Below, in pieces: positions 1-60,781 of a stretch of 60,781 bases of DNA; position 1 is the first letter of the stretch, and each line of letters opens with the position of its first letter. The position numbers and the translations under genes were made by a program. This DNA comes from Solirubrobacterales bacterium (GTDB lineage: Bacteria; Actinomycetota; Thermoleophilia; Solirubrobacterales; 70-9). The DNA lies in the NCBI GenBank assembly GCA_019694145.1, contig JAIBCJ010000004.1, positions 1 to 60,781 of the forward strand. Direction: 5' to 3'. Under the pieces are notes generated by a model that ran no database searches, was not told where the DNA came from, and saw nothing but the letters and a program-made list of their open reading frames with translations.

Positions 1-11
1 TGCAGGGTCGG

Positions 12-1217
12 GTGCCGGAGAGGGGCTGTTCACGGTTGCCAACGATAATCCCGGTTGTGCATGTCAAGCTGATCGACCCCTCGGCTTTCACCCCGCCGTA
101 CGACCGGTCGCTGGCTGCTGCCCTGGCGGCGGAAGGCGCCGAGGTCGAGCTGATCACCTCCGAATTCACCTACGGGCCGGTGCCGGAACCGGAGGGTTAC
201 GAGGTCAGCCTCGACTTCTACCGCCGCATTTCGCCGCGGGCCCGACGGTTCAGCAAGGCGCTTCAGCACTTCCCGGAGATGCGCCGCCTCCGGCGCAGGC
301 TGGAGAACGCCCCGGACCCGATGGTCACCCATTACCAGTGGCTGACCATGCCGCGGTTCGATCATCGACTGATCTCGAAGCGCCGTCCCCGTTTGATGAC
401 CGCCCATTACATCCTGCCGCCCGGCCCGAACGGGAAGCAGGCCGCGGCCGCGAAGAGGGTTTTCGGCGCAATGGACGCGGTGATCGCCCATTCGAAGGGC
501 GGGGCGAGCCGACTGGTCGAAGAGGTCGGCCTGCCGGAGGAGCGGGTGCGGGTGATCCCTCACGGCGCCTTCGACTACCTGACCCGGCTGCCGGAGGAAG
601 CCCCGTTGCCCCCGGAACTGGCCGACTCCGGTGCCGAGGCTCCGGTCATCCTCTTCTTCGGCCTGCTTCGCCCCTACAAGGGAATCGACGTGCTGATCCG
701 CGCGGCCGGACAGCTGGCCGCGGATGCCGACCGAGACGGGCCCGCTCCTGAGCTTTGGATTGTCGGCAATCCGCGCATGGACCTGACCGAACTGGTCGAA
801 CGCTCGAGGAAGCTGAAGGTCAAGGTCCGCTGGCTGCCCCGCTTCATCGAGGATCAGGAGATCCCGGCGATCATGCGACGGGCCGATGTCGTCGTCCTGC
901 CATACCTCGATGGCGAGCAGTCGGGTGTGTTGTACACGGGGATCGCCTTCGGCAAGGCGATGGTCGTCTCCGACGTGGGCGGTATCGGCGAGGTCGCCCG
1001 GGAACACGGGCTTGCCCGGACCGTCGAGCCGGGTGATGTCGACCAGCTGGCCGCCGAGCTTTCGGCGTTGGTCCTCGGGGACCGGGCCGCTGCGGCCAGG
1101 GAAGAACTCGAGACGAGGTGCAGGGTCGCGGCGGAGGGACCCTTCGCCTGGGCCGCCGTTGCCCGACAGACGATCGCGCTCTACGAGGACCTGCTCGGCC
1201 GGGGGAGTGGATCGTGA
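12..1217 (+). CDS. GT4-family glycosyltransferase
   Basis: Probable nucleotide-sugar-dependent glycosyltransferase with a GT-B fold, likely adding a sugar to a lipid-linked exopolysaccharide precursor in the cytoplasm. The C-terminal half has a typical GT4 donor-binding pattern: a strand ending FFGLLRPYKGIDVLI near residues 215-230, and GEQSGVLYTGIAFGKAMVVS near residue 300, with E and G residues positioned as in GT4 enzymes. The N-terminus VKLIDPSAFTPPYDRSLAAAL is the usual acceptor-domain start. The GTG at 12 gives 401 residues; an in-frame GTG at 57 would start the protein closer to this conserved beginning, and only 11 upstream bases are visible. It overlaps the next glycosyltransferase by 4 bases (GTGA), so the two are translationally coupled. 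Family call is firm, substrate unknown. Confidence 0.88.
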   Translation: MPERGCSRLPTIIPVVHVKLIDPSAFTPPYDRSLAAALAAEGAEVELITSEFTYGPVPEPEGYEVSLDFYRRISPRARRFSKALQHFPEMRRLRRRLENAPDPMVTHYQWLTMPRFDHRLISKRRPRLMTAHYILPPGPNGKQAAAAKRVFGAMDAVIAHSKGGASRLVEEVGLPEERVRVIPHGAFDYLTRLPEEAPLPPELADSGAEAPVILFFGLLRPYKGIDVLIRAAGQLAADADRDGPAPELWIVGNPRMDLTELVERSRKLKVKVRWLPRFIEDQEIPAIMRRADVVVLPYLDGEQSGVLYTGIAFGKAMVVSDVGGIGEVAREHGLARTVEPGDVDQLAAELSALVLGDRAAAAREELETRCRVAAEGPFAWAAVARQTIALYEDLLGRGSGS

Positions 1218-2392
1218 TCGTCGTCTACATCCTCTTCTGGCTCAGCGCGGGCCTGGTCTTCTTCACCCACATCGGCTACCCGATCACGCTCTGGCTGCTC
1301 GACTTCATCGGCCTGGGCGGCCGCGCCGGGGAGGTGCGGGGCCGCAAGCTCAGCGAGATTCCGCCGGCAATCGATCCCGACACCGAGGAGGAGATTCTGC
1401 CTTCGGTCTCGCTGATCATCGCCGCCTACAACGAGGAGACCGTGATCGAGGCGAAGGTGAAGAACGCGCTGGAGCTTGAGTATCCGCGCGAGCTCCTTCA
1501 GGTCATCGTCGCCTCGGACGGCTCATCGGATCGCACCGTGGAGATCGCCCGGGAGGCCGGCGCCGACCTTGTCCTGGATCTTCCCCGGGGCGGCAAGATC
1601 GCCGCGCAGAATGCCGCGGCCGAAGCGGCGACCGGGAACCTCCTGGCCTTCTCGGATGCGAACTCGACCTGGGAACCGGGCGCGCTCGCCGAACTGATCG
1701 ACCCCTTCCGCGACGAGCGAGTCGGATATGTCTGTGGTCAGGTCCGCTTCATCGGACCCGACGGCGGCAACCTCGAAGGCGCCTACTGGCGCTACGAGAT
1801 GCGGGTGCGGGAGATGGAGTCGGAGCTGGCCGGGGTCACCGCCGGAAACGGCGCGATCTACGCGGTCCGGGCCAGTGCCTACATCCCCCTCGCCCCCTCG
1901 GGCAGCCACGACCTTTCGTTCCCCTTCGCCCTGGCCAAGCGAAGGCTCGCTTCGCTTTACCGGCCCCGGGCCCGGGCAACCGAGAAGCTGGTCCCCAGCC
2001 TCGACGGCGAACTGGCCCGCAAGCGGCGGATGATGGTCGGCCTCTGGGACATCGTGGTCGGGGAGGGAATGCTCGACCCGCGGGGCTACTCGCCGCTCTA
2101 CCTCTTCGAACTCTTCTCGCACCGACTGCTCCGCTACCTCAGCCCGGCCCTTCACCTGATCGCCTTCCTGACCAACCTCGCGCTGCTCGGCCACGGCTGG
2201 TTTTACGGGCTGACCATGCTGCTTCAGCTGCTGCTCGTGGCCGGGGCGATTCTCGGTCGCTGGATCCCGATCCTGCCTTTCCGCATCAGTCGCTACTACC
2301 TCGAGGTGACCCTCTCGATCGCGCTCGGCCTCTGGGACCGCTGGCGCCAGGGCCCGCCGGCCGCCTGGGAGAAAGCCGAGGGCACCAGGTGA
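1214..2392 (+). CDS. GT2-family membrane glycosyltransferase
   Basis: GT-A fold glycosyltransferase anchored in the membrane, about 392 residues. An N-terminal hydrophobic helix (residues 1-25) is followed by the GT2 nucleotide-binding core: SLIIAAYNEE, then VIVASDGSSDRT, then AFSDANS carrying the D-x-D-like metal site. A hydrophobic C-terminal pair of helices follows (about residues 305-365). The GTG at 1214 was chosen because it overlaps the stop of the upstream GT4 gene (GTGA) and begins directly with the membrane helix; a longer reading frame exists from 1118 but would run deep into the upstream gene. Together with the neighbours it suggests a small exopolysaccharide assembly cluster. Polymerase versus single-sugar transferase cannot be decided from sequence. 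Confidence 0.87.
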   Translation: MIVVYILFWLSAGLVFFTHIGYPITLWLLDFIGLGGRAGEVRGRKLSEIPPAIDPDTEEEILPSVSLIIAAYNEETVIEAKVKNALELEYPRELLQVIVASDGSSDRTVEIAREAGADLVLDLPRGGKIAAQNAAAEAATGNLLAFSDANSTWEPGALAELIDPFRDERVGYVCGQVRFIGPDGGNLEGAYWRYEMRVREMESELAGVTAGNGAIYAVRASAYIPLAPSGSHDLSFPFALAKRRLASLYRPRARATEKLVPSLDGELARKRRMMVGLWDIVVGEGMLDPRGYSPLYLFELFSHRLLRYLSPALHLIAFLTNLALLGHGWFYGLTMLLQLLLVAGAILGRWIPILPFRISRYYLEVTLSIALGLWDRWRQGPPAAWEKAEGTR

Positions 2393-2423
2393 GCATGCCG
2401 GGCGACAGGATGGCGGTGGCTCG

Positions 2424-2987
2424 TTGAGCCGGGGCTTCGAAAAACTGGTCACGGCGCTCGTGCTGGTGATCACCGCCCCGCTCCTGGTGGTCTGCGCGAT
2501 CCTGATCCGGCTCGAGGGCGGCGGCTCCGCGATCTACCGGCAGACCCGGGTCGGCCTGCACGGTGAAGAGTTCGAGATGCTGAAGCTGAGGACGATGATC
2601 CCCGGCTCGGATCCGGTCGGGGTTGGCACCGTGGTCGGCCGGGAGGACCCGCGGGTGACCCGGGTCGGCCGCTGGCTGCGCCGAACCTCGCTGGACGAGC
2701 TGCCCAACCTGGTGAACGTCTGGCGGGGTGAGATGGCCCTGGTCGGCCCCCGCCCGACGATCCCGGCCCAGGTCGCCGATTACACGCCGCATCAGCATCG
2801 CCGGCACGAGGTCCGCCCCGGGATCACCGGCTGGGCCCAGGTTCAGGGCCGGGCCGGGATTCCCTGGGACGAACGGATCGAGCTTGACGTCGAGTACGTG
2901 GAGAACCGCTCGCTCCGGCTCGACCTGGAGATCCTTCGCCGCACCGTCTGGCTGGCCGCGACCGGCCAGGGCCTCGCCCCGGACTGA
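2424..2987 (+). CDS. Undecaprenyl-phosphate sugar-phosphate transferase
   Basis: Bacterial sugar transferase of the PglC/WbaP C-terminal type, which moves a phospho-sugar from a nucleotide sugar to undecaprenyl phosphate to start polysaccharide synthesis at the inner membrane. The 187-residue protein has one N-terminal reentrant hydrophobic segment (LVTALVLVITAPLLVVCAI), then the diagnostic chain KLRTM, DPRVTRVGRWLRRTSLDELP (catalytic D-E pair), NVWRGEMALVGPRP and GITGWAQVQGR. It lacks the N-terminal multi-helix region of WbaP, so it is the short monotopic form. TTG at 2424 is the only start that keeps the whole domain in frame; no ATG or GTG just upstream is in phase. It is third in the polysaccharide cluster. 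Confidence 0.9.
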   Translation: MSRGFEKLVTALVLVITAPLLVVCAILIRLEGGGSAIYRQTRVGLHGEEFEMLKLRTMIPGSDPVGVGTVVGREDPRVTRVGRWLRRTSLDELPNLVNVWRGEMALVGPRPTIPAQVADYTPHQHRRHEVRPGITGWAQVQGRAGIPWDERIELDVEYVENRSLRLDLEILRRTVWLAATGQGLAPD

Positions 2988-3013
2988 GCGCGGCGATCAT
3001 TTAGGCTTTCCGG

Positions 3014-3919
3014 ATGCGCATTGGCCAGATAATCGGCGCGAAACGCCCCGTCTTCTCGGTGGAGTTCTTTCCCCCGAAGACCGACGAGGGGCGCGCCCAG
3101 CTCTTTGACACCGCCCGGCAACTGGCCGAACTCGAACTCGATTTCGTTTCCGTGACCTACGGGGCCGGCGGCTCGACCCGCGAGGGCACGGTGGACATCA
3201 CGACCGCTCTCAAGGACGAGGTCGGGCTCGAGGTGATGGCCCATCTGAGCTGCGTCGGTGAGACCGCGGATGGCCTCGACGCGACGCTGGAACGGCTCCG
3301 GGATGCCGGCATCGACAACATCTTCGCCCTGCGCGGCGACCCGCCCCGGGGTGAAACCGACTTCGTCCAGCCCGAGGGCGGCTTCGGCAGCTCGGCGGAA
3401 CTGGCCAGCCACATCAACTCGAAGTACGACTTCTCGATCGGCGGGGCCTGCTTCCCGGAGGTGCATCCGGAAGCGCCGGACCTCGACACCGACCTGACCT
3501 ACCTCAAGACCAAGGTTGACGCCGGGGCCGAGTTCCTGATCACCCAGCTCTTCTTTGACAACCGCGCCTACTTCGACTTCGTCGACGCGGCCCGGGCGAA
3601 GGGCATCGAGGTGCCGATCCTCGCCGGGATCATCCCGGTCACCGGCTACGCCCACACCAAGCGGATCTGCAATCTCTGCGACGCGAGCATCCCGGTCGAG
3701 CTCGAGGCGGCGATGCTGGCCGCCGAGGGTGACTCGGAAGCCGAGTTCAACCTCGGCGTTGCTTACGCCGCCCAGCAGAGCGCCGAACTGCTTGCGGCCG
3801 GTGCCCCGGGCATCCACTTCTACGCGCTGAACAAGGCCCCGGCGACCCGGGCCGTGCTCGGTGCGCTTCGCGCCGCGCAGCCCTGGCGCGGCGCCCGCGG
3901 CCAGTCGCTGACCAGCTGA
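3014..3919 (+). CDS. metF: Methylenetetrahydrofolate reductase
   Basis: FAD enzyme of one-carbon metabolism that reduces 5,10-methylene-THF to 5-methyl-THF for methionine synthesis. At 301 residues it matches the bacterial single-domain length. It starts with the family signature FSVEFFPPKTDEG, carrying the catalytic Glu, then VSVTYGAGGSTREGT, MAHLSCVGET, NIFALRGDPP and GGACFPEVHPEA, and ends with TQLFFDNRAYFDFVD and PILAGIIPVTGY. ATG at 3014 leaves a short N-terminus before the first strand. It stands alone 26 bases after the sugar transferase, and only 10 bases separate it from the next gene, so a shared transcript with that gene is possible. Confidence 0.97.
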   Translation: MRIGQIIGAKRPVFSVEFFPPKTDEGRAQLFDTARQLAELELDFVSVTYGAGGSTREGTVDITTALKDEVGLEVMAHLSCVGETADGLDATLERLRDAGIDNIFALRGDPPRGETDFVQPEGGFGSSAELASHINSKYDFSIGGACFPEVHPEAPDLDTDLTYLKTKVDAGAEFLITQLFFDNRAYFDFVDAARAKGIEVPILAGIIPVTGYAHTKRICNLCDASIPVELEAAMLAAEGDSEAEFNLGVAYAAQQSAELLAAGAPGIHFYALNKAPATRAVLGALRAAQPWRGARGQSLTS

Positions 3920-3929
3920 CCCGGTCAAC

Positions 3930-4646
3930 TTGGGCCAGGAAGGCAACAGGGAGGTAAAGCAGCCGACCAGGGCCGGTTACGCGATCGGCGCCGTCTTTCT
4001 GCTCTTCATCGTTGGCGGGGCCTTCTTCGCCCTCCGTTCGGGCGGGGACGATGGCGGCGAGGCTCACATCTCCACCGCCTCCGGTTCCAGCAACGGGCTG
4101 GCTCCGGACACCCGCAAGGGCACCCCGTATGAAGGGCCGCTGATCACCGATCTGGCCAGGGCCGCGGCAGCCGCGAAATGCGTGGTCCGCGAGGGCCTTC
4201 CCGAGGAAGGCCACGACCACATCAACCGGGGTGATCCGGTTCCCGAATACAGGACGGTGCCTCCCACCTCGGGCGATCACATCGTGCCGCCGCTCCAGCA
4301 GGCCGACGGCGCCTGGGCCGACCCGGTGGCCCCGGTGGACGTAATTCACTCGCTCGAACACGGCCGGGTCGCGATCCAGTATTCGCCAGCGCTGCCGGAA
4401 GAGGACCAGCTCGCGCTCAAGGGCCTCTTTGACTCGGCCTACTCGGCCGCGCTGCTCTTCCCCAACCCGGAGATGCCGTACGCGGCCGCCGCGACTTCCT
4501 GGCGCAACCTGATCGCCTGCCCCCGGTGGCAGGGCCGGAAGACCCTCGACGCGATCAACGCCTTCGGCGTCGCCCACTGGGGCCAGGGCCGCGAACCAAT
4601 GGCCGGCTTCCCCGCCTTGAGCGGGCCCTCCTTCGGGGACCCATAA
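3930..4646 (+). CDS. DUF3105-like membrane-anchored protein
   Basis: 238-residue protein with one N-terminal transmembrane helix (AIGAVFLLFIVGGAFFAL, about residues 15-33) and an extracytoplasmic domain. The body carries the pattern I associate with DUF3105: PPTSGDHIVPP, VIHSLEHGRVAIQY, and a late segment with C-P-R-W and FGVAHWGQGRE. The conserved histidines in SGDH and SLEH suggest a metal site, which is inference. TTG at 3930 is the start that includes the basic residues before the helix. A GC-rich hairpin follows the stop. Function unknown in the family. Confidence 0.75.
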   Translation: MGQEGNREVKQPTRAGYAIGAVFLLFIVGGAFFALRSGGDDGGEAHISTASGSSNGLAPDTRKGTPYEGPLITDLARAAAAAKCVVREGLPEEGHDHINRGDPVPEYRTVPPTSGDHIVPPLQQADGAWADPVAPVDVIHSLEHGRVAIQYSPALPEEDQLALKGLFDSAYSAALLFPNPEMPYAAAATSWRNLIACPRWQGRKTLDAINAFGVAHWGQGREPMAGFPALSGPSFGDP

Positions 4647-4649
4647 GTC

Positions 4650-4669
4650 GGGCGGGGTCCGACCCGCCC
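4650..4669. terminator. Hairpin between convergent genes
   Basis: GGGCGGG pairs with CCCGCCC around a 6-base loop in the 52-base gap between two convergent genes, so it could end transcription from both sides. No T-tract follows. The same stem with loop CCGA recurs at 6431-6450 behind the MFS gene. Confidence 0.5.
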
Positions 4670-4698
4670 TCCATGTGGAACCCGCCGGCCCATTGGGC

Positions 4699-5796
4699 TC
4701 AAGGATGGTTGGGCCGGCTCTGGCTTCTGTACCTCGGGAAGAAATCCGAGTCGGCGTTCGGGGCGAGCCTTGCCGTCAGTGTTTCGTAGGCCGTGCCGTC
4801 GCAGACGATCTCGGAGGTGAACCACTGTTGTTCGGTGTTGGCGAAGCCTCGTTTGAACTCTTCCAGCGCGTCGCCCGGGGTGATGCCGCCGCCGAAGTTG
4901 AGGGCGAGCTCCCGTTCGGCCGCGAAGCCGATCATCTCCTCGACCACGTTCTTCATCGGCGCGCCCCTGAGATGGGCGTCTGCGGTGCCCGACAGGTAGT
5001 AGTGGAGGAGGCCGTCGCTGAGCGCGGCGATCGAAGCGGCGGCGACCGGCCGCCTGCCATCGGCATCCGCCTCCTCTTCCGGCGCGCGGAGCAGGAAGAG
5101 CCAGGTTCCCTCGGCCGAAAGGATCCGGTCGAAGTACTTCTCGCTGAAGAAGTACCGATCGGCCGCTTCGGTGCGGGCCATCGTCTCGGTGTAGGCGGTA
5201 AAGAAGCCGGCCCGCTCTCCCGGCGTGGTCTCCGGCCCCGGGGTGATCTCGAGCGAGCAACCACGCTTCAGGTTCTTGCGGATCTGCTGCCGGTCCGAGG
5301 CCCGGCTCTTGCGGGGCAGGGCCGGATCGGAAAGCAGGCAGACGTTGCGGGGAGTGGCCCCGGCCAGGGGCGGGCCCGCGGCGAGCGGGTCCCTCTCTTC
5401 AAGAGGTGCCGCACGTTCTGCCCCGTCACGGTCCGAAACATGCGGCACCTCCCCGGAGGGTGCCTCGAGCGAGTGCCGGAGGAAGATCGTGACCAGGCCC
5501 GTCCCGGTGAAATCGATCGCCTCCGGGTCGAGCGGGAAGTCGAGCCGGAGCAGCGGCCCGTCGGAGATCGCGAGGCCAGGGTATCCGTAGGGCGAGATCG
5601 CGTCGAGCCGGTCGCTTCCGGGGATCTCGCGGACGATCAGCGGGGTGGAGGCGACCAGTTCGGTTTCGTCGCCGTCCTCGAAGATGAGCAGCGAGTGGGT
5701 AGTGCCCTCGGCTTCGAGAAACTCGGCCGAGCGGAAGAAGTCGGGTCCGCTGGCGGCGCGGCCACCATCGGCGACCAGTTCCGCGGCGAGCCTCAA
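4699..5796 (-). CDS. FemAB/GNAT-like acyltransferase
   Basis: About 365 residues with a C-terminal acyltransferase half resembling the FemAB / Acetyltransf_6 type GNAT fold: NLKRGCSLEI, ATIAAL-like strand (VAAASIAALSDGLLHYYLSG), then GAPMKNVVEEMIGFAAERELALNFGGG and GDALEEFKRGFA. Proteins of this sort transfer acyl or aminoacyl groups in cell-wall or polysaccharide modification; the substrate here is unknown. The reading frame extends to 5925 but that part overlaps the end of the upstream acetyltransferase gene. I take the TTG at 5796 as start, 19 bases after that gene's stop; this is uncertain. It is convergent with the DUF3105-like gene. Confidence 0.65.
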   Translation of the reverse strand: MRLAAELVADGGRAASGPDFFRSAEFLEAEGTTHSLLIFEDGDETELVASTPLIVREIPGSDRLDAISPYGYPGLAISDGPLLRLDFPLDPEAIDFTGTGLVTIFLRHSLEAPSGEVPHVSDRDGAERAAPLEERDPLAAGPPLAGATPRNVCLLSDPALPRKSRASDRQQIRKNLKRGCSLEITPGPETTPGERAGFFTAYTETMARTEAADRYFFSEKYFDRILSAEGTWLFLLRAPEEEADADGRRPVAAASIAALSDGLLHYYLSGTADAHLRGAPMKNVVEEMIGFAAERELALNFGGGITPGDALEEFKRGFANTEQQWFTSEIVCDGTAYETLTARLAPNADSDFFPRYRSQSRPNHP

Positions 5797-5815
5797 CTGA
5801 ACCCCGGGGCCACGC

Positions 5816-6358
5816 TCACCACTTCCCGACTGCGGCGAAGAACTGTTCCGGCGTGGCGCCCCAGATCTCGCAGTCGAGCATGGTGCCGTCCGGCCGCCGG
5901 ATGTGGCCGGGCATGTTGCCCTCATAGGTCCAGCCCTGTGCGGTCACGACCTTCTTCGCGGCTTCGTTGAAGGCCGGGATGCGACCGTAGATCCGGTGGG
6001 CGCCGAACTCCTCGAAAGCCTTGGTCACGGTCAGCCGTTCGGCCCAGCGGCCGACCCCCTTGCCCCGCACCTCGTCACCGATCAGGCAACCGAGTTCGGG
6101 TGCGGTCTGGCGGAAGAGTCCGTAAAGCGCGGTGAAGCCGACCGGCTGCTCGATCCCCGGCACCTCGATCGCGTACTTGCGGTCCTCGCCCTCCTGCTTC
6201 ATCGCCGCCCGGGTCCACCCTTCGGCGTTCTCCATGCCGAAGGACTCACGCTGTTCCATCAGCGTTTTGGTTGCTTCCTTGTTGTTGAACCAGCGGTGAA
6301 CCGCTTCAGCGTCCTCGATCCGGAAGTCCCGAATCGAGCAGGAGGGGGTCTGCGACAT
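5816..6358 (-). CDS. GNAT acetyltransferase, RimJ/RimL-like
   Basis: 180-residue GNAT protein resembling ribosomal-protein or small-molecule N-acetyltransferases. The acetyl-CoA site is seen in LGCLIGDEVRGKGVGRWAERLTVTKAFEEFGAHRI, where RGKGVGRW is the phosphate-binding motif A, followed by NEAAKKVVTAQGWTYEG, the usual motif B. ATG at 6358 is the only sensible start. The downstream acyltransferase begins 19 bases after its stop, so the two are probably one transcript. Acceptor substrate not predictable. Confidence 0.85.
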   Translation of the reverse strand: MSQTPSCSIRDFRIEDAEAVHRWFNNKEATKTLMEQRESFGMENAEGWTRAAMKQEGEDRKYAIEVPGIEQPVGFTALYGLFRQTAPELGCLIGDEVRGKGVGRWAERLTVTKAFEEFGAHRIYGRIPAFNEAAKKVVTAQGWTYEGNMPGHIRRPDGTMLDCEIWGATPEQFFAAVGKW

Positions 6359-6430
6359 GCCGTAATCCTAAAGGCGAAGCCCCTCCAGACCATTCGTTGC
6401 TTCAAGTGGGAGGGGCGGGTTTCAGCGGGA

Positions 6431-6450
6431 GGGCGGGTCCGAACCCGCCC
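6431..6450 (-). terminator. Hairpin terminator after the MFS gene
   Basis: An 8-bp stem (GGGCGGGT / ACCCGCCC) with loop CCGA, extendable by an outer CGGGAG/CTCCCG pairing, lies 30 bases behind the MFS stop. It matches the hairpin at 4650-4669 almost exactly. There is no T-tract, as is common in very GC-rich genomes. Confidence 0.5.
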
Positions 6451-6479
6451 GACTCCCGGTGCGAACGCTGGAGCCCGGG

Positions 6480-7847
6480 TTATCGGGCTCGGCGTTCGAA
6501 GATGTCGTTGATCTGCTCGAGGCTGCGTCCCTTGGTCTCCGGGACGTACTTCCAGCAGAACCAGAGGGTGACCAGGCCGATCGCGCCGTAGAACCAGAAG
6601 GCGCCGGTTTGTGAAAGCAGGTCGATCAGCGGCAGGAAGGTCAGCGAGACCAGGAAGTTGAAGAACCAGTTGGTCATGGTGCCGGCCGAGGCCGCCTTGC
6701 TCCTGACCGAGAGCGGGTAGATCTCCGCGTTCAGCAGCCAGAAGATCGGGCCGAGCGAGATCGCAAACGAGGAGACGAAGAGCATCAGGCTGCCGATCGC
6801 CATCACCGTGGCGAAGGTCGAATCGGCGCCGATCAGGAAGGCGAGGCCGAGGATGAACAGCGAAATCGAGATCCCCGACACGCCGACGAAGAGCATCTCG
6901 CGGCGGCCGCGGGTGTCCAGCAATCGCAGCGCGACCACGGTCATCAGCACGTTGACGATGCCGACCCCGAGCGAGGCGAGGATCGAGGAGGCGTCGGAGT
7001 CGATCCCGGTCTCCTGGATGATCGTCGGGGCGTAGTAGATGACCGTGTTGATGCCGGTGATCTGCTGGAGGATTGCCAGCCCGATGCCGACCACCAGCGC
7101 CGCTTTCACGGCAGGGGCGAGCAGATCCCGCCAGGAGCCCTCGTGGATGCTCATGCTGGACTCGATCTCCTTGATCTCCAGCTCGATCGCTTCGGGGCCT
7201 TCGGTCCTGACCCGCTGCAGCGCCTCGCGCGCATCGTCCTCGCGGCCGACCATGAGCAGCCAGCGCGGGCTGGAGGGCAGCCGGATGATCCCGATCACGA
7301 GCGCCAGCGCCGGCACGGCGCCGAGCCCGAGCATCCATCGCCAGCCTTCGTTCGAATCGGCAAAGGCGAGACCGACCAGGTAGGCGACGAGGATGCCGAT
7401 CGTCACCGCCAGCTGGAAGAACGTGACGAGCCTGCCCCGGATGTCAGGCGGGGCGATCTCGCTGATGTAGACCGGCGCCACGGCGGAGGCGACGCCGATC
7501 GCGACGCCGATCACCACACGGGAAGCGACCAGAACCCAGGTACCGGGTGAAATCGCCGCGACGATCGCGCCGATGATGAAGATGATCCCCGAGGTGAGGA
7601 TCAGGGTGCGGCGGCCGTACTTGTCAGAGCGGGAGCTGGCGATCCAGGCGCCGAGCACGGCCCCCAGCGGCACCGCGCCGACGACCAGACCGGATTCAAA
7701 GCTGCCGAGACCGAAGTCGGGGGTGATCTGAAGCAGGGCCCCGGCGATCACACCGGTGTCGTAACCAAACAGAAGTCCGGCCAGCCCGGCGGTGGCGGCC
7801 GTGATGATTACGTTGCGATATGCGTGCGCGCGGGCATCTCCGCTCAT
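6480..7847 (-). CDS. Sugar-porter MFS transporter
   Basis: Twelve-helix sugar:proton symporter of the sugar-porter branch of the MFS, about 455 residues. Family landmarks in order: GLLFGYDTGVIAGAL in helix 1, SRSDKYGRR in the helix 2-3 loop, a GR-type repeat PPDIRGRLV, PSSPRWLLMVGR after helix 6, QQITGINTVIYYAPTI in helix 7, DTRGRREML and the C-terminal VPETKGRSLEQI. The reading frame opens at 7904, but an ATG at 7847 is preceded by GGAGG at good spacing and begins the usual short cytoplasmic tail, so I prefer it. It is divergent from the YcaQ-like gene. Substrate (xylose, arabinose, glucose or other) cannot be told. Confidence 0.92.
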   Translation of the reverse strand: MSGDARAHAYRNVIITAATAGLAGLLFGYDTGVIAGALLQITPDFGLGSFESGLVVGAVPLGAVLGAWIASSRSDKYGRRTLILTSGIIFIIGAIVAAISPGTWVLVASRVVIGVAIGVASAVAPVYISEIAPPDIRGRLVTFFQLAVTIGILVAYLVGLAFADSNEGWRWMLGLGAVPALALVIGIIRLPSSPRWLLMVGREDDAREALQRVRTEGPEAIELEIKEIESSMSIHEGSWRDLLAPAVKAALVVGIGLAILQQITGINTVIYYAPTIIQETGIDSDASSILASLGVGIVNVLMTVVALRLLDTRGRREMLFVGVSGISISLFILGLAFLIGADSTFATVMAIGSLMLFVSSFAISLGPIFWLLNAEIYPLSVRSKAASAGTMTNWFFNFLVSLTFLPLIDLLSQTGAFWFYGAIGLVTLWFCWKYVPETKGRSLEQINDIFERRAR

Positions 7848-7933
7848 GAGGTCCTCCCCCTCGGAAGTGGCGTTGGCGGTAATTATGTGCGAGTGAACGG
7901 ACATGACGCAAGTTGGGAGCGAGGCTTGGTCGG

Positions 7934-9154
7934 ATGAGTGCCACGGCCCCGGTGAGGCTGAGTTCGGCGGCAGCCCGCCGGATTGCCCTGGCCGCGCAGG
8001 GCTTCGGTCGCGAACGCCCCTTTCCGAGGGTGACGATGCGTCAGGTCCAGGCGATGATCGACCGGATCGGCCTGCTCCAGATCGACTCGGTCAACGTGCT
8101 GGCCAGGGCACACCTGCTGCCGCTCTACTCCCGGCTTGGGCCCTATGACATCGATCTGCTCGAGAAGGCGAGTTCGAAGCGGCCGCGCCGGCTGGTCGAG
8201 TACTGGGCCCACGAGGCCTCCTTCGTTCCACCGGAAACCCACCGGCTGCTCCGCTGGCGGATGGACCGGGCAGACCAGGACGCCTGGCGCACGGTACGGG
8301 CCGCCGCCGAACAGCCGGAACTGCTCGAGGACGTAGTCGCCGAGGTGGAGCGATCGGGTCCGGTGACCGCCGGTCAGGTCGCGGCCGCCGTCGACCCGGA
8401 CCATGTCCCCGACAAGAGCAACTGGGGATGGAACTGGCCGCCGGTCAAGAGCGCCCTCGAGTACCTGTTCTGGTCCGGCCGGATCACCGCGGCCGGGCGA
8501 ACCAGCCAGTTCGAACGACGCTACGACCTGCCGGGGCGGGTGCTGCCCGGCCACGTCCACGAAGCGGAAACTCCCGAGCCGGAGGAAGCGATCGAGGGAT
8601 TGCTGGAGATCTCCGCCCGGGCCCACGGGGTCGGCACGGCGCGCTGCCTCAGGGACTACTTCCGCCTGCCGGCCCGGGAGTCGAAGGAGGCGATCGAACG
8701 GCTCGCCGCCGACGGGCGCCTGATCGAGGCCGAGGTCGAAGGGTTCTCGGCTCCGGCCTTCCTGCACCCCGAGGCCCGTCGACCCCGCAAGGTCGAGGCG
8801 CGGGCGCTGCTCGCTCCATTCGATCCGCTGATCTTCGAGAGGCGTCGACTCGAGGAGCTTTTCGGCTTCCACTACCGGATCGAGATCTACACCCCGAAGG
8901 AGAAGCGTCGCCACGGCTACTACGTGCTGCCGTTTCTGATGGCAGAACAAATCGCCGGCCGGGTGGACCTCAAATCCGACCGGGAGGGATCGGCGCTGCT
9001 GGTGCAGTCGGCCTGGGTCGAGCCGGATGCCCCGGCCGGGACCGCGGCGGAACTGGCCGACGAACTCAGGCTGATGGCCGGGTGGCTCGGCCTCGAAGAG
9101 GTGGCGGTCCGGCCCAGGGGAGATCTCGCCGCGGATCTGGCGGCGGCCCTGTGA
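7934..9154 (+). CDS. YcaQ-like winged-helix DNA glycosylase family protein
   Basis: 406-residue protein of the HTH_42 / YcaQ family, members of which unhook DNA interstrand crosslinks and alkylated bases. It shows the family's LLQIDSVNVLARAHLLPLYSRLG segment, containing the Q-x-D motif reported as catalytic in YcaQ, then YWAHEASFVPPE and, late, LLAPFDPLIFERRRLEELFGFHYRIEIYTP, the hallmark C-terminal stretch. ATG at 7934 is favoured; a TTG at 7913 would add seven residues. Its stop overlaps the GTG of the next gene (GTGA), so the two are co-translated. Confidence 0.88.
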   Translation: MSATAPVRLSSAAARRIALAAQGFGRERPFPRVTMRQVQAMIDRIGLLQIDSVNVLARAHLLPLYSRLGPYDIDLLEKASSKRPRRLVEYWAHEASFVPPETHRLLRWRMDRADQDAWRTVRAAAEQPELLEDVVAEVERSGPVTAGQVAAAVDPDHVPDKSNWGWNWPPVKSALEYLFWSGRITAAGRTSQFERRYDLPGRVLPGHVHEAETPEPEEAIEGLLEISARAHGVGTARCLRDYFRLPARESKEAIERLAADGRLIEAEVEGFSAPAFLHPEARRPRKVEARALLAPFDPLIFERRRLEELFGFHYRIEIYTPKEKRRHGYYVLPFLMAEQIAGRVDLKSDREGSALLVQSAWVEPDAPAGTAAELADELRLMAGWLGLEEVAVRPRGDLAADLAAAL

Positions 9155-10011
9155 CCGCCAGGCTCGACCTGTTTCATCCCGACCGGGAGCCGGAAGCTGC
9201 CCCGGGCCGCTACGCCCCGAGCCCGACCGGGCGGCTCCATCTCGGCAACCTGAGGACGGCCCTGATCGCCTGGCGCTCGGCCCGAGATCGCGGGGCGCGG
9301 TTCCTGGTCCGGATCGAGGACATCGACACCGGCCGCTCCCGGGACGAGTGGATCGAAGTGCAGCTCGAGGAGCTCCGCCAGATCGGAGTCGACTGGGACG
9401 GCGAGCCGGTCCGTCAGAGCGAGCGCCATGACCTTTATCGCGAGGCACTTTCCAAACTTGAAGCCGACGGCCTGCTCTACGAGTGCTTCTGCACCCGGGC
9501 CGAGATCCGCGAAGCAGCGTCGGCCCCTCACGGCGAGTTGCCAGAAGGTGCCTACCCCGGCACCTGTAGGGAACTCACCGAGGCCGAGAGGGCCGGGCGC
9601 CGGGCTGCCGGCCGGCCCCCGGCACTCCGGGTCCGGGCGGCCGGAGCCAGGGTCGGCTTCGATGATCACCTCTGCGGCCGGGTCGAAAAGACCCTCGATG
9701 ACTTCGTGGTGCGCCGCAATGACGGTGACTTCGCTTACAACCTCGCGGTCACCGTCGACGATGCCGATCAGGGGATCGGCGAGGTGCTTCGCGGCGCCGA
9801 CCTGCTCGACACCACCCCCCGCCAGCTCTGGCTCTACGACCGCCTCGGCCTTGCCGCCCCGGCCCGTTTCAGCCATGTCCCCCTGATGCTCGGCGAAGAC
9901 GGAGAGCGCCTCGCCAAGCGCCACGGCGCGATCACCCTCGAGGAGCGGATCGAAGCAGGAGAGAGCCCGGCGTCAGTCCGCAGGGAGTTGTTCGATTCGG
10001 CTGATCGGTAG
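9151..10011 (+). CDS. gluQ: Glutamyl-Q tRNA(Asp) synthetase
   Basis: Class I synthetase paralogue that attaches glutamate to queuosine in tRNA(Asp). The 286 residues correspond to the catalytic half of GluRS without an anticodon-binding domain, as in GluQ-RS. Visible are RYAPSPTGRLHLGN (HIGH-type), RIEDIDTGRSR, a zinc site C-x-C ... Y-x3-C (CFC and YPGTC, residues about 110-137), and LAKRHGA (KMSK-type). The GTG at 9151 overlaps the stop of the YcaQ-like gene; a reading frame that starts further upstream is only the shadow of that gene. Confidence 0.93.
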   Translation: MTARLDLFHPDREPEAAPGRYAPSPTGRLHLGNLRTALIAWRSARDRGARFLVRIEDIDTGRSRDEWIEVQLEELRQIGVDWDGEPVRQSERHDLYREALSKLEADGLLYECFCTRAEIREAASAPHGELPEGAYPGTCRELTEAERAGRRAAGRPPALRVRAAGARVGFDDHLCGRVEKTLDDFVVRRNDGDFAYNLAVTVDDADQGIGEVLRGADLLDTTPRQLWLYDRLGLAAPARFSHVPLMLGEDGERLAKRHGAITLEERIEAGESPASVRRELFDSADR

Positions 10012-10097
10012 CCTCAACGCAACATTCTTGAACATGCCGTGTTCAATTTTGTCCATTGCAATCGACGGAGCCGGAGCGCTCCGAACAGGGGAAAATC

Positions 10098-11852
10098 TTG
10101 AAGAAGTTCATCCTGGGGATGACCCTCAGCCTTTTCATGCTCGGCGCCGCTCAGGCTGATGCCGTGCCCAAGTACAACGCGAGCTGCATGTTCAACGGTT
10201 GCGGGGGCGTCTCCCAGGAAGGCCAGCGTGCGATCTTCACCTTCGATGACATGTACCCCGGCCCTGACGAGGACTTCGACATCTACGAGCGGGTTGGCGG
10301 TCAGACCCGGCCGCTGATCGACTATCCGGACGGCAAGAAGGGTCATGCCCTGCTTCAGTTCGTCTCCGACGACGCGCGTCGCGCGATCGTCGAGACCCGG
10401 TCCCCGCTCACGGCTGACGACACCGACGGGAACGGCGAGGACTTCTTCGCGTACCAGGATGGCGTCCCGGAGCTGATCTCCTGGGATCCGGCAGACCCCT
10501 CGACCAGGGCCGGTGACATCGACCTGCAGTTGATCAACGCCACCGATGACGGCAAGACCCTCTATTTCTTTCGCTTCAACAAGGCGACCCCGCTCTGCCA
10601 TGAACTCTGGAAGCGGACCCCGACGAGCTTCTCGCGGGTGACCAATGACTGCGATCTGCTCTGGATGCGAGGCCTTTCGCGCGACGGAAGCTCGGTCTTC
10701 TACGACGACTATTCCAACGGCCTGTGGCGGGTCAAGGATGACGCCCGGGTTCCGGTCAACGACCAGCCACATCCGGTCAATGTTCACTGCACGAAGTACA
10801 ACTACTTCGGCGACGCGACCGAGGACGGAGAGGCCTGGCTGTTCTCCTCCAGCTACCGGCTGGCCGACGCCGACACCGACGATCTGTTCGACATCTATCT
10901 GCGTCACCGGGACGGCAGCTACGAGCTGATCACCGACACCGCTGATGGAGCTGAGCCCGAGGACTGCACCAGTCAGAACTGGCTGACCCGGGCGATCGGG
11001 CTTTCCCCGGACATGACCCGGGCCCTGTTCGTGACCGAGTTCCCGATCTCGCCGGACGACCACGATCAGTCGCTCGATGTCTATCTCCACACACCGCAGG
11101 GAAACGAGCTCGTTTCGACCAGCCCGACCGACCAAAGCCCGGAGATTCGCAACCCGACCTCGGTCCATCTCCAGGGGGGTCGGCCCGACTCGGAATTCCG
11201 GGTCGACGGCTCCGATGACCTCTCGGTGATCGCCTTCGATTCCGAGCAGCAGCTGGTTCCCGAGGACAACGATTCCGATGTCGATGTCTACGCACGCATT
11301 GGCGATGAGACCCGGCTCGTCTCGACCGGACCGAACCCAGACCGGAATTCGCGGAAGGCGAAGCTGCTCGGCGTCTCGAACGACGGAACGACCATTTCCT
11401 TCAGCACTCCCGAACCGCTGCTTCCGGTCGACACCGACGGTCGCATGGACATCTACGCCTACTCGACCAGCGGGCTTTCGCGCCTTGGTGATGCCGCCGC
11501 GTCCGCCAGCCGCAAGAAGCGACGGGTGGTACTGGTCTCGGCCGAATCGGACGCTCCGCGGATGAAGGTACTGGGCAAGCCGTCCGTTTCGGGTCGCCGG
11601 GCCCTGGTCAGGCTGCGTTGCCCGAAGTCCGAGATGACCGGTCCCTGCCGGGGGACGGTGCGGATCCGTTTCGGCGGCAGCGGCGCGCGCGGTGCGGCCC
11701 GATTCCGGGTCAAGCCGGGCAGGTCGGTCAGGGTCGGCGTGAAGCTGAACCGTCGAGTTGCGGCCGGCAAGGGTCGGGCGCAGGTCCGGATCAAGGCCTG
11801 GGACCGGCTCGGGAACACCTACCGGGCAGTTCGCAAGCTTTCTTTTCGCTGA
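10098..11852 (+). CDS. Secreted TolB/WD40-like beta-propeller protein
   Basis: 584-residue exported protein. It starts with a signal peptide (LKKFILGMTLSLFMLGAAQADA) from the TTG at 10098, which has AGGGG upstream. The body is a series of WD40/TolB-like blades: repeated D-x-D-x-D-x-D-(I/V)-Y strands such as DEDFDIYER, DTDDLFDIYLR, DHDQSLDVYLH, DSDVDVYARI and DTDGRMDIYAY, roughly every 55-65 residues. The last 100 residues form an Arg/Lys-rich beta domain (VRLRCP ... VRIRF ... VRIKAWDRLGN) seen on several secreted proteins in this window. Probably binds a protein or polysaccharide outside the cell; no catalytic residues seen. Confidence 0.75.
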   Translation: MKKFILGMTLSLFMLGAAQADAVPKYNASCMFNGCGGVSQEGQRAIFTFDDMYPGPDEDFDIYERVGGQTRPLIDYPDGKKGHALLQFVSDDARRAIVETRSPLTADDTDGNGEDFFAYQDGVPELISWDPADPSTRAGDIDLQLINATDDGKTLYFFRFNKATPLCHELWKRTPTSFSRVTNDCDLLWMRGLSRDGSSVFYDDYSNGLWRVKDDARVPVNDQPHPVNVHCTKYNYFGDATEDGEAWLFSSSYRLADADTDDLFDIYLRHRDGSYELITDTADGAEPEDCTSQNWLTRAIGLSPDMTRALFVTEFPISPDDHDQSLDVYLHTPQGNELVSTSPTDQSPEIRNPTSVHLQGGRPDSEFRVDGSDDLSVIAFDSEQQLVPEDNDSDVDVYARIGDETRLVSTGPNPDRNSRKAKLLGVSNDGTTISFSTPEPLLPVDTDGRMDIYAYSTSGLSRLGDAAASASRKKRRVVLVSAESDAPRMKVLGKPSVSGRRALVRLRCPKSEMTGPCRGTVRIRFGGSGARGAARFRVKPGRSVRVGVKLNRRVAAGKGRAQVRIKAWDRLGNTYRAVRKLSFR

Positions 11853-11893
11853 GAAGCCAATTCCTTCGGCGCCGCTCTGATAGTTCTATTCGG

Positions 11894-12922
11894 GTGGGCC
11901 GGAGGATCTCACCGACTGACGCGCGATTCACAGAGGCCGGGCCAGGCGCCGGGATGTACGAGTCCTGGTACGCCCGGCTGGTTTCGCCGGACGGTTCGCT
12001 GGCGCTCTGGATCAGGTACACGATTGACAAGCTCCCGAACCAGGAAGCAACCGGGACGATCTGGTTCACCCTCTTTGACGGCGAGGCCGAGCGACCGCTG
12101 GCCCGCCGCCTCGTCGGCCAGCCGGCCTCGGCCCCGGTCAACACCTGGGCCCGGATCGGGGAATCGACGATCGGTCCGGCCGGGCTCCACGGCGAATGTT
12201 TTGAAGCCGCCTGGCAGCTTCGTTTCGAGCCCAGGGCACCGGTTCTCTTTCACCTGCCGCGGCCCCGCTTCTACGAACTTCCCTTGCCGAAGACCAAACC
12301 GATCTCCCCGGTGCCGTTCGGGGACTTCTCCGGTTCGGTGAACTTCGGCGAGCGTCAGATCAGCGTCGAAGGCTGGCACGGCATGATCGGCCACAACTGG
12401 GGCAGCGAACATGCGGAGCGGTGGATCTGGCTGCATGGCAGCGACTTTGACGAGGACCCGGAGGCATGGCTCGACATCGTCATGGGCCGGATCCGGGTCG
12501 CCGGCCGGCTGCTGCCTTGGGTGGCCAACGGGGCGATCAGCACTGGCGGCGAGATCCGGCGGATCGGCGGGATGTTCGCCTCCGGCGTCAATGTGAAGGA
12601 GACCCCGCTCCGGCTGGAGGCCGGCCTGCCGGTCGCCGGCAAGAGCTACCTGGAGCTGGAGGTCGACTCGCCGCCGAACCTCACGGTCGGCTGGCAATAC
12701 GGTGACCCTGCCGACCCGGAGGCCGAAGCTCATGAAGTGGCGAACTGCTCGGCGGCCCAGATGAAGGCGACGCTCACCATGCCGGGCCACAACGCGGTGA
12801 CCAACCTTGGCACCCTGCGTGGCGCGGTCTACGAACTGGGCATGACCGAAACCGATCACGGCATCCCGATTTCGGATGGCATTCCACCCGGCCACGGTCC
12901 CGGATCAGCGGTCTCAAAATGA
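11894..12922 (+). CDS. Lipocalin-like protein resembling CrtC/AttH/Svf1 family
   Basis: About 342 residues, no clear signal peptide. The best recognisable feature is the central WHGMIGHNWGSEHAERWIWLHG segment (about residues 157-178), typical of the tandem-lipocalin proteins that include hydroxyneurosporene synthase CrtC, AttH and related families. It starts with YESWYARLVSPDGSLALWIRYT and contains ATGTIWFTLFDGE, both common in that group. A role with a lipid or isoprenoid is plausible but not shown. GTG at 11894 lies 42 bases after the propeller gene. A family-level call only. Confidence 0.5.
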   Translation: MGRRISPTDARFTEAGPGAGMYESWYARLVSPDGSLALWIRYTIDKLPNQEATGTIWFTLFDGEAERPLARRLVGQPASAPVNTWARIGESTIGPAGLHGECFEAAWQLRFEPRAPVLFHLPRPRFYELPLPKTKPISPVPFGDFSGSVNFGERQISVEGWHGMIGHNWGSEHAERWIWLHGSDFDEDPEAWLDIVMGRIRVAGRLLPWVANGAISTGGEIRRIGGMFASGVNVKETPLRLEAGLPVAGKSYLELEVDSPPNLTVGWQYGDPADPEAEAHEVANCSAAQMKATLTMPGHNAVTNLGTLRGAVYELGMTETDHGIPISDGIPPGHGPGSAVSK

Positions 12923-12959
12923 GGGAAGGACTCCGCGAAAAGTTCTGGCCGGGCTGGTC

Positions 12960-13703
12960 TCAGGAACCGGCCAGAGCTCCGCTGTAGACCTGCCAGGCGA
13001 GCGCCGTCTTGGCGGTGATGCTCAGCCAGATGTAGACCTTCTCGGCGAACAGGGGGTCACGCCACCTGCCCCGGGCACGGTAGGTCAACCACATGTTGAG
13101 CGCGAAGCAGTTGAACAGAAGAAACAGGGTGACGAAGATCCCGTAGACGAAACCCGGCACCCCGTCCGAATTGGACCCGGAGAGGATGAACTGGATCACG
13201 ATCGCGATCCAGGGCACGGCGCCTGCCACGCAGCCATAGATGAATGGTGACCAATCAACTTCGGTCCGTCCCGCATTCGCCCTTTCCATGGCCAGGCCGA
13301 AAAGGATCATCGAGGCGTTGACGCCAAAGATCGCCAGCAGGGCTACGACATCGGTAACGCCGGAGAGCATCGCGATCAGGACGATCATCACCGAGGCGCT
13401 TACCGAGTATTCGTACCAGCGGGCCGGGTTTCTCCCCCTGCCGATGTTCTTCTCGTAGAAGCCGCGCAGCCAGGTGGCGACCACGAAATGGTCGAAGGCG
13501 GCGAGGCCGAGAAAGAGCGCGACCAGCAGATCGATCCGGAGCCTGAACAGTTCGGTGCTCCCGTAAGCGCCGCCTCCGGGAGGCCCGGTCAAAAACTGGC
13601 CGGTCACGGGCAGGGTGACCGGTTCTGCGACTACCAGAAGAACCGCGACCTGCGCCGCGAAAAAGATTGCGGCAAAGACATTGAGTCTCCTGAGCTTCGG
13701 CAT
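12960..13703 (-). CDS. Heliorhodopsin
   Basis: Seven-helix retinal protein of the heliorhodopsin family, which has inverted topology relative to type 1 rhodopsins. At 247 residues it has the usual length. Diagnostic parts: RWYEYSVSASVMIVLIAML in helix 3, FVYGIFVTLFLLFNCFALNMWLTYR in helices 5-6, GRWRDPLFAEKVYIWLSITAKTALAWQVYSG covering the last loop and helix 7, where the Lys in ITAKTALAWQ is the Schiff-base lysine position. The carboxylate E in RWYEYS corresponds to the counterion. It is a single gene, convergent with the lipocalin-like gene. Light sensing or enzyme regulation has been proposed for the family; nothing here decides it. Confidence 0.93.
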   Translation of the reverse strand: MPKLRRLNVFAAIFFAAQVAVLLVVAEPVTLPVTGQFLTGPPGGGAYGSTELFRLRIDLLVALFLGLAAFDHFVVATWLRGFYEKNIGRGRNPARWYEYSVSASVMIVLIAMLSGVTDVVALLAIFGVNASMILFGLAMERANAGRTEVDWSPFIYGCVAGAVPWIAIVIQFILSGSNSDGVPGFVYGIFVTLFLLFNCFALNMWLTYRARGRWRDPLFAEKVYIWLSITAKTALAWQVYSGALAGS

Positions 13704-13732
13704 GGCCGAACCCTACAAACGGGCGCCCCCGG

Positions 13733-16168
13733 TCAGCGGTCGCCGAAGGAGGGCGGAGCCAGGGTCTTGCCCCGGCCCCAGGCCGACGGGCTGGAGGAAA
13801 GCTTCCAGTTCATGCGGCCGCCCCGGAGCAATCGGCGGACGTGAATCCACGGCTTCGCCCACTTGCCGCCGCTGATCCTGAGGGACTTCACGTACGGCCG
13901 CTTGCGGTCTGCCCCCGCCGCCCTGACCTGCAGTCGGTGGCCCTGGAGGTTCAGGCTGGCCCGGGGAAAGAGCGGGCTGCCGAGCGGCATCACGTCGGTG
14001 CCCGGGATCACCGGTGAAAGTCCGAGGGCGGAAAGGACGAACCAGGCACTCATCGTCCCGCCGTCGTCGTTGCCGGGCAGGCCGCCCGGGCCCGCCCCGT
14101 AAAGCCCGATCTGGGCCCGGCGCACGATCGATTGCGCCTTGTCGGGCCGGCCGAGCCAGTTGTAGATCCACGGTGTCTGCAGGGTCGGCTCATTGCCGAG
14201 GAAGGCGTAGGGCGATCCCGGCCCGGCGTTCAGCTCCGTGAAGAAGTGATCGAGCTTCTGCAGGGCAGCCTTGCGGCCACCGAGGGTCGCGAACCGGCCG
14301 GCCAGGTTCTGGGGCACGAACCAGCCGTACTGGGCGGAGCTTCCTTCGACGAATCCGTCCTCGGTCGAGGCGTTGGCGCCGGGCAGGAAGCTGCCGTCGG
14401 CGAAGCGTGGCTCGATCCTTTGACTGGCCGGGTTGACCAGGTTGCGCCACTTGCCGGAACGCTTGAGGAACCTTGCTGCCAGCTGGTCGCGGCCGAGTGC
14501 CCTGGCCAGCCGCGAGACCGTGAAGTCGGCCAGGGCGTACTCCATCGTGGTCGAGGCGGTGCCCCAGGGGGAGGATCGCTCGGAGACCGAGTGCTGGCCG
14601 CTGGTCACGTTGCGCTCCTGGGAGATCCAGCCGAGGTCGAGGTAATCGTCCAGCGCCTCCCGCTCGGTGTAGTCGGCGTTGTCGGAGTGGCAGGGATGGT
14701 CGGCTCCCTTGACCATCGCCCTCAGCGCGTCCCGGGCGTCAAAACCCCGGACCCCGAGGGCGTGGATCGTCGCGATGATCGGCGAGGAAGGGTCCCCGTT
14801 CATCACGTTCGAGTTCTGGGTCGCGTAGGGCCAGCGCGGCAGGCAGCCGCCCTGCTTCTCCATCCGGAGCAGTGACGCCGCGATGTCCGCGGCCCGCCGG
14901 GGCTCGATCATCGCGAGCAGCTGGATCTGGCTGCGGTAGACATCCCAGCCGGAAATGTCCGAGTAATGGGCGTGACCCGGGGCGACCCGGTGGACCTTGA
15001 GGTCCTGGCCGCGGTAGAGGCCGTTGACATCCGACTGCACGCTCGGTTCCAGCAGGGAGTGGTAGAGCGCCGTCGCGAAGGTGCGGCGGTCTTCCTTCCG
15101 GCCCCCGGAAACACGCACCTTCCCCATCTCCTGCCGCCAGATCTGGCCGGCCCGGTCGCGAACCTCGCCGAAAGTGAGGCCGGCGCTTTCGCTCAGGTTC
15201 TTCCGCGCCTGGGCGACGCTGACGAAGGAGATCCCGACCCGCATCCCGACCGGGCGCGAACCCGAGGTGTTGAAGCTGACGAAGGCCCCGGCCTGGGCGG
15301 TGGTGCTCGGGTTGCCGGGAATGAACGGTGGCCCGCCCGCGACCGGCTTGTAGTTGAAGGCATCGGGCGATTCGTCGCTGGCCTGCTTCGACCCGGGAGA
15401 AAGGGCCGCGCCCTTCCAGGTGCCGTACCCCTTGAACGGACGGTCGAACCTGGCCGCGAAATAGACCTTGTATTTCGACGGCTCCCAGCAGAACCGACCG
15501 CTCTCCGAGGTTCCGGTCACCTCACGGGCTTTCGGATCGACCTTCACCGCGGCGAGGTAGTTGGCCATCGTGCTGCCACCCGCGTTCAGGGTCAGGGTCC
15601 CAGTGTTCGCCTTCGAGAAGGTGAAGCGGCCCATCGCGGTGCGGGTGGTTGCGGTCAGTTCCGAGCGGATCTGGTCGGCCTTGCCGGGGTTGAGGACCAC
15701 GCTGTAGAAACCGGGCCGGGCCTCTTCGTGGCGATGGCTGAAGGTCGGGACGATCGACGGGTCGATGTCGGAGGAACCGGCGACGACGGGTGAACCGGAC
15801 AGGCTCCTGGCCACGGGCAGGATCGGCACGTCCTGCAGCAGGGCGCAGCCGGCACCGCTGAAGTGGGTCAGCGAGAACCCGCGGATCTGATCGTCCGAAT
15901 ACGTGTATCCGGCGGTGAAGTTGGTCAGGCTGGGGATCGTGTCGGGACCGAAGGCGACCATCCCGAAGGGCATGGTTGCGCCCGGGAATGTGTTGCCCGC
16001 ACCACCGCCGGTGCCGAAGTCTGGAGCCGAGGCTTCCGTGCCGACGAAGGGGTTGACCAGACCGGTCAACTCACCGGCCCTCGCTCCCCCCGGAGCACAC
16101 AAAACCACTGTTGCCGCGACCAGCGCGACCCATCCCCTGCAATTCACCCAATGCAAATTACACGCCAT
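13733..16168 (-). CDS. GH92-family alpha-mannosidase, secreted
   Basis: Glycoside hydrolase family 92 exo-alpha-mannosidase, calcium-dependent and inverting, acting outside the cell on mannosides such as glycoprotein glycans. The ATG at 16168 gives 811 residues with a signal peptide ending near CAPGGARAGE. GH92 landmarks: NPFVGTEASAPDFGTGGGAGNTFPG, MVAFGPDT, FSLTHFSGAGC, SGWDVYRSQ, a GNEPTLQTPWIYNW segment with the catalytic Glu region, and PGNDDGGTMSAWFVLSALG with the base/calcium Asp pair. A longer frame runs to 16456 but would overlap the divergent Nudix gene. C-terminal residues after PLFPRASLNLQGH form the usual end domain. Confidence 0.93.
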   Translation of the reverse strand: MACNLHWVNCRGWVALVAATVVLCAPGGARAGELTGLVNPFVGTEASAPDFGTGGGAGNTFPGATMPFGMVAFGPDTIPSLTNFTAGYTYSDDQIRGFSLTHFSGAGCALLQDVPILPVARSLSGSPVVAGSSDIDPSIVPTFSHRHEEARPGFYSVVLNPGKADQIRSELTATTRTAMGRFTFSKANTGTLTLNAGGSTMANYLAAVKVDPKAREVTGTSESGRFCWEPSKYKVYFAARFDRPFKGYGTWKGAALSPGSKQASDESPDAFNYKPVAGGPPFIPGNPSTTAQAGAFVSFNTSGSRPVGMRVGISFVSVAQARKNLSESAGLTFGEVRDRAGQIWRQEMGKVRVSGGRKEDRRTFATALYHSLLEPSVQSDVNGLYRGQDLKVHRVAPGHAHYSDISGWDVYRSQIQLLAMIEPRRAADIAASLLRMEKQGGCLPRWPYATQNSNVMNGDPSSPIIATIHALGVRGFDARDALRAMVKGADHPCHSDNADYTEREALDDYLDLGWISQERNVTSGQHSVSERSSPWGTASTTMEYALADFTVSRLARALGRDQLAARFLKRSGKWRNLVNPASQRIEPRFADGSFLPGANASTEDGFVEGSSAQYGWFVPQNLAGRFATLGGRKAALQKLDHFFTELNAGPGSPYAFLGNEPTLQTPWIYNWLGRPDKAQSIVRRAQIGLYGAGPGGLPGNDDGGTMSAWFVLSALGLSPVIPGTDVMPLGSPLFPRASLNLQGHRLQVRAAGADRKRPYVKSLRISGGKWAKPWIHVRRLLRGGRMNWKLSSSPSAWGRGKTLAPPSFGDR

Positions 16169-16219
16169 ACCCCCTTTCGAGGGAGCGCCCGGGTCGCCGG
16201 GAAAGTTAGCCTCGGCCCG

Positions 16220-16699
16220 ATGGCCAAGAAGAAGAAAGCCGGCCGGGTCAGTGCCGGACTGATTCTCTACCGCGTCGGACCGGGGGGTCTCGAGGTGCTG
16301 ATCGCCCACATGGGCGGTCCGCACTGGGCCCGGAAAGAGCGCGGATGGTCGATCCCGAAGGGGGAGATCGACCCCGGCGAGGAACCGCTGGAAACGGCCC
16401 GGCGCGAGTTTCGGGAAGAGGTTGGAATCGAGCCGCCGGCCGGGGCTCCGATCCACCTTGGCGAGATCACCCAGCGCTCCGGCAAGCGGGTGCTGGCCTG
16501 GGCAATCGAGGGGGACTTCGACCCGACCCAGCAGACGAGCGTGATGTGCGAGATCGAGTGGCCACCGAAGTCAGGCGAGAAGATCGAGATTCCCGAGGTC
16601 GACCGGGTCGAGTGGGTGCCGCCGGCCACCGCGAAGAACCTGGTCATCGACGGCCAGATCCCCCTCTTTGACCGCCTCGAAAAGCTGGTCGGCCGCTAG
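16220..16699 (+). CDS. Nudix hydrolase
   Basis: 159-residue Nudix protein that cleaves a nucleoside diphosphate linked to another moiety. The full Nudix box G-x5-E-x7-R-E-U-x-E-E-x-G-U is present from GEIDPGEEP through REFREEVGI, about residues 49-71. The layout WSIPKGEIDPGE with an N-terminal AGLILYR strand resembles the DUF4916/Ap4A-type small Nudix proteins often annotated as NTP pyrophosphohydrolases. ATG at 16220 is 51 bases from the divergent GH92 start. It is separated by 18 bases from the beta-helix gene. Confidence 0.92.
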   Translation: MAKKKKAGRVSAGLILYRVGPGGLEVLIAHMGGPHWARKERGWSIPKGEIDPGEEPLETARREFREEVGIEPPAGAPIHLGEITQRSGKRVLAWAIEGDFDPTQQTSVMCEIEWPPKSGEKIEIPEVDRVEWVPPATAKNLVIDGQIPLFDRLEKLVGR

Positions 16700-16717
16700 A
16701 ACCTAGACTTCTCCCCG

Positions 16718-18442
16718 ATGAAGACGGCCGCGAAGTTGCTGAGCCTGGGGCTGACGGTCGGGGTGCTCGCAACGACCGCGACCGTCCCTGCCTCGGCGGC
16801 CGATACCTACCTCGATTGCTCGGCGGCGATTGACGGAGACGGGTCGCCGGCCCAGCCACGCAACTCGCTCGGCAGTGCCTTCGACCTCGGTCCCGGCGAC
16901 AGCCTGCTGCTCAAACGCGGCACGACCTGCCACGGCCGGCTCGAGGTCACCGGCGGAGGCAGCGAAATCCAGCGGGCCAGGGTTGGCGCCTACGGCTCGG
17001 GCGAGCTCCCGCAGTTGAACGGAACGGGCCGCGACGCGGTGCTCCTCGTGGACACCTCGAACCTGACGGTCGGGGATCTCGACATCTCCAATCCCGGAAC
17101 AGGCGGCCCGATCGGTGAGGGCGATCAGATCCGCAACGGAGTGCGGGTGATCGCGCAGGCGGGAACCGTCAGTGACCTCACGATCGGCGGTCTGGAGATT
17201 CACGACGTCGACGGGGACCTGACCAAGACGCCGGAAGGGAGCGCCGCGATCCAGATCAGCGCGACCGGCGCCGCGCCGGTCCGGTTCACGGGCTTGCACA
17301 TCACCGGCAACCAGATCACCTCGGTGTCGCGGAGCGCGATCTCGATCTCCGGCAGCAACGACCTCGACCGGCCGGAAGCCAGCCAGGCCTGGCCGGAAGC
17401 TTCCTCCGGAGTGGTGATCAAGGACAACCGGATCGATCAGGTTGCCGGTGACGGAATCGTCACCAGGGGAACCGACGGCGCCCTGATCGAAGGCAACGTC
17501 GTAAGCCACGGCAACCTGGCCGGCCGGCCCCTGCTCGACCCGGAAGGCCCGATGTGCAACGCGGGCATCTGGGCCTTCCGGGCCAACAACACCGTGATCC
17601 GGGGCAACGAGGTCTTCGGCATGGAACACAACGGCTGCGACGGCACCGGCTTCGATGTGGACTACCGGCAGGACGGCACAGTGATCGAGGGCAACTACAG
17701 CCACGACAACGAGGGCGGCTTCGTCCTGCTCTGTACCGACACCGCGACTCACCGGGCCGACGTGCGGTTCAACCTGAGCGTTGACGACGGCACGATGATC
17801 AACCACGGTCCCTGCGGGATCGCCGACGGCATCCTCGGCGACCTTTCCGGCATCCGGATGTTCAACAACACCGTGGTCGGCGACAGCCCGACCACCTCGA
17901 TCCAGCTGGCGGTATCGGACGAGATGTACCAGCCGGGCAGATTCCTCTTCCGGAACAACCTGGTCTACGCCCGTCAACCGGCCGGGCAGATCGCCTGCGG
18001 AAACGATTGCACCCACAACGCCTTCTTCAACCTTCCGCCCAGCGGCACGCACGCGGTCACCGCCGACCCGCAGCTGATCGCCGGCTACCGGCTCGGTCCC
18101 AAGTCACCGCTGCGAGGAGCCGGCATGCCGATCACCGGGGGAGCCACCACCGACTACTTCGGCAACCCGGTCCCGGCAACACCGTCGATCGGTTTTGATC
18201 AGACCCCGGCCAGCCGGCCCGCTCAGCCGACGCCGGCCTGCCGCAAGGCCCGCAAGGCCCGGGATCGGACGATCGAAAGAGCAGCGGACCTCAACCGGAA
18301 ACTGAGGAAGCTCCGTTCGAAGCACGCGCCCCGCAGGCAGACCAGATCGGTCGCAAGCCGGCTCGGCAAGGCCCGGGGCGAGGTGAAGCGACTGACCAGG
18401 GTCGCCCGTCGTGCCTGCCGGCCCAAAGGCGGCGCCAGCTAA
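16718..18442 (+). CDS. Secreted right-handed parallel beta-helix protein
   Basis: 574 residues with a signal peptide (LLSLGLTVGVLATTATVPASA). Residues about 90-400 form parallel beta-helix coils: SDLTIGGLEIHDV, VRFTGLHITGNQITSVS, SGVVIKDNRIDQVAGDGIVTRG, DGALIEGNVVSH, NTVIRGNEVFGME and GTVIEGNYSHDNEGGFVLLC, spaced by 20-30 residues as in pectate-lyase-like and Right_handed_beta_helix domains. The C-terminal 80 residues are Lys/Arg-rich and helical. No complete polysaccharide-lyase catalytic set is evident, so binding or glycan hydrolysis are both possible. Convergent with the PQQ-type dehydrogenase gene with a 4-base overlap. Confidence 0.82.
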   Translation: MKTAAKLLSLGLTVGVLATTATVPASAADTYLDCSAAIDGDGSPAQPRNSLGSAFDLGPGDSLLLKRGTTCHGRLEVTGGGSEIQRARVGAYGSGELPQLNGTGRDAVLLVDTSNLTVGDLDISNPGTGGPIGEGDQIRNGVRVIAQAGTVSDLTIGGLEIHDVDGDLTKTPEGSAAIQISATGAAPVRFTGLHITGNQITSVSRSAISISGSNDLDRPEASQAWPEASSGVVIKDNRIDQVAGDGIVTRGTDGALIEGNVVSHGNLAGRPLLDPEGPMCNAGIWAFRANNTVIRGNEVFGMEHNGCDGTGFDVDYRQDGTVIEGNYSHDNEGGFVLLCTDTATHRADVRFNLSVDDGTMINHGPCGIADGILGDLSGIRMFNNTVVGDSPTTSIQLAVSDEMYQPGRFLFRNNLVYARQPAGQIACGNDCTHNAFFNLPPSGTHAVTADPQLIAGYRLGPKSPLRGAGMPITGGATTDYFGNPVPATPSIGFDQTPASRPAQPTPACRKARKARDRTIERAADLNRKLRKLRSKHAPRRQTRSVASRLGKARGEVKRLTRVARRACRPKGGAS

Positions 18443-20010
18443 CGGCGTTTGGGGCGGACCAGGCGGATCGAACTCGAGCCGCTGCCGCCCGAGCCGTCCT
18501 CGCCGGTCAGGCTGACCTTCACCCAGGCGGTCACCCGGCTGCCGTTGCGGGCGGCCTTCTTCATTGCCGTGACCCGCTTCACCGGCACCCGGAAAACGAG
18601 GCTGGTGCGGGTGTTGGCGGCAAGGTTCAGGGTTGGCGTCTTCAGGTTGAAGATCACCGGCTCCTTGCGGAACCGGTTGCGGGTGATCCGGACCTTCGCG
18701 GTGGCCGACCCGGTACAGGCGATCGAGCACTTCGCGGCCACAATGAGGCGCTTGCCGATCACCTGCTGGTGCGGGATGTACGAGTTGTAGGTCACGGTGG
18801 GAGGCGGCTCGATCGTTCCGGGGCAGGCCGGGGCCGTGGAACCGTCGGGTGCGACCCGGTAGACCGCGACGTTGCTCAGCACGTAGACGCAGCCCTTCGC
18901 GTCCTCCCCGAAGGAGCGGAGGTTGCCTCCGTCACCCGGGATGCTGAATCCGGCCGGCTGCGGATCGCCACCGCCGGCATCGAGGTCGAGGGTCCGGAGC
19001 GCCTGGTCGCAAAGGTCTCCGTAGAGGTAGCGGCCGGTCAGCCCTCCAAGCGTCTCGTCCCGGACGACATAACCGCCGATCACCGCGCAACCACCGCCCT
19101 GGCCGTCGACGCCGTTGTCGTGGTTGTAGGCATAGATCGGCGCGACGAAGGAGGGGGTGAGCCCGGTGCAGAAGCCCTCGCAGGTCGGCCAGCCCAGGTT
19201 GGCGCCCTTCAGGTCGCCGACGTCGACCTCCTCCCAGGTTCCGTTGCCGACATCACCGATCACCAGCCGGCCGTCGGGTGTGAACGAGGCCCGGTAGGGG
19301 TTGCGGAGGCCGAGCGCGTAGATCTCCTTTTTTGCTCCGGCCTGTGAGGTGAAGGGATTGTCGGTCGGTACGGAGTAGGTGGCCGGCCCGGCCCCGTCGG
19401 GATCGGCCGGGTTGATCCGCATGATCTTGCCGTAGTAGTTGGCCAGGGCCTGGGCGTTCGAGCTGGTGGCGTTGTCACCGATCGAGAAGTAGAGGTCGTC
19501 GTCCGGGCCGAAGGCCATCCAGCCGCCGTTGTGGTTGCCGGCCGAGTGCGGGATGCTGAACACGAGCCGGGCCGAGGCGGGGTCGGCCTGGTCCGGATCA
19601 CCGGCCGAGACCTTGTACTCGACGATCCTGATGTCGCCCGTGTTGCCGCCGAAGCCATCCGCCCCGTGGGCGACGTAGAAGGCGTAGAAGAGACCGCTGG
19701 ATGCGTAATCGGGGGCGAAGGCGATCGAGAGCAGCCCCCGTTCACTGGCCAGGTCGACGTTGCCGATCGTGAGGAACGGCTCGGTCACCGGCACCCCGTC
19801 CTTGATGATCCGGATCCGGGCCTGGTGGGTGCCCGCATCGCCACGCTCGGCCAGGAAGACCCGCGAGTCACCGGGAGGCGCGGTCACGAAACTCGGATCG
19901 GAGCCGAGATATCCCTCGGGTGTGACCCGGACCAGGCTCGCCCCGAAGGCCGAACCGCTGAGCCCCAGCCAGCAAACCAGCACAACCCCCGCCGCAGTGA
20001 TCCACTTCAT
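18439..20010 (-). CDS. Secreted PQQ-type aldose/glucose-sorbosone dehydrogenase
   Basis: 523-residue exported quinoprotein-like dehydrogenase of the GSDH/Asd family, which oxidises aldoses with PQQ in a six-bladed propeller. A signal peptide ends near GSAFGASL. Landmarks: ERGLLSIAFAPDYASSGLFYAFYV, HNGGWMAFGPDDDLYFSIGD (His-Asn and Gly-Gly in the PQQ pocket), YALGLRNPYRASFTPDGRLVIGDVGNGTWEEVDV and GGYVVRDETLGGLTGRYLYGDLC. The last 110 residues are a beta domain with KCSIACTGSATAKVRITR, typical of this organism's exported proteins. It follows its paralogue by 10 bases on the same strand, probably one transcript. Confidence 0.9.
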   Translation of the reverse strand: MKWITAAGVVLVCWLGLSGSAFGASLVRVTPEGYLGSDPSFVTAPPGDSRVFLAERGDAGTHQARIRIIKDGVPVTEPFLTIGNVDLASERGLLSIAFAPDYASSGLFYAFYVAHGADGFGGNTGDIRIVEYKVSAGDPDQADPASARLVFSIPHSAGNHNGGWMAFGPDDDLYFSIGDNATSSNAQALANYYGKIMRINPADPDGAGPATYSVPTDNPFTSQAGAKKEIYALGLRNPYRASFTPDGRLVIGDVGNGTWEEVDVGDLKGANLGWPTCEGFCTGLTPSFVAPIYAYNHDNGVDGQGGGCAVIGGYVVRDETLGGLTGRYLYGDLCDQALRTLDLDAGGGDPQPAGFSIPGDGGNLRSFGEDAKGCVYVLSNVAVYRVAPDGSTAPACPGTIEPPPTVTYNSYIPHQQVIGKRLIVAAKCSIACTGSATAKVRITRNRFRKEPVIFNLKTPTLNLAANTRTSLVFRVPVKRVTAMKKAARNGSRVTAWVKVSLTGEDGSGGSGSSSIRLVRPKRR

Positions 20011-20020
20011 GGTTACGAAA

Positions 20021-21577
20021 CTACCGCGAAACGGGCCGGGTCAAACGGATCTGTCCGCTACCCGATCCTCCGGAGCCGTCCTCGCCGGTCATCGAGACCT
20101 TCACCCAGGCGGTGACGCGGCTCCCGTTGCCGGCCGCCTTCTTCATCGTGGCGACCCGAGCCGACGGCAGCCGGAAAAAGAGGCTGCTGCGGGTTCCGGC
20201 AATCAGGTTCCGGGTTCCGGCCTTCAGGTTGAAGACCGTCTGGTTCCTCCTGAACCGGTTCCGGCTGATCCGGACCTTCGCGGTGGCCGAGGCGGCGCAG
20301 GCAATCGAGCACTTCGCGGCGACCGTGATGCGTTTGCCGATCACCTGGCGGTGGGGAATGAACGAGTTGTAGGTCGCGGCCGGCACCGCGTCGGCGGGGC
20401 CCGGGCAGCCGGACCCTGTGGCGGTGTCACTGACCACCCGGAAGACAGCGAGGCTGGTCAGCGCGTAAACGCAACCGGCGGAATCCTCACCGAAGGAACG
20501 CAGCGTTCCGCCACCGGCGGGGATCCTGAAACCGGCCGGCTTCGGGTCGGCCCCGGCCGCGTCGAGGTCGAGCGTGCGGAGGTTCGGATTGCAGAGGTCG
20601 CCGTAGAGGTATCGACCGGCAAGCGAGCCCATGCCGGGGTCCTGGAGCACGTAGCCGCCGATCACCGCACAGTTGCTCGCGTCATGCGCGTATGAGTGGA
20701 TCGGGTCGGTGAGAAGCGGGTTCGGGGAAGTGCAGAATCCTTCGCAGGTCGGCCAGCCGAGGTTGGCACCCTTCAGGTAGCCGGCGTTGATTTCCTCCCA
20801 GGTGGCGTTGCCGACGTCACCGACCACCAGCCTCCCGTCGGGAGCAAACGAGGCGCGGAACGGGTTGCGAAGTCCGTAGGCGTAGATCTCCGGCCTGGTA
20901 CCGGCCTCCGCGACGAACGGGTTGTCGGCGGGCACCGTGTGACTGGCCGGCCCGTTCCCGTCAGGGTCGGCCGGGTCGATCCGCATGATCTTGCCGAAGT
21001 AGTTGTCCTTTAGCTGGGCGTTCGGGCCGTATCCGTCGTCGCCGATCGTGAAGTAGAGGTGGCCGTCCGGGCCGAAGGCCATCCAGCTGCCCTGGTGATA
21101 GGTCGTGTAATGGGGGGTGCTGAACACGAGCCGGGCCGAGGCCGGGTCTGCCTTGTCCGGGTCACCCGCCGAGACCTGGTACTCGACGATTCTGATGTCA
21201 CCGCCATCGCCGCCGAAGGCGTCGCCCGACTCGTTGACCACGTAGAAGACGTAGAAGAGCCCGCTGGTTGCATAGTCCGGGGCGAAGGCCAGTGACATCA
21301 GGCCGCGCTCGTTTTCGAGGCCGACGTTGTCCACGGTCAGAAAGGGCTCGGCCAGGGGCTGGCCGTTCTCGATGATCCGCACCATCCCCTGATGGGTCGA
21401 GCTGTCACCCCGCTCGACCACGAAAAGCCTCGAATCACCGGGGGGTGAAGTCAGAAATACCGGGTCGGACCCGAAATACTCCTCCGGAGTGATCCGCTTC
21501 AGCCCGGCCCCGAATGACGCATCGGCCATTCCGAGCAGGCAAGCCAAAGCCACCCCTGCGACAACGATCCACTTCAT
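20021..21577 (-). CDS. Secreted PQQ-type aldose dehydrogenase, tandem paralogue
   Basis: 518-residue paralogue of the next gene downstream, with the same signal peptide start (MKWIVVAGVALACLLG), the same propeller motifs (ERGLMSLAFAPDYATSGLFYVFYV, SWMAFGPDGHLYFTIGDDGYG, YAYGLRNPFRASFAPDGRLVVGDVGNATWEE) and the same C-terminal beta domain (KCSIACAASATAKVRISR). One difference is at the active-site strand: here YHQGSWMAFGPD replaces NHNGGWMAFGPD, which may alter PQQ or sugar contacts. It is divergent from the NHL-type gene; its ATG lies 31 bases from that gene's likely start. Confidence 0.9.
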   Translation of the reverse strand: MKWIVVAGVALACLLGMADASFGAGLKRITPEEYFGSDPVFLTSPPGDSRLFVVERGDSSTHQGMVRIIENGQPLAEPFLTVDNVGLENERGLMSLAFAPDYATSGLFYVFYVVNESGDAFGGDGGDIRIVEYQVSAGDPDKADPASARLVFSTPHYTTYHQGSWMAFGPDGHLYFTIGDDGYGPNAQLKDNYFGKIMRIDPADPDGNGPASHTVPADNPFVAEAGTRPEIYAYGLRNPFRASFAPDGRLVVGDVGNATWEEINAGYLKGANLGWPTCEGFCTSPNPLLTDPIHSYAHDASNCAVIGGYVLQDPGMGSLAGRYLYGDLCNPNLRTLDLDAAGADPKPAGFRIPAGGGTLRSFGEDSAGCVYALTSLAVFRVVSDTATGSGCPGPADAVPAATYNSFIPHRQVIGKRITVAAKCSIACAASATAKVRISRNRFRRNQTVFNLKAGTRNLIAGTRSSLFFRLPSARVATMKKAAGNGSRVTAWVKVSMTGEDGSGGSGSGQIRLTRPVSR

Positions 21578-21608
21578 GCCACAGAAACTACATCGAGGCC
21601 GTCGGGTT

Positions 21609-23771
21609 GTGATTTGTGTGAACCGGTTTCGTCCGAAAGGTCCCCTTCGCCTGTTGCTGCCCGTGTTTCTCGGGGTCGCCTGCCTGCCGTTCTTCGCCTC
21701 AATGGCTTCGGCCGGACTGGTCAGAACCGACTCCTGGGGCGGGGGTCTCGTCGATCCCGGGTTCGTGGTCCAGTCGGTCGCCTATGACAGCCAGGGTCGC
21801 GCCTACATCGGGGAATCCGGCAAGGCGAGGGTGATTCGCCTGGCCGCCGACGGTTCGGTCGACCTCAACTGGAGTGTCGGGCAACTGCCTGGCGAAGACG
21901 AGAAGAAGGCCAACCCGGTCGACATCGCGATCGACGATGAAGACAACGTCTACGTCCTCGACCAGATCGAACAGATGGTCAGGAAGTACACGGCAGACGG
22001 CTCCCTGCTGGATCAGTGGAGCGCCGCCGTTCCCTGCTGCCTTGACGTCGAAGGCATCACCGTGGAAGCCGGTTCGGTTTTCGTGATCAGCGGCTACGAC
22101 GTTTACCGCTACACGCCGTCCGGGGTCCTGCTGGACAGCTGGAGGGGGTTTGACTCGTACCCGGAATGGGAGCAGCCGCAGATCCGGGGCGATGGTGAAG
22201 GCCACCTGCTGATCGGCAGCGGCAGGTTTCTCGACGAATTCAAGGCGAACAAGTCGATCTACAAGTTTGAACCCGACGGCACGATGATCTCGCAGTGGAC
22301 CACCCCCGCCCAGGGCTGGGTCTATTACTCCCAGGACGAGTGGGGCATCTACGAGAACCTGGCTGACATCGACGGTTTCGACGCGGTGGTCCCGATGCCC
22401 GACGGAAACCCGTGGACCGCCGCCGGAGGCCGGATTGCCAGATACGGATCAACCGGCGAGTTCGGCGACTTCCTTGACTTTGACCGCAAGCGCTTCCCGA
22501 ACGCACTGGCACTGGCCCCGGACGGCGGGCTGCTCTATTCCTGGGCGGAGATTCCGAACTACCCCGAGGTGTCAGGTTCCGGCGTGGCCAAACTCGATCC
22601 GGATCTGGACACGACCCGGGTCTGGACCGAGTCCGATTTTCCCAAGTACGCGAGCAACACCTGGGACGGCAAGTTCGGCCACGCCCTCGGCCTTACTGTC
22701 CGGACCGACGGAGTGGTTGGCGGGTATGACACCAACATGGACCGGGCCCAGCTATTCGACTCGGACGGGACTTTCATCAAGCGGATCGAAGGACCGCAGC
22801 CCAACATCGATTCGGATGAGACCCCGGAATTCCTCCTGCCGGAGGCGGGCGGCGCAGAGTTCTTCGATCCGGGCTCGGGCAGGCTGAGCCGCTACGACGC
22901 CGACGGTGATCTGGTTGACACCATCACCCTGGAGACGACCGGCAACTTCGAGGACATCGCGCTGGATCCGGAAGGCGGCTACATCGTTTTGACCACGGTC
23001 ACCGACCGGGTCGGCCAGGTCACCTTCTTCGACCAGCAGGGTGAGCAGACTTCCGGATTCAAGTCGGTCCGTTCGCTCGCCAGCTACAACGGATCCAGCC
23101 TGCATGTCGAACCGGGAGCCGGCGGTATCTATGTCCAGGGTACGGGCTACGTCGAAAAGTACTCGCGGGCCGGCAAGCGCCTCGCGACCGGAGTCGTGCG
23201 GGGCAAGGGATGCGACTCGGCCTACAACTACGACGGCCTCGCCACCGACCTGGCGGGGAACGTCTATCTCGTCAGCGAGGGCAGCCAGGCGCCGATGGTG
23301 ATCAAGTTCAATCGCTCCCTGAAACGGCTTTGGGAGGAGAAGGTGCCCAAGGTCAGGTGGTACACGGGGTTTTCCGGGGACCTGGACATCGGCCCGGATG
23401 GCTCGATCTTCATGGAGTCAGACAAGGGAATCATGCGCTACGACCAGTCAAAGGCAAGCGCCCGGCCGACCCATGAGGCCTGTCCGAAGCCTTTCCATCT
23501 GCTGCGGATCGCCAGGACTCCGGGGCGCAGATGGGCGATCGCCGCGGTTCATGTCCCGAGCTCGGGCCTTCTGACCGTCAGCGGCCGCAAGGTCAGGACC
23601 GCGAAACGCCGGGTCGGGGATTACGGCGACTACGGCCTGGCGATCCGCCCGAAGGCCCGCTTCACCCGGGCGGCCCGGCCGGGTTTTCGGCGCTTTCCGG
23701 TCACGATCACCTACAAGGGCCGGCACTCCGGGAAGATCCACACCGCAGTGAAGCTTCGGGTCGGCCGCTAG
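21609..23771 (+). CDS. Secreted NHL-like beta-propeller protein
   Basis: About 720 residues. After a basic N-terminus and signal peptide (LLLPVFLGVACLPFFASMASAG) come NHL-like blades: VAYDSQGRAYIGESG, VDIAIDDEDNVYVLDQ, IRGDGEGHLLIGSG, ALAPDGGLLYSW, IALDPEGGYIVLTT, LATDLAGNVYLVSEG and LDIGPDGSIFMESD. The C-terminal 90 residues are the usual Arg/Lys-rich beta domain ending VKLRVGR. GTG at 21609 is chosen because GAGG lies 10 bases upstream; GTG at 21618 is also possible and longer frames would overlap the divergent gene. Extracellular binding or scaffold role is likely. Confidence 0.72.
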   Translation: MICVNRFRPKGPLRLLLPVFLGVACLPFFASMASAGLVRTDSWGGGLVDPGFVVQSVAYDSQGRAYIGESGKARVIRLAADGSVDLNWSVGQLPGEDEKKANPVDIAIDDEDNVYVLDQIEQMVRKYTADGSLLDQWSAAVPCCLDVEGITVEAGSVFVISGYDVYRYTPSGVLLDSWRGFDSYPEWEQPQIRGDGEGHLLIGSGRFLDEFKANKSIYKFEPDGTMISQWTTPAQGWVYYSQDEWGIYENLADIDGFDAVVPMPDGNPWTAAGGRIARYGSTGEFGDFLDFDRKRFPNALALAPDGGLLYSWAEIPNYPEVSGSGVAKLDPDLDTTRVWTESDFPKYASNTWDGKFGHALGLTVRTDGVVGGYDTNMDRAQLFDSDGTFIKRIEGPQPNIDSDETPEFLLPEAGGAEFFDPGSGRLSRYDADGDLVDTITLETTGNFEDIALDPEGGYIVLTTVTDRVGQVTFFDQQGEQTSGFKSVRSLASYNGSSLHVEPGAGGIYVQGTGYVEKYSRAGKRLATGVVRGKGCDSAYNYDGLATDLAGNVYLVSEGSQAPMVIKFNRSLKRLWEEKVPKVRWYTGFSGDLDIGPDGSIFMESDKGIMRYDQSKASARPTHEACPKPFHLLRIARTPGRRWAIAAVHVPSSGLLTVSGRKVRTAKRRVGDYGDYGLAIRPKARFTRAARPGFRRFPVTITYKGRHSGKIHTAVKLRVGR

Positions 23772-24697
23772 CTCTCGGTCGAGAAGAGCTGGTGAACAGC
23801 CCGCCGGCCCGCTTCGAGTCCGGTCCGCACGACTTTCATGTCCGATTCAAGCCGTGAAGGCACGGCGGAATCTGCCGGTGGCCGGACCTGCAGGATGCTC
23901 GGGCTGAGTCCGGGTTCACGGTGGTGGCGGTCAAGCAGGGCCTCGTCGGCTCCTTCCCGCTCGCCCCGCGTCATGTATCCGTCGCGGATCGCCGGGCTGA
24001 TCCGCCCGAGCATCCGGGCGGTGAGGCTCCCGCCGATCCCGGAGGGAGCAGCGGCGACATCACCTTCCCTGCGTGAGCGCAGCACCAGCAGGTGGGTGGC
24101 ACCGTCGTCGATCGCCGCCTGAAAGGGGATTGCGGCGCTGAGCCCGGCGTCCAGGTAACGGCGGCCGTTCAGGGTGACGGGCGGGCCGCCGATCAGCGGC
24201 AGGGCCGAGGTCGCCCGCAGCGAAAGGATCAACGATTCCCGGTCGGTGATCTGGCCGTGAAGGTCAACCGCCTGTCCGGTTTCGATGTCGGTGGCCAGGG
24301 GATGGAATTCGGTCCCGCATTCGAGCGCCGCCTGGAACAGGCCGGGGGAGATCCGTTCGTAGTGGTTCTCGATCACGTTCTGCATGTCAACGATCGGTCG
24401 CGACCCGAAGATCCGCCGCTTGTCCATCACGACCTTCCCGAGGTCCGCGTCGGTCCAGGTCGGCACCCCGTCCTTCGCCCGTCCGCTCATCAGCCAGAGG
24501 CCGTTCAGCGCTCCAGCCGATGAGCCGTAGATCGCGTCGAACCGGTCGTCGAGGCCAAGCTCATGGAGGGCCAGGCCCATCCCCCCGGAAACCGCCCCGC
24601 GCATCCCCCCGCCTTCGATCACCAGCACGACCCGGTCCCCTGCCGCGGGTTCCGCGATCGCCCTCAGCACGGGATGCATTTCGACGGTGCCTGCCAC
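23768..24697 (-). CDS. Patatin-like phospholipase
   Basis: 309-residue lipid acyl hydrolase of the patatin / RssA-like family. Oxyanion hole VIEGGGMRGAVSGG, nucleophile elbow IYGSSAGALNG (G-x-S-x-G, catalytic Ser) and the catalytic dyad Asp in YLDAGLSAAIP (D-G/A motif) are all present, with a family-typical ATSALPLIGGPPVTLNGRRY before it. GTG at 24697 is taken as start; an ATG at 24679 is also possible. No signal peptide or membrane helix, so cytoplasmic or membrane-associated. Its 3' end overlaps the convergent propeller gene by 4 bases. Confidence 0.92.
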   Translation of the reverse strand: MAGTVEMHPVLRAIAEPAAGDRVVLVIEGGGMRGAVSGGMGLALHELGLDDRFDAIYGSSAGALNGLWLMSGRAKDGVPTWTDADLGKVVMDKRRIFGSRPIVDMQNVIENHYERISPGLFQAALECGTEFHPLATDIETGQAVDLHGQITDRESLILSLRATSALPLIGGPPVTLNGRRYLDAGLSAAIPFQAAIDDGATHLLVLRSRREGDVAAAPSGIGGSLTARMLGRISPAIRDGYMTRGEREGADEALLDRHHREPGLSPSILQVRPPADSAVPSRLESDMKVVRTGLEAGRRAVHQLFSTES

Positions 24698-24717
24698 GGA
24701 TCCCGAAATGGCTTTCC

Positions 24718-25524
24718 TCAGGGCAGCGGGAGGCTGCGGCCCAGGCCCGCAAGTCCGGCCGGGCCGGGTACGGCGAGAGCCGAGGCCGAAGCGCTGCTGT
24801 CTGAACCGGAGAGTTCGACTTTCAGGGACAGGTACAACACCGAGGTGAAGATCAGGATCCGGTTGCGGAACGCAACTTTTCCGACCGGCCCCTTCTGTTC
24901 GTTCTTGAAGATGAAGTCCTTCTTCTGGTCGAGGCAGCGCCGCGAAAGGAGCTCCTCGAGGATCAGGGTCGTCTCGTACACATGCGGCATGTAGATCGGA
25001 TTCACGCGCCGGGTGTAGTCCCTTCCCGCCTTGAACATCTGGTTGTCCACCCGGTTTCGAACCCGAATCAACATCCGGATGCGCCTGGCCGGGCCGCCGT
25101 TTCGCCTGAGCTTCTCGATCCGGTTGGTGAGCCGGTCATCGCGGCGGTCAAGCTTCCTGAACCGTTTCCGGAAATGGTGGAACGCCGCCATCAGCTTCTT
25201 CGTCTTCGGATCCCAGAACCCGGCGGCGTCCTTCGCCGCATTGACACAATCCTCCGAGAAGGGTTTCGGCTTCATCGGCGTCACCATCGGTTCAACCGCC
25301 GTAATGCAGCCGGTCGCGTACAACGCCTCGGCGAATTCAAGATCGGCCTGTTCCTTCGCCGGATCCGAGTCGTCCTTCTTCACCTTTTCCGCATAGAGGT
25401 TGAACTGCTTCTTGAACTCCTTCGAGCACTCCGCCGTGGGCGGAATCTCCGCCGCCCCGGCATTCGGAACGGTCAAGAACAGCATCGAAAAAGCGAGCAG
25501 CATCCCTGCCAGTAATTTCCCCAT
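24718..25524 (-). CDS. Secreted helical protein of unknown function
   Basis: 268 residues from the ATG at 25524, which opens a clear signal peptide (MGKLLAGMLLAFSMLFLTVPNAGAAE). The mature part has Cys residues near positions 33, 70 and 94 and several basic helices (FHHFRKRFRKLDRRDDRLTNRIEKLRRNG). The C-terminus ends in a hydrophobic Ala/Gly/Leu-rich stretch without charged tail. I do not recognise the family. It is the last gene of the very GC-rich part of the window and stands 20 bases behind the patatin start, on the same strand. Confidence 0.6.
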   Translation of the reverse strand: MGKLLAGMLLAFSMLFLTVPNAGAAEIPPTAECSKEFKKQFNLYAEKVKKDDSDPAKEQADLEFAEALYATGCITAVEPMVTPMKPKPFSEDCVNAAKDAAGFWDPKTKKLMAAFHHFRKRFRKLDRRDDRLTNRIEKLRRNGGPARRIRMLIRVRNRVDNQMFKAGRDYTRRVNPIYMPHVYETTLILEELLSRRCLDQKKDFIFKNEQKGPVGKVAFRNRILIFTSVLYLSLKVELSGSDSSASASALAVPGPAGLAGLGRSLPLP

Positions 25525-25838
25525 GGCGGGAATTATGCCCAAGGCGGGAGGTTCCTGTCGGTCGTTCACCGGACCCGTGGCGGGTCGGTTCCTTCGTAGT
25601 GGGTCACTCAAAAAAGTCGCTGGCCCGCATCAGGCCTGGGATTGTACGAGGCCATCGGAGAGGCTTCGACCGCGGATTGCGACCACCCCGCCCACGACCG
25701 TTGAAACGTCGCCTCTTCGTTCGGCTCTACAGCTAGGTTTGTGCGCCGATGTGCCCGACCAAACGGTATGCGCATTGGGATCGGTTCCGACGGTACTGCC
25801 CCGGACTTCGTGTCATCCGTCTCGCCTAGCTTGGAGCC
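25525..25838. other. Boundary gap between backbone and defence island
   Basis: 314 bases without a convincing gene. Base use shifts here from GC-saturated codons to a more mixed composition. I looked for a tRNA, direct repeats and a recombinase site and saw none that I could support. The stretch 25820-25838 probably holds the leader of the next gene, which begins with GGAGCC before its ATG. Confidence 0.45.
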
Positions 25839-27002
25839 ATGGCGAATACGGCAAACCAAGTTGAGGTGGAGAGGCCCGCCGAAGAGTCAATGCGGACTTC
25901 GGATCCCCTCGCACGGTCCCTTTACGCGCAGCTTCGTGCGCGGTCCGTTCCCGAGCGCCGGTTCGTCCTTACGGCACTGATGGCATTGAAATGTCGTGGG
26001 GAGATCTCGAATGCGCGGCTCCAGATGATGCGATCGAGCTTGGCGATGTACCAGGCCGAGACAGGAAAGGTGCCCGCATACAAGGCGTACGAGAACTGGC
26101 GAAGGGAGAAGAACGACCCTGGCGTCTGTCCCGCCGGCCGGATCGAACGGCAGTTCAGAACCTGGAGTAGGGCTCTGAACGATCTTGGGATCAAGCCAAT
26201 GGCAGACCCCACCGCCCTAAGAATCCTTTCGAAGGGGCAGCGGATCTCCGATGAAGAAGCTCTGCAGGCGCTAAGGGATTGTGCGGCGGATCTCGGCTCC
26301 GATAACTTCACCATCGCGGAGTACGAGAAGTGGGCCAAAGCAGAATTGGTGAAACCAGAGAACAAGGGACGCCGCATTCCGATCTCGAAGTCGATCGTCA
26401 CCCGTCGATGGGGAACGGTCCGTCAGGCCAAGCTGGTAGCCGGACTCGATCCGAACTCACCGTTCCACACCACCAGTTGGTTCAGCGACGAAGAACTGAT
26501 CAGTCACCTCGCCGTCGCGCGAACCGAGATCGAGGGTCGGCTCAGCACCGCGAAGTACACCGTGTGGAGGAAGGGAAAGCTCGAGGCAGCAAGGCAGCGC
26601 GGAGAAACTCTCAATCTTCCCTGCACCTTCACCTTCCACACGCGCTTCGGTGGCTGGCTCAAGGCGGTCGCGAAGGTGGAAGGACTTCCCATCTCGGCAC
26701 ACGAACATCGCGGTCCGCCGGTCTACACGCCCGACTGGCTGGCCGAACAACTCCTGATCGCGTACGACGAGCTCGGAGAGCCGTTCTTCACGTCGGCGTA
26801 CATCACCTGGGTTCGCGAGATGCGGAAGGAACAGCATCTCGACTTTCCTCCACCCGACTACACCACCGTCACCAGGCACGGCGGACCATGGCCAGGCATT
26901 CGAGAGAAGGTCCGCGAAGCAGTTGCGATGGGAAGCCCTGATCCCCTCATCGAGCAACTAAAGACAGGAGGCATGGATGCGAAACGACGCGAATCCGTTT
27001 AG
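25839..27002 (+). CDS. HNR (homing-endonuclease-associated repeat) type protein 1
   Basis: 387 residues built of several 60-75-residue helical repeats. Each has a core like Y-x2-W ... R-x-(F/W)-G-x-W-x2-A: AYENWRREKND with RQFRTWSRALNDLG; AEYEKWAKAE with RRWGTVRQAKLVAGL; KYTVWRKGK with HTRFGGWLKAVAKVEG; AYITWVREMR with RHGGPWPGIREK. This matches the DNA-binding HNR/HNH-repeat pattern found beside homing endonucleases, yet no HNH or LAGLIDADG nuclease core is visible. It overlaps the next gene by 26 bases. Probably binds DNA; role in the island unknown. Confidence 0.6.
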   Translation: MANTANQVEVERPAEESMRTSDPLARSLYAQLRARSVPERRFVLTALMALKCRGEISNARLQMMRSSLAMYQAETGKVPAYKAYENWRREKNDPGVCPAGRIERQFRTWSRALNDLGIKPMADPTALRILSKGQRISDEEALQALRDCAADLGSDNFTIAEYEKWAKAELVKPENKGRRIPISKSIVTRRWGTVRQAKLVAGLDPNSPFHTTSWFSDEELISHLAVARTEIEGRLSTAKYTVWRKGKLEAARQRGETLNLPCTFTFHTRFGGWLKAVAKVEGLPISAHEHRGPPVYTPDWLAEQLLIAYDELGEPFFTSAYITWVREMRKEQHLDFPPPDYTTVTRHGGPWPGIREKVREAVAMGSPDPLIEQLKTGGMDAKRRESV

Positions 27003-27585
27003 CGAAGCCTGCCTTGTAATCGCGGAGATCGCTCCCCAGCTGCCGGACCGCACGAGGGCTGAGCTGACCCGGCTGCTCGAGCACTCTGTGGCAATGCCGA
27101 GTGACCAGGAGCTTCGCGAGATGCGGCTCGGCCTGCTGGTTGAGTTGGTGAGGGACGGAGAGCTCCCAAACGTCGGGGCCTACCAAGAAGCCCGATCGGA
27201 GCGTGCGACTCAAGGCGAAGAATGGCCTGATGCCGGCAACTTGACCCGACACTTCGGAACTTGGGCGTCGACCTGCCGGGCGGCAGCCGATCTCGCTTTC
27301 AACATCACGAAGAACCGCGTCAAGACGCAGACGCTTCGTCTCTGGCCGAAGGAGCCCTACACCAGGATTGAAGTTGAGAAGTCACTCAGGCGCGCGTCGA
27401 GGAAAGTCGGCCAGCTCATCGGCCAGTGGGAGTACGTCGAACTTAGGAGAGTCGAGAGGAGACTGGCCGCAGCGCAAGGGCGGCCAGATCCTCGGTACCC
27501 GGAACTTCGCACAATCTGCAAGTGCTTCGGCAGCTGGGACCACGCGATCGCTTCGACCAAACGAAGCATGGACGCGGGACTGTAA
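26977..27585 (+). CDS. HNR-type repeat protein 2
   Basis: 202 residues with two or three repeats like those of the upstream protein: AYQEARSERAT with RHFGTWASTCRAAADLA, and VELRRVERRLAAAQ with KCFGSWDHAIASTKRS. The ATG at 26977 follows AGGAGG at 5-base spacing inside the end of the preceding gene, so the two are co-translated and probably act together. The N-terminal 60 residues are different and helical. No catalytic motif is seen. Confidence 0.6.
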   Translation: MRNDANPFSEACLVIAEIAPQLPDRTRAELTRLLEHSVAMPSDQELREMRLGLLVELVRDGELPNVGAYQEARSERATQGEEWPDAGNLTRHFGTWASTCRAAADLAFNITKNRVKTQTLRLWPKEPYTRIEVEKSLRRASRKVGQLIGQWEYVELRRVERRLAAAQGRPDPRYPELRTICKCFGSWDHAIASTKRSMDAGL

Positions 27586-27682
27586 CTGCGGGCTGCGGGA
27601 TCTTGCCGCTTGCTGTTGCGGCTAACATCGACGGCTCTAATCGACCAGCATCCATGTCACGTCCTGGGGAGAAGGAAAGTTC

Positions 27683-28771
27683 ATGTCGCAGGAAGCGAGC
27701 GCAGACGAAGGCGAGTTGCAGGAGCTAGGACCGCCTCCGAACCCTCCGAAGAGGCGTGGCTCTGAATTGACCTCAGGACCAACTAGGTCACCGATTGAGA
27801 TTGTTGAGACGAGCAATCCGGATCAGTTGGAAATCATCGTCGAACACTGGATTCGAGAGGCCCTCTGCGAGAAATACGAGAGAGTGCGGCGTTTCGCTGG
27901 CTCTGGAGACAAAGGTCGAGACGTAGTTGCCCAGGAGTCCCGAGACGATTTAGACCCTTGGGATAATTTTCAATGCAAGAGGTACAAGGACCCGCTGACG
28001 CCGTCAGACATCTGGATCGAGTTCGGCAAACTCGTGTACTGGACGATGAAGGGCGCCTACTCACGTCCCCGCAAATACACATTCGTCTGTCCGAAAGGGT
28101 GCGGGCCGAAGGCCAAAGATCTTCTAGATAACCCCGAGGCGATTCGCGAGGGTCTTCGCGAACAGTGGGATGGTAAATGCGCCGTCCTTTGCCCACTCAG
28201 CGAGATCTCGGGATACCTAGAGGACTTTGAGTTCCCCGAGTTTGACACCGTCGAGGCAGGCCAGATAACGAAGGAACTCGAGGACTCTCGGGTTTACCCA
28301 GCGCTATTCGGTGGAGGACTGATCAAGCCTAGGCCGCCGGTGCCTCCTACACCAGAGTCCATCGATTCGAAAGAACTCGGGTACATCAATGCGTTGGTCG
28401 ACGCGTATCGCGACGACGCCGTAGAAACGATTTCCGACGTAGGGGAAGCGATGGCGCATGAGAAGTATGGCGAGCATCTTCGCCATAGTCGCAAGGAGTT
28501 CTACTGCGCTGAGGCACTTCGCGAGTTCAGCAAGGATGTCCTTCCCGACGAAGGTAGCTACCGCGACTTACAGGAGCAGATCCGGGACGGAGTGTGGCAC
28601 GTCCTTCTTGACGAGCACGCGTCGGCTTATCGCAGGGTCCTGGCTGTGTGCACGCAAGCGGTGGCAGTTGCGACAGACGATCATCCACTTACTGGTGACC
28701 TGAAACCCAACGATCGCACGGGAATCTGCCACCAACTCGCCAACGACGGGGAGATCAAGTGGACGAAGTAG
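27683..28771 (+). CDS. ABC-3C effector with Mrr-like restriction endonuclease domain
   Basis: 362-residue predicted toxin/effector of an ABC three-component conflict system. An N-terminal disordered stretch (1-45) precedes a PD-(D/E)XK nuclease of the Mrr type: FAGSGDKGRDVVA supplies the catalytic Asp (about residue 80) and FQCKRY the Q-x-K (residues 97-99). Then come FVCPKGCG and a helical C-terminal half (240-362) corresponding to the variable ABC-3C C-terminal domain. GGAGAAGGA stands ahead of the ATG. The stop overlaps the GTG of the middle-component gene. Proposed role: DNA cleavage on invasion once released by the ATPase; this is from the known family logic, not shown here. Confidence 0.85.
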   Translation: MSQEASADEGELQELGPPPNPPKRRGSELTSGPTRSPIEIVETSNPDQLEIIVEHWIREALCEKYERVRRFAGSGDKGRDVVAQESRDDLDPWDNFQCKRYKDPLTPSDIWIEFGKLVYWTMKGAYSRPRKYTFVCPKGCGPKAKDLLDNPEAIREGLREQWDGKCAVLCPLSEISGYLEDFEFPEFDTVEAGQITKELEDSRVYPALFGGGLIKPRPPVPPTPESIDSKELGYINALVDAYRDDAVETISDVGEAMAHEKYGEHLRHSRKEFYCAEALREFSKDVLPDEGSYRDLQEQIRDGVWHVLLDEHASAYRRVLAVCTQAVAVATDDHPLTGDLKPNDRTGICHQLANDGEIKWTK

Positions 28772-29262
28772 ATACGACGACCGTCTTCGGTACCCCGCTC
28801 GAAGTTGGATTCCGCCTCTTGTTCCTTCTGAGCGCATCAGACCGACGTGCCCTTGATCAACAGAGGCTGACCTATTTCGACTACATCGTGGTGCACTCCA
28901 AGGACCTTGGTGGAGCCGAGAGCATTCACCCGGCCACCCCAAGACAGAAAAGCGAGCTCTTGGTCAAGCGAACGATCGTCAACGACGGATTGAATCTCCT
29001 GATCAGCCGTGATCTCATCGAACGGCGATTCGCTGCAAGCGGCATCGTCTACCGGGTAACCAAGCCTGGAAGGCTTGTCTGCAGTTCCTTCGAGTCGCAC
29101 TACTCTGACTTGATTCGCGACCGATCAGATTGGACGATCAAGGAATTCGGAAACTTGTCGGACAATCAACTCAAGCTTAGGATCACTGAACATCTCGGTG
29201 ATTGGAGTGACGAGTGGGTGGCCGAGACGATTCCGGGGGTAGTAGAGGACGGAGTTTCGTGA
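28759..29262 (+). CDS. ABC-3C middle component (MC2-like, winged helix)
   Basis: 167-residue linker protein of the ABC three-component system. The pattern LGFRLLFLLSASDRRALDQQ-like start, LTYFDYIVVHSKDLGGAESIHPATPRQKSELLVKR, then GLNLLISRDLIERRF and GIVYRVT matches middle component 2, a winged-helix protein thought to bridge the ATPase and the effector. GTG at 28759 overlaps the effector gene, and the stop overlaps the ATPase start by 4 bases (GTGA), so all three genes form one tightly coupled operon. Confidence 0.85.
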   Translation: MDEVDTTTVFGTPLEVGFRLLFLLSASDRRALDQQRLTYFDYIVVHSKDLGGAESIHPATPRQKSELLVKRTIVNDGLNLLISRDLIERRFAASGIVYRVTKPGRLVCSSFESHYSDLIRDRSDWTIKEFGNLSDNQLKLRITEHLGDWSDEWVAETIPGVVEDGVS

Positions 29263-31100
29263 AGTTGTCTCGCCTCAGCGTCACGGGCCCCGGGAAAGCC
29301 GAAGCGCGTATCGATTTTGGCCCAGGATTGACGTTGATCACAGGTGCTTCGAATACGGGGAAAACCCATATTCGTGAATGCGTCAATTTTGCTCTGGGCT
29401 CAGACTCCGAACCCGAAAGGATCCCGGAGCGGGAGGGATACAACACTGTCAGCCTCGAACTCCTGTCTGGTGACGACACATTTGTGATCTCGAGAACACT
29501 CGAAGATCCCGATGATGCCTTGGTCTTCTCGGGAACATTGGAAGAAGTAAACGCGGTCGATGCGGAGGTGATTCCGGTTTCGATCGGCAATGTCGACGAG
29601 GTCTCCGAGTCACTCTCCGGTTGGCTTCTGCAGAAATCTGGATTTGACTCACAAATGCGTCTGATCAAGAATCAAAGCGCGGACTCCCAACGAATCAGCT
29701 TCCGAACATTCGCCCCGCTTTCCCTTGTGGACGAGGTGAGCATGATCGCGAAGAAGTCTCCTGCGACACCGATAGGCACGGCCAACCCAAACCCCCTCCG
29801 GTCGGTATTTCGAATCTCGGCTACCGGTCGAGGTCCGTACGCGACGGATCTGGCGCAGATTCGAAAGACGAACGATCAAAGAGAGATGGCCCTCCAGCGT
29901 GAAGCGGTGATCTCACCGATGGTCTCGAGCCTCGAGAGCGAACTACGGGACGCACCTCTCGGTAGAGAGACACTTGCGAGTGAGCTAGAAAAGATTGAGG
30001 TCGAGCTGGCCGAAATTTCGGAGCGAGTCTCTAAGAGCGGAGACCGAGCGAGGGCATTAATCGACGAACGAAATCGACTGGTGACAGAAGCGGACTCACA
30101 TAGTCGGAATGTCACCGATCAGTCAGAACTGATCGAGCGGTTCAAGCTCCTCAGCCAGCACTACGACGTAGATGTCCGGAGGCTTGAGTTTGTCGCCGAG
30201 GGAGGTCACTTCTTTGACCAGATCGCTGCCTCGCACTGCCCGACCTGTGGCCAAGAGATACCTGACGGATCCACATGTCACCCAGAGGTCACAGACCCAG
30301 TGAAGGTGGAGTCAGCCGCAAGGAAGGAAATCAAGAAGCTTCTACCCAGAATTGAAGATCTACAGAAGGCCATCGGCGAAGCGGAGTCTCGTCGTGAGCA
30401 GTCGGCCAAGGACCAGAAACGCCTGGCTAATCAGATTGAAGAACTTGAGCGCGAAATCCAGGATGTCGCAAACCCGACAGCTGAAGAGGCCAAGAGCAGA
30501 GTCGAAAAGATCACCAGCCGAAGAAGAGAACTCGAAGAGCTGTCACTCAAGTACCGGGAGCTTGATCGGTACATCGAACTACAGACGAAGGCGGCGGCCA
30601 TTAGTAGGCAGCCGAAAGCGAAGTACATCCGAGACAAAGACGAAGAGCTCCTCAACGCCTTCGCCGAGAGAGTGGGGTCCCTTCTTAAGGACTGGCAGTT
30701 CCCGCTAAAGATTGGAGTCAGGTTCGAGATGCAGAAGGACGACATCCTTATCGATGGAGTCCGTCGCACGACCAACGGAAAGGGAGTCCGAGCCGTTACA
30801 CACGCAGCGTTCACCGTTGGCTTGATGGCGCACTGTTTGGCCAATGAAACGCCCCATTCGGGATTCGTCTTGCTTGACACGCCACTTACTCCGTTCCGGG
30901 GCATGATCGAGACCGAGGAGGATCCGGAAATGAAGCGATCCGTAAGGGAAGCTTGCCTTCGTTCCCTGGCATCTCGCGACGATCTCGGCCAATCGATCGT
31001 TATCGAAAACGTGAACCCACCAACCGGACTAGATGAGTCGGCTGTGATTCACGAGTTTGTGGGGGCGGGCGGAGAGGGCCGAGAAGGCTTCTACCCGTAG
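29259..31100 (+). CDS. ABC-3C SMC-like ATPase (DUF3732 type)
   Basis: 613-residue SMC/Rad50-like ATPase, the sensor-motor of the ABC three-component system. Walker A GASNTGKT lies at residues 29-36. Two coiled-coil arms (about 205-300 and 345-450) flank a hook-like C-P-T-C-G-Q with a later Cys (residues 327, 330 and 340). The C-terminal lobe has the signature-type region RAVTHAAFTVGLMAHCLA and Walker B GFVLLDTPLTPFRG (Asp near 540). The GTG at 29259 is chosen because it overlaps the middle-component stop and has GGACGGAG upstream. It likely senses an invader, perhaps DNA ends or a replication structure. Confidence 0.88.
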   Translation: MKLSRLSVTGPGKAEARIDFGPGLTLITGASNTGKTHIRECVNFALGSDSEPERIPEREGYNTVSLELLSGDDTFVISRTLEDPDDALVFSGTLEEVNAVDAEVIPVSIGNVDEVSESLSGWLLQKSGFDSQMRLIKNQSADSQRISFRTFAPLSLVDEVSMIAKKSPATPIGTANPNPLRSVFRISATGRGPYATDLAQIRKTNDQREMALQREAVISPMVSSLESELRDAPLGRETLASELEKIEVELAEISERVSKSGDRARALIDERNRLVTEADSHSRNVTDQSELIERFKLLSQHYDVDVRRLEFVAEGGHFFDQIAASHCPTCGQEIPDGSTCHPEVTDPVKVESAARKEIKKLLPRIEDLQKAIGEAESRREQSAKDQKRLANQIEELEREIQDVANPTAEEAKSRVEKITSRRRELEELSLKYRELDRYIELQTKAAAISRQPKAKYIRDKDEELLNAFAERVGSLLKDWQFPLKIGVRFEMQKDDILIDGVRRTTNGKGVRAVTHAAFTVGLMAHCLANETPHSGFVLLDTPLTPFRGMIETEEDPEMKRSVREACLRSLASRDDLGQSIVIENVNPPTGLDESAVIHEFVGAGGEGREGFYP

Positions 31101-31157
31101 TAGAGCGACAGGCCGGTTTCAGGGGCTGACACCTCCGGGCCCAGCTAGCATCGGTCG

Positions 31158-33287
31158 ATGAAGCCAGAGCCGTTCGACGACCGCCGCCAACTCTCGCTAA
31201 CACTTCGAGGTCCAGAGTTCGCAGTGTTGGTTCCGTTTGGCGACATGGAAGCCTTGGGAGACACTTGCGGGAAGCTCGCCTCGATATGGAATGGCGTCGG
31301 AACCCTGCTCATCCCAGTTGGTGACGGAACCACGGATGAACCGTATGAGAATTGGCTGAACATCCTCTCGGTCGATCAACTGATGTTCCATGAAAGAGTC
31401 ACCCCTGAACAACGGAGCCAGATAGATCGAGACAAGGCGCGTCCCCTGTCTCAGTTTTCGGACTTCGTACTTGAACAGGAAGTGCACATCTGGCGGCTGG
31501 CATCTGGGGCCGATCAGGCTCGTCCAATCCAGATTGATTTCGAAGAAAAGCTCGATCCGATTCAGAAGATCCTCCTGTGGGGCGAGCTAGATGAGTATGA
31601 CCAGGAGTTCTTGACTGAACGTGACCTTGTCGCGGACTACGATCCGTCGCCTGCGGCGATCGTTCGAGCGCAGCTTCGACGCAACAGCCCCTTGGCTTGG
31701 AGCGCAATTCGAACGGACCTGGTTGAGGCCCTCAACACCCCAGGACCAAACAAATCGGTCTATGTCTTCAGTCCCGAGCCGGACTTTGAGGAGCTTCTGC
31801 TGTTCTGGAATCTTCGGGCTCGATTGCGAACACATGCTGGCGAAGCAACGATCCTCGGGGTGCCAAACCACGCATTTCGAGCAGCAGCTGACGAAGGCCT
31901 CTTCAGGGAATACTCAGATGCGATTCCCCAGGGGGTAAAACCAGATTTCAGGGTTGGGTGTGCAGAGAATTTGCGTCCCGAAATTGAGGCGGTTCTGCTT
32001 GCGGATGGTTTTGAGATTGTCGAACCTCGGGAGACCCATTACTCCCAGGTCCCAGAAGAGCGGAACCGACCAGAGTTTGCGTTCGGAACAATCTTCGTAG
32101 GCGGCCGATTGAGACGTGGCGTCCAAGTTAGCCAGTTGGCTGACTTGCATGAGGGCCTTAACAGAACTCAGTTCCAACGACCCGAAGATCTGCCCAAGAC
32201 GGTCGACTGGGCCGGCACTCTCAGATACGACCTGTGGGGAATTCCAAAGCTGTTTCCACTTAGCGATGCCATTGCGGCCATTCATATGAACGAAGCTCAC
32301 GCTGCGCGAAACGTAATTTCCGGCGCAATCATGATGGGAGGTCAAACCCCGGTCCTCGACTTGCGGATCCCTCCTCCGGATGTTCAGCTAGAAGCGCACC
32401 TTGCCGCGCTTGGCTTTCGCGGCAAAGAGTCGAGCGCCGGTCGAATCGCTCGGACGTTGATTGAGAAGATCGACCGGGAGTCGCTAGACGCACTCACGAA
32501 ACCCGGGGCGCTGGCCATCCTCACGGCACTCGTTCGACGAAACTCGTCGAAGATCGCAGGGCGTATCGCAGAAAAGTTTCCGGAGGGCAACTTCACCGGC
32601 GAAGGCCTAATCGAGCTAACCGTGGCACTCGAGGCGGAAAGCAACTTTCTGGAGATTCCGGCCTTGACGCTGTCCGAGATCGGTTCTGACATTTTCAAGA
32701 GCCCAAGTGAGCTCGGCAAAGCAATGGGTGGCCTTGTTGATGCCGGCTTTGTGAATCGCGGCCGCAAGGTCGCGTGCCCAACCTGTTCCTTCTCGGATTT
32801 CTGGGCCATTGGTGAGCTCGACGAAGAACTCGATTGTCGCCACTGTGGCGTGAGGTTCTCTCTCCCGGCCTTTGACAACAACGGCGAGATTCTGAACCAC
32901 TTCAGGCTCGAGGGGATGACAGCAAGAGCGGTCGATCAGGGCATCCCTGCTGTCCTACTTTCACTTCGGCTCCTCCTAGGAAGACCAGAGGGAGTTGGCT
33001 ATAGAGCATGGTGGCCGGGGCTCGACCTGGTGCCTAACGGAAGCAAAACGCAAGAGTTCGAGACGGATCTCTTGTTCGCCTGTGATGGACGCCTCTGGAG
33101 TGTTGAGTGCAAGTCGAATGCAGCGTCGCTCAGTGCAGATGAAGCGCTGGCCCACGTGGAGCAGGCAAGGAGAATCGGAGCCGAACCCGCGGTGGCAGCT
33201 CCAGCAGGAGCCTTCTCATCCGAGGTCATCCAAGTAGCAGAGGATCAAGATCTCCAGATCTTCAGTCCAGCTGAACTCTTGAGCTGA
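31158..33287 (+). CDS. Putative defence protein with zinc ribbon and PD-(D/E)XK nuclease
   Basis: 709 residues that I cannot assign to a named system. The N-terminal 500 residues are mixed alpha/beta without recognised motifs. Residues about 500-535 resemble a winged helix (TLSEIGSDIFKSPSELGKAMGGLVDAGFVNRG). A zinc ribbon follows with C540/C543 and C560/C563 (CPTC, CRHC). The C-terminus has a PD-(D/E)XK core: FETDLLF supplies D637 and WSVECKSN supplies E650 and K652. ATG at 31158 is 57 bases behind the ABC-3C ATPase on the same strand. Codon use matches the island. Likely a standalone nuclease effector with a large sensor region. Confidence 0.7.
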   Translation: MKPEPFDDRRQLSLTLRGPEFAVLVPFGDMEALGDTCGKLASIWNGVGTLLIPVGDGTTDEPYENWLNILSVDQLMFHERVTPEQRSQIDRDKARPLSQFSDFVLEQEVHIWRLASGADQARPIQIDFEEKLDPIQKILLWGELDEYDQEFLTERDLVADYDPSPAAIVRAQLRRNSPLAWSAIRTDLVEALNTPGPNKSVYVFSPEPDFEELLLFWNLRARLRTHAGEATILGVPNHAFRAAADEGLFREYSDAIPQGVKPDFRVGCAENLRPEIEAVLLADGFEIVEPRETHYSQVPEERNRPEFAFGTIFVGGRLRRGVQVSQLADLHEGLNRTQFQRPEDLPKTVDWAGTLRYDLWGIPKLFPLSDAIAAIHMNEAHAARNVISGAIMMGGQTPVLDLRIPPPDVQLEAHLAALGFRGKESSAGRIARTLIEKIDRESLDALTKPGALAILTALVRRNSSKIAGRIAEKFPEGNFTGEGLIELTVALEAESNFLEIPALTLSEIGSDIFKSPSELGKAMGGLVDAGFVNRGRKVACPTCSFSDFWAIGELDEELDCRHCGVRFSLPAFDNNGEILNHFRLEGMTARAVDQGIPAVLLSLRLLLGRPEGVGYRAWWPGLDLVPNGSKTQEFETDLLFACDGRLWSVECKSNAASLSADEALAHVEQARRIGAEPAVAAPAGAFSSEVIQVAEDQDLQIFSPAELLS

Positions 33288-33341
33288 AGTCGCGGCCTCG
33301 ACTGAGACATCGAATAAACACCTCGTCGGAAGGAGTCCACA

Positions 33342-34856
33342 TTGAAGAGTCAATTAGAGAGCTTTGAGATCAAAGGCCAGTGGTGGCGTCCCGAAGGAGC
33401 GGAGACCCGAAAAGACCCACAGCCGGAACTGGTTTCCGGATCGATGTCGATCGATGACGGCGCCGCATTCCTCCAGAGCGAACGAGACAAGAGAGGCGGC
33501 ACCTCATATGACGAGGCATGTCGCGGACCGCTCAAGTTCGATCCCGAATCGGGCATGAAGCTCGAGCTGCTTGGCGCCTCCGAAGTGGCCTTCCCCCTCG
33601 CAAACGAGAGTTTCACCATTCTCGGCGAAACGTCGGGTGGAAGGCCATGCACTCTCCTCGGGTGCTTCGTCGTCAACGCAAGATCTCAGTTGATGGGGGG
33701 CATCTCTGAGCGAGAAATTCGCGTTGGCTCCCTCCTACTTGGAGAGCACATTGAGGACTATGAGCATTTCGGTTTCGACTGGCTTGAACTGAGAGTCAGC
33801 AATCTAGTCAGCTTTCTCTGGGCCCCTACTCCTCAGACCAAAGGGAATACAAGTGGTCTAGGACGAACAAGCGAACACCCCAAATTTCATGAGGTGGATC
33901 TGGGGGATGCCAGGGTGACTTTCGAGATCGGAGAACGAACCTCGAACTCAGTCCACACCGCACGTTGGGAGCGAGACGCGATCATCTCGATCAAGTCTTC
34001 AAGCGAGTTGACGTGGGCGCAGTGGAAGGAAGACTGGATCGAGCCTATCTCCAGAATGGTCACGCTCGCGACAGGTAGACCGGCGACTGTCGAGACGACC
34101 ACATCGATCGTCACCGAAACGATCCCCCCTGGTCCGGTAAGTCCAGAAGGTACGACAAGAAATTTGGGGCGCGAAATCGTCGAGCAGCAGCGAATCTTCG
34201 ACCACAAGAAGCCGTTCGAGTACCAACAGCTCCTCTTCGGTTTTGCATCTTTGGGCCAGCACTTCGACGAGTTCCTTCGGCTTTGGTTTGAGCTCAACAC
34301 TGAGCTAGAGGGGACTGGGGATTTCCTCTTTGGCTCGCTGGAGCCGAACCAGACCCTTGAAACTCAGCTAGTCACGCTGGGCAGCGTGATCGAGAGTTAC
34401 CACCGGACCTTTCTGGACAAGGTGGAGATCCCGAAGGATCAGCACCGGGAGATTGTCAACGAGATGTGCGCCACAATCTCCGATCCAGAGATCCGCCAGC
34501 TATACAAATCTCGCCTTGGGCATGCAAATGAAATGACCCAACGGGCGAGAATCACGGAGGTCCTTGAGCGCGCTGGCGAGGTGGTACAACCCCTCGGCAT
34601 CGAAGGGGAACGTCTCGCCAAGGTCGTCGTGGCAACCCGAAACTACTTCGTCCATCTCGGCGCGAGAACAAAGTCTGTGTTGGACCTTTCTCAGACGAAG
34701 GAAGCAATCGAACTGCTACAGATCGCGATCAAGGTGAATCTGCTCTTGGACCTCGACGTCCCGGCCACCGACGTCGGAATCGGAATGGGAGAGGCCATGT
34801 CGGGAAGCTTCGCTTGGCAAAGATTGCATAGAAGGGGTTCGGCCTGGGTTGCCTAA
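33342..34856 (+). CDS. ApeA-like HEPN anti-phage protein
   Basis: 504 residues resembling ApeA, an abortive-infection HEPN ribonuclease. The N-terminal domain opens with FEIKGQWWRPEGAE and continues with GSMSIDDG, LKFDPESGMKLELLG, as in the ApeA N-terminal domain (K-G-x-W-W-x-P then L-E-L-x-G). The C-terminal helical domain carries the HEPN catalytic motif R-N-x3-H: RNYFVH at residues 433-438. Compared with typical ApeA there is an insertion of about 30 residues between the first strand and the G-x-L-x-F segment. TTG at 33342 is preceded by AAGGAG. It probably cleaves RNA of the infected cell, by family analogy. Confidence 0.78.
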   Translation: MKSQLESFEIKGQWWRPEGAETRKDPQPELVSGSMSIDDGAAFLQSERDKRGGTSYDEACRGPLKFDPESGMKLELLGASEVAFPLANESFTILGETSGGRPCTLLGCFVVNARSQLMGGISEREIRVGSLLLGEHIEDYEHFGFDWLELRVSNLVSFLWAPTPQTKGNTSGLGRTSEHPKFHEVDLGDARVTFEIGERTSNSVHTARWERDAIISIKSSSELTWAQWKEDWIEPISRMVTLATGRPATVETTTSIVTETIPPGPVSPEGTTRNLGREIVEQQRIFDHKKPFEYQQLLFGFASLGQHFDEFLRLWFELNTELEGTGDFLFGSLEPNQTLETQLVTLGSVIESYHRTFLDKVEIPKDQHREIVNEMCATISDPEIRQLYKSRLGHANEMTQRARITEVLERAGEVVQPLGIEGERLAKVVVATRNYFVHLGARTKSVLDLSQTKEAIELLQIAIKVNLLLDLDVPATDVGIGMGEAMSGSFAWQRLHRRGSAWVA

Positions 34857-35047
34857 CCCAGACGTCTTTACGCCCATCCTGAAAGGGTGATCCTGCTGTC
34901 GATTACTCCGCGAACTCAGTGGCCCTAGTTGAGTTCAGGGGTGATTGTGATGTGGCAATCGATCACTCAGGCGAGCTCAAGAACGCGCCGAGCAAGAGTT
35001 TCAAGAGACCTTCGACCAAGACGAGGATCAGAACTAAGTTCTCCCGT

Positions 35048-35437
35048 TTAAACCGGAGACTTGAACCGCTTGCGAGGCTCCGGCGCAGGTCGGCGTCTAT
35101 CGATCCGCTTACGCAGGACATAGCCCAGCAAGAGCGACGGAACCCAGACCACCGCTGTGCCCAGCCACAGGCCGAACTGGGCCACGTGAATGCTGGTGTC
35201 GCTCATCGCATGGGGGTCGCCCAGGAGGGAGAACGGGAATGCCAGAGCGCCGGCGGCGAGCAGGCCTTTTCTGACCACTGCGAGTCCGAACAGGAAGTAG
35301 ATGAAGCAGACGATCGCGGTGCTCGCGAGATGCGCTGGCCCTCCGAAATGGACGCATGTCGCCAAGAGTGCAATGAACACGAAGGTGACCGCGAACTCAC
35401 GACTCGCCGGCCCTGGCTTGCGGTCGATCGTGCTCAT
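35048..35437 (-). CDS. Small polytopic membrane protein
   Basis: 129 residues with about four hydrophobic segments (FAVTFVFIALLATCVHFGG, ASTAIVCFIYFLFGLAVV, GLLAAGALAFPFSLL, FGLWLGTAVVWVPSLLLGYVL) and a basic C-terminal tail. No family recognised. Its ATG overlaps the stop of the larger membrane protein gene (ATGA), so it is the third gene of the ArsR-linked cupredoxin module. The second copy of the module at 52.5-54.4 kb lacks it. It may be an assembly or stability partner of the larger protein; that is inference. Confidence 0.6.
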   Translation of the reverse strand: MSTIDRKPGPASREFAVTFVFIALLATCVHFGGPAHLASTAIVCFIYFLFGLAVVRKGLLAAGALAFPFSLLGDPHAMSDTSIHVAQFGLWLGTAVVWVPSLLLGYVLRKRIDRRRPAPEPRKRFKSPV

Positions 35438-36819
35438 TCGTTCGCGAAGGACAGCAGGAAGAGTCCGAGGCTCGTGAAACAGACCATCATCGCCAGCATC
35501 CAGTACTGGGATCGGGTCGCGACCCGGATGTCGGACCAGAGCGAGATAGCCCGATCGTGCGCCAACGTGAGCGCGACCAAGTGGCCTGCCAACAGTGACC
35601 CGAGCTGGATGTACCAGATGGCCTCCGGACCGATGGCGTTGTAGTCGATCCCGTAGTTGGCGGTTCCGAACAGGTTCGTCGAACCGGTCCCGAGCGGATC
35701 GGAGAGCAGGAATGTGAACTGGGCCTGCTCCTGGAAGAAGAAGAGGCTGAAGTAGTGGGCCACCAGGTAAGCGAGGGCGATCGGGATAAGGGTGTGCGTG
35801 AACTTCTGACGCAAGTCCGAGAACTCGAACTTGAGGTCCACGGTTCGCATGCCCCAGATGCCGGTCAGGTAGATCGCTGCAACACCCAGAAGGACGAGCG
35901 CGAGGAAGAGTGTGTCGGCTCCTCTGACCGCTGTGGTTACACCGGCGCCTAGATCCGCGAGCCTGTCCACCTGCCAGTTGATCGCGTTGGCCAGCGCACC
36001 CTCCTGGGCTCCGTCGAACGTGGTCACGCCAATCGCAGTGACAACAAGGGCGAGCGACCCCGGAGTGTTGGCCCAGCTGGTCGTGCCGGACAGCGCCTTG
36101 CGTCGGCCGAGCTTCCCTTCTCGTACCTCGAACGCCGCGAGCGTCGAGAACATGTGGAAGTACACCGAGAACATCTCGCCCCGCTGGGACCACTTCTCTA
36201 CACCGAACAGAGCCATCATCAGCCACGTGTACGCGCTGTAGAGGATCGTCGCGTTGGCCACCACTTCGGGCGAAAGGGAGACCGAAGTCCCCGCTGTCCC
36301 GTAGATGATCTCCAGCCACACGAACGCCACCAGGCCGGCAGCTGCCGGCCAGCGTCCGAGCTCCTCCGGGTAGCGGAAGTGAGGGAGCGTCTTCCCCGTG
36401 AGTTTGCCGATCGCGAATCCCACGGCTCGGCCGCTTTGGCGCCAGGGATTGACCGGGCGAAACAGGTCGCCAAGGAAGGCGCTGAGGACCGGGAACCCGA
36501 GCCAGACGGTGACGTAGACGAAGGTGAGTGCGAAGTTCCTGTCGGCGGCTTCCGTTCCCTCGAACCCGGCGTAGACAACAAAGCCAAGCAGCCCGAGCGA
36601 GATCAGGCCGAGCAGGATCTCGACCGCCCTCGATCCGATGACCCTCCACGCTCGCGGAAGGATCTCTCGCCACTCGCGGTTCTCGAACTTGGGCTTGCGC
36701 CAGGCCGTAGCCAGCGCAAAGAACGAAACGACCAGAACTATCGAAGCCGCCCAGCCGAACAGCCAACCCGGTATGGGCAGGTCACCCCGGGAGGCAAGAG
36801 CGTGCGCGAAGGGAATCAT
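35434..36819 (-). CDS. Polytopic membrane protein, module copy A
   Basis: 461 residues with roughly ten transmembrane helices. Begins MIPFAHALASRGDLPIPGWLFGWAASI and carries conserved blocks EGTEAADRNFALTFVYVTVWLGFPVLSAFLGDLFRPVNPWR, VAFVWLEIIYG, FGVEKWSQRGEMFSVYF, FTHTLIPIALAYLVAHYFSLFFFQEQ and TRSQYWMLAMMVCFTSLGLFLLSFAN. It is clearly paralogous to the protein at 52987-54375, sharing nearly all these blocks. Conserved His/Glu in HALASRGDLP and AHYFSLF could bind metal or heme. Some database entries of this type are labelled fenitrothion hydrolase; I would not infer that activity. It follows a cupredoxin-like gene by 3 bases. Confidence 0.7.
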   Translation of the reverse strand: MIPFAHALASRGDLPIPGWLFGWAASIVLVVSFFALATAWRKPKFENREWREILPRAWRVIGSRAVEILLGLISLGLLGFVVYAGFEGTEAADRNFALTFVYVTVWLGFPVLSAFLGDLFRPVNPWRQSGRAVGFAIGKLTGKTLPHFRYPEELGRWPAAAGLVAFVWLEIIYGTAGTSVSLSPEVVANATILYSAYTWLMMALFGVEKWSQRGEMFSVYFHMFSTLAAFEVREGKLGRRKALSGTTSWANTPGSLALVVTAIGVTTFDGAQEGALANAINWQVDRLADLGAGVTTAVRGADTLFLALVLLGVAAIYLTGIWGMRTVDLKFEFSDLRQKFTHTLIPIALAYLVAHYFSLFFFQEQAQFTFLLSDPLGTGSTNLFGTANYGIDYNAIGPEAIWYIQLGSLLAGHLVALTLAHDRAISLWSDIRVATRSQYWMLAMMVCFTSLGLFLLSFANE

Positions 36820-36822
36820 CGG

Positions 36823-37266
36823 TCAGGGAGTGATCTCGAGTTCAGCAATCGGGATGCCGCCACCCTCCATCTCAACCTCGTAGATCCCCACGAGGTCGGC
36901 GGGGAACCGGAGGGTCACGGGCTTGCCGGGTCCTACCTCGCGACTGATGTCGTAACCATGGACGTGGATCTCTTCGCTCACGTCCGACCGGACCTTGAAT
37001 GCGATCGTGTCGCCCTTCGAGGCTTCAACCTTGAGTTCTCCCCCCGCGGGCTCACCATTCTCGAAGCTGACTTCAGGGATGTCCGGCTTGGGCTTCTCGG
37101 TCTTTGCCTCGACGGTCTGTTCGGTCGAAGAAGCGACCTTCTCGGTGCCGGCGCTACTCGTCGAATCGTCCTTCTTGTCATCCGATGGCTTTAGGACCAG
37201 GAAGAGGCCAGCGGCTACGACGACTACGGCAAGGAGGGCAAGAAGGCGGGTGCGGTTCGAGTTCAT
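36823..37266 (-). CDS. Membrane-anchored cupredoxin-like protein, copy A
   Basis: 147 residues: one N-terminal helix (LLALLAVVVVAAGLFLVL), a Lys/Glu/Ser/Thr-rich linker (about 27-62), and a cupredoxin-like beta-sandwich. The conserved core KGDTIAFKVRSDVSEEIHVHGYDISREVGPGKPVTLRFPADLVGIYEVEME has H-V-H in the usual metal-binding loop but no Cys and no obvious Met ligand, so a type 1 copper site is not complete; it resembles EfeO/CopC-like cupredoxin folds. A paralogue lies at 52526-52990. It stands 3 bases ahead of the membrane-protein gene, and an ArsR-type operator half lies just upstream. Confidence 0.75.
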   Translation of the reverse strand: MNSNRTRLLALLAVVVVAAGLFLVLKPSDDKKDDSTSSAGTEKVASSTEQTVEAKTEKPKPDIPEVSFENGEPAGGELKVEASKGDTIAFKVRSDVSEEIHVHGYDISREVGPGKPVTLRFPADLVGIYEVEMEGGGIPIAELEITP

Positions 37267-37277
37267 AAGTGCAAAAT

Positions 37278-37299
37278 ATATGTCGAGATGTTCATGTGT
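37278..37299 (-). promoter_or_regulatory. ArsR-type operator, weak (site A)
   Basis: One intact half (GTTCATGT) and a degenerate partner (ATATG) with the same 22-base layout as the sites at 38535 and 42398. It lies between the end of the MFS gene and the start of the cupredoxin-like gene, both on the minus strand, so it could give the cupredoxin module its own regulated promoter. Confidence 0.45.
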
Positions 37300-38524
37300 T
37301 GCCTGCCGGTTGCGCAGGAAGATGAGAGGGGGAGCGCCAGAGAGCCGCGGCGAGGAGAGTCGAGGCGCCGGCTAGGACGGCGAGAATCATGGCCGTGATG
37401 TGGAGTCCGAATGCGGCACCCGCGAAGCCGGCGACCGGATAGGTCACAAACCAGCAGAAGTGTGAAAGGGAGAACTGGGCGGCGAAAAGCCCGGGACGAC
37501 TCTCGGGATTTCCGGAGCGCTGGATTAGACGTCCAGCAGGCGTTTGCACCAAGGCGAGGCCAACTCCGAGTGCCGCCCAGACGAGCAGGAGGGCAGCGAA
37601 GGACTCGATCAGCGTGGCTGCGACTAGACCGAGGGCGAGGACCAAGCCGCCACGGATCATCAGCAGGCGATCCGTTGTTCTGCGGAGGACCCACGGAAGG
37701 GTTATCGCGACCAGGAGGGACCCCGCGCCCACGATGCCAAGTGCCCACGCAACATCCGAGTCGTCGAGGCTGAAGTCCGACTTCACGTAGATGACCGTGT
37801 TGACCACGACCATCGCACTCGCCGACGCGGCCGCGAGGTTGAGTGCAAACAGTCCGCGGAGTCTCGGCACGGTCAAGTATTGGCGGATGCCTGACGTGAC
37901 CCGGGCAAAGCCGCGCTGGGATCTCGCGATACCTGCGCCCGCGGCGGGGATCGCGGTGGTCAATACGAGGATCGCCGAGCACACGAATGCCGCGGCGTTG
38001 GCGGCGAACAATCCGGAATAAGAAAGGACTCCGAGAAGCGCTGCCGCTAGAGCTGGGCTTAGGAGCGCCTCGAGTTCATAGGCGAGCCTGGACAGCGAGA
38101 GTGCTTCCGTGTACTTCTCCACGTCCTCGAAGATGTCTGGAATGACTGCCTGGAAAGCTGGGGTGAATCCGGCCGATGCGGAGCTCAAAACGACGATGAG
38201 CAGATAGACCTCCCACACCTGGTTGACGAACGCGATCGAGACGACGGCCAGAGCTCTGATCACGTCTAGTCCTACCAACAGGTTCTTTCGCGACCGGCTC
38301 TCGGCCCAAGCGGCAACCAGTGGCGCCACCACAACGTACGAGGCCATTTTCAATGCGAGGGCGACGCCCAGCACCTGGCCCGCGTCGTCTTCGGCGAGAT
38401 CAAACGCGAGGAGTCCCAGAGCGATCGTCGTCAGCCCGGTTCCGAGCAGAGCGATCACCTGGGCTGAGAACAGCTTTCGGTAGATCGGATTCCGGAGAGG
38501 AAGAAGGATCGAAGGCGTTGGCAT
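37292..38524 (-). CDS. MFS exporter (MFS_3-like)
   Basis: 410 residues, about twelve helices, of the drug/metal-efflux type MFS group. It starts NPIYRKLFSAQVIALLGTGLTTIALGLLAFDL, has the helix 2-3 loop AAWAESRSRKNLLVGLD and the mid-protein VVNTVIYVKSDFSLDDSDVAWALGIVGAGSLL. Its ATG is 75 bases from the likely start of the divergent ArsR-family gene, with a palindromic operator between them, which points to metal- or stress-induced efflux. Substrate unknown; it differs from the sugar porter at 6480. Confidence 0.85.
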   Translation of the reverse strand: MPTPSILLPLRNPIYRKLFSAQVIALLGTGLTTIALGLLAFDLAEDDAGQVLGVALALKMASYVVVAPLVAAWAESRSRKNLLVGLDVIRALAVVSIAFVNQVWEVYLLIVVLSSASAGFTPAFQAVIPDIFEDVEKYTEALSLSRLAYELEALLSPALAAALLGVLSYSGLFAANAAAFVCSAILVLTTAIPAAGAGIARSQRGFARVTSGIRQYLTVPRLRGLFALNLAAASASAMVVVNTVIYVKSDFSLDDSDVAWALGIVGAGSLLVAITLPWVLRRTTDRLLMIRGGLVLALGLVAATLIESFAALLLVWAALGVGLALVQTPAGRLIQRSGNPESRPGLFAAQFSLSHFCWFVTYPVAGFAGAAFGLHITAMILAVLAGASTLLAAALWRSPSHLPAQPAGNT

Positions 38525-38534
38525 TGAACTGAGT

Positions 38535-38556
38535 ATATGAAGAACTATTCATGTAT
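38535..38556. promoter_or_regulatory. ArsR-type operator (site B)
   Basis: ATGAA and TTCAT form an inverted repeat across a 6-base centre, extended on both sides (TAT-ATGAA, TTCAT-GTA). It lies in the divergent promoter region between the MFS exporter and the ArsR-family gene. The same pattern, with a better palindrome, occurs at 42398-42419. Confidence 0.7.
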
Positions 38557-38598
38557 GTACGGCAATGCCCTAGAATCTCTCACCACCGCCTCTCTGCC

Positions 38599-38976
38599 AT
38601 GCCTCACCCTTCCGAACATTCCTCCCCCACACGATCGCTTGGTCTCGACGAGGCCCAGCAGTTGGCCGAGTCGATGCGGATGTTTGGGAGCTCGAGCAGG
38701 CTCCGGCTGCTGTGGGCGCTGATCGACGGGCCACTCACCGTCGAGGAGCTGAGCGATCGCACCGAGTTGACTCAGAGCGCCACCTCTCACCAGCTTCGCC
38801 TCCTAAGGCAGGGACGCTTGGTACGGGTCCGGCGGGATGGCCGACGGGCGTTCTACGAACTTCACGATCATCACCTTCCCGACCTCCTCGCAGCACTGAG
38901 GCACCATCGTGAGCACGTCGACGGAGACCTGGCAGAACCCGGTTTGGAGCCGACGCTGACCGCAGAGACGAAATGA
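38599..38976 (+). CDS. ArsR/SmtB-family repressor, CzrA-like metal site
   Basis: 125-residue winged-helix repressor. The recognition region LTQSATSHQLRLLRQGRLVRVRRDGRRAFYEL is typical. The last helix has D-x-H-x10-H-x2-H (DHHLPDLLAALRHHREH), the alpha-5 site that binds Zn or Co in CzrA-type proteins. No cysteine pair of the ArsR/CadC type is present. A longer form from ATG 38551 would begin inside the operator, so I prefer ATG 38599; leaderless initiation at 38551 cannot be excluded. Probably represses its own operon, the divergent MFS gene and the other ArsR-type sites. Confidence 0.87.
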   Translation: MPHPSEHSSPTRSLGLDEAQQLAESMRMFGSSSRLRLLWALIDGPLTVEELSDRTELTQSATSHQLRLLRQGRLVRVRRDGRRAFYELHDHHLPDLLAALRHHREHVDGDLAEPGLEPTLTAETK

Positions 38977-39542
38977 CTGCCGTGATGAAGCGAACGAAGC
39001 CAAAGCTTCTCTTAGCGATAGCGCTCGTTGCGTTCATTGCCGAAGAGATCTGGAGTCTCTCGACCCTGGGTGGCCAGTCCGTCTCCTCATTCGGGGGGCC
39101 GGCAGCCTCGCTCTTGGTGGGACTGCTTTTCTCCGTTGGACTACTTGTCCTTTGCGTTTTCCTGATCGGGAACTCCTCCCGCGATGAAGACAGCCGGGGT
39201 TTCAACCGAGGACTACTGATAGCCCTCGCGATCGCCGCGCACCTCTACTCCTCACAAGAACTTCTCCAACTGCTGCTTGGCGATGGTCACGCTGTAGGCC
39301 TCCACGGCTTCTTCGGTCACGGCGCCTGGATCTTTGTTGCCATCCTCGTCCTCTCAACGACGACGATCGCCGGCTTGGTCGCGGGAATCCTCGCTTTCCG
39401 CCGCACCCGGCACCTTTCAGTTGATCACCCCGTTTTTCCACCTGGCGCAGTTGCCAAAGCGGTTCTGACAGCGCCGTTCGCGGGATCTGCTCCGGGCCAC
39501 TTTGACCTCTGGAGTGCCAGAGGCCCGCCTTCTCACGCGTAG
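38973..39542 (+). CDS. Polytopic membrane protein of unknown function
   Basis: 189 residues with about four hydrophobic helices (LLLAIALVAFIAEEIW, LLVGLLFSVGLLVLCVFLIG, LLIALAIAAHLYSS, GAWIFVAILVLSTTTIAGLVAGILAF) and a short polar tail. ATG overlaps the repressor stop (ATGA), so they are co-translated. His residues near the middle (GHAVGLHGFFGHG) might bind a metal, which is speculation. No family recognised. Confidence 0.6.
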   Translation: MTAVMKRTKPKLLLAIALVAFIAEEIWSLSTLGGQSVSSFGGPAASLLVGLLFSVGLLVLCVFLIGNSSRDEDSRGFNRGLLIALAIAAHLYSSQELLQLLLGDGHAVGLHGFFGHGAWIFVAILVLSTTTIAGLVAGILAFRRTRHLSVDHPVFPPGAVAKAVLTAPFAGSAPGHFDLWSARGPPSHA

Positions 39543-39599
39543 CTCCGAAACGGCCGACCTGGCCGAGTCCCATTCGCACGTGAGAAAGGAGCGTCCACC

Positions 39600-40490
39600 A
39601 TGGACGTTGCCAACCATGACGCTGGCGTCGCGAGCGCCAGCGCACTTCCAAGCAGACGAAGACCTACCCCCTTTTGGCTATTGGCCGCGGTGGCCTCAGC
39701 CATCGCCGGATACCTGCTCCACCATTCCGGCTACTTCTCAGATCATCGACTTCTATCGGCGGTCTTCGCCGTTGTACTCGCAAGCGCCAGCGGTGTAGTC
39801 CTAGTCGGATTCATCGCAAACCGCAGACACCCGGAGCCACTTCCGGTGATCCTGGCTACTGGAGGCTCAGTGGTCGTCTCTACTCCTGTTCAAGAAGATG
39901 TGGAAGCACTGGCTGCGATCCACGCCCGATACCTCGGACGTGGCCTATTCGTCTCCCTGGGTCCGGCATTCCTCCGGGCCTACTACGCCGGCTTTCTCAG
40001 TTCCCCGTATGGGATCGCGAGTATCGCCAAGGTCAAGGGGGAGCCCGTCGGGATGCTCGTCGGAACCACCGATCAGCGACAGCACCGCCACTGGGTCATC
40101 AGGCACCAGGTCGCCAGACTTTCGATCCTCGGGCTGTCGGCCCTTGCGACGCGACCACTCACCACTTTTCGATTCCTTCGAACCAGAGTCGGTCGCTATC
40201 GAGACGGCCTGAAGCGGGCCCGTGACATCGAGACCAGAGGGCCAACTCCTGCTGTGCTCACCCATGTCGCCGTCCTGCTCGGTGCACGAGCTGAAGGCGT
40301 CGGCGGAAAGCTCGTAGACGACTTCGAAACAAAGGCAAGAGAAGGAGGCAGCGAAACCGCGATTCTGACCACTGAGGGCGGCAGCTCGGGCGCAACCGAC
40401 TTCTATCTGGGCCGGGGCTGGGGAGTTACCGGAACAGATTTCAGTCTCGACGGCGACGCCATCACCACGATGAAGAAGGACCTCACATGA
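39600..40490 (+). CDS. Membrane-anchored GNAT acetyltransferase
   Basis: 296 residues. Two N-terminal hydrophobic helices (about 25-43 and 50-72) precede a GNAT domain: a first strand VSTPVQEDVEALAAIHARYLGRGLF, the central strand IASIAKVKGEPVGMLVGTT, then THVAVLLGARAEGVGGKLVDDFETKA, where GARAEGVGGKL is the acetyl-CoA pyrophosphate motif, and ATDFYLGRGWGVTG at the end. GAAAGGAG stands 8 bases ahead of ATG 39600. The stop overlaps the next start (ATGA). Membrane anchoring is unusual for GNAT proteins; a role in modifying a cell-surface molecule or precursor is plausible. Confidence 0.78.
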   Translation: MDVANHDAGVASASALPSRRRPTPFWLLAAVASAIAGYLLHHSGYFSDHRLLSAVFAVVLASASGVVLVGFIANRRHPEPLPVILATGGSVVVSTPVQEDVEALAAIHARYLGRGLFVSLGPAFLRAYYAGFLSSPYGIASIAKVKGEPVGMLVGTTDQRQHRHWVIRHQVARLSILGLSALATRPLTTFRFLRTRVGRYRDGLKRARDIETRGPTPAVLTHVAVLLGARAEGVGGKLVDDFETKAREGGSETAILTTEGGSSGATDFYLGRGWGVTGTDFSLDGDAITTMKKDLT

Positions 40491-41497
40491 GCGTCCTACG
40501 AGAACAACGCACGACCAAGCGGAGGACCGGTCCCAGTGGCGGGCGCCTACTTATTCGCCGGCTCTCGCTGCTACTGCTCGTTGCCGTCATCACCTACGGA
40601 TTGCTGAGGGGCACATCTGACTCTCACAAGGCCGGCTTCTCTCAGGAGCAATCCGAGGCACAACTCCCCGTTGATCCTCCAAAGGTCGATCGGTATCGAT
40701 CGCTGACCGACGAGGTCGCACCTCTGGGGAAGGAACTCACGGCGAGAGTTGCCCAGGACGCGTTGACATATTCGCGGGGCGAGAGCGTTCGCTCGATAGC
40801 TCGAAGACTCAGCAGAAGCGGAGCCAAAGTCGCCCCCGGAGTCATTCGCGATGGCTACGTTCCGGGATCCCGCTCCTGGGCCAAAGTGATCTATCCGCAG
40901 ATGTCGGGCTACACCGGGGACACGATGGGAGCCATGGTGGTCGTGAGGCAAACCACCGAGAACCAGGCCGGAGAACGTTCCAACCAAACCCGCGTAGTCG
41001 ACGTTCGCCTACAGCTGGAGAACGGAACCTGGCAACTGAGCGAGCTCGCTTCGGTTGGCGGCACTCCAACCGAAAGGCCTCCCGGGCTCCCGGCGATATC
41101 TCAACGGGTCCTCGATGACCCCGCGATCGATCTACCCGACAGCGCTCGGTGGGACATCTACCGCGGAGAGATCAGCGGGAACCTGTTGAAGGCTCTCGCG
41201 GGCGCTGCTAAGAGCAACCCCATCCGAGTGGCGGTACTGAAGACGGGACATCCACCCACGGTTTGGGGGACCTCCAACCCCAGCGCCCACTCCGAGGGAC
41301 TCGCGGCCGATATCTGGTCTGTGGCCGGCCAGCCCGTAGTCAAACAGCGTCAAACCGGAAGCGCGGCATTTGACACCGCGGGTGCGTTCGTGTCGCGAGG
41401 GGCACTCCAGGTTGGGAGCCCATGGACATTCACGAGCGACGGATTCAGCACGTTCACCGACGACGTCCACCAGGACCACATCCATGTTCAGCAGTAG
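40487..41497 (+). CDS. Membrane-anchored LAS/M15-like peptidase
   Basis: 336 residues: a basic N-terminus, one transmembrane helix (LLIRRLSLLLLVAVITYGLL), an exported alpha/beta domain (about 60-200), and a C-terminal zinc peptidase core of the LAS type with H-x2-G-x2-A-D (NPSAHSEGLAADIWS) and H-x2-H-x-H (VHQDHIHVQ). Such D,D- or L,D-peptidases trim peptidoglycan stem peptides. The catalytic base Asp/Glu before the last motif (FTDDVHQDH) fits. It ends the ArsR-led operon. Substrate inferred from family. Confidence 0.75.
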   Translation: MSVLREQRTTKRRTGPSGGRLLIRRLSLLLLVAVITYGLLRGTSDSHKAGFSQEQSEAQLPVDPPKVDRYRSLTDEVAPLGKELTARVAQDALTYSRGESVRSIARRLSRSGAKVAPGVIRDGYVPGSRSWAKVIYPQMSGYTGDTMGAMVVVRQTTENQAGERSNQTRVVDVRLQLENGTWQLSELASVGGTPTERPPGLPAISQRVLDDPAIDLPDSARWDIYRGEISGNLLKALAGAAKSNPIRVAVLKTGHPPTVWGTSNPSAHSEGLAADIWSVAGQPVVKQRQTGSAAFDTAGAFVSRGALQVGSPWTFTSDGFSTFTDDVHQDHIHVQQ

Positions 41498-41507
41498 ACA
41501 ACGAGCC

Positions 41508-42386
41508 TCAGTCGAACTGCCCCTCGCGAATCCTGCGCTCGAGGAGATCGGCATGGCCGCTCTTGACGGCCCTCTCGACCCTCGCGGCGTCGAGCGTGGC
41601 GCCCCTCAGGTAGGCCAGGTCGAGCAGCTCCTGCTTTCGCATTCCGTGTCTTGCCGACTCGAAAAACGTCCAGGCAAGTACTCCCAGGATCAGAAACGTC
41701 CCTTCGACCATCATGATCACGCCGGCAATCGACTGGTCCTGAACTGCCGTGAGGCCCCACTTTGCCTGTCCCGCCGCGTAGTTCTCATAGAGGGTGAAGC
41801 TCGACCACATGAGAATGTTGCCGAGCACCGCGGCCGTGAAGCGCACGGCAATCACGTAGATGATCTTCCAGCTCGTGCTGAACCAGGAAGGGGTCGGGAG
41901 AGGCCCAAACACGGGCATCCACATCAGCATTCCGAAGCCGAGAAACATGCTGTGCTCGAGCCCGTGGATCGCCGCCCCTCCGTAGGCCGAGTCATAGAGA
42001 GCGGGCAGGTGCCAGACGAAGAGGTTGATCGCCCAGAGCGGATACGCCACCAACGGGTTGGCCAGCACTTGGAGCTTGCTCAGCGGCCGGATCGAAAGTA
42101 CGGGCTGCATGATCGCGCGGGTCAATCCAAGCACCAGGAGCAGCGAGACGATGTCACCGATGATCAGGTGCTCAATCATGTGCGCGATCACCAGTTCCTC
42201 AGCGAGGAAACCACCCGGACTGAAGAGCATCAGAAGCATGAGCACGATGCCGGATCCGAAACAGAGCTGACGCCACAGCGGAACCGGGCGACCTGCCCAC
42301 GACAGCTCCATGACCCGATGCCAGTAGACGACGATTGCGAGGGTCAGGGGGATGAGTTCGAGCAGTGCGACGAGCGTTGGGCTCAC
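41508..42386 (-). CDS. CtaG-like (caa3_CtaG) membrane protein
   Basis: 292-residue polytopic protein of the CtaG/COG3336 type, linked to assembly of the copper centre of caa3-type cytochrome oxidases. Visible blocks: FSPGGFLAEELVIAHMIEHLIIGDIVSLLLVLGL, PLWAINLFVWHLPALYDSAYGGAAIHGLEHSMFLGFGMLMW and SIAGVIMMVEGTFL. The repeated His in IAHMIEHL, VWHLP and GLEHS are the conserved ligand candidates. No oxidase genes are in the window. It shares a 22-base palindromic operator with the divergent PBP gene, suggesting joint regulation of copper/respiratory and wall functions. Confidence 0.87.
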   Translation of the reverse strand: MSPTLVALLELIPLTLAIVVYWHRVMELSWAGRPVPLWRQLCFGSGIVLMLLMLFSPGGFLAEELVIAHMIEHLIIGDIVSLLLVLGLTRAIMQPVLSIRPLSKLQVLANPLVAYPLWAINLFVWHLPALYDSAYGGAAIHGLEHSMFLGFGMLMWMPVFGPLPTPSWFSTSWKIIYVIAVRFTAAVLGNILMWSSFTLYENYAAGQAKWGLTAVQDQSIAGVIMMVEGTFLILGVLAWTFFESARHGMRKQELLDLAYLRGATLDAARVERAVKSGHADLLERRIREGQFD

Positions 42387-42397
42387 GATGTCACTGT

Positions 42398-42419
42398 ATA
42401 TGAACCTCTGTTCATGTAT
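42398..42419. promoter_or_regulatory. ArsR-type operator (site C), perfect palindrome core
   Basis: ATGAAC-CTCT-GTTCAT is a perfect inverted repeat, with TATATGAAC / GTTCATGTA extension. It lies between the divergent CtaG-like gene and the class A PBP gene, 18 bases ahead of the PBP start. Strongest of the ArsR-type sites. Confidence 0.75.
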
Positions 42420-42436
42420 TCAGATTGGAAGACACG

Positions 42437-44497
42437 GTGAGCGGTCGACGACGACGCGCCCGACGTCGCAAGTCCAACGTCGGGGTCAAGCTGCTCATCG
42501 TTGGAATTGCCATCTCCACGGTCGCCTTCCTGGCCTCTGCGGTTGGTGGACTCTGGGTCTGGAGCGTTGCGAGCAAAGCTCCTGACGTCCTGTCCCTCAA
42601 GGAGCTCGACAAAGGCCAGAACTCGGTGATCTTCGCCGGCGATGGAACGAGATTGGGAATGATCGATTCAGATGAGGTGAGGAGACCGATCCCCTACTCC
42701 GACATGCCCGAGAGCGTCAAGCAAGCCACCGTCGCAATCGAAGACCAGAGGTTCTACAGGCACGATGGAGTCGACATTCAGGGCGGTCTTCGTGCCCTCG
42801 TCAAGAACGTCAAGTCGGGCGGGATCACCGAAGGCGCATCCACGATCACGATGCAGCTGATGCGCAACGTGTTCATCGCCAACCCAAAGCGTGACTACGA
42901 AAGAAAAATCGTAGAAGCCAAGATGGCCATCGACTACGAGCGCGAAAACTCAAAGCGAGAGATCCTCCAGAAGTACCTGAACACCGCGCCGTACGGGACC
43001 AACCAGGGGCGAACGGCGATCGGGATCGACGCGGGTTCGCGGGTCTACTTCTCGACCGCTCCATCCGATCTCACTTTGCCCCAGGCAGCCCTCTTGGCTG
43101 GGCTCCCGCAGGCTCCCAGCGACTACAACCCCATCCAGAACCCGGCTGGGGCAAAGCGACGCCGTAACGAAGTGCTGGACGCGATGGCCGAGAACGGCGC
43201 CATCTCCGCAGACCGGGCCGAGGCGGCCAAGTCCAGTGGCCTACAACTCGACCCAAGCGAAGGTCTCTTTGACCGTCGTGAACCGCTCTTTCTGGACTTC
43301 GTTGAATCCGAGCTGATTGCCGAATACGGGTTCAACACGGTTCGGAGAGGCGGTCTCAAGATTTACACCACGATCGAGCCCGACATGCAGCAGGCCGGAC
43401 TCGAAGCCATCTCTTCGGTCCTGGAAGACGAAGGACCCTCGGGAGCCCTCGTGGCGATCGATCCAGAGACCGGGGAGGTCAGGGCCATGGTCTCGTCACA
43501 GTCGTATGCCGAAAGCCAGTACAACCTTGCCGCCCAAGGAAAGCGACAACCAGGGTCCACGTTCAAGACATTCACGCTCGCCGCCGCGGTGCAGCAAGGC
43601 ATGGACCCGGACAACACCTATTACGAATCCAAGCCACTCTCGATAGACGATCCGGTCTACGGGCCGTGGGAGGTGGCGACTTACGGAGACACCTATGCGG
43701 GAACCACGAGCGTTGCCGAGGCAACGCTCGCTTCGGACAATTCGGTCTACGCTCAGATGGCTTTGGACATCGGCCCAAAGGAAGTAGCGGAGATCGCGAA
43801 GAAGATGGGGGTCGAAACAAAGCTCGACGGATTCCCGGCAGAGACTCTGGGCGGTCTTCGGATAGGCGTGTCACCGCTCGAGATGGCAGATGCTTACGCC
43901 ACACTCGCTTCCGGAGGCATTCACCGGGATCCCGTGGTGATCGAGAAAGTCGTCTTTCCGGGCGGAACCGAAGAACGTCCTGGGCGCAGCGATCCCGAGC
44001 GAGTGTTGACCGAACCGGAAGCAGCCGTTGTTACGGACATCCTTCGCCGCAACATCACGGAAGGCACCGGTACCGGTGCCTATACGGGCTGTGAAGGTCA
44101 AGCCGGGAAGACTGGCACAACCGACAATTTCGTTGACGCATGGTTCATCGGGTACCAGCCCAATCTCGCCACCGCCACGTGGGTTGGCTACCCGGAGTCG
44201 AACAACATCAGCATGCCGGGGGTAGCCGGAGGCACGCTTCCCGCCAGCATCTGGAATCAGTTCTTCACCAATGCGGAGGTTCCATGCGAGGAATTTCCGA
44301 TCTCTGAAGAACAGATCGACTGGGCCGACACCGAGTTCGAATACTCAGTCTCCGGCGAGGAGGCCGACCCTGACCAGGGCCTGGATACTCCGGGCGAAGC
44401 TGAGACTCTTCCTTCCGAGGTTCCGACAGCTCCCGAACCGGAGCTGCCGAGCATTGACCAAGGTGGGATCACTGGCGGGGTATCCCCGGACGGCTGA
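42437..44497 (+). CDS. Class A penicillin-binding protein
   Basis: About 686 residues: a basic cytoplasmic tail, one membrane helix, a GT51 glycosyltransferase domain and a transpeptidase domain. GT51: ATVAIEDQRFYRHDGVDIQGG (catalytic Glu), EGASTITMQLMRNVF, NTAPYGTNQGRTAIGIDAGSRVYF. Transpeptidase: RQPGSTFKTFTLAAA (S-x-x-K), a SDN-type ASDNSVYAQMAL, and AGKTGTTDNFVDAWFIGY (K-T-G). GTG at 42437 has GGAAG 5 bases upstream; the TTG at 42425 adds four residues but lacks a ribosome site. The tail after 600 is Pro/Glu-rich. Divergent from the CtaG-like gene with shared operator C. Confidence 0.93.
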   Translation: MSGRRRRARRRKSNVGVKLLIVGIAISTVAFLASAVGGLWVWSVASKAPDVLSLKELDKGQNSVIFAGDGTRLGMIDSDEVRRPIPYSDMPESVKQATVAIEDQRFYRHDGVDIQGGLRALVKNVKSGGITEGASTITMQLMRNVFIANPKRDYERKIVEAKMAIDYERENSKREILQKYLNTAPYGTNQGRTAIGIDAGSRVYFSTAPSDLTLPQAALLAGLPQAPSDYNPIQNPAGAKRRRNEVLDAMAENGAISADRAEAAKSSGLQLDPSEGLFDRREPLFLDFVESELIAEYGFNTVRRGGLKIYTTIEPDMQQAGLEAISSVLEDEGPSGALVAIDPETGEVRAMVSSQSYAESQYNLAAQGKRQPGSTFKTFTLAAAVQQGMDPDNTYYESKPLSIDDPVYGPWEVATYGDTYAGTTSVAEATLASDNSVYAQMALDIGPKEVAEIAKKMGVETKLDGFPAETLGGLRIGVSPLEMADAYATLASGGIHRDPVVIEKVVFPGGTEERPGRSDPERVLTEPEAAVVTDILRRNITEGTGTGAYTGCEGQAGKTGTTDNFVDAWFIGYQPNLATATWVGYPESNNISMPGVAGGTLPASIWNQFFTNAEVPCEEFPISEEQIDWADTEFEYSVSGEEADPDQGLDTPGEAETLPSEVPTAPEPELPSIDQGGITGGVSPDG

Positions 44498-44507
44498 GGC
44501 CAAGACC

Positions 44508-44524
44508 TACTAACGTTTGTAGTA
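44508..44524 (+). promoter_or_regulatory. BlaI box 1
   Basis: TACTAAC-GTT-TGTAGTA, a 7-3-7 dyad close to TACTACA-N3-TGTAGTA. It lies in the 28-base gap between the PBP gene and ccdA and ends one base before the ccdA ATG, so either ccdA is leaderless or its true start is slightly downstream (GTG 44532 or 44562). Confidence 0.75.
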
Positions 44525-44525
44525 G

Positions 44526-45284
44526 ATGGATGTGCTTGCCGTATCTGACCCGGCCGCCGGGGTGGGACTCGTAGCTGCCCTTTTTGCCGGGATGGTCTCG
44601 TTCCTGTCCCCTTGCGTTCTCCCTCTGGTCCCGGGCTATTTGTCGGCGGTCTCGGGTGTGTCGGTGGACGAACTCGAGGATGCGGGGTGGCGTCGGGTCC
44701 TCTTGCCGAGCCTCTGCTTCGTCGCGAGCTTCTCCCTGATCTTCATCTTGCTTGGGCTCACGGCAACGAAACTCGGGTCGATTCTCAGCGACAACCGCCA
44801 GCTTCTCGACAAGATCGCGGCGGCGTTGATCATTGCGATGGGGGTCTTGTTCGTCGCATCCTTCTTTGTGGTCAAGCTGAACCGGGAGTGGCATGTAGAC
44901 GCATTGATGTCTCGCGCGGGCAAGGGAGGGCCAGTCGTGGCCGGCGCCGCCTTCGCCTTTGCCTGGACTCCATGCATCGGGCCGACGCTGGGGGCGATTC
45001 TGTCGGCTGCTTCATTGTCGGGATCTGCCGCGAAAGGGGCACTGCTTCTCGCGGTCTACTCGGCAGGCCTGGCAGTCCCCTTCCTCCTTACGGTCTTGGC
45101 CTTCGACCGAATGACTTCGGCCTTCAGTGTGGTCAAGCGGCACTACGAACTGATCGTTGCCGCGGGCGGTCTCATCCTGATCGCTATGGGGATCCTGATC
45201 TGGACGGGTGAACTGTTCCGCATCAACATCGAGATGCAGAAGTGGATGAGTCAGGTCGGTCTCGATTTCTGGAGCAGCATCTAA
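44526..45284 (+). CDS. ccdA: CcdA-type thiol-electron membrane transporter
   Basis: 252 residues, six helices, CcdA/DsbD-gamma family, which passes electrons from cytoplasmic thioredoxin to extracytoplasmic thiols, for example in cytochrome c maturation. The redox pair is visible: FLSPCVLPLVPG (C30) and FAWTPCIGPTLG (C150), each in a helix with the flanking prolines characteristic of the family. The ATG directly abuts BlaI box 1. It fits with the DsbA, VKOR and thioredoxin-fold lipoprotein encoded further down under other BlaI boxes. Confidence 0.92.
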   Translation: MDVLAVSDPAAGVGLVAALFAGMVSFLSPCVLPLVPGYLSAVSGVSVDELEDAGWRRVLLPSLCFVASFSLIFILLGLTATKLGSILSDNRQLLDKIAAALIIAMGVLFVASFFVVKLNREWHVDALMSRAGKGGPVVAGAAFAFAWTPCIGPTLGAILSAASLSGSAAKGALLLAVYSAGLAVPFLLTVLAFDRMTSAFSVVKRHYELIVAAGGLILIAMGILIWTGELFRINIEMQKWMSQVGLDFWSSI

Positions 45285-45318
45285 CTACGATTATTCGCAC
45301 ATGTATTAGGATGTTGGA

Positions 45319-45684
45319 ATGAAGCCCGGAACAGATGCGTGCGAACTGCTTTGTCTCGACCTCCCGAAGGCTGAAAGTGTTCGGTCGTCTATTCCCGACG
45401 CTGAAGTTCTCGAAAGTGGGGCTTCGTTCGCGAAGGCATTGGCTGATCCGAACCGGTTGAGCATTGCCCTGGCACTGCGCGATGGCGGAGAGATGTGCGT
45501 CTGTGACCTCTCCTGGATCGTCGCGAGGCAGGACAAGCTGGTTTCGCATCACCTTCGTCTGCTTCGGTCCGCTGGACTTGCCACGTCGCGCAAGAACGGG
45601 AAGATGGTGCTCTACACGCTGACACCTGCCGGGAATCACATGGTGGAAGCCGTTCTTGCGATCGCTGCCCCGGTGAACTCATGA
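45319..45684 (+). CDS. cadC: CadC-type ArsR-family repressor
   Basis: 121-residue metal-sensing repressor. It has the CadC cysteine set: an N-terminal pair in DACELLCLD (C8, C12) and C-V-C in GEMCVCDLSWIV, which together form the thiolate Cd/Pb/Bi site in CadC. The helix-turn-helix is DKLVSHHLRLLRSAGLA. The N-terminal extension of about 35 residues before the helices is as in CadC. TTGGA lies just before the ATG. Its stop overlaps the ATPase start (ATGA). A TTCGCACATGTAT stretch upstream (45293-45305) may be part of its operator. Confidence 0.9.
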   Translation: MKPGTDACELLCLDLPKAESVRSSIPDAEVLESGASFAKALADPNRLSIALALRDGGEMCVCDLSWIVARQDKLVSHHLRLLRSAGLATSRKNGKMVLYTLTPAGNHMVEAVLAIAAPVNS

Positions 45685-47912
45685 GCACCGAGCTTCTCGA
45701 TCGGCCCGACGTTGAAGCAGCGGAGAGTGACGCGGTCAGATTCCGCGTGGGCGGGATGGATTGCGCGGCCTGCGCAGCCACGGTGGCCAAAGTCGTGGAA
45801 GCGGTCGACGGAGTCGAAACCGCAGAAGTCTCGATCGGCAACGGGACCATGCGCGTCGAAGGATCGGCCCCTGCTGAAGCCATCCAAGAGGCCGTGAGAA
45901 GGGTGGGGTACTCGGCCCAGCTCGCTTCGAGTCTGCGCGGACCATCCGTCCCCTTCTGGCGGCAGAGCGCGAGAACGTTTTCCACGACGATGGCCATCGG
46001 GACGCTGATTGCGGCAGTCGTTGCTTCTCTCACGACGCTTCCGGACGAAGTTAGTTCGATGCTGTTCCTCCTGACCCTGGCCCTCGGGGGATGGGGAATC
46101 GTCATTTCGGCGGTTGCCGCGATGCGTCAGCGGACACTCGACATGAACGTGCTCATGGCGCTCGCATCGATCGGAGCCTTGGCGATCGGCGATTACGCGG
46201 AAGCCGCATGGGTGATCGTTCTGTTCGCGGTCGGCAACGCCCTGGAGGAACTGGCACTGGAAAGAAGCCGGCGTTCCGTGGAGTCGCTTCGCGAACTGGC
46301 CCCGTCGACCGCCAACGTGATCGCCGGTGGCGAGGAGATTCCGACCCCCGTCGCCGAGATTCGCACCGGGTCTTCGATCGTGATCAGGCCGGGTGAACGT
46401 CTTCCGCTGGATGGCGAGGTGATCTCCGGGGCTTCCAGCGTCGACGAGTCGACTCTGACCGGAGAATCGGTACCTGTCGACAAGGCGGTCGGAGCCAGCG
46501 TCTTCGCGGGCACCCTGAACGTCGCTGGCTCGTTCACGATGCGATCCACGTCGGGATCGGAGGACTCGACTCTTGCGCAAGTAACAAGCCTGGTTTCCGA
46601 CGCTCAGGGAAGCCGCGCGCCATCGGAGCGATTCGTCGACCGCTTCGCCCGGATCTACACCCCGATCGTTCTTCTCGCCGCGGTCCTGGTGGCCGTAATC
46701 CCCACGTTGGCCGGAGGCTCGTTCGACGAGTGGTTCTACAGGGGGCTCGCGCTACTCATCGTTGCCTGCCCGTGCGCCCTCGTGATCTCGGTGCCGGCGA
46801 GCGTGGTGGCAGCAATTGGTGGCTCGGCCAAGATCGGCGTCTTGGTCAAGGGAGGCCAGGTGCTCGAGGACCTGGCGTCGATCCAAGCCTTGGCGCTCGA
46901 CAAGACTGGAACCCTGACCAAGGCCAGGCCCGAACTCGTGACCATCGCGACCGTCGCTGAAATGGATGACGATGAAGCCCTCGCGCTCATGGCTGCTGTC
47001 GAGAAGGGATCGGAACATCCCCTCGGGCAGGCCCTGGTCCGTTCGGCTTCTGATGCGAAATCTGTCGAGCTCGAGGTCTCGGGGTTTGAAGCCCTTCCCG
47101 GTCGCGGAGCAGTGGCCACGGTTTCCGGAAGAAGCCTGTGGGCCGGCGGCCCCCGACTCGCGGCCGAACATGACGCAGAGCTCCCGGTCGAGTTCGAAAA
47201 CCTGCAGGCAAGGGGCGAGACGGTCGTCGCCCTGGGTGAGGGATCCGACGTGCTGGCAATCTTCGGGTTGGCGGATGAGCCCCGGATCGAAGCCTCGTCG
47301 GCGGTCGAGGGACTCAGGGACCGGGCCGGAATCAGCGAGGTAGTAATGCTCACCGGCGACAGCGAGCCCGTGGCCGCGGCCATCGCGAAGAGGAGCGGCA
47401 TCACTCGCTGGCGGGCAGGTCTTCTACCCGAAGACAAACTCGACGAGGTCATACGTCTCGAGAGGGAGGTCGGACCCACCGCAATGGTCGGCGATGGGGT
47501 CAACGACTCACCCGCCCTCGCCGGGTCGACCGTCGGGGTCGCGATGGGTGCGGCCGGAAGCGACGTCGCACTCGACTCGGCCGATGTCGCCCTGATGGGT
47601 GACGATCTCATGCGACTTCCCGACGCGATCAATCACTCACGATGGGCGGTCCGGATCATGAAGCAGAACGTGTCCGTTTCCCTGATCACCAAGGCGATCT
47701 TCGTGGTCCTGGCGCCCCTTGGCTTCGTGAGCCTGATCACCGCAATCGCCGTCGACATGGGTGTCTCACTGCTCGTGACCCTGAACGGTCTACGTTTGCT
47801 GCGTCGGCCAGCGACCCATTCCCTGAGAGAGACCCCCGGGGATCCAGGTCCAGTCGCGGTGGCGGCGACCGCGGAAGGTGACGTATGCGAAGAGGACTGC
47901 TGTTCACCCTAA
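45681..47912 (+). CDS. cadA: Zn/Cd/Pb-exporting P1B-type ATPase
   Basis: 743-residue P1B-2 ATPase that pumps divalent soft metals out of the cytoplasm. Order: an N-terminal HMA domain with GMDCAAC (C28, C31), helices, the actuator TGES in STLTGESVPV, the transmembrane metal site C-P-C in VACPCALVIS (about 363-365), phosphorylated Asp in DKTGTLT (D407), H-P of SEHPLGQAL, GDGVNDSPAL near residue 604, and the last-helix Asp in AVDMGVSLLVTLNGLRLLR, which is typical of ZntA/CadA rather than CopA. A Cys-rich tail CEEDCCSP ends it. The stop lies 1 base before BlaI box 2. Confidence 0.94.
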   Translation: MSTELLDRPDVEAAESDAVRFRVGGMDCAACAATVAKVVEAVDGVETAEVSIGNGTMRVEGSAPAEAIQEAVRRVGYSAQLASSLRGPSVPFWRQSARTFSTTMAIGTLIAAVVASLTTLPDEVSSMLFLLTLALGGWGIVISAVAAMRQRTLDMNVLMALASIGALAIGDYAEAAWVIVLFAVGNALEELALERSRRSVESLRELAPSTANVIAGGEEIPTPVAEIRTGSSIVIRPGERLPLDGEVISGASSVDESTLTGESVPVDKAVGASVFAGTLNVAGSFTMRSTSGSEDSTLAQVTSLVSDAQGSRAPSERFVDRFARIYTPIVLLAAVLVAVIPTLAGGSFDEWFYRGLALLIVACPCALVISVPASVVAAIGGSAKIGVLVKGGQVLEDLASIQALALDKTGTLTKARPELVTIATVAEMDDDEALALMAAVEKGSEHPLGQALVRSASDAKSVELEVSGFEALPGRGAVATVSGRSLWAGGPRLAAEHDAELPVEFENLQARGETVVALGEGSDVLAIFGLADEPRIEASSAVEGLRDRAGISEVVMLTGDSEPVAAAIAKRSGITRWRAGLLPEDKLDEVIRLEREVGPTAMVGDGVNDSPALAGSTVGVAMGAAGSDVALDSADVALMGDDLMRLPDAINHSRWAVRIMKQNVSVSLITKAIFVVLAPLGFVSLITAIAVDMGVSLLVTLNGLRLLRRPATHSLRETPGDPGPVAVAATAEGDVCEEDCCSP

Positions 47913-47913
47913 C

Positions 47914-47930
47914 TACTACAGAACGTCGTA
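47914..47930 (+). promoter_or_regulatory. BlaI box 2
   Basis: TACTACA-GAA-CGTCGTA, 7-3-7 dyad. A -10-like TAGGGT follows 9 bases behind. It starts the first of two tandem box-plus-hairpin units offset by exactly 134 bases. Confidence 0.75.
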
Positions 47931-47948
47931 GGAGGTGCTAGGGTCGAA

Positions 47949-48046
47949 ATCCCGTTGGCCTGGGCATCGACGCTTTGAACGAGCAACTCTCCGCTTCTGG
48001 CCTCTTGGTGCGGAGTAGTGGACATCCTTGTCCGGGTCAACGGGAT
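47949..48046 (+). other. Structured leader unit 1 (12-bp closing helix)
   Basis: ATCCCGTTGGCC (47949-47960) pairs with GGTCAACGGGAT (48035-48046), one G-U included, closing a 74-base interior that can form smaller stems (CTCCGC/GCGGAG and GGACA/TGTCC). The helix begins 18 bases behind BlaI box 2. The same helix recurs in unit 2 with compensatory changes, so an RNA role is likely. No coding potential seen. Confidence 0.5.
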
Positions 48047-48047
48047 C

Positions 48048-48064
48048 TACTACAGACTGTCGTA
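48048..48064 (+). promoter_or_regulatory. BlaI box 3
   Basis: TACTACA-GAC-TGTCGTA, 7-3-7 dyad. A good -10 hexamer TATGAT (48073-48078) follows 9 bases behind, the same distance as in unit 1. It marks a second regulated promoter directly after helix 1. Confidence 0.8.
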
Positions 48065-48083
48065 GGGATCGCTATGATCTGGA

Positions 48084-48139
48084 TCCCGCCGGCCCACCCA
48101 CAATTCGGATGGGCGCCCCCAGCCGAAGGGCCGGCGGGA
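48084..48139 (+). other. Structured leader unit 2 (12-bp closing helix)
   Basis: TCCCGCCGGCCC (48084-48095) pairs perfectly with GGGCCGGCGGGA (48128-48139); an inner CCCA/TGGG stem is possible. No T-tract follows, so it is not a standard terminator. Relative to unit 1, two T-A pairs in the helix have become C-G pairs on both strands. Confidence 0.5.
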
Positions 48140-48157
48140 CCCCATAAAGGGAACTGC

Positions 48158-48174
48158 TACTACTTGTCGTAGTA
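48158..48174 (+). promoter_or_regulatory. BlaI box 4
   Basis: TACTACT-TGT-CGTAGTA, 7-3-7 dyad, 110 bases behind box 3 and about 10 bases ahead of the c-di-AMP riboswitch. Third box in front of the operon that encodes BlaI itself. Confidence 0.8.
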
Positions 48175-48184
48175 TGTGAGAAAT

Positions 48185-48316
48185 CCAATTAGCCGAATCC
48201 GGTACCAACCGGATCGGGGGACCCACTTGAGGCCATCAAGTCTCTGGGGCGAATCGCACTCTGCGTAGCGCATCTCTTTCAGCGCGAGCCCGTCAGCTAA
48301 CCCCGAAGGCGCGAGA
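48185..48316 (+). ncRNA. Cyclic-di-AMP riboswitch (ydaO-yuaA type)
   Basis: Matches the conserved parts of the c-di-AMP riboswitch in order: GCCGAATCC, CGGGGGACCCAC, GGGGCGAATC, and the very characteristic 3' block GAGCCCGTCAGCTAACC followed by CGAAGGCG. It ends about 13 bases ahead of the M23 peptidase start. In actinobacteria this riboswitch usually precedes cell-wall hydrolase genes and switches them off when c-di-AMP is high, which fits. Here it lies directly behind BlaI box 4, so the operon has both transcription-level and RNA-level control. Confidence 0.9.
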
Positions 48317-48328
48317 AAGAGAGAAGGA

Positions 48329-48871
48329 ATGAATCACGATTCCGTCATCGGACGGTTGGCCATTAGGGCGTTATTGACCTTTGGAGCTCTAGGAATGTTC
48401 TCCGGCATCGCTACCGCCTCAACGGGAGGTCTGTCACCGGCTTCTCCGAGCCCGGCTCCGGCCAAGGGCGCGTTCCCGATCCGTGGTTCAGTCACCTGGG
48501 GCGACGGACTAGGAGCGGGCCGGGGGCATCAGGGCCAGGATCTTCTCGCCAAATGCACCAGGCCGGTGGTCGCGGCTCAGACCGGAAGAGTTCGTCTTGT
48601 CGACTACCAGGCTGACGGGGCTGGCAACTATGCCGTGATTCGCGGGACGTCATCGAAGTTCGACTACGTGTACATGCACATGCTTCGCACACCGGAAATC
48701 CGGGCGGGCCAACTCGTAAAGGCGGGCCAGCGAATCGGACTGGTCGGGTCGACCGGACGCTCGACCGCCTGTCATCTCCATTTTGAGATGTGGACGCGAC
48801 CGGGCTGGTACCGCGGTGGAAGCGTGAGCAACCCGACGCCCTACCTCCGTAAGTGGGGTTCAGCTCGCTAA
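48329..48871 (+). CDS. Secreted M23-family peptidase
   Basis: 180 residues with a signal peptide (LAIRALLTFGALGMFSGIATAS). Zinc endopeptidase of the LytM/M23 fold: H-x3-D in GRGHQGQDLLAK (H67, D71), MHM near 116-118, and H-x-H in CHLHFEMW (H149, H151). A full set, so probably active on peptidoglycan cross-bridges. AGAAGGA precedes the ATG. First gene of the operon behind the c-di-AMP riboswitch; the next gene starts inside its 3' end. Confidence 0.92.
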   Translation: MNHDSVIGRLAIRALLTFGALGMFSGIATASTGGLSPASPSPAPAKGAFPIRGSVTWGDGLGAGRGHQGQDLLAKCTRPVVAAQTGRVRLVDYQADGAGNYAVIRGTSSKFDYVYMHMLRTPEIRAGQLVKAGQRIGLVGSTGRSTACHLHFEMWTRPGWYRGGSVSNPTPYLRKWGSAR

Positions 48872-49848
48872 CCCCGGGCAGACCATGGAGCCTCGTTCTT
48901 CTGGCGGCGCTGACTGTGCTGGCTCTAGTCGGTTGCGGCGATTCGAACAGCGAGATGAGCGAGAAGGATGCTGCTCCTGCCATTGACTTTCCAACGGCCA
49001 AGAACACCTCGATCGAACAGCTCGCCGCCATGGCGTCACCGACCGACATTCAGTTCGCACCTTCGGGAAAGGTGGTCGAGCCAGGAAATAATCGCTATGG
49101 GTTCGCGGCATTCGACTCGCAGGGACAACAACAGACGGATCTCGATGTCGCGCTGTATGCGACGAGCGGACCGAAGTCGAAAGTTCTAGGGCCCTTCCCG
49201 GCCAAGGTCGAGTCGCTGGAAACCGAACCTTCGTTTCGAGCCCAGACCACCTCCCAGGATCCCGGCGCCGCCAAGGCGGTCTACGTCGTACCGAACCTCA
49301 ACTTGCCCAAGGCAGGCAACTGGTACCTGCTCGCGCTCGCCAAGAGTGAAACCGGCTTCGTCGGCGCTCAGCTTCCGAACGTAGTCGTCCGCAAATCGAA
49401 AGTCGTCCGCCCCGGTGAGAAAGCCCCGGCAGTCTCGACACCCACGGCGGCCGACGTCGGGGGAAACCTCGAGAAGATCGACACCCGCATCCCGCCAGAC
49501 TCACTCCACGCTGCCGACTTCTCCTCGGTCGTCGGGGAGAAGCCAGTGATCCTGCTCTTTTCAACTCCCCAGCTCTGCGAAAGCCGCGTCTGCGGTCCGG
49601 TGGTGGACGTCCAGGCCCAGGTCGCCGAGGAAACCGGCGATGACGTGGAGTTCATTCACTCAGAGATCTACAACGACAACGACCCCAACAAGGGTGTCAA
49701 CCGGCAGGTTCAGGCATTCCGATTGCCCACCGAGCCCTGGCTCTTCGCCATCGATGAGGACGGGATCGTCCGGAAGCGGATCGAGGGCGCCTTCGGTCTG
49801 GGTGAGCTTCGCGAAGCAGTCCAATCCATTCGATCGGAAAGCCAGTGA
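48853..49848 (+). CDS. Lipoprotein with C-terminal thioredoxin-like domain
   Basis: 331 residues. Signal with a lipobox-like LALVGC (Cys about 28). Residues 30-185 form a beta-rich extracellular domain (FAAFDSQGQQQTDLDVALYA, GNWYLLALAKSETGFVGAQLP). Residues about 205-331 look like a thioredoxin fold with KPVILLFSTPQLCESRVCGPVVDVQAQ, where the Cys pair is C-x3-C instead of the usual C-x2-C, and a cis-Pro-like LPTEPWLFAIDEDG. The C-x3-C spacing resembles Sco-type metallochaperones. GTG at 48853 overlaps the peptidase gene. Likely an exported redox or copper-handling protein. Confidence 0.7.
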   Translation: MGFSSLTPGRPWSLVLLAALTVLALVGCGDSNSEMSEKDAAPAIDFPTAKNTSIEQLAAMASPTDIQFAPSGKVVEPGNNRYGFAAFDSQGQQQTDLDVALYATSGPKSKVLGPFPAKVESLETEPSFRAQTTSQDPGAAKAVYVVPNLNLPKAGNWYLLALAKSETGFVGAQLPNVVVRKSKVVRPGEKAPAVSTPTAADVGGNLEKIDTRIPPDSLHAADFSSVVGEKPVILLFSTPQLCESRVCGPVVDVQAQVAEETGDDVEFIHSEIYNDNDPNKGVNRQVQAFRLPTEPWLFAIDEDGIVRKRIEGAFGLGELREAVQSIRSESQ

Positions 49849-50801
49849 TCCGGCCTGCCGTCGGTAACCTCTCTCGAGTGCCTGCGCGCATTTCCGCACC
49901 AATCGTCTTCTCGGCCCTTTGTCTGCTGGGCACGCTGACCGTGGCCCTTTCGGCGGTCGCGCTGATCGGAACCTTCATCAGTGGTGACGCCCCGTGGGCT
50001 CCCGTTCAGGCTTGCTGTGAAGCAGCCATCGCAAAGGTTTCGTTCGGGTGGCTCCTCTTGGTGGCGGTTGGACTGATCTCGATTGTCGCGTTGGTTCGCC
50101 TGGCCTTCAGCAGTTGGCTGACGATCAAGGCCAACGCGCGTGTTCACTCCCTTAGAAAGCTGGCTTCGACAGAGAAGGTCGCGGGCCACGATTGCCTGGT
50201 TCTGGAGGACGCTCGACCGCTTGCGTTCTGCGGCGGGCTGGTTCGCCCGCGGGTCTTCCTCAGCCGAAACCTCATCAACGAACTAGAGCCGGCAGAGCTT
50301 GCTGCCGTCGTTGCTCATGAGGCCCATCATCAGAACCGGCGCGATCCCCTGCGGAACTCGATCACACGCGTCATGGCATACGGGTTCTTCTTCCTGCCAA
50401 TGCTTCGAGAGTTCGGTCAGAAGTGTGTCGAACGCTCCGAAATTGCCGCCGACCAGGCTGCGGTAGCCGGCGGTGAGAGCGAACGAAAGGCACTTGCGAG
50501 CGCCCTCCTCTCGCTCCATGGACGCGAAAGCGAGGGAGTGGCAGTGTCCTTGTCACCCGATCGGATTGGAGTACTCGCGGGTGAGAAGCCTTCCTGGATT
50601 CCAAGTAGGAACGGAGCCCTCTTGAGCATGTCCGCTCTGGGGGTCTTGCTGGCCGGCCCGGTACTGGCAGCCGAACTCGTTACTCGCACACCGGTAGGCA
50701 TCGAGGCTCTGGGACTTCACGTTTGCCTCGCCGCGCTCATCGTCGCTCCTCTTCTGCTTTCGGCGGGATTCGCATGGACCCGTCCCCAGGTGCGGATCTG
50801 A
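49845..50801 (+). CDS. M56-family membrane metalloprotease (BlaR1-like, no PBP sensor)
   Basis: 318 residues with four predicted helices (about 17-45, 65-90, and two near 265-310). Zinc protease motif HEAHH (H158, E159, H162) with the third ligand Glu in ERSEIAADQ (E199). This equals the protease part of BlaR1/MecR1, which cleaves the BlaI repressor, but the C-terminal penicillin-binding sensor is missing; only short loops face outside. GTG at 49845 overlaps the lipoprotein stop; its stop overlaps the blaI start. The lipoprotein or a peptidoglycan fragment might act as sensor, which is inference. Confidence 0.9.
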   Translation: MIRPAVGNLSRVPARISAPIVFSALCLLGTLTVALSAVALIGTFISGDAPWAPVQACCEAAIAKVSFGWLLLVAVGLISIVALVRLAFSSWLTIKANARVHSLRKLASTEKVAGHDCLVLEDARPLAFCGGLVRPRVFLSRNLINELEPAELAAVVAHEAHHQNRRDPLRNSITRVMAYGFFFLPMLREFGQKCVERSEIAADQAAVAGGESERKALASALLSLHGRESEGVAVSLSPDRIGVLAGEKPSWIPSRNGALLSMSALGVLLAGPVLAAELVTRTPVGIEALGLHVCLAALIVAPLLLSAGFAWTRPQVRI

Positions 50802-51190
50802 TGACCAACGCTGAGAACCCACCTGCCCTCTCGGACCTCGAACGTGAAGTCATGGAACAGGTCTGGTCGGCATCGGAAGAAGTGTCGGTACGAGACGTCC
50901 TGAACGGGATCAACGAAGCGAACGAGAAGCAGCGCGCCTACACAACCCTGATGACCATCCTTTCCCGCCTTGAAGCAAAGGGAATGGTCACCAAGCGCAG
51001 GAAGTCGAAGTCCGACCTCTTCACCCCGGTGCTCTCCCGAAGCGACTACCTCGAGTCCCGAGCAAAGGTCGAAGTCGACGCACTGGTCGGCGAGTACGGC
51101 GAGATCGCCCGTGCCTTGTTCGTCCGTGAGATCGAAGACACCGATCCCGACGCAGCCAAGAAACTCAAAAAGCTGATCGACAAGTCCTAA
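50801..51190 (+). CDS. blaI: BlaI/MecI-family repressor
   Basis: 129-residue winged-helix dimer of the BlaI/MecI/CopY family. Motifs: LSDLEREVMEQVWSASEEVSVRDVLNGI, AYTTLMTILSRLEAKGMVTKRRKSKSDLFTPVLSRSDY, then a helical dimer domain. No Cys at all, so it is not a copper-binding CopY. ATG at 50801 overlaps the M56 stop. BlaI box 5 follows its stop by 1 base. Seven matching boxes in the window make it the likely regulator of at least five transcripts. Confidence 0.94.
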   Translation: MTNAENPPALSDLEREVMEQVWSASEEVSVRDVLNGINEANEKQRAYTTLMTILSRLEAKGMVTKRRKSKSDLFTPVLSRSDYLESRAKVEVDALVGEYGEIARALFVREIEDTDPDAAKKLKKLIDKS

Positions 51191-51191
51191 T

Positions 51192-51208
51192 TACTACAGC
51201 TTGTAGTA
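51192..51208 (+). promoter_or_regulatory. BlaI box 5 (perfect)
   Basis: TACTACA-GCT-TGTAGTA, a perfect 7-3-7 inverted repeat, 18 bases ahead of the DsbA-like gene start. TACA/TGTA is the known core of BlaI/MecI operators. The best representative of the seven. Confidence 0.9.
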
Positions 51209-51226
51209 GCATCGGCTGCCAAGTCG

Positions 51227-51865
51227 ATGTCGGACAACGTCAAACTCTCAATCGCCCTCGTGCTCGTGGGCGCACTCGGACTTCTGGTCTACCTCAGTCT
51301 CGGAAACGACACTCCGGAAGGATCCGCAAATCCCGAGGTCACTCGCGCGGACTCTCACTACCTGACCAAGGCGCCGGACGACAAGGTCACGATCGTAGAG
51401 TTCCTCGACTTCGAATGCGAAGCCTGCAAGGCCCAGTTCCCGACGATGGAGCGAATCCGCGAGGAATACGACGGCAGGATCAACCTAGCTATCCGGTACT
51501 TCCCACTCGGCGGTCATCAGAACGGAATGAACGCCGCCCTCGCGGTGGAGGCGGCCTCCAAGCAGGGAGCCCTCGAGGACATGTACATCAAGATGTACGA
51601 AACCCAGGCCGAGTGGGGTGAGTCACCAAACTCGAAGGCGGACCTCTTCGCCGAGTACGCCCAGGAACTCGGACTCGACATGGACCAATTCGAGGCCGAT
51701 GTGAAAGATCCTGAAACGAGAAAGCGGGTCGAGAAAGACCAGGCTGACGGTGTAGGCCTCGGGGTCCAGGGAACGCCGACGATCTATCTGAACGGCGAAG
51801 AGTTGCCGACCATGCCGTCCTACGAAGATCTCAAGCAGCGCATCGACGCCCTACTCGCGGAGTAG
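51227..51865 (+). CDS. DsbA-like thiol oxidoreductase, membrane-anchored
   Basis: 212 residues: one N-terminal helix (LSIALVLVGALGLLVYLSL), then a DsbA-type thioredoxin fold. Active site C-E-A-C in FECEACKAQFP (C64, C67), helical insert with HQNGMNAALAVEAASKQG, and the cis-Pro strand GVQGTPTIYLNGE. It oxidises or isomerises disulfides of exported proteins. First gene of the box-5 operon and followed by VKOR, its probable re-oxidant. Confidence 0.92.
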   Translation: MSDNVKLSIALVLVGALGLLVYLSLGNDTPEGSANPEVTRADSHYLTKAPDDKVTIVEFLDFECEACKAQFPTMERIREEYDGRINLAIRYFPLGGHQNGMNAALAVEAASKQGALEDMYIKMYETQAEWGESPNSKADLFAEYAQELGLDMDQFEADVKDPETRKRVEKDQADGVGLGVQGTPTIYLNGEELPTMPSYEDLKQRIDALLAE

Positions 51866-51867
51866 TA

Positions 51868-52497
51868 GTGAAGGTCAGTTCAGCGGGAACTGCCACCCAG
51901 GCGCCTGCGGAGTTCATTCAACGCGTCACGCCATGGGTCGTCACGATCACATCGATAGTGGCCTTCGCGGCCGCGGCGGTCCTGATGGTCGAGAAGATCA
52001 TCCTGCTCGGGGACCCGACCTACGTCCCAACTTGTTCGATCAATCCGGTTCTCTCCTGCGGCTCGATCATGAAAAGCGACCAGGCCGAAGCGTTCGGCTT
52101 TCCGAACCCGCTTCTCGGCCTTGCCGGGTTCGGTCTGATGACCACCTTTGGCGCAGCAACCCTCGTCGGCGTAAGAGCTCCGAGGTTCGCGTGGCTCCTG
52201 GCGCAGGCTGGCGCGGTGTTCGCGTTCGGCTTTGTCTGCTGGTTGATCTTTCAGAGCCTCTACCGGATCGAAGCGCTGTGCCCCTACTGCATGGTGGTCT
52301 GGTTGGCCACCTTCACCCTCGTCTGGTACCTGACGCTGGCCAACTTCTCGAGTGGACGAATCAAGTTGCCAGAGCGCCTTCGTCCCCTCCTTGGATTCGC
52401 GACGAAATACCACGCCGTACTACTCACGGGAGCGGTCCTGATCGTCGTCGCCCTGATCGCCGAAGCCTTCTGGTCCTACTGGAGCACCTTGCCGTGA
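51868..52497 (+). CDS. VKOR-family membrane oxidoreductase
   Basis: 209 residues, about five helices. Vitamin K epoxide reductase family, which re-oxidises DsbA with quinone, replacing DsbB in actinobacteria. Loop cysteines C56 and C64 in PTCSINPVLSCGSIM, followed by GFPNPLLG, and the active C-P-Y-C (C138, C141) in EALCPYCMVVW. GTG at 51868 starts 2 bases behind the DsbA-like gene, so coupled translation is likely. Confidence 0.95.
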   Translation: MKVSSAGTATQAPAEFIQRVTPWVVTITSIVAFAAAAVLMVEKIILLGDPTYVPTCSINPVLSCGSIMKSDQAEAFGFPNPLLGLAGFGLMTTFGAATLVGVRAPRFAWLLAQAGAVFAFGFVCWLIFQSLYRIEALCPYCMVVWLATFTLVWYLTLANFSSGRIKLPERLRPLLGFATKYHAVLLTGAVLIVVALIAEAFWSYWSTLP

Positions 52498-52525
52498 CCC
52501 ACAAAGAAACGAGTTGAAGACCCAC

Positions 52526-52990
52526 ATGAATCCGAAGACCACCCGCATGCTCGCCGCCGGCGCCGTTGTCGTCGTTGCGCTCGCGCTTCTACTTATCGTC
52601 AGGCCCGGCGACTCCGACAACGGCAACCCTGACGAGAACGCCGACCAGGGACAGGCGACATCCAAGACCACCGGGAACACCGGGCCCACTTCGGCCCCGC
52701 AAAGCAAGCCGCCCCAGCCTGAGAAGCCGGTCGTTCCCGTTTACCGGGTTGTCGACGGACAGCCCGCGGGCGGAGTTCAGAAGCTCGAGGCCAATGAGGG
52801 CGACAACATTCGATTCGTGGTCAAGTCCGATGTTGATGACGAGGTCCACGTCCACGGATTCGATGTCAGCGAACCCGTAGGTCCCGGCAAGCCGGCCCGG
52901 TTCGACTTCAAAGCCGATTTCACCGGAGTCTTCGAAATCGAACTCGAGAACTCAGCAGTCCCGATCATCGAGCTCCAGGTCAACCCTTGA
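52526..52990 (+). CDS. Membrane-anchored cupredoxin-like protein, copy B
   Basis: 154 residues. One helix (LAAGAVVVVALALLLIV), a Pro/Gln/Asn/Gly-rich linker (about 25-70) and a cupredoxin-like domain: NEGDNIRFVVKSDVDDEVHVHGFDVSEPVGPGKPARFDFKADFTGVFEIELE. It shares the H-V-H-G-(Y/F)-D and V-G-P-G-K-P blocks with copy A at 36823, while the linker has diverged fully. No Cys/Met ligands. ATG at 52526 is preferred to the TTG at 52514. It overlaps the membrane-protein gene by 4 bases (TTGA). Confidence 0.75.
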   Translation: MNPKTTRMLAAGAVVVVALALLLIVRPGDSDNGNPDENADQGQATSKTTGNTGPTSAPQSKPPQPEKPVVPVYRVVDGQPAGGVQKLEANEGDNIRFVVKSDVDDEVHVHGFDVSEPVGPGKPARFDFKADFTGVFEIELENSAVPIIELQVNP

Positions 52991-54375
52991 TCAGTCTGCC
53001 CCTCGCGCATGCCCTGGTCTCGCGGGGTGACCTGCCGATTCCTGTTTGGCTTTTCGCGTGGGGCGCCGGCGTAGTCCTTGTTGTCTCATTTTTTGCGCTG
53101 GCCTCGGCCTGGCGCAAACCCAGATTCGAAGATGCTCCGGGTCGACCCGCAGCGACCTGGCTTTCAGCGACAGCAAACTCTTCGGCCGTTCAGTTCCTCT
53201 CAGGTCTGATCGGCGTCCTTCTACTTGCGGTTGTCCTCTACGCGGGGATCGAAGGAACCGAAGCTGCCGACCGAAACTTCTCTCTCACCTTCGTCTTCGT
53301 AACCGTCTGGCTCGGCTTCCCCGTCCTGAGTGTGGTCTTCGGGAACGTCTTCGCCGCGTTCTCTCCGTGGAGGGCAATCGGCAGGGCTTATGGATGGCTT
53401 GCGCAGCGACTGGCGCCGGGAGCCGTAAGGCACGTCGAGTACCCGGAGAAGGTCGGCAGGTGGCCGGCGGCGGTCGGACTCGTCGCCTTCGTCTGGCTCG
53501 AGATCATCTACGGAGCGACGGGCGCGGCCGTGGTTCTCTCCCCCGAAATCGTGGCCAAGGCGACGGTCATCTACTCGGTCTACACCCTGGTGATGATGGG
53601 CGTGTTCGGCGTTGAGAAATGGAGCTCACGTGGAGAGTTCTTCTCGGTCTACTTCGGCATGTTCGCCTCGATGTCGTCGTTTCGAAAGCGGGAAGGAAAG
53701 CTCGAGCGTCGACGTTGGCTCTCGGGAACCACCGATTGGGCAAACGTGCCGGGATCGCTGGCGCTCGTCGTTTCTGCCATCGGTGTGACCACCTTCGACG
53801 GTGCGCAGGAAGGTGCGCTGAAAACCCCGATCGAGTGGACGCAGGAACGAATCGGTGACCTGGGGTTCGCGGCAACAGTCTCGGTCCGGGCTGGCGACAC
53901 CATCTTCCTGCTGATCACGATCGGAATCGTGGCACTCATCTACCTCCTCGGAGTCAAGGGAATGACCCGGGTGGATGCGGCGCCACCGTTCAAGGTGCTT
54001 CGTAGCCGCTTTGCTCACACACTCATTCCGATCGCGCTGGCATACCTCGTGGCCCACTACTTCAGTCTCTTCGTGTTCCAGGAGCAAGCCCAGTTCACCT
54101 TTCTGCTCTCAGATCCGCTGGGGGATGGATCGAATCTGTTCGGGACAGCGACATCGGGGATCGACTACACCCTGATCGGGCCCGAACTTGTCTGGTACGT
54201 CCAGGTGGGGGCACTCATCGCCGGCCACGTGACTGCGCTCGTCCTCGCTCATGACCGCGCACTTCTGATCTGGCCGGACTACCGACTGGCGACCAGATCC
54301 CAGTACTGGATGCTCGCGGTCATGCTCTGCTTTACGAGTCTGGGCCTCTTCCTGCTCTCATTTGCGAACCAGTAG
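52987..54375 (+). CDS. Polytopic membrane protein, module copy B
   Basis: 462 residues, about ten helices, paralogue of the protein at 35434-36819. Shared blocks: LAHALVSRGDLPIPVWLFAWG, EGTEAADRNFSLTFVFVTVWLGFPVLSVVFGNVFAAFSPWR, VAFVWLEIIYG, FGVEKWSSRGEFFSVYFGMF, FAHTLIPIALAYLVAHYFSLFVFQEQ and TRSQYWMLAVMLCFTSLGLFLLSFAN. TTG at 52987 overlaps the end of the cupredoxin-like gene. The same order (cupredoxin, then membrane protein) in both copies shows they function as a unit. Possible roles are metal, heme or redox handling in the membrane. Confidence 0.7.
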   Translation: MISLPLAHALVSRGDLPIPVWLFAWGAGVVLVVSFFALASAWRKPRFEDAPGRPAATWLSATANSSAVQFLSGLIGVLLLAVVLYAGIEGTEAADRNFSLTFVFVTVWLGFPVLSVVFGNVFAAFSPWRAIGRAYGWLAQRLAPGAVRHVEYPEKVGRWPAAVGLVAFVWLEIIYGATGAAVVLSPEIVAKATVIYSVYTLVMMGVFGVEKWSSRGEFFSVYFGMFASMSSFRKREGKLERRRWLSGTTDWANVPGSLALVVSAIGVTTFDGAQEGALKTPIEWTQERIGDLGFAATVSVRAGDTIFLLITIGIVALIYLLGVKGMTRVDAAPPFKVLRSRFAHTLIPIALAYLVAHYFSLFVFQEQAQFTFLLSDPLGDGSNLFGTATSGIDYTLIGPELVWYVQVGALIAGHVTALVLAHDRALLIWPDYRLATRSQYWMLAVMLCFTSLGLFLLSFANQ

Positions 54376-54428
54376 AACGGGCGCTTCATTGCAGGGCTAC
54401 ACCTCGCCGGCTCAACCCAAGATCTAAC

Positions 54429-54445
54429 TACTACAGTCCGTAGGA
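54429..54445 (+). promoter_or_regulatory. BlaI box 6
   Basis: TACTACA-GTC-CGTAGGA, 7-3-7 dyad with two mismatches in the right half. It ends 2 bases before the TTG start of the coiled-coil M23 protein, like box 1 at ccdA. Confidence 0.75.
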
Positions 54446-54447
54446 GC

Positions 54448-55668
54448 TTGGCTCCCCTTCCCTCGAAACTCACTTCTCCACTCGAACCGTGGAGACGACA
54501 CATTCCCCTGCTCGCCGCTTCCGCCTGCCTGCTCCTCGTGGTGCTCATGTCGGGAAGTTCATCGGCAGCCGACACGCAATCGAAGCTGGACAAGGCAGAG
54601 AAGAAGATCGAAGAAGGCCAACAGCGGGAGGGAGTCCTGACCGAGAAACTTGATCAGCTCGGTGAGCGGGTCGACTCAATGCAGGCCGCGGTCGACGCAC
54701 TGCGAGAGGCCGAACAAGAAGCGGCGGCGAAACTCCAGCAGGCAGAAGCTGACTTGAAACTCGCGATCGAACGACTCCAGACTTCCCTCGAAGAGCTCCG
54801 CGAAACTCGAAGACGTCTGAAGGTGTCCCTTCAGGTCCTCAGACAGAGGTTGGTGGACATCTACGTCTCAGGTACACCAAGCATTGCCTCGATGGTGCTG
54901 GCCGCCAACGAGTACAGCGATCTGGTCGAGATGGGACCGTACCTCGAAGCGATCCAGTCGCGAGACGAGTCTCTCGTTCAGAGAGTCAGGGAACTGAAGA
55001 ACGAGGCGCGCAAGATCGTGGAGGCCCGACGCGACTCAAAGGAAACCATCCAAACTTCTCGCGACTCGATCGCCGCCGAGACCGCGCGATTGGCGAGTGC
55101 TCGAAGTGAAACCGAATCCCAGGTCGCATCTCTTGCGTCGGCGAAGGCCGCGAGCGAAGAGGCACTGAACGAGGTTCAGGACGGAATCGCTCAGGAAGAG
55201 GAAGTCGCGGCGGACCTGCGCGAGAAGCTCACCAAGGAGCTGGGTACAGCCACGTCGGTCCCGTTCTCCGTGGGACCGGCGTCAACACCCAGTTCCAACA
55301 GCATGATCTGGCCGATCGACGGAACTCTTACTTCGCCGTTCGGCCCAAGATGGGGCAGAACGCATGAAGGCCTGGACATCGCGGCCCCCGCCGGCACACC
55401 AATCGCCGCCGCGGCATCGGGGACGGTAGTGCTCATGCAGTCAGAAGCAGAGAGCGGCGGCTACGGGCTCTTCACCTGCGTGGATCATGGCGGTGGGTTG
55501 TCCACCTGCTACGCCCATCAGTCCGAATTCGGAACATCGGTCGGGGCATCTGTCAAGCAGGGGGAAGTGATCGGGTACGTCGGAAACACAGGCAACAGCT
55601 TTGGTGATCACGTTCACTTCGAAGTACGGATCAATGGGGCGGCAACCGACCCGATGGCTTACCTCTAG
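54448..55668 (+). CDS. Exported coiled-coil M23 peptidase (EnvC/NlpD-like)
   Basis: 406 residues. A hydrophobic signal (HIPLLAASACLLLVVLMSGSSSAA) is followed by a long coiled coil (about 38-125 and 165-260, Glu/Lys/Arg-rich with few Gly/Pro), a short linker, and an M23 domain: SPFGPRWGRTHEGLDIAAPAGTPI (H-x3-D) with HVHFEVR (H-x-H) near the end. The EnvC-like architecture suggests regulated peptidoglycan cleavage, perhaps at division. TTG at 54448 immediately follows BlaI box 6, so a leaderless or slightly downstream start is possible. Convergent with the CDF gene with a 4-base overlap. Confidence 0.9.
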   Translation: MAPLPSKLTSPLEPWRRHIPLLAASACLLLVVLMSGSSSAADTQSKLDKAEKKIEEGQQREGVLTEKLDQLGERVDSMQAAVDALREAEQEAAAKLQQAEADLKLAIERLQTSLEELRETRRRLKVSLQVLRQRLVDIYVSGTPSIASMVLAANEYSDLVEMGPYLEAIQSRDESLVQRVRELKNEARKIVEARRDSKETIQTSRDSIAAETARLASARSETESQVASLASAKAASEEALNEVQDGIAQEEEVAADLREKLTKELGTATSVPFSVGPASTPSSNSMIWPIDGTLTSPFGPRWGRTHEGLDIAAPAGTPIAAAASGTVVLMQSEAESGGYGLFTCVDHGGGLSTCYAHQSEFGTSVGASVKQGEVIGYVGNTGNSFGDHVHFEVRINGAATDPMAYL

Positions 55669-56612
55669 CTTGAGGCGGTCAAGCCATCCGGCCGGGTGAT
55701 CTCCAGAGGCTTCCCATCGCCCGCGTGCTCAAGTTGAAGCGTTGAGTGCTCGATCTCGAACTGCTCTTTGAGCAACGAGTCCAACTCGAGTCTGACTCGA
55801 TGGCAATCAAGGTCGGCGCCAACCAGCACGTGAGCTGAGAGCGAGGGAAAGCCGGAAGTGATCTGCCAGATGTGCAGATCGTGGATTTGCTCAACTCCCG
55901 CGACTCCGGCCATGGCCATACCTACTTCCTGGGTATCGATTCCCTTGGGGGCGGCCTCGAGCAAGACATCCACCGACTCCTTCAAGACTGACCAGGCGCT
56001 CGCCACGATGAGGATGGAGATCAGGATCGACACGATGGGATCGATCGGCTCCCAGCCCGTCAAAAGGATGACGCCGGCGGCAATGATCACGCCGACGGAA
56101 CCGAGCAGGTCACCCAAGACGTGCCGAAGGGCAGCTCGAACGTTCAGACTCTCACCGCCTCCCTTCCAAAGGACCAGGAAGGCAACCACGTTGATGATGA
56201 GGCCGAGGACGGCGATCGCCATCATTCCGCCGCCCATCACTTCAACGGGATCGTCGAGTCTTCCGATCGCTTCGTACACCACCCAAAGGGACACCAAGAC
56301 GAGAAGCACGCCGTTGACCAAAGCCGCCAGAATCTCGGCGCGCTTGTATCCGAAGGTCCGCTTCGCCGTCGCGGGACGCGCAGCAATCGATACGGCGAAC
56401 AGGGCGAGAAAGAGCGAGAAGCTGTCGGAGAGCATGTGGCCCGCGTCAGCAAGTAGCGCGAGCGAACCCGTGATGACTCCGCCGACAGCCTCGGCGACCA
56501 TGAAGCCACCCGTCAACAAAGCGGCGATCAGAAGCGCCTTACGGTCAGCTCCCCGATAGGACCCGATCCCGTGGCTGTGACCCTCTTCGGAGTGATCGTG
56601 GTCGTGGCTCAT
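55665..56612 (-). CDS. CDF-family divalent metal exporter
   Basis: 315-residue cation diffusion facilitator, Zn/Cd/Co:proton antiporter. N-terminal His-rich tail (HDHDHSEEGHSHG), six helices with the metal site LLADAGHMLSDSFSLFLALFA (H-x3-D, helix 2) and ALRHVLGDLLGSVGVIIAA (helix 5, also H-x3-D), and a cytoplasmic domain with HDLHIWQITSGFPSLSAHVLV. Close to CzcD/ZitB. BlaI box 7 lies 21 bases upstream of its ATG, which places metal efflux in the BlaI regulon. Confidence 0.94.
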   Translation of the reverse strand: MSHDHDHSEEGHSHGIGSYRGADRKALLIAALLTGGFMVAEAVGGVITGSLALLADAGHMLSDSFSLFLALFAVSIAARPATAKRTFGYKRAEILAALVNGVLLVLVSLWVVYEAIGRLDDPVEVMGGGMMAIAVLGLIINVVAFLVLWKGGGESLNVRAALRHVLGDLLGSVGVIIAAGVILLTGWEPIDPIVSILISILIVASAWSVLKESVDVLLEAAPKGIDTQEVGMAMAGVAGVEQIHDLHIWQITSGFPSLSAHVLVGADLDCHRVRLELDSLLKEQFEIEHSTLQLEHAGDGKPLEITRPDGLTASS

Positions 56613-56633
56613 CTAGACGCGATTCTATCGACC

Positions 56634-56650
56634 TACTACAGCACGTCGCA
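56634..56650 (-). promoter_or_regulatory. BlaI box 7
   Basis: TACTACA-GCA-CGTCGCA as read on the plus strand, one well-conserved half and one weaker. It lies just ahead of the minus-strand CDF gene. Confidence 0.65.
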
Positions 56651-56679
56651 GATCGGGCGACTTCGATGATTCGAGCCTC

Positions 56680-56703
56680 TATACGACTTTATGTGGTCGT
56701 ATA
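56680..56703. repeat. Inverted repeat, unknown site
   Basis: TATACGAC and GTCGTATA form a perfect 8-bp inverted repeat across 8 bases, in a relatively AT-rich gap of 256 bases between the CDF gene and the winged-helix cluster. Could be an operator for a regulator of either side. A short frame over this stretch (56666-56872) lacks any protein-like character. Confidence 0.5.
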
Positions 56704-56791
56704 CGGAAAAGCGCATAAAGCTCCGCCACAAGGGATCGGTCACCCATTGATGACTCGATCAGGCGAATTCAAATCTAAGGGTGTCTACGGC

Positions 56792-56814
56792 TGTCTACGG
56801 ATTGTCCGTAGACA
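56792..56814. repeat. Perfect 10-bp palindrome with extra direct half-site
   Basis: TGTCTACGGA and TCCGTAGACA form a perfect inverted repeat across TTG, and a further TGTCTACGG copy stands 10 bases upstream at 56782. The stem could be a terminator for the minus-strand genes that end nearby, but no T-tract is seen; a dimeric-regulator operator fits the direct repeat better. Confidence 0.5.
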
Positions 56815-56868
56815 AACCGATGAGGCTGGCTTTGTTCAGACGTCGGTTCAGCTCGACCTGCGATACGA

Positions 56869-57510
56869 CTAGATTCGCTCGCGGTTTGGTCGGACCAATC
56901 CCGGGAGATTTCTCAGACGGGCCACGCTCCTGGCCCACCGTCCGGGGTCTTTCCGGATTTGCCTTTCGGGCTCGCGGGCGATCAGGTTCTCCCTGATCTC
57001 GCGAAGGCTGGCTCGAATCTCCTCTTCACTCAACTTCTCGAGCAGGTTCGAGAAATGACGGTCAATTGAGAACTCCAGTGGCAAGTCGTACTGCTGGAAA
57101 ACGAAGTAGGGATCCTTGATGTTGTCGCGAATCTCGCGGCCCGGTTCCTGGACGAGCTCAACTGGCTTCGCGTCGGGAGAAGCCTCAACGAGCTTGATCG
57201 CGACGTCAGCGAGCCTCGCGCCGCGAGGGAGCAGACTCGACTTTCGCCGATATACAGATTTCTCGTACGCCTCCATGTGGAGGTCGAGACTCAACGGGAA
57301 GCTCGTATCGAGCCAACCTGCACCAATCATTTCCACAATGCGCTTCCTCAATAAGAAAGGGGCCAGGTGCGGAATCAGACAGATGATTTGCGCATCCGTC
57401 AGATCGGGCGAAGTGGATCTCCCGTGCGCTCGAAGGATCTCGACGGAACCCGGTCGCTGGAACAGATCCCACTCTTCGGGCTCGAGGACAACCGGAAATC
57501 GTGGCGCCAT
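56869..57510 (-). CDS. Uncharacterised protein with HxlR-like N-terminus
   Basis: 213 residues. The first 25 residues (VVLEPEEWDLFQRPGSVEILRAHG) align with the starts of the two following small regulators (EIWRVFSRRGTIQILLAL and EEWRVFQRRGTPQILLLL), but the rest has diverged: helices with LIPHLAPFLLRKRIVEMIGAGWL take the place of the winged helix, and 110 residues of charged helical sequence follow. It ends with an Arg-rich tail. Probably a distant member of the same family with a new C-terminal domain. Function unknown. Confidence 0.6.
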   Translation of the reverse strand: MAPRFPVVLEPEEWDLFQRPGSVEILRAHGRSTSPDLTDAQIICLIPHLAPFLLRKRIVEMIGAGWLDTSFPLSLDLHMEAYEKSVYRRKSSLLPRGARLADVAIKLVEASPDAKPVELVQEPGREIRDNIKDPYFVFQQYDLPLEFSIDRHFSNLLEKLSEEEIRASLREIRENLIAREPERQIRKDPGRWARSVARLRNLPGLVRPNRERI

Positions 57511-57546
57511 CTGTCGAGATTATGACGCGGACTCGGTCTTGTCTAA

Positions 57547-57894
57547 CTATGCCGCGTTGGCTTCGAGCTCACCCGACTTACGGGCGGCATTCTCAAGCAC
57601 GTTTGCGGCGACGGAGATCTCGCGGCCCAGGTCGGTGAGGCTGTACTCGGACGTCATGGGTGGCCCGTCAAACACGCGTCGCTGAACGGCTCCCAGTTCC
57701 CGCAGTTCGTTCAAACGAGTCCCGAGCACCTGTCGGGCAATCGACGGGAACTCAGCATCGATGTCCCTTGATCTCATGGCATCTCTTCTGGAGAGAGCTA
57801 GAAGGATCTGAATGGTTCCGCGGCGCGAGAAAACGCGCCAGATCTCGGGCTCGTCGAATCGGCGAAGTTGTCGATTATCGCTAGCCACCATCAT
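57547..57894 (-). CDS. HxlR-like winged-helix protein 1
   Basis: About 115 residues. Winged-helix pattern FDEPEIWRVFSRRGTIQILLALSRRDAMRSRDIDAEFPSIARQVLGTRLNELRELGAVQRRVFDGPPMTSEYSLTDLGREI resembles HxlR/PadR-type regulators. No cysteine sensor. I take ATG at 57894; a TTG at 57936 would add 14 residues without a ribosome site. Most similar to the protein at 57981-58337, from which it evidently arose by duplication. Confidence 0.8.
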   Translation of the reverse strand: MMVASDNRQLRRFDEPEIWRVFSRRGTIQILLALSRRDAMRSRDIDAEFPSIARQVLGTRLNELRELGAVQRRVFDGPPMTSEYSLTDLGREISVAANVLENAARKSGELEANAA

Positions 57895-57980
57895 CAAAGG
57901 ATACGCCCTATCAGTGGCTGAAGTTCGAGATAGCAATGCCGCGATTTAGTTCGAACTGAGAAGTGAAATCGGGAGGGAAG

Positions 57981-58337
57981 CTAGGGCCGGGGAACGTCAA
58001 CGCCGGCGTCTTCTTCTGCGAGCGGCGTGGCGCTGACGACGCGGTTCAGCGCCTCAGCGACTTCTGCCAAAGCTGTCCCCTTCTCGGTCACGCGATATCT
58101 GGAAATCATCGGGGGACCTTCTTCTACCTCTCGTTCGAGGATCCCGAGTTCCCTTAGTTCGTTGAGCCTGGTTCCCAGAATCTGGCGCTTGATAGTTGGT
58201 ATCGCCGCGTCGATCTCGCTGCTTCTCAGCGACGAACCATCGCTGAGCAATAGGAGAATTTGAGGCGTTCCACGCCTCTGGAACACACGCCACTCCTCTG
58301 GCTCGTCGGGTCGCTGGGCTGCTCGAGGTTTTTCCAT
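57981..58337 (-). CDS. HxlR-like winged-helix protein 2
   Basis: 118 residues. Same fold as its neighbour: EEWRVFQRRGTPQILLLLSDGSSLRSSEIDAAIPTIKRQILGTRLNELRELGILEREVEEGPPMISRYRVTEKGTALAEV. The shared block (I-x-R-Q-(V/I)-L-G-T-R-L-N-E-L-R-E-L-G) is nearly identical in both, while flanks differ. No ligand-binding extension. May regulate the cluster itself. Confidence 0.82.
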   Translation of the reverse strand: MEKPRAAQRPDEPEEWRVFQRRGTPQILLLLSDGSSLRSSEIDAAIPTIKRQILGTRLNELRELGILEREVEEGPPMISRYRVTEKGTALAEVAEALNRVVSATPLAEEDAGVDVPRP

Positions 58338-58462
58338 CCGAAAGGGCTATTACGTTCTCAGCGTGCCACTAATTAGGGGCAGAGCTACTATTGACTGGCG
58401 GGACTCGATACGTCTCATCAGCAATCTACAAGTGATCCGATCGCTAAAGCCAGGGGTTGCGA

Positions 58463-58813
58463 TCAAGCGACTGACTTCAGGTACCGCTCTGTGATCTTGA
58501 CACCGGAGCGCGTTGGCTTGATCAGCTTGCGTCGCCCGTCGTTTGGGTCTACCGCGACTTCGATCAGATGCTTGTCGACCAGTTTCGAAAGCGGTCGGCT
58601 CATCGTTGGTTGTTCGAAACGAAGCTTCTTAGAGATTGCCAGCACCGAGTCACCGGGTGATCCGACTACGCAAAGCAAGATCTGGATTTCAGAACCGTCC
58701 AGGTCCTCGAAACCCCCGTACGGGAACAGTTCCCTTGATCGGCCGGCAACAGCGACGGCTTCGTCCAGCAGCGCTCGTTGGGCCTTATTCACGCCGGCCA
58801 CCCGTTGCAACAA
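58463..58813 (-). CDS. MarR-family transcriptional regulator
   Basis: 116 residues. Winged-helix MarR core: LDGSEIQILLCVVGSPGDSVLAISKKLRFEQPTMSRPLSKLVDKHLIEVAVDPNDGRRKLIKPTRSGVKI, with the beta-wing D-x-N-D-x-R-R-K-L-I-x-P-T-x-x-G. It is shorter than typical MarR proteins (about 140), missing part of the C-terminal dimer helix. Start uncertain: TTG 58813, GTG 58804 or GTG 58795. It stands next to the transposase gene, so truncation by insertion is possible. Confidence 0.8.
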   Translation of the reverse strand: MLQRVAGVNKAQRALLDEAVAVAGRSRELFPYGGFEDLDGSEIQILLCVVGSPGDSVLAISKKLRFEQPTMSRPLSKLVDKHLIEVAVDPNDGRRKLIKPTRSGVKITERYLKSVA

Positions 58814-58980
58814 GAATTTCGCAGGTACTTCTCAATCCGAAGTAGTTTCGGCAACGCCGTCCTTCCAACAGGTTCGGTCGATGGGAGGTGAAGCCACGCC
58901 AGAACTCTGAGAAACAGATCGCGAAGTGTTTCTGAACTCACTGATGCACCACGGCTCATGCCGCGGCCCACAGAGGAGAA

Positions 58981-60738
58981 ATGATGACTCAGCACAACAA
59001 GAAGACGAGGGAAACGCAGCTCAGCAGGCGCCTCCGGCGAGCGATCAACCAGGAGGCTCACGAGCTCATCAAGAAGGACCCAAACCTGGGAAGAGTCAAA
59101 GCCCTCAAGACAGCTCGTCAGATCGTCATCGCGAGAGAGAGGAAGAACCCGCACCGCAAACGAATCCGGGAACTCACAGAGCCCGAGCTCAGAGCCGTCA
59201 AGAGATCTGAGACTTGCTCGGTCGCTGAGCAGCGAGCCATCAGAAAAATTCCGGCCATTCAGTGGCTCGTTGCCTATCTCCTGACCGCGGGAAGGACCCG
59301 TCCGTTCCTTAACCGATTGCTTGTCACAGCGGCTCTTTTCGAGATGGCGTTCACGGTCCGTCCAGAGTTCCGGTTCGTGTTCTCCAGATTCCGAAGTGGC
59401 GACTCGATCAACTGGGCGCATGGAAGTCCCCAAGGCCCGTTCACGATCGAAGCCAACTACCACGCCCTGCGGAAAGTCACTGACTGTGGAAAGTCGGGGG
59501 CGACCATTCACATCAACCTGGATCTCCTCGACCAGATCGCCGCGACGAAGGTAGCCGGCGAACTCCGGTTCCCCAACTTCGGTCGGTTCTGTGCCATCGA
59601 CGGAACACTGATCGAGGCGAACGTTCCCCAGACACTCCCAAGGATGAGGTCCCCTCGCGCCAGGAAGACTCTGATCCGCGAGATCGCGGGTAAGCATCGG
59701 CGAATGGCCGACATGGTCTTCCACGGCTTCGGAAAGCACTCCGACGCCATCGACGATCAGCCCGAACCCGGTCTCACAATTCGGAAGCGTTGCTTCGGCT
59801 ACAACCTCGTCGTCATCAGCTGTCTCGACACCTGCCTGCCGGTGATCTGGACGCTTATGCCGGCAACAGGAAACGAGGTCGCCGCCGCGAGGGAACTCAT
59901 CGAGGCTCTTTTCGAGCTGCGGCCTGACTTCCCGATGGAGTACCTGGTCGGGGATGGCCTCTACAACAGGGGCTTCGAATTTCCGAGCACCCTCTACAAG
60001 AACTACGGCATCCACCTGGTCTCTCCAAGAACCAACAGGAAGTCGAAGAGCGAATGGGCCGACAGCGACGGTGTGCCCCGGTGCGCACACGGCCTCATGA
60101 AGTTCACCCGACATGGCGAGGTCTGGGATGCCGCGAAGCGGAGAGCTCATGGCATTCGCCCGGGAAACCTTCCTCCAAACGGGAAGGGCCTGAACCCGCG
60201 GCTTCGGTTCGAGTGCCACGAGGAAGTCTGCCGAGAGAAGAGCACCCGCATGGAGGACGATTGGATCCTCCACACCTTCCTGCCCCATATCGGGCAGGAC
60301 AAATGGACCGCACTCAGGGAAGTCCTGCTGGCGAGGCGCAACACATCCGAGTCCCTCTTCGCTCAGCTCAAGCAACTCGGCGTCGGAGCAAAGTGGCCGA
60401 ACCGAGCCAGGTGGGCCACCGACAACGGCATGCGCTGGCTCACTTCGCTGGCCCTCCTGAACATGACGGCCCGCAAGCTCGTCCACCTCGACGGGAGCTA
60501 CGCCGCCGCCCTCAAGGACGCCTACAGCGCCGGCATCATCACCCGGCAGCAGATGCACCGATTCCTCGAGGTTGAGGGAATCGAAACGGACTCCCGAAGT
60601 CGTGCGGATGACACCCCGCCAGTCGCGCCGTCCACCTGGAACGACTGGATCGAACTCCCGATCGATCGGGAGTTCCTCGTGACCCCCGTGGATGCCTACA
60701 GCGACATTCCCTACGGCTCCAACAAGTCGGAGAAGTAG
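58981..60738 (+). mobile_element. DDE transposase gene of an insertion sequence
   Basis: 585-residue transposase, apparently full length. DDE residues can be placed in FCAIDGTLIEAN (first Asp, about residue 214), YLVGDGLYNRGF (second Asp, about 323) and RRNTSESLFAQLK (Glu with R-x3-E, about 459). An N-terminal basic helical region probably binds the ends. GAGGAGAA precedes the ATG. IS4/IS5/IS1182-like by arrangement; exact family open. I could not identify the terminal inverted repeats: only 28 bases follow before the likely linker, and no matching left end was found by eye in 58814-58980. Confidence 0.82.
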
Positions 60739-60765
60739 ACCCTCTCTACATCTAGTTGTTAGTGC

Positions 60766-60781
60766 GCGGCCGCCTCTAGAT
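60766..60781. other. Probable cloning linker at the end of the sequence
   Basis: GCGGCCGC (NotI) is followed one base later by TCTAGA (XbaI), ending at the last base. Two rare cutter sites this close together at a sequence end look like a vector polylinker and not genomic DNA. Confidence 0.6.

What the first reader, a model, noticed from the sequence alone, without database searches (positions are those of the whole stretch)
44508..56650. A seven-box BlaI regulon joining thiol oxidation, peptidoglycan cleavage, cupredoxin and metal efflux
Seven intergenic 17-bp dyads of the form TACTACA-N3-(T/C)GTAGTA lie at 44508, 47914, 48048, 48158, 51192, 54429 and 56634; I saw none in the other 48 kb. 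They precede ccdA, the M23/lipoprotein/M56/blaI operon (three boxes), dsbA-VKOR-cupredoxin-membrane protein, an EnvC-like M23 protein and a CDF exporter. BlaI with an M56 protease is known for beta-lactamase control, but this target set is not. It suggests a stress response that rebuilds exported disulfides, the wall and metal balance together.
Basis: partly seen in the sequence, partly recalled or inferred. Interest (0 to 1): 0.88.

Follow-up and report, generated by a model that had tools for sequence, protein, structure and literature searches.

The report
Metal-and-wall island run by BlaI
A soil-type actinobacterium appears to use a BlaI switch, a type best known from penicillin resistance, to turn on in one block a set of spare genes for metal export, disulfide handling and cell-wall cutting; the DNA evidence is strong, but what triggers the switch is not known.

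Summary
The seven 7-3-7 boxes are real, intergenic and far above chance. The next-best site in the window scores 11.9; the boxes score 18.8 to 26.5. In the 2.55 Mb own genome every site with at most one mismatch lies in this segment.

The same boxes precede the same genes in four congeners although gene order differs. Thirteen congeners without the island have none. Island copies of ccdA, dsbA and envC carry a box (13 of 13); other copies of these genes do not. Around BlaI in 40 contigs, nearly all from the same order, 54 of 61 strong sites are intergenic. So a BlaI/M56 regulon is well supported, though binding is inferred.

Box 44508 probably also drives arsR-zntA. A c-di-AMP riboswitch (48181-48326) lies behind box 48158, a stack kept in four congeners. 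The 'cupredoxin' has no Cys, so it is unlikely to be a type-1 copper protein.

The M56 protein matches BlaR1 in fold but lacks the penicillin-sensor domain, and BlaI lacks Cys. Relatives' boxed genes include CopC/CopD, Lgt and thioredoxin-like proteins. I read this as an accessory metal/thiol-stress envelope island; the signal is unproven.

New variant of a known kind.

The parts
44508..44524 (+). BlaI box 1, 1 bp before the ccdA start codon
   Evidence: box 3 bp from ccdA also in G010
44526..45284 (+). ccdA (DsbD_TM), island copy; a second ccdA without a box lies at C186
45319..45684 (+). ArsR-family repressor (HTH_5)
45681..47912 (+). ZntA/CadA-type metal P-type ATPase with HMA domain
   Evidence: Cd-family TIGR01512 475 bits over its cut-off; Cu family below its cut-off
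47914..47930 (+). BlaI box 2
   Evidence: TANNNT 8 nt downstream
47939..47944 (+). Possible -10 element TAGGGT
48048..48064 (+). BlaI box 3
48073..48078 (+). Possible -10 element TATGAT
48158..48174 (+). BlaI box 4, last before the riboswitch; possible -10 TAGTAT at 48170-48175
48181..48326 (+). c-di-AMP riboswitch (RF00379) in the leader of the M23-lipoprotein-M56-blaI operon
   Evidence: 89.7 bits, gathering 38; same stack in L040, L041, L042, L064
48329..48871 (+). M23 peptidoglycan endopeptidase
48853..49848 (+). Lipoprotein with a thioredoxin-like end and conserved C-x4-C
   Evidence: weak Pfam match, E 0.005
49845..50801 (+). M56 membrane metalloprotease, 318 aa, HEXXH, no PBP sensor domain
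50765..51190 (+). blaI repressor (Penicillinase_R); coding start approximate, 50765-50774
51192..51208 (+). BlaI box 5, perfect dyad, before dsbA
   Evidence: before dsbA in G006, G010, G015
51227..51865 (+). dsbA-like thioredoxin; this ortholog is found only in G000, G006, G010, G015 of 18 congeners
51868..52497 (+). VKOR
52514..52990 (+). Cupredoxin-like protein without Cys
52987..54375 (+). Membrane protein with no Pfam or NCBIfam family; extra copy of a widespread gene of the order
54429..54445 (+). BlaI box 6, before envC
   Evidence: conserved in G006, G010, G011, G015
54448..55668 (+). EnvC-like M23 protein (start TTG 54448 or later)
56634..56650 (-). BlaI box 7, before CDF
   Evidence: box between arsR and CDF in G010
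55665..56612 (-). CDF cation efflux protein

Best explanation
An accessory envelope metal- and thiol-stress island controlled by one BlaI-M56 pair. Inferred working: BlaI dimers bind TACTACA-N3-YGTAGTA boxes laid over or next to the -10/start region and hold five transcription units silent: ccdA-arsR-zntA, M23-lipoprotein-M56-blaI, dsbA-VKOR-cupredoxin-like-membrane protein, envC and CDF. The M56 protease senses an envelope signal, most likely a toxic metal or the thiol state it disturbs, and inactivates BlaI. The units then come on together: metals are exported (ZntA, CDF), exported thiols are reduced or re-oxidised (CcdA, DsbA-VKOR, thioredoxin-like lipoprotein), and the wall is trimmed (M23, EnvC). 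A c-di-AMP riboswitch adds a second gate on the M23 unit, which here also contains the regulator. Shown by sequence: the boxes, their conservation, their link to the island, the riboswitch and the domain make-up. Inferred: binding, repression, proteolytic induction and the signal.
For: Boxes far above background; sites with at most 1 mismatch in the own genome only here. Same gene set boxed in G006, G010, G015 and G011 despite reshuffled order. Sites with at most 1 mismatch occur in G000, G006, G010, G011, G015 and in none of 13 other congeners; with the strict grouping by close BlaI, 4/4 against 1/14. Gene-copy control: island ccdA 4/4, dsbA 4/4 and envC 5/5 boxed; no other fetched copy of these genes boxed. 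Order-wide: 61 strong sites in 634 kb around BlaI, 54 intergenic; 1 site in 645 kb elsewhere. BlaI matches M. tuberculosis BlaI and B. licheniformis BlaI structures; M56 best matches BlaR1 (Z 10.7), with invariant HEXXH, and has no penicillin-sensor domain. Riboswitch 89.7 bits, same stack in L040, L041, L042, L064. TANNNT follows the M23-unit boxes by 8-9 nt in four congeners and at two of the three window boxes. Relatives' boxed genes: CopC/CopD, Lgt, thioredoxin-like, cation efflux.
Against: No binding or expression data. The metal reading rests on gene content; the ZntA operon carries its own ArsR, so metals could act there without BlaI. Some BlaI-M56 pairs in the order have no matching boxes (Solirubrobacter) or box other genes (PAP2, Ferritin_2), so the regulon is clade-specific. 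The island is clustered, so congener counts are few independent events, and grouping G011 with the positives was made after seeing the data.
Confidence: 0.72

Rival explanations
1. A BlaI wall-stress regulon: M56 senses wall damage or beta-lactam effects, and metal and thiol genes are passengers.
For: Two M23-type wall proteins are boxed; a penicillin-binding protein lies just upstream (42425-44497); c-di-AMP riboswitches control a wall peptidase in Corynebacterium (PMC9960051).
Against: No penicillin-sensor domain on M56, no beta-lactamase among the boxed genes, no box before the PBP gene; relatives' boxed sets are rich in copper and thiol genes.
Confidence: 0.2
2. Another local regulator (ArsR at 45319, or the HxlR/MarR proteins at 57-58.8 kb) binds the boxes.
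For: They are neighbours with DNA-binding domains.
Against: HxlR genes have no match in the fetched relatives' islands and ArsR none in L064, yet the boxes are there; boxes accompany BlaI across the order. The dyad resembles the BlaI/MecI operators of staphylococci (own knowledge).
Confidence: 0.04
3. The boxes are not regulatory: a repeat family or chance.
For: At 2 mismatches the genome-wide total is not above the reversed control; AT-rich patterns favour intergenic DNA (permuted matrices 59% intergenic).
Against: Sharp score gap, conservation at orthologous promoters with reshuffled gene order, absence from other gene copies, count far above permuted matrices (1 of about 100 reaches it).
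Confidence: 0.02

Closest known systems
BlaI-BlaR1 / MecI-MecR1 of staphylococci and Bacillus licheniformis
   Same: Winged-helix Penicillinase_R repressor, M56 membrane protease partner, inverted-repeat operators, box before its own operon.
   Different: No PBP sensor domain on M56, no beta-lactamase or PBP2a among targets, 3-bp spacer, five units of metal, thiol and wall genes.
Mycobacterium tuberculosis BlaI (Rv1846c)
   Same: Closest solved BlaI (2g9w); actinobacterial; regulon wider than beta-lactamase (atpH and sigC listed as members, PMC8265638; SigC linked to copper, PMC7924339).
   Different: Targets are spread over the chromosome and include blaC and ATP synthase; here a single compact island.
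BlaI-M56 pairs in plasmid metal-resistance regions (Mycolicibacterium aubagnense pJCM15296; Peribacillus asahii)
   Same: BlaI-M56 with metal ATPase, HMA protein, TlpA and the wall peptidase RipB nearby, or with ars, mer and multicopper oxidase genes.
   Different: Distant repressors (31-38% identity); operators not examined here; no DsbA-VKOR-CcdA set.
c-di-AMP riboswitch on nlpC of Corynebacterium glutamicum
   Same: c-di-AMP riboswitch before a wall peptidase that is also under transcriptional regulators (MtrA, GlxR, EsrR; PMC9960051).
   Different: Regulator here is a BlaI box, peptidase is M23, and the operon includes the BlaI-M56 regulator itself.
CopY copper repressors
   Same: Same repressor superfamily (weak NCBIfam match).
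   Different: BlaI here has no Cys at all, so no CopY metal site.

Membership tests
BlaI/MecI repressor family | Penicillinase_R winged-helix domain | tested here: met
   PF03965 76.6 bits, cut-off 22.6; 2g9w and 1p6r matches
BlaI/MecI repressor family | Adjacent M56 metalloprotease gene | tested here: met
   PF05569 59.6 bits; overlapping genes
BlaI/MecI repressor family | TACTACA/TGTAGTA-type operators before own operon and targets | tested here: met
BlaI/MecI repressor family | DNA binding and release by cleavage | not testable with these tools
   needs EMSA and cleavage assay
BlaR1/MecR1 beta-lactam sensor | BlaR1 membrane and protease fold with HEXXH | tested here: met
   8exs Z 10.7, 201 residues; H158, E159, H162, E199 invariant
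BlaR1/MecR1 beta-lactam sensor | C-terminal penicillin-binding sensor domain | tested here: not met
   318 aa, only M56 (and M48) Pfam matches
BlaR1/MecR1 beta-lactam sensor | Beta-lactamase or low-affinity PBP among targets | tested here: not met
   none among boxed genes; no other site with at most 1 mismatch in the genome, which is 81% complete
CopY copper repressor | C-terminal Cys-rich metal site | tested here: not met
   zero Cys in BlaI
c-di-AMP riboswitch RF00379 | Covariance-model score over gathering cut-off | tested here: met
   89.7 against 38 bits, full length
Cupredoxin (type-1 copper protein) | Cys/His copper ligands | tested here: not met
   no Cys in eight homologs; only the HVHG motif is kept

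The most novel reading that the evidence does not exclude
The sensor-less M56 is a new kind of envelope sensor. A conserved Cys in the predicted outer helix (C57) and one near the outer end of the last membrane helix (C294; a His nearby in the loci that lack it) bind a metal or form a disulfide, and this controls cleavage of BlaI. The riboswitch makes c-di-AMP a second input to the operon that holds the switch itself.
Probability: 0.25. Interest if true: 0.75.

Novelty: new variant of a known kind. Interest (0 to 1): 0.56.

Why it matters
Many actinobacterial BlaI-M56 pairs lack the penicillin-sensor domain, and what they sense is unclear. This island gives a compact, conserved regulon with clean operators, so the question becomes testable: one reporter and a panel of metals, thiol agents and wall drugs would answer it. 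If the metal/thiol reading holds, part of the BlaI family would be an envelope-stress system, with beta-lactam control as one use of it. The riboswitch stack also points to a link between c-di-AMP and metal or redox stress at the wall.

Tried and rejected
ArsR and HxlR as box binders: rejected, since they are missing from some boxed loci. CopY-type direct metal sensing: rejected, no Cys in BlaI. Cupredoxin as a copper protein: not supported. An order-wide fixed spacing between box and -10: only a weak excess at 6-9 nt over all boxes (8 of 85), though consistent at the M23 units. Fold of the 462-aa membrane protein: the model is decent (pLDDT 83) but Foldseek gives no convincing match. Gordonia plasmid p174 BlaI-M56 sits among unrelated genes. 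Paper searches found no description of a BlaI regulon of this content, but only open-access papers are held and Sala et al. 2009 could not be read. Svornostia abyssi (L170) has most of the same genes but only poor matrix hits, so its operator may differ.
Full report
Observation. A symmetric matrix made from them separates them cleanly: 18.8 to 26.5 bits against 11.9 for the best other site in the window apart from an overlapping register at 48155; each box is recovered at rank 7 or better when left out. In the own genome (233 contigs, 2.55 Mb, 81% complete) all sites with at most one mismatch fall in this segment, and only two more appear elsewhere at two mismatches. At two mismatches the reversed control pattern is as frequent genome-wide, so clustering and context carry the weight, not the raw count.

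Relatives. A search of 101 genomes found BlaI orthologs of 57-63% identity in G006, G010 and G015 of the same genus, and more distant ones elsewhere. Sites with at most one mismatch occur in G000, G006, G010, G015 and G011 (which has a 32% BlaI) and in none of the 13 other congeners; in each of the five genomes all such sites lie on one contig. The boxes precede the same genes although the order is rearranged: ccdA, arsR-zntA, M23, dsbA, envC, CDF. In G006 and G015 a single box lies between the divergent arsR-zntA-M56-blaI and M23-lipoprotein units; in G015 and G011 the boxed ccdA unit begins upstream of ccdA, in G015 with a methyltransferase-like gene.

Gene-copy control. ccdA, dsbA-like and envC-like genes exist as other copies in these and other congeners. 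All island copies (ccdA 4, dsbA 4, envC 5) have a box nearby; none of the other fetched copies has a site of 13 bits or more. This argues against the boxes being a general feature of these gene families.

Order-wide. Around BlaI in 40 contigs, nearly all of the same order (634 kb), 61 sites reach 13.5 bits and 54 are intergenic, while about 14% of the sequence is called intergenic. Permuted matrices average 2.8 sites, with one of about 100 reaching the real count, and their hits are 59% intergenic, so part of the intergenic bias is base composition. In 645 kb of genus and family DNA outside islands there is one site. First genes behind the boxes in these relatives include CopC/CopD fusions, Lgt, thioredoxin-like and DsbA-like proteins, cation efflux, a metal ATPase and UbiE-like methyltransferases, and in one subgroup PAP2 and Ferritin_2 proteins. 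DUF305 proteins lie in several of the islands.

The regulator. BlaI has a clear Penicillinase_R domain and matches M. tuberculosis BlaI (2g9w) and B. licheniformis BlaI (1p6r). It has no Cys, so it is not a CopY-type metal sensor. The M56 protein (318 aa) has invariant HEXXH and a downstream Glu, and its model (pLDDT 77) is best matched by BlaR1 (8exs, Z 10.7, rmsd 4.6, 201 residues). It has no penicillin-sensor domain. A Cys in a short helix between the first two membrane helices (C57) and one in the last membrane helix (C294) are nearly invariant among 21 relatives. In a wider set both are present in 24 rows, neither in 8, only C294 in 7 and only C57 in 3. Loci with both have ccdA nearby in 12 of 23 cases, against 0 of 15 for loci with neither or only C294. 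This pattern follows clades, so it is suggestive only.

Promoters and the riboswitch. Boxes 1 and 6 end within 3 bp of the ccdA and envC starts as called, and the same closeness is seen in relatives, which would fit leaderless or near-leaderless transcripts; this is inferred. Before the M23 unit a TANNNT element follows the box by 8-9 nt in four congeners and at boxes 47914 and 48048 of the window. Immediately downstream of box 48158 is a full-length c-di-AMP riboswitch (89.7 bits). The same stack of box, riboswitch and M23 occurs in G010, G006, G015 and G011, and a looser version in G004 next to a distant BlaI. c-di-AMP riboswitches are common in the genus (2-9 per genome), so what is new is the stack and, in the window and G010, the inclusion of the BlaI-M56 genes in the operon it leads. 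In C. glutamicum such a riboswitch lowers expression of a wall peptidase when c-di-AMP is high (PMC9960051).

Mechanism. The best-supported account is that BlaI represses five units from these boxes and M56 relieves repression on an envelope signal. The export proteins (ZntA, CDF), the thiol set (CcdA, DsbA, VKOR, the thioredoxin-like lipoprotein) and the wall enzymes (M23, EnvC) would then rise together. I give about 0.9 to BlaI being the binder, about 0.55 to a metal or thiol signal, and about 0.25 to sensing through the M56 Cys pair. A wall signal is the main rival.

Comparison with the known. It works like BlaI-BlaR1 in parts and DNA sites. It is a member of the BlaI repressor family, but not of the BlaR1 beta-lactam sensor class, whose sensor domain was looked for and not found. 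Wider BlaI regulons are known in M. tuberculosis (PMC8265638, PMC7924339), and BlaI-M56 pairs occur in plasmid metal-resistance regions, once beside RipB and TlpA. So this is a new variant of a known kind, notable for its compactness, its target set and the c-di-AMP layer.

Limits. No binding or expression data exist here; the window genome is incomplete; relatives are few independent lineages; my gene caller is simple and starts may be off; calling the congeners 'with island' was partly decided after seeing the boxes.

Noticed in passing
window 48084-48140: Very stable hairpin (-44 kcal/mol over 48072-48160, z -4.0) between boxes 48048 and 48158, without a T run; possible attenuator or end of the zntA transcript.
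   Followed up: partly
window 52987-54375 and 35434-36819: 462-aa membrane protein family, found in 86 of 101 genomes of the order sample, with no Pfam or NCBIfam family and no convincing PDB fold match; it travels with a Cys-free cupredoxin-like gene at both places.
   Followed up: partly
window 41508-42386: Caa3_CtaG family gene (cytochrome oxidase copper assembly) just upstream of the island.
   Followed up: no
L165: A record titled Bifidobacterium breve MAG carries an island like those of this order, with strong boxes and a c-di-AMP riboswitch; probably a mislabelled bin.
   Followed up: no
L170: Svornostia abyssi J379, a named strain with a chromosome record, has most of the same gene set around a 36% BlaI but few good boxes; a possible experimental host with a different operator.
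   Followed up: partly
L064: In G011 an integrase-like gene (15797-17362) and a DNA methyltransferase-like gene lie beside the island, suggesting mobility (judged by eye).
   Followed up: no
L154, L162, L163: A subgroup of BlaI-M56 loci whose M56 keeps only C294 boxes PAP2/haloperoxidase-like and Ferritin_2 genes instead.
   Followed up: no
window 56869-58813: Run of one unassigned, two HxlR-type and one MarR-type small genes after the CDF gene; no box among them.
   Followed up: no
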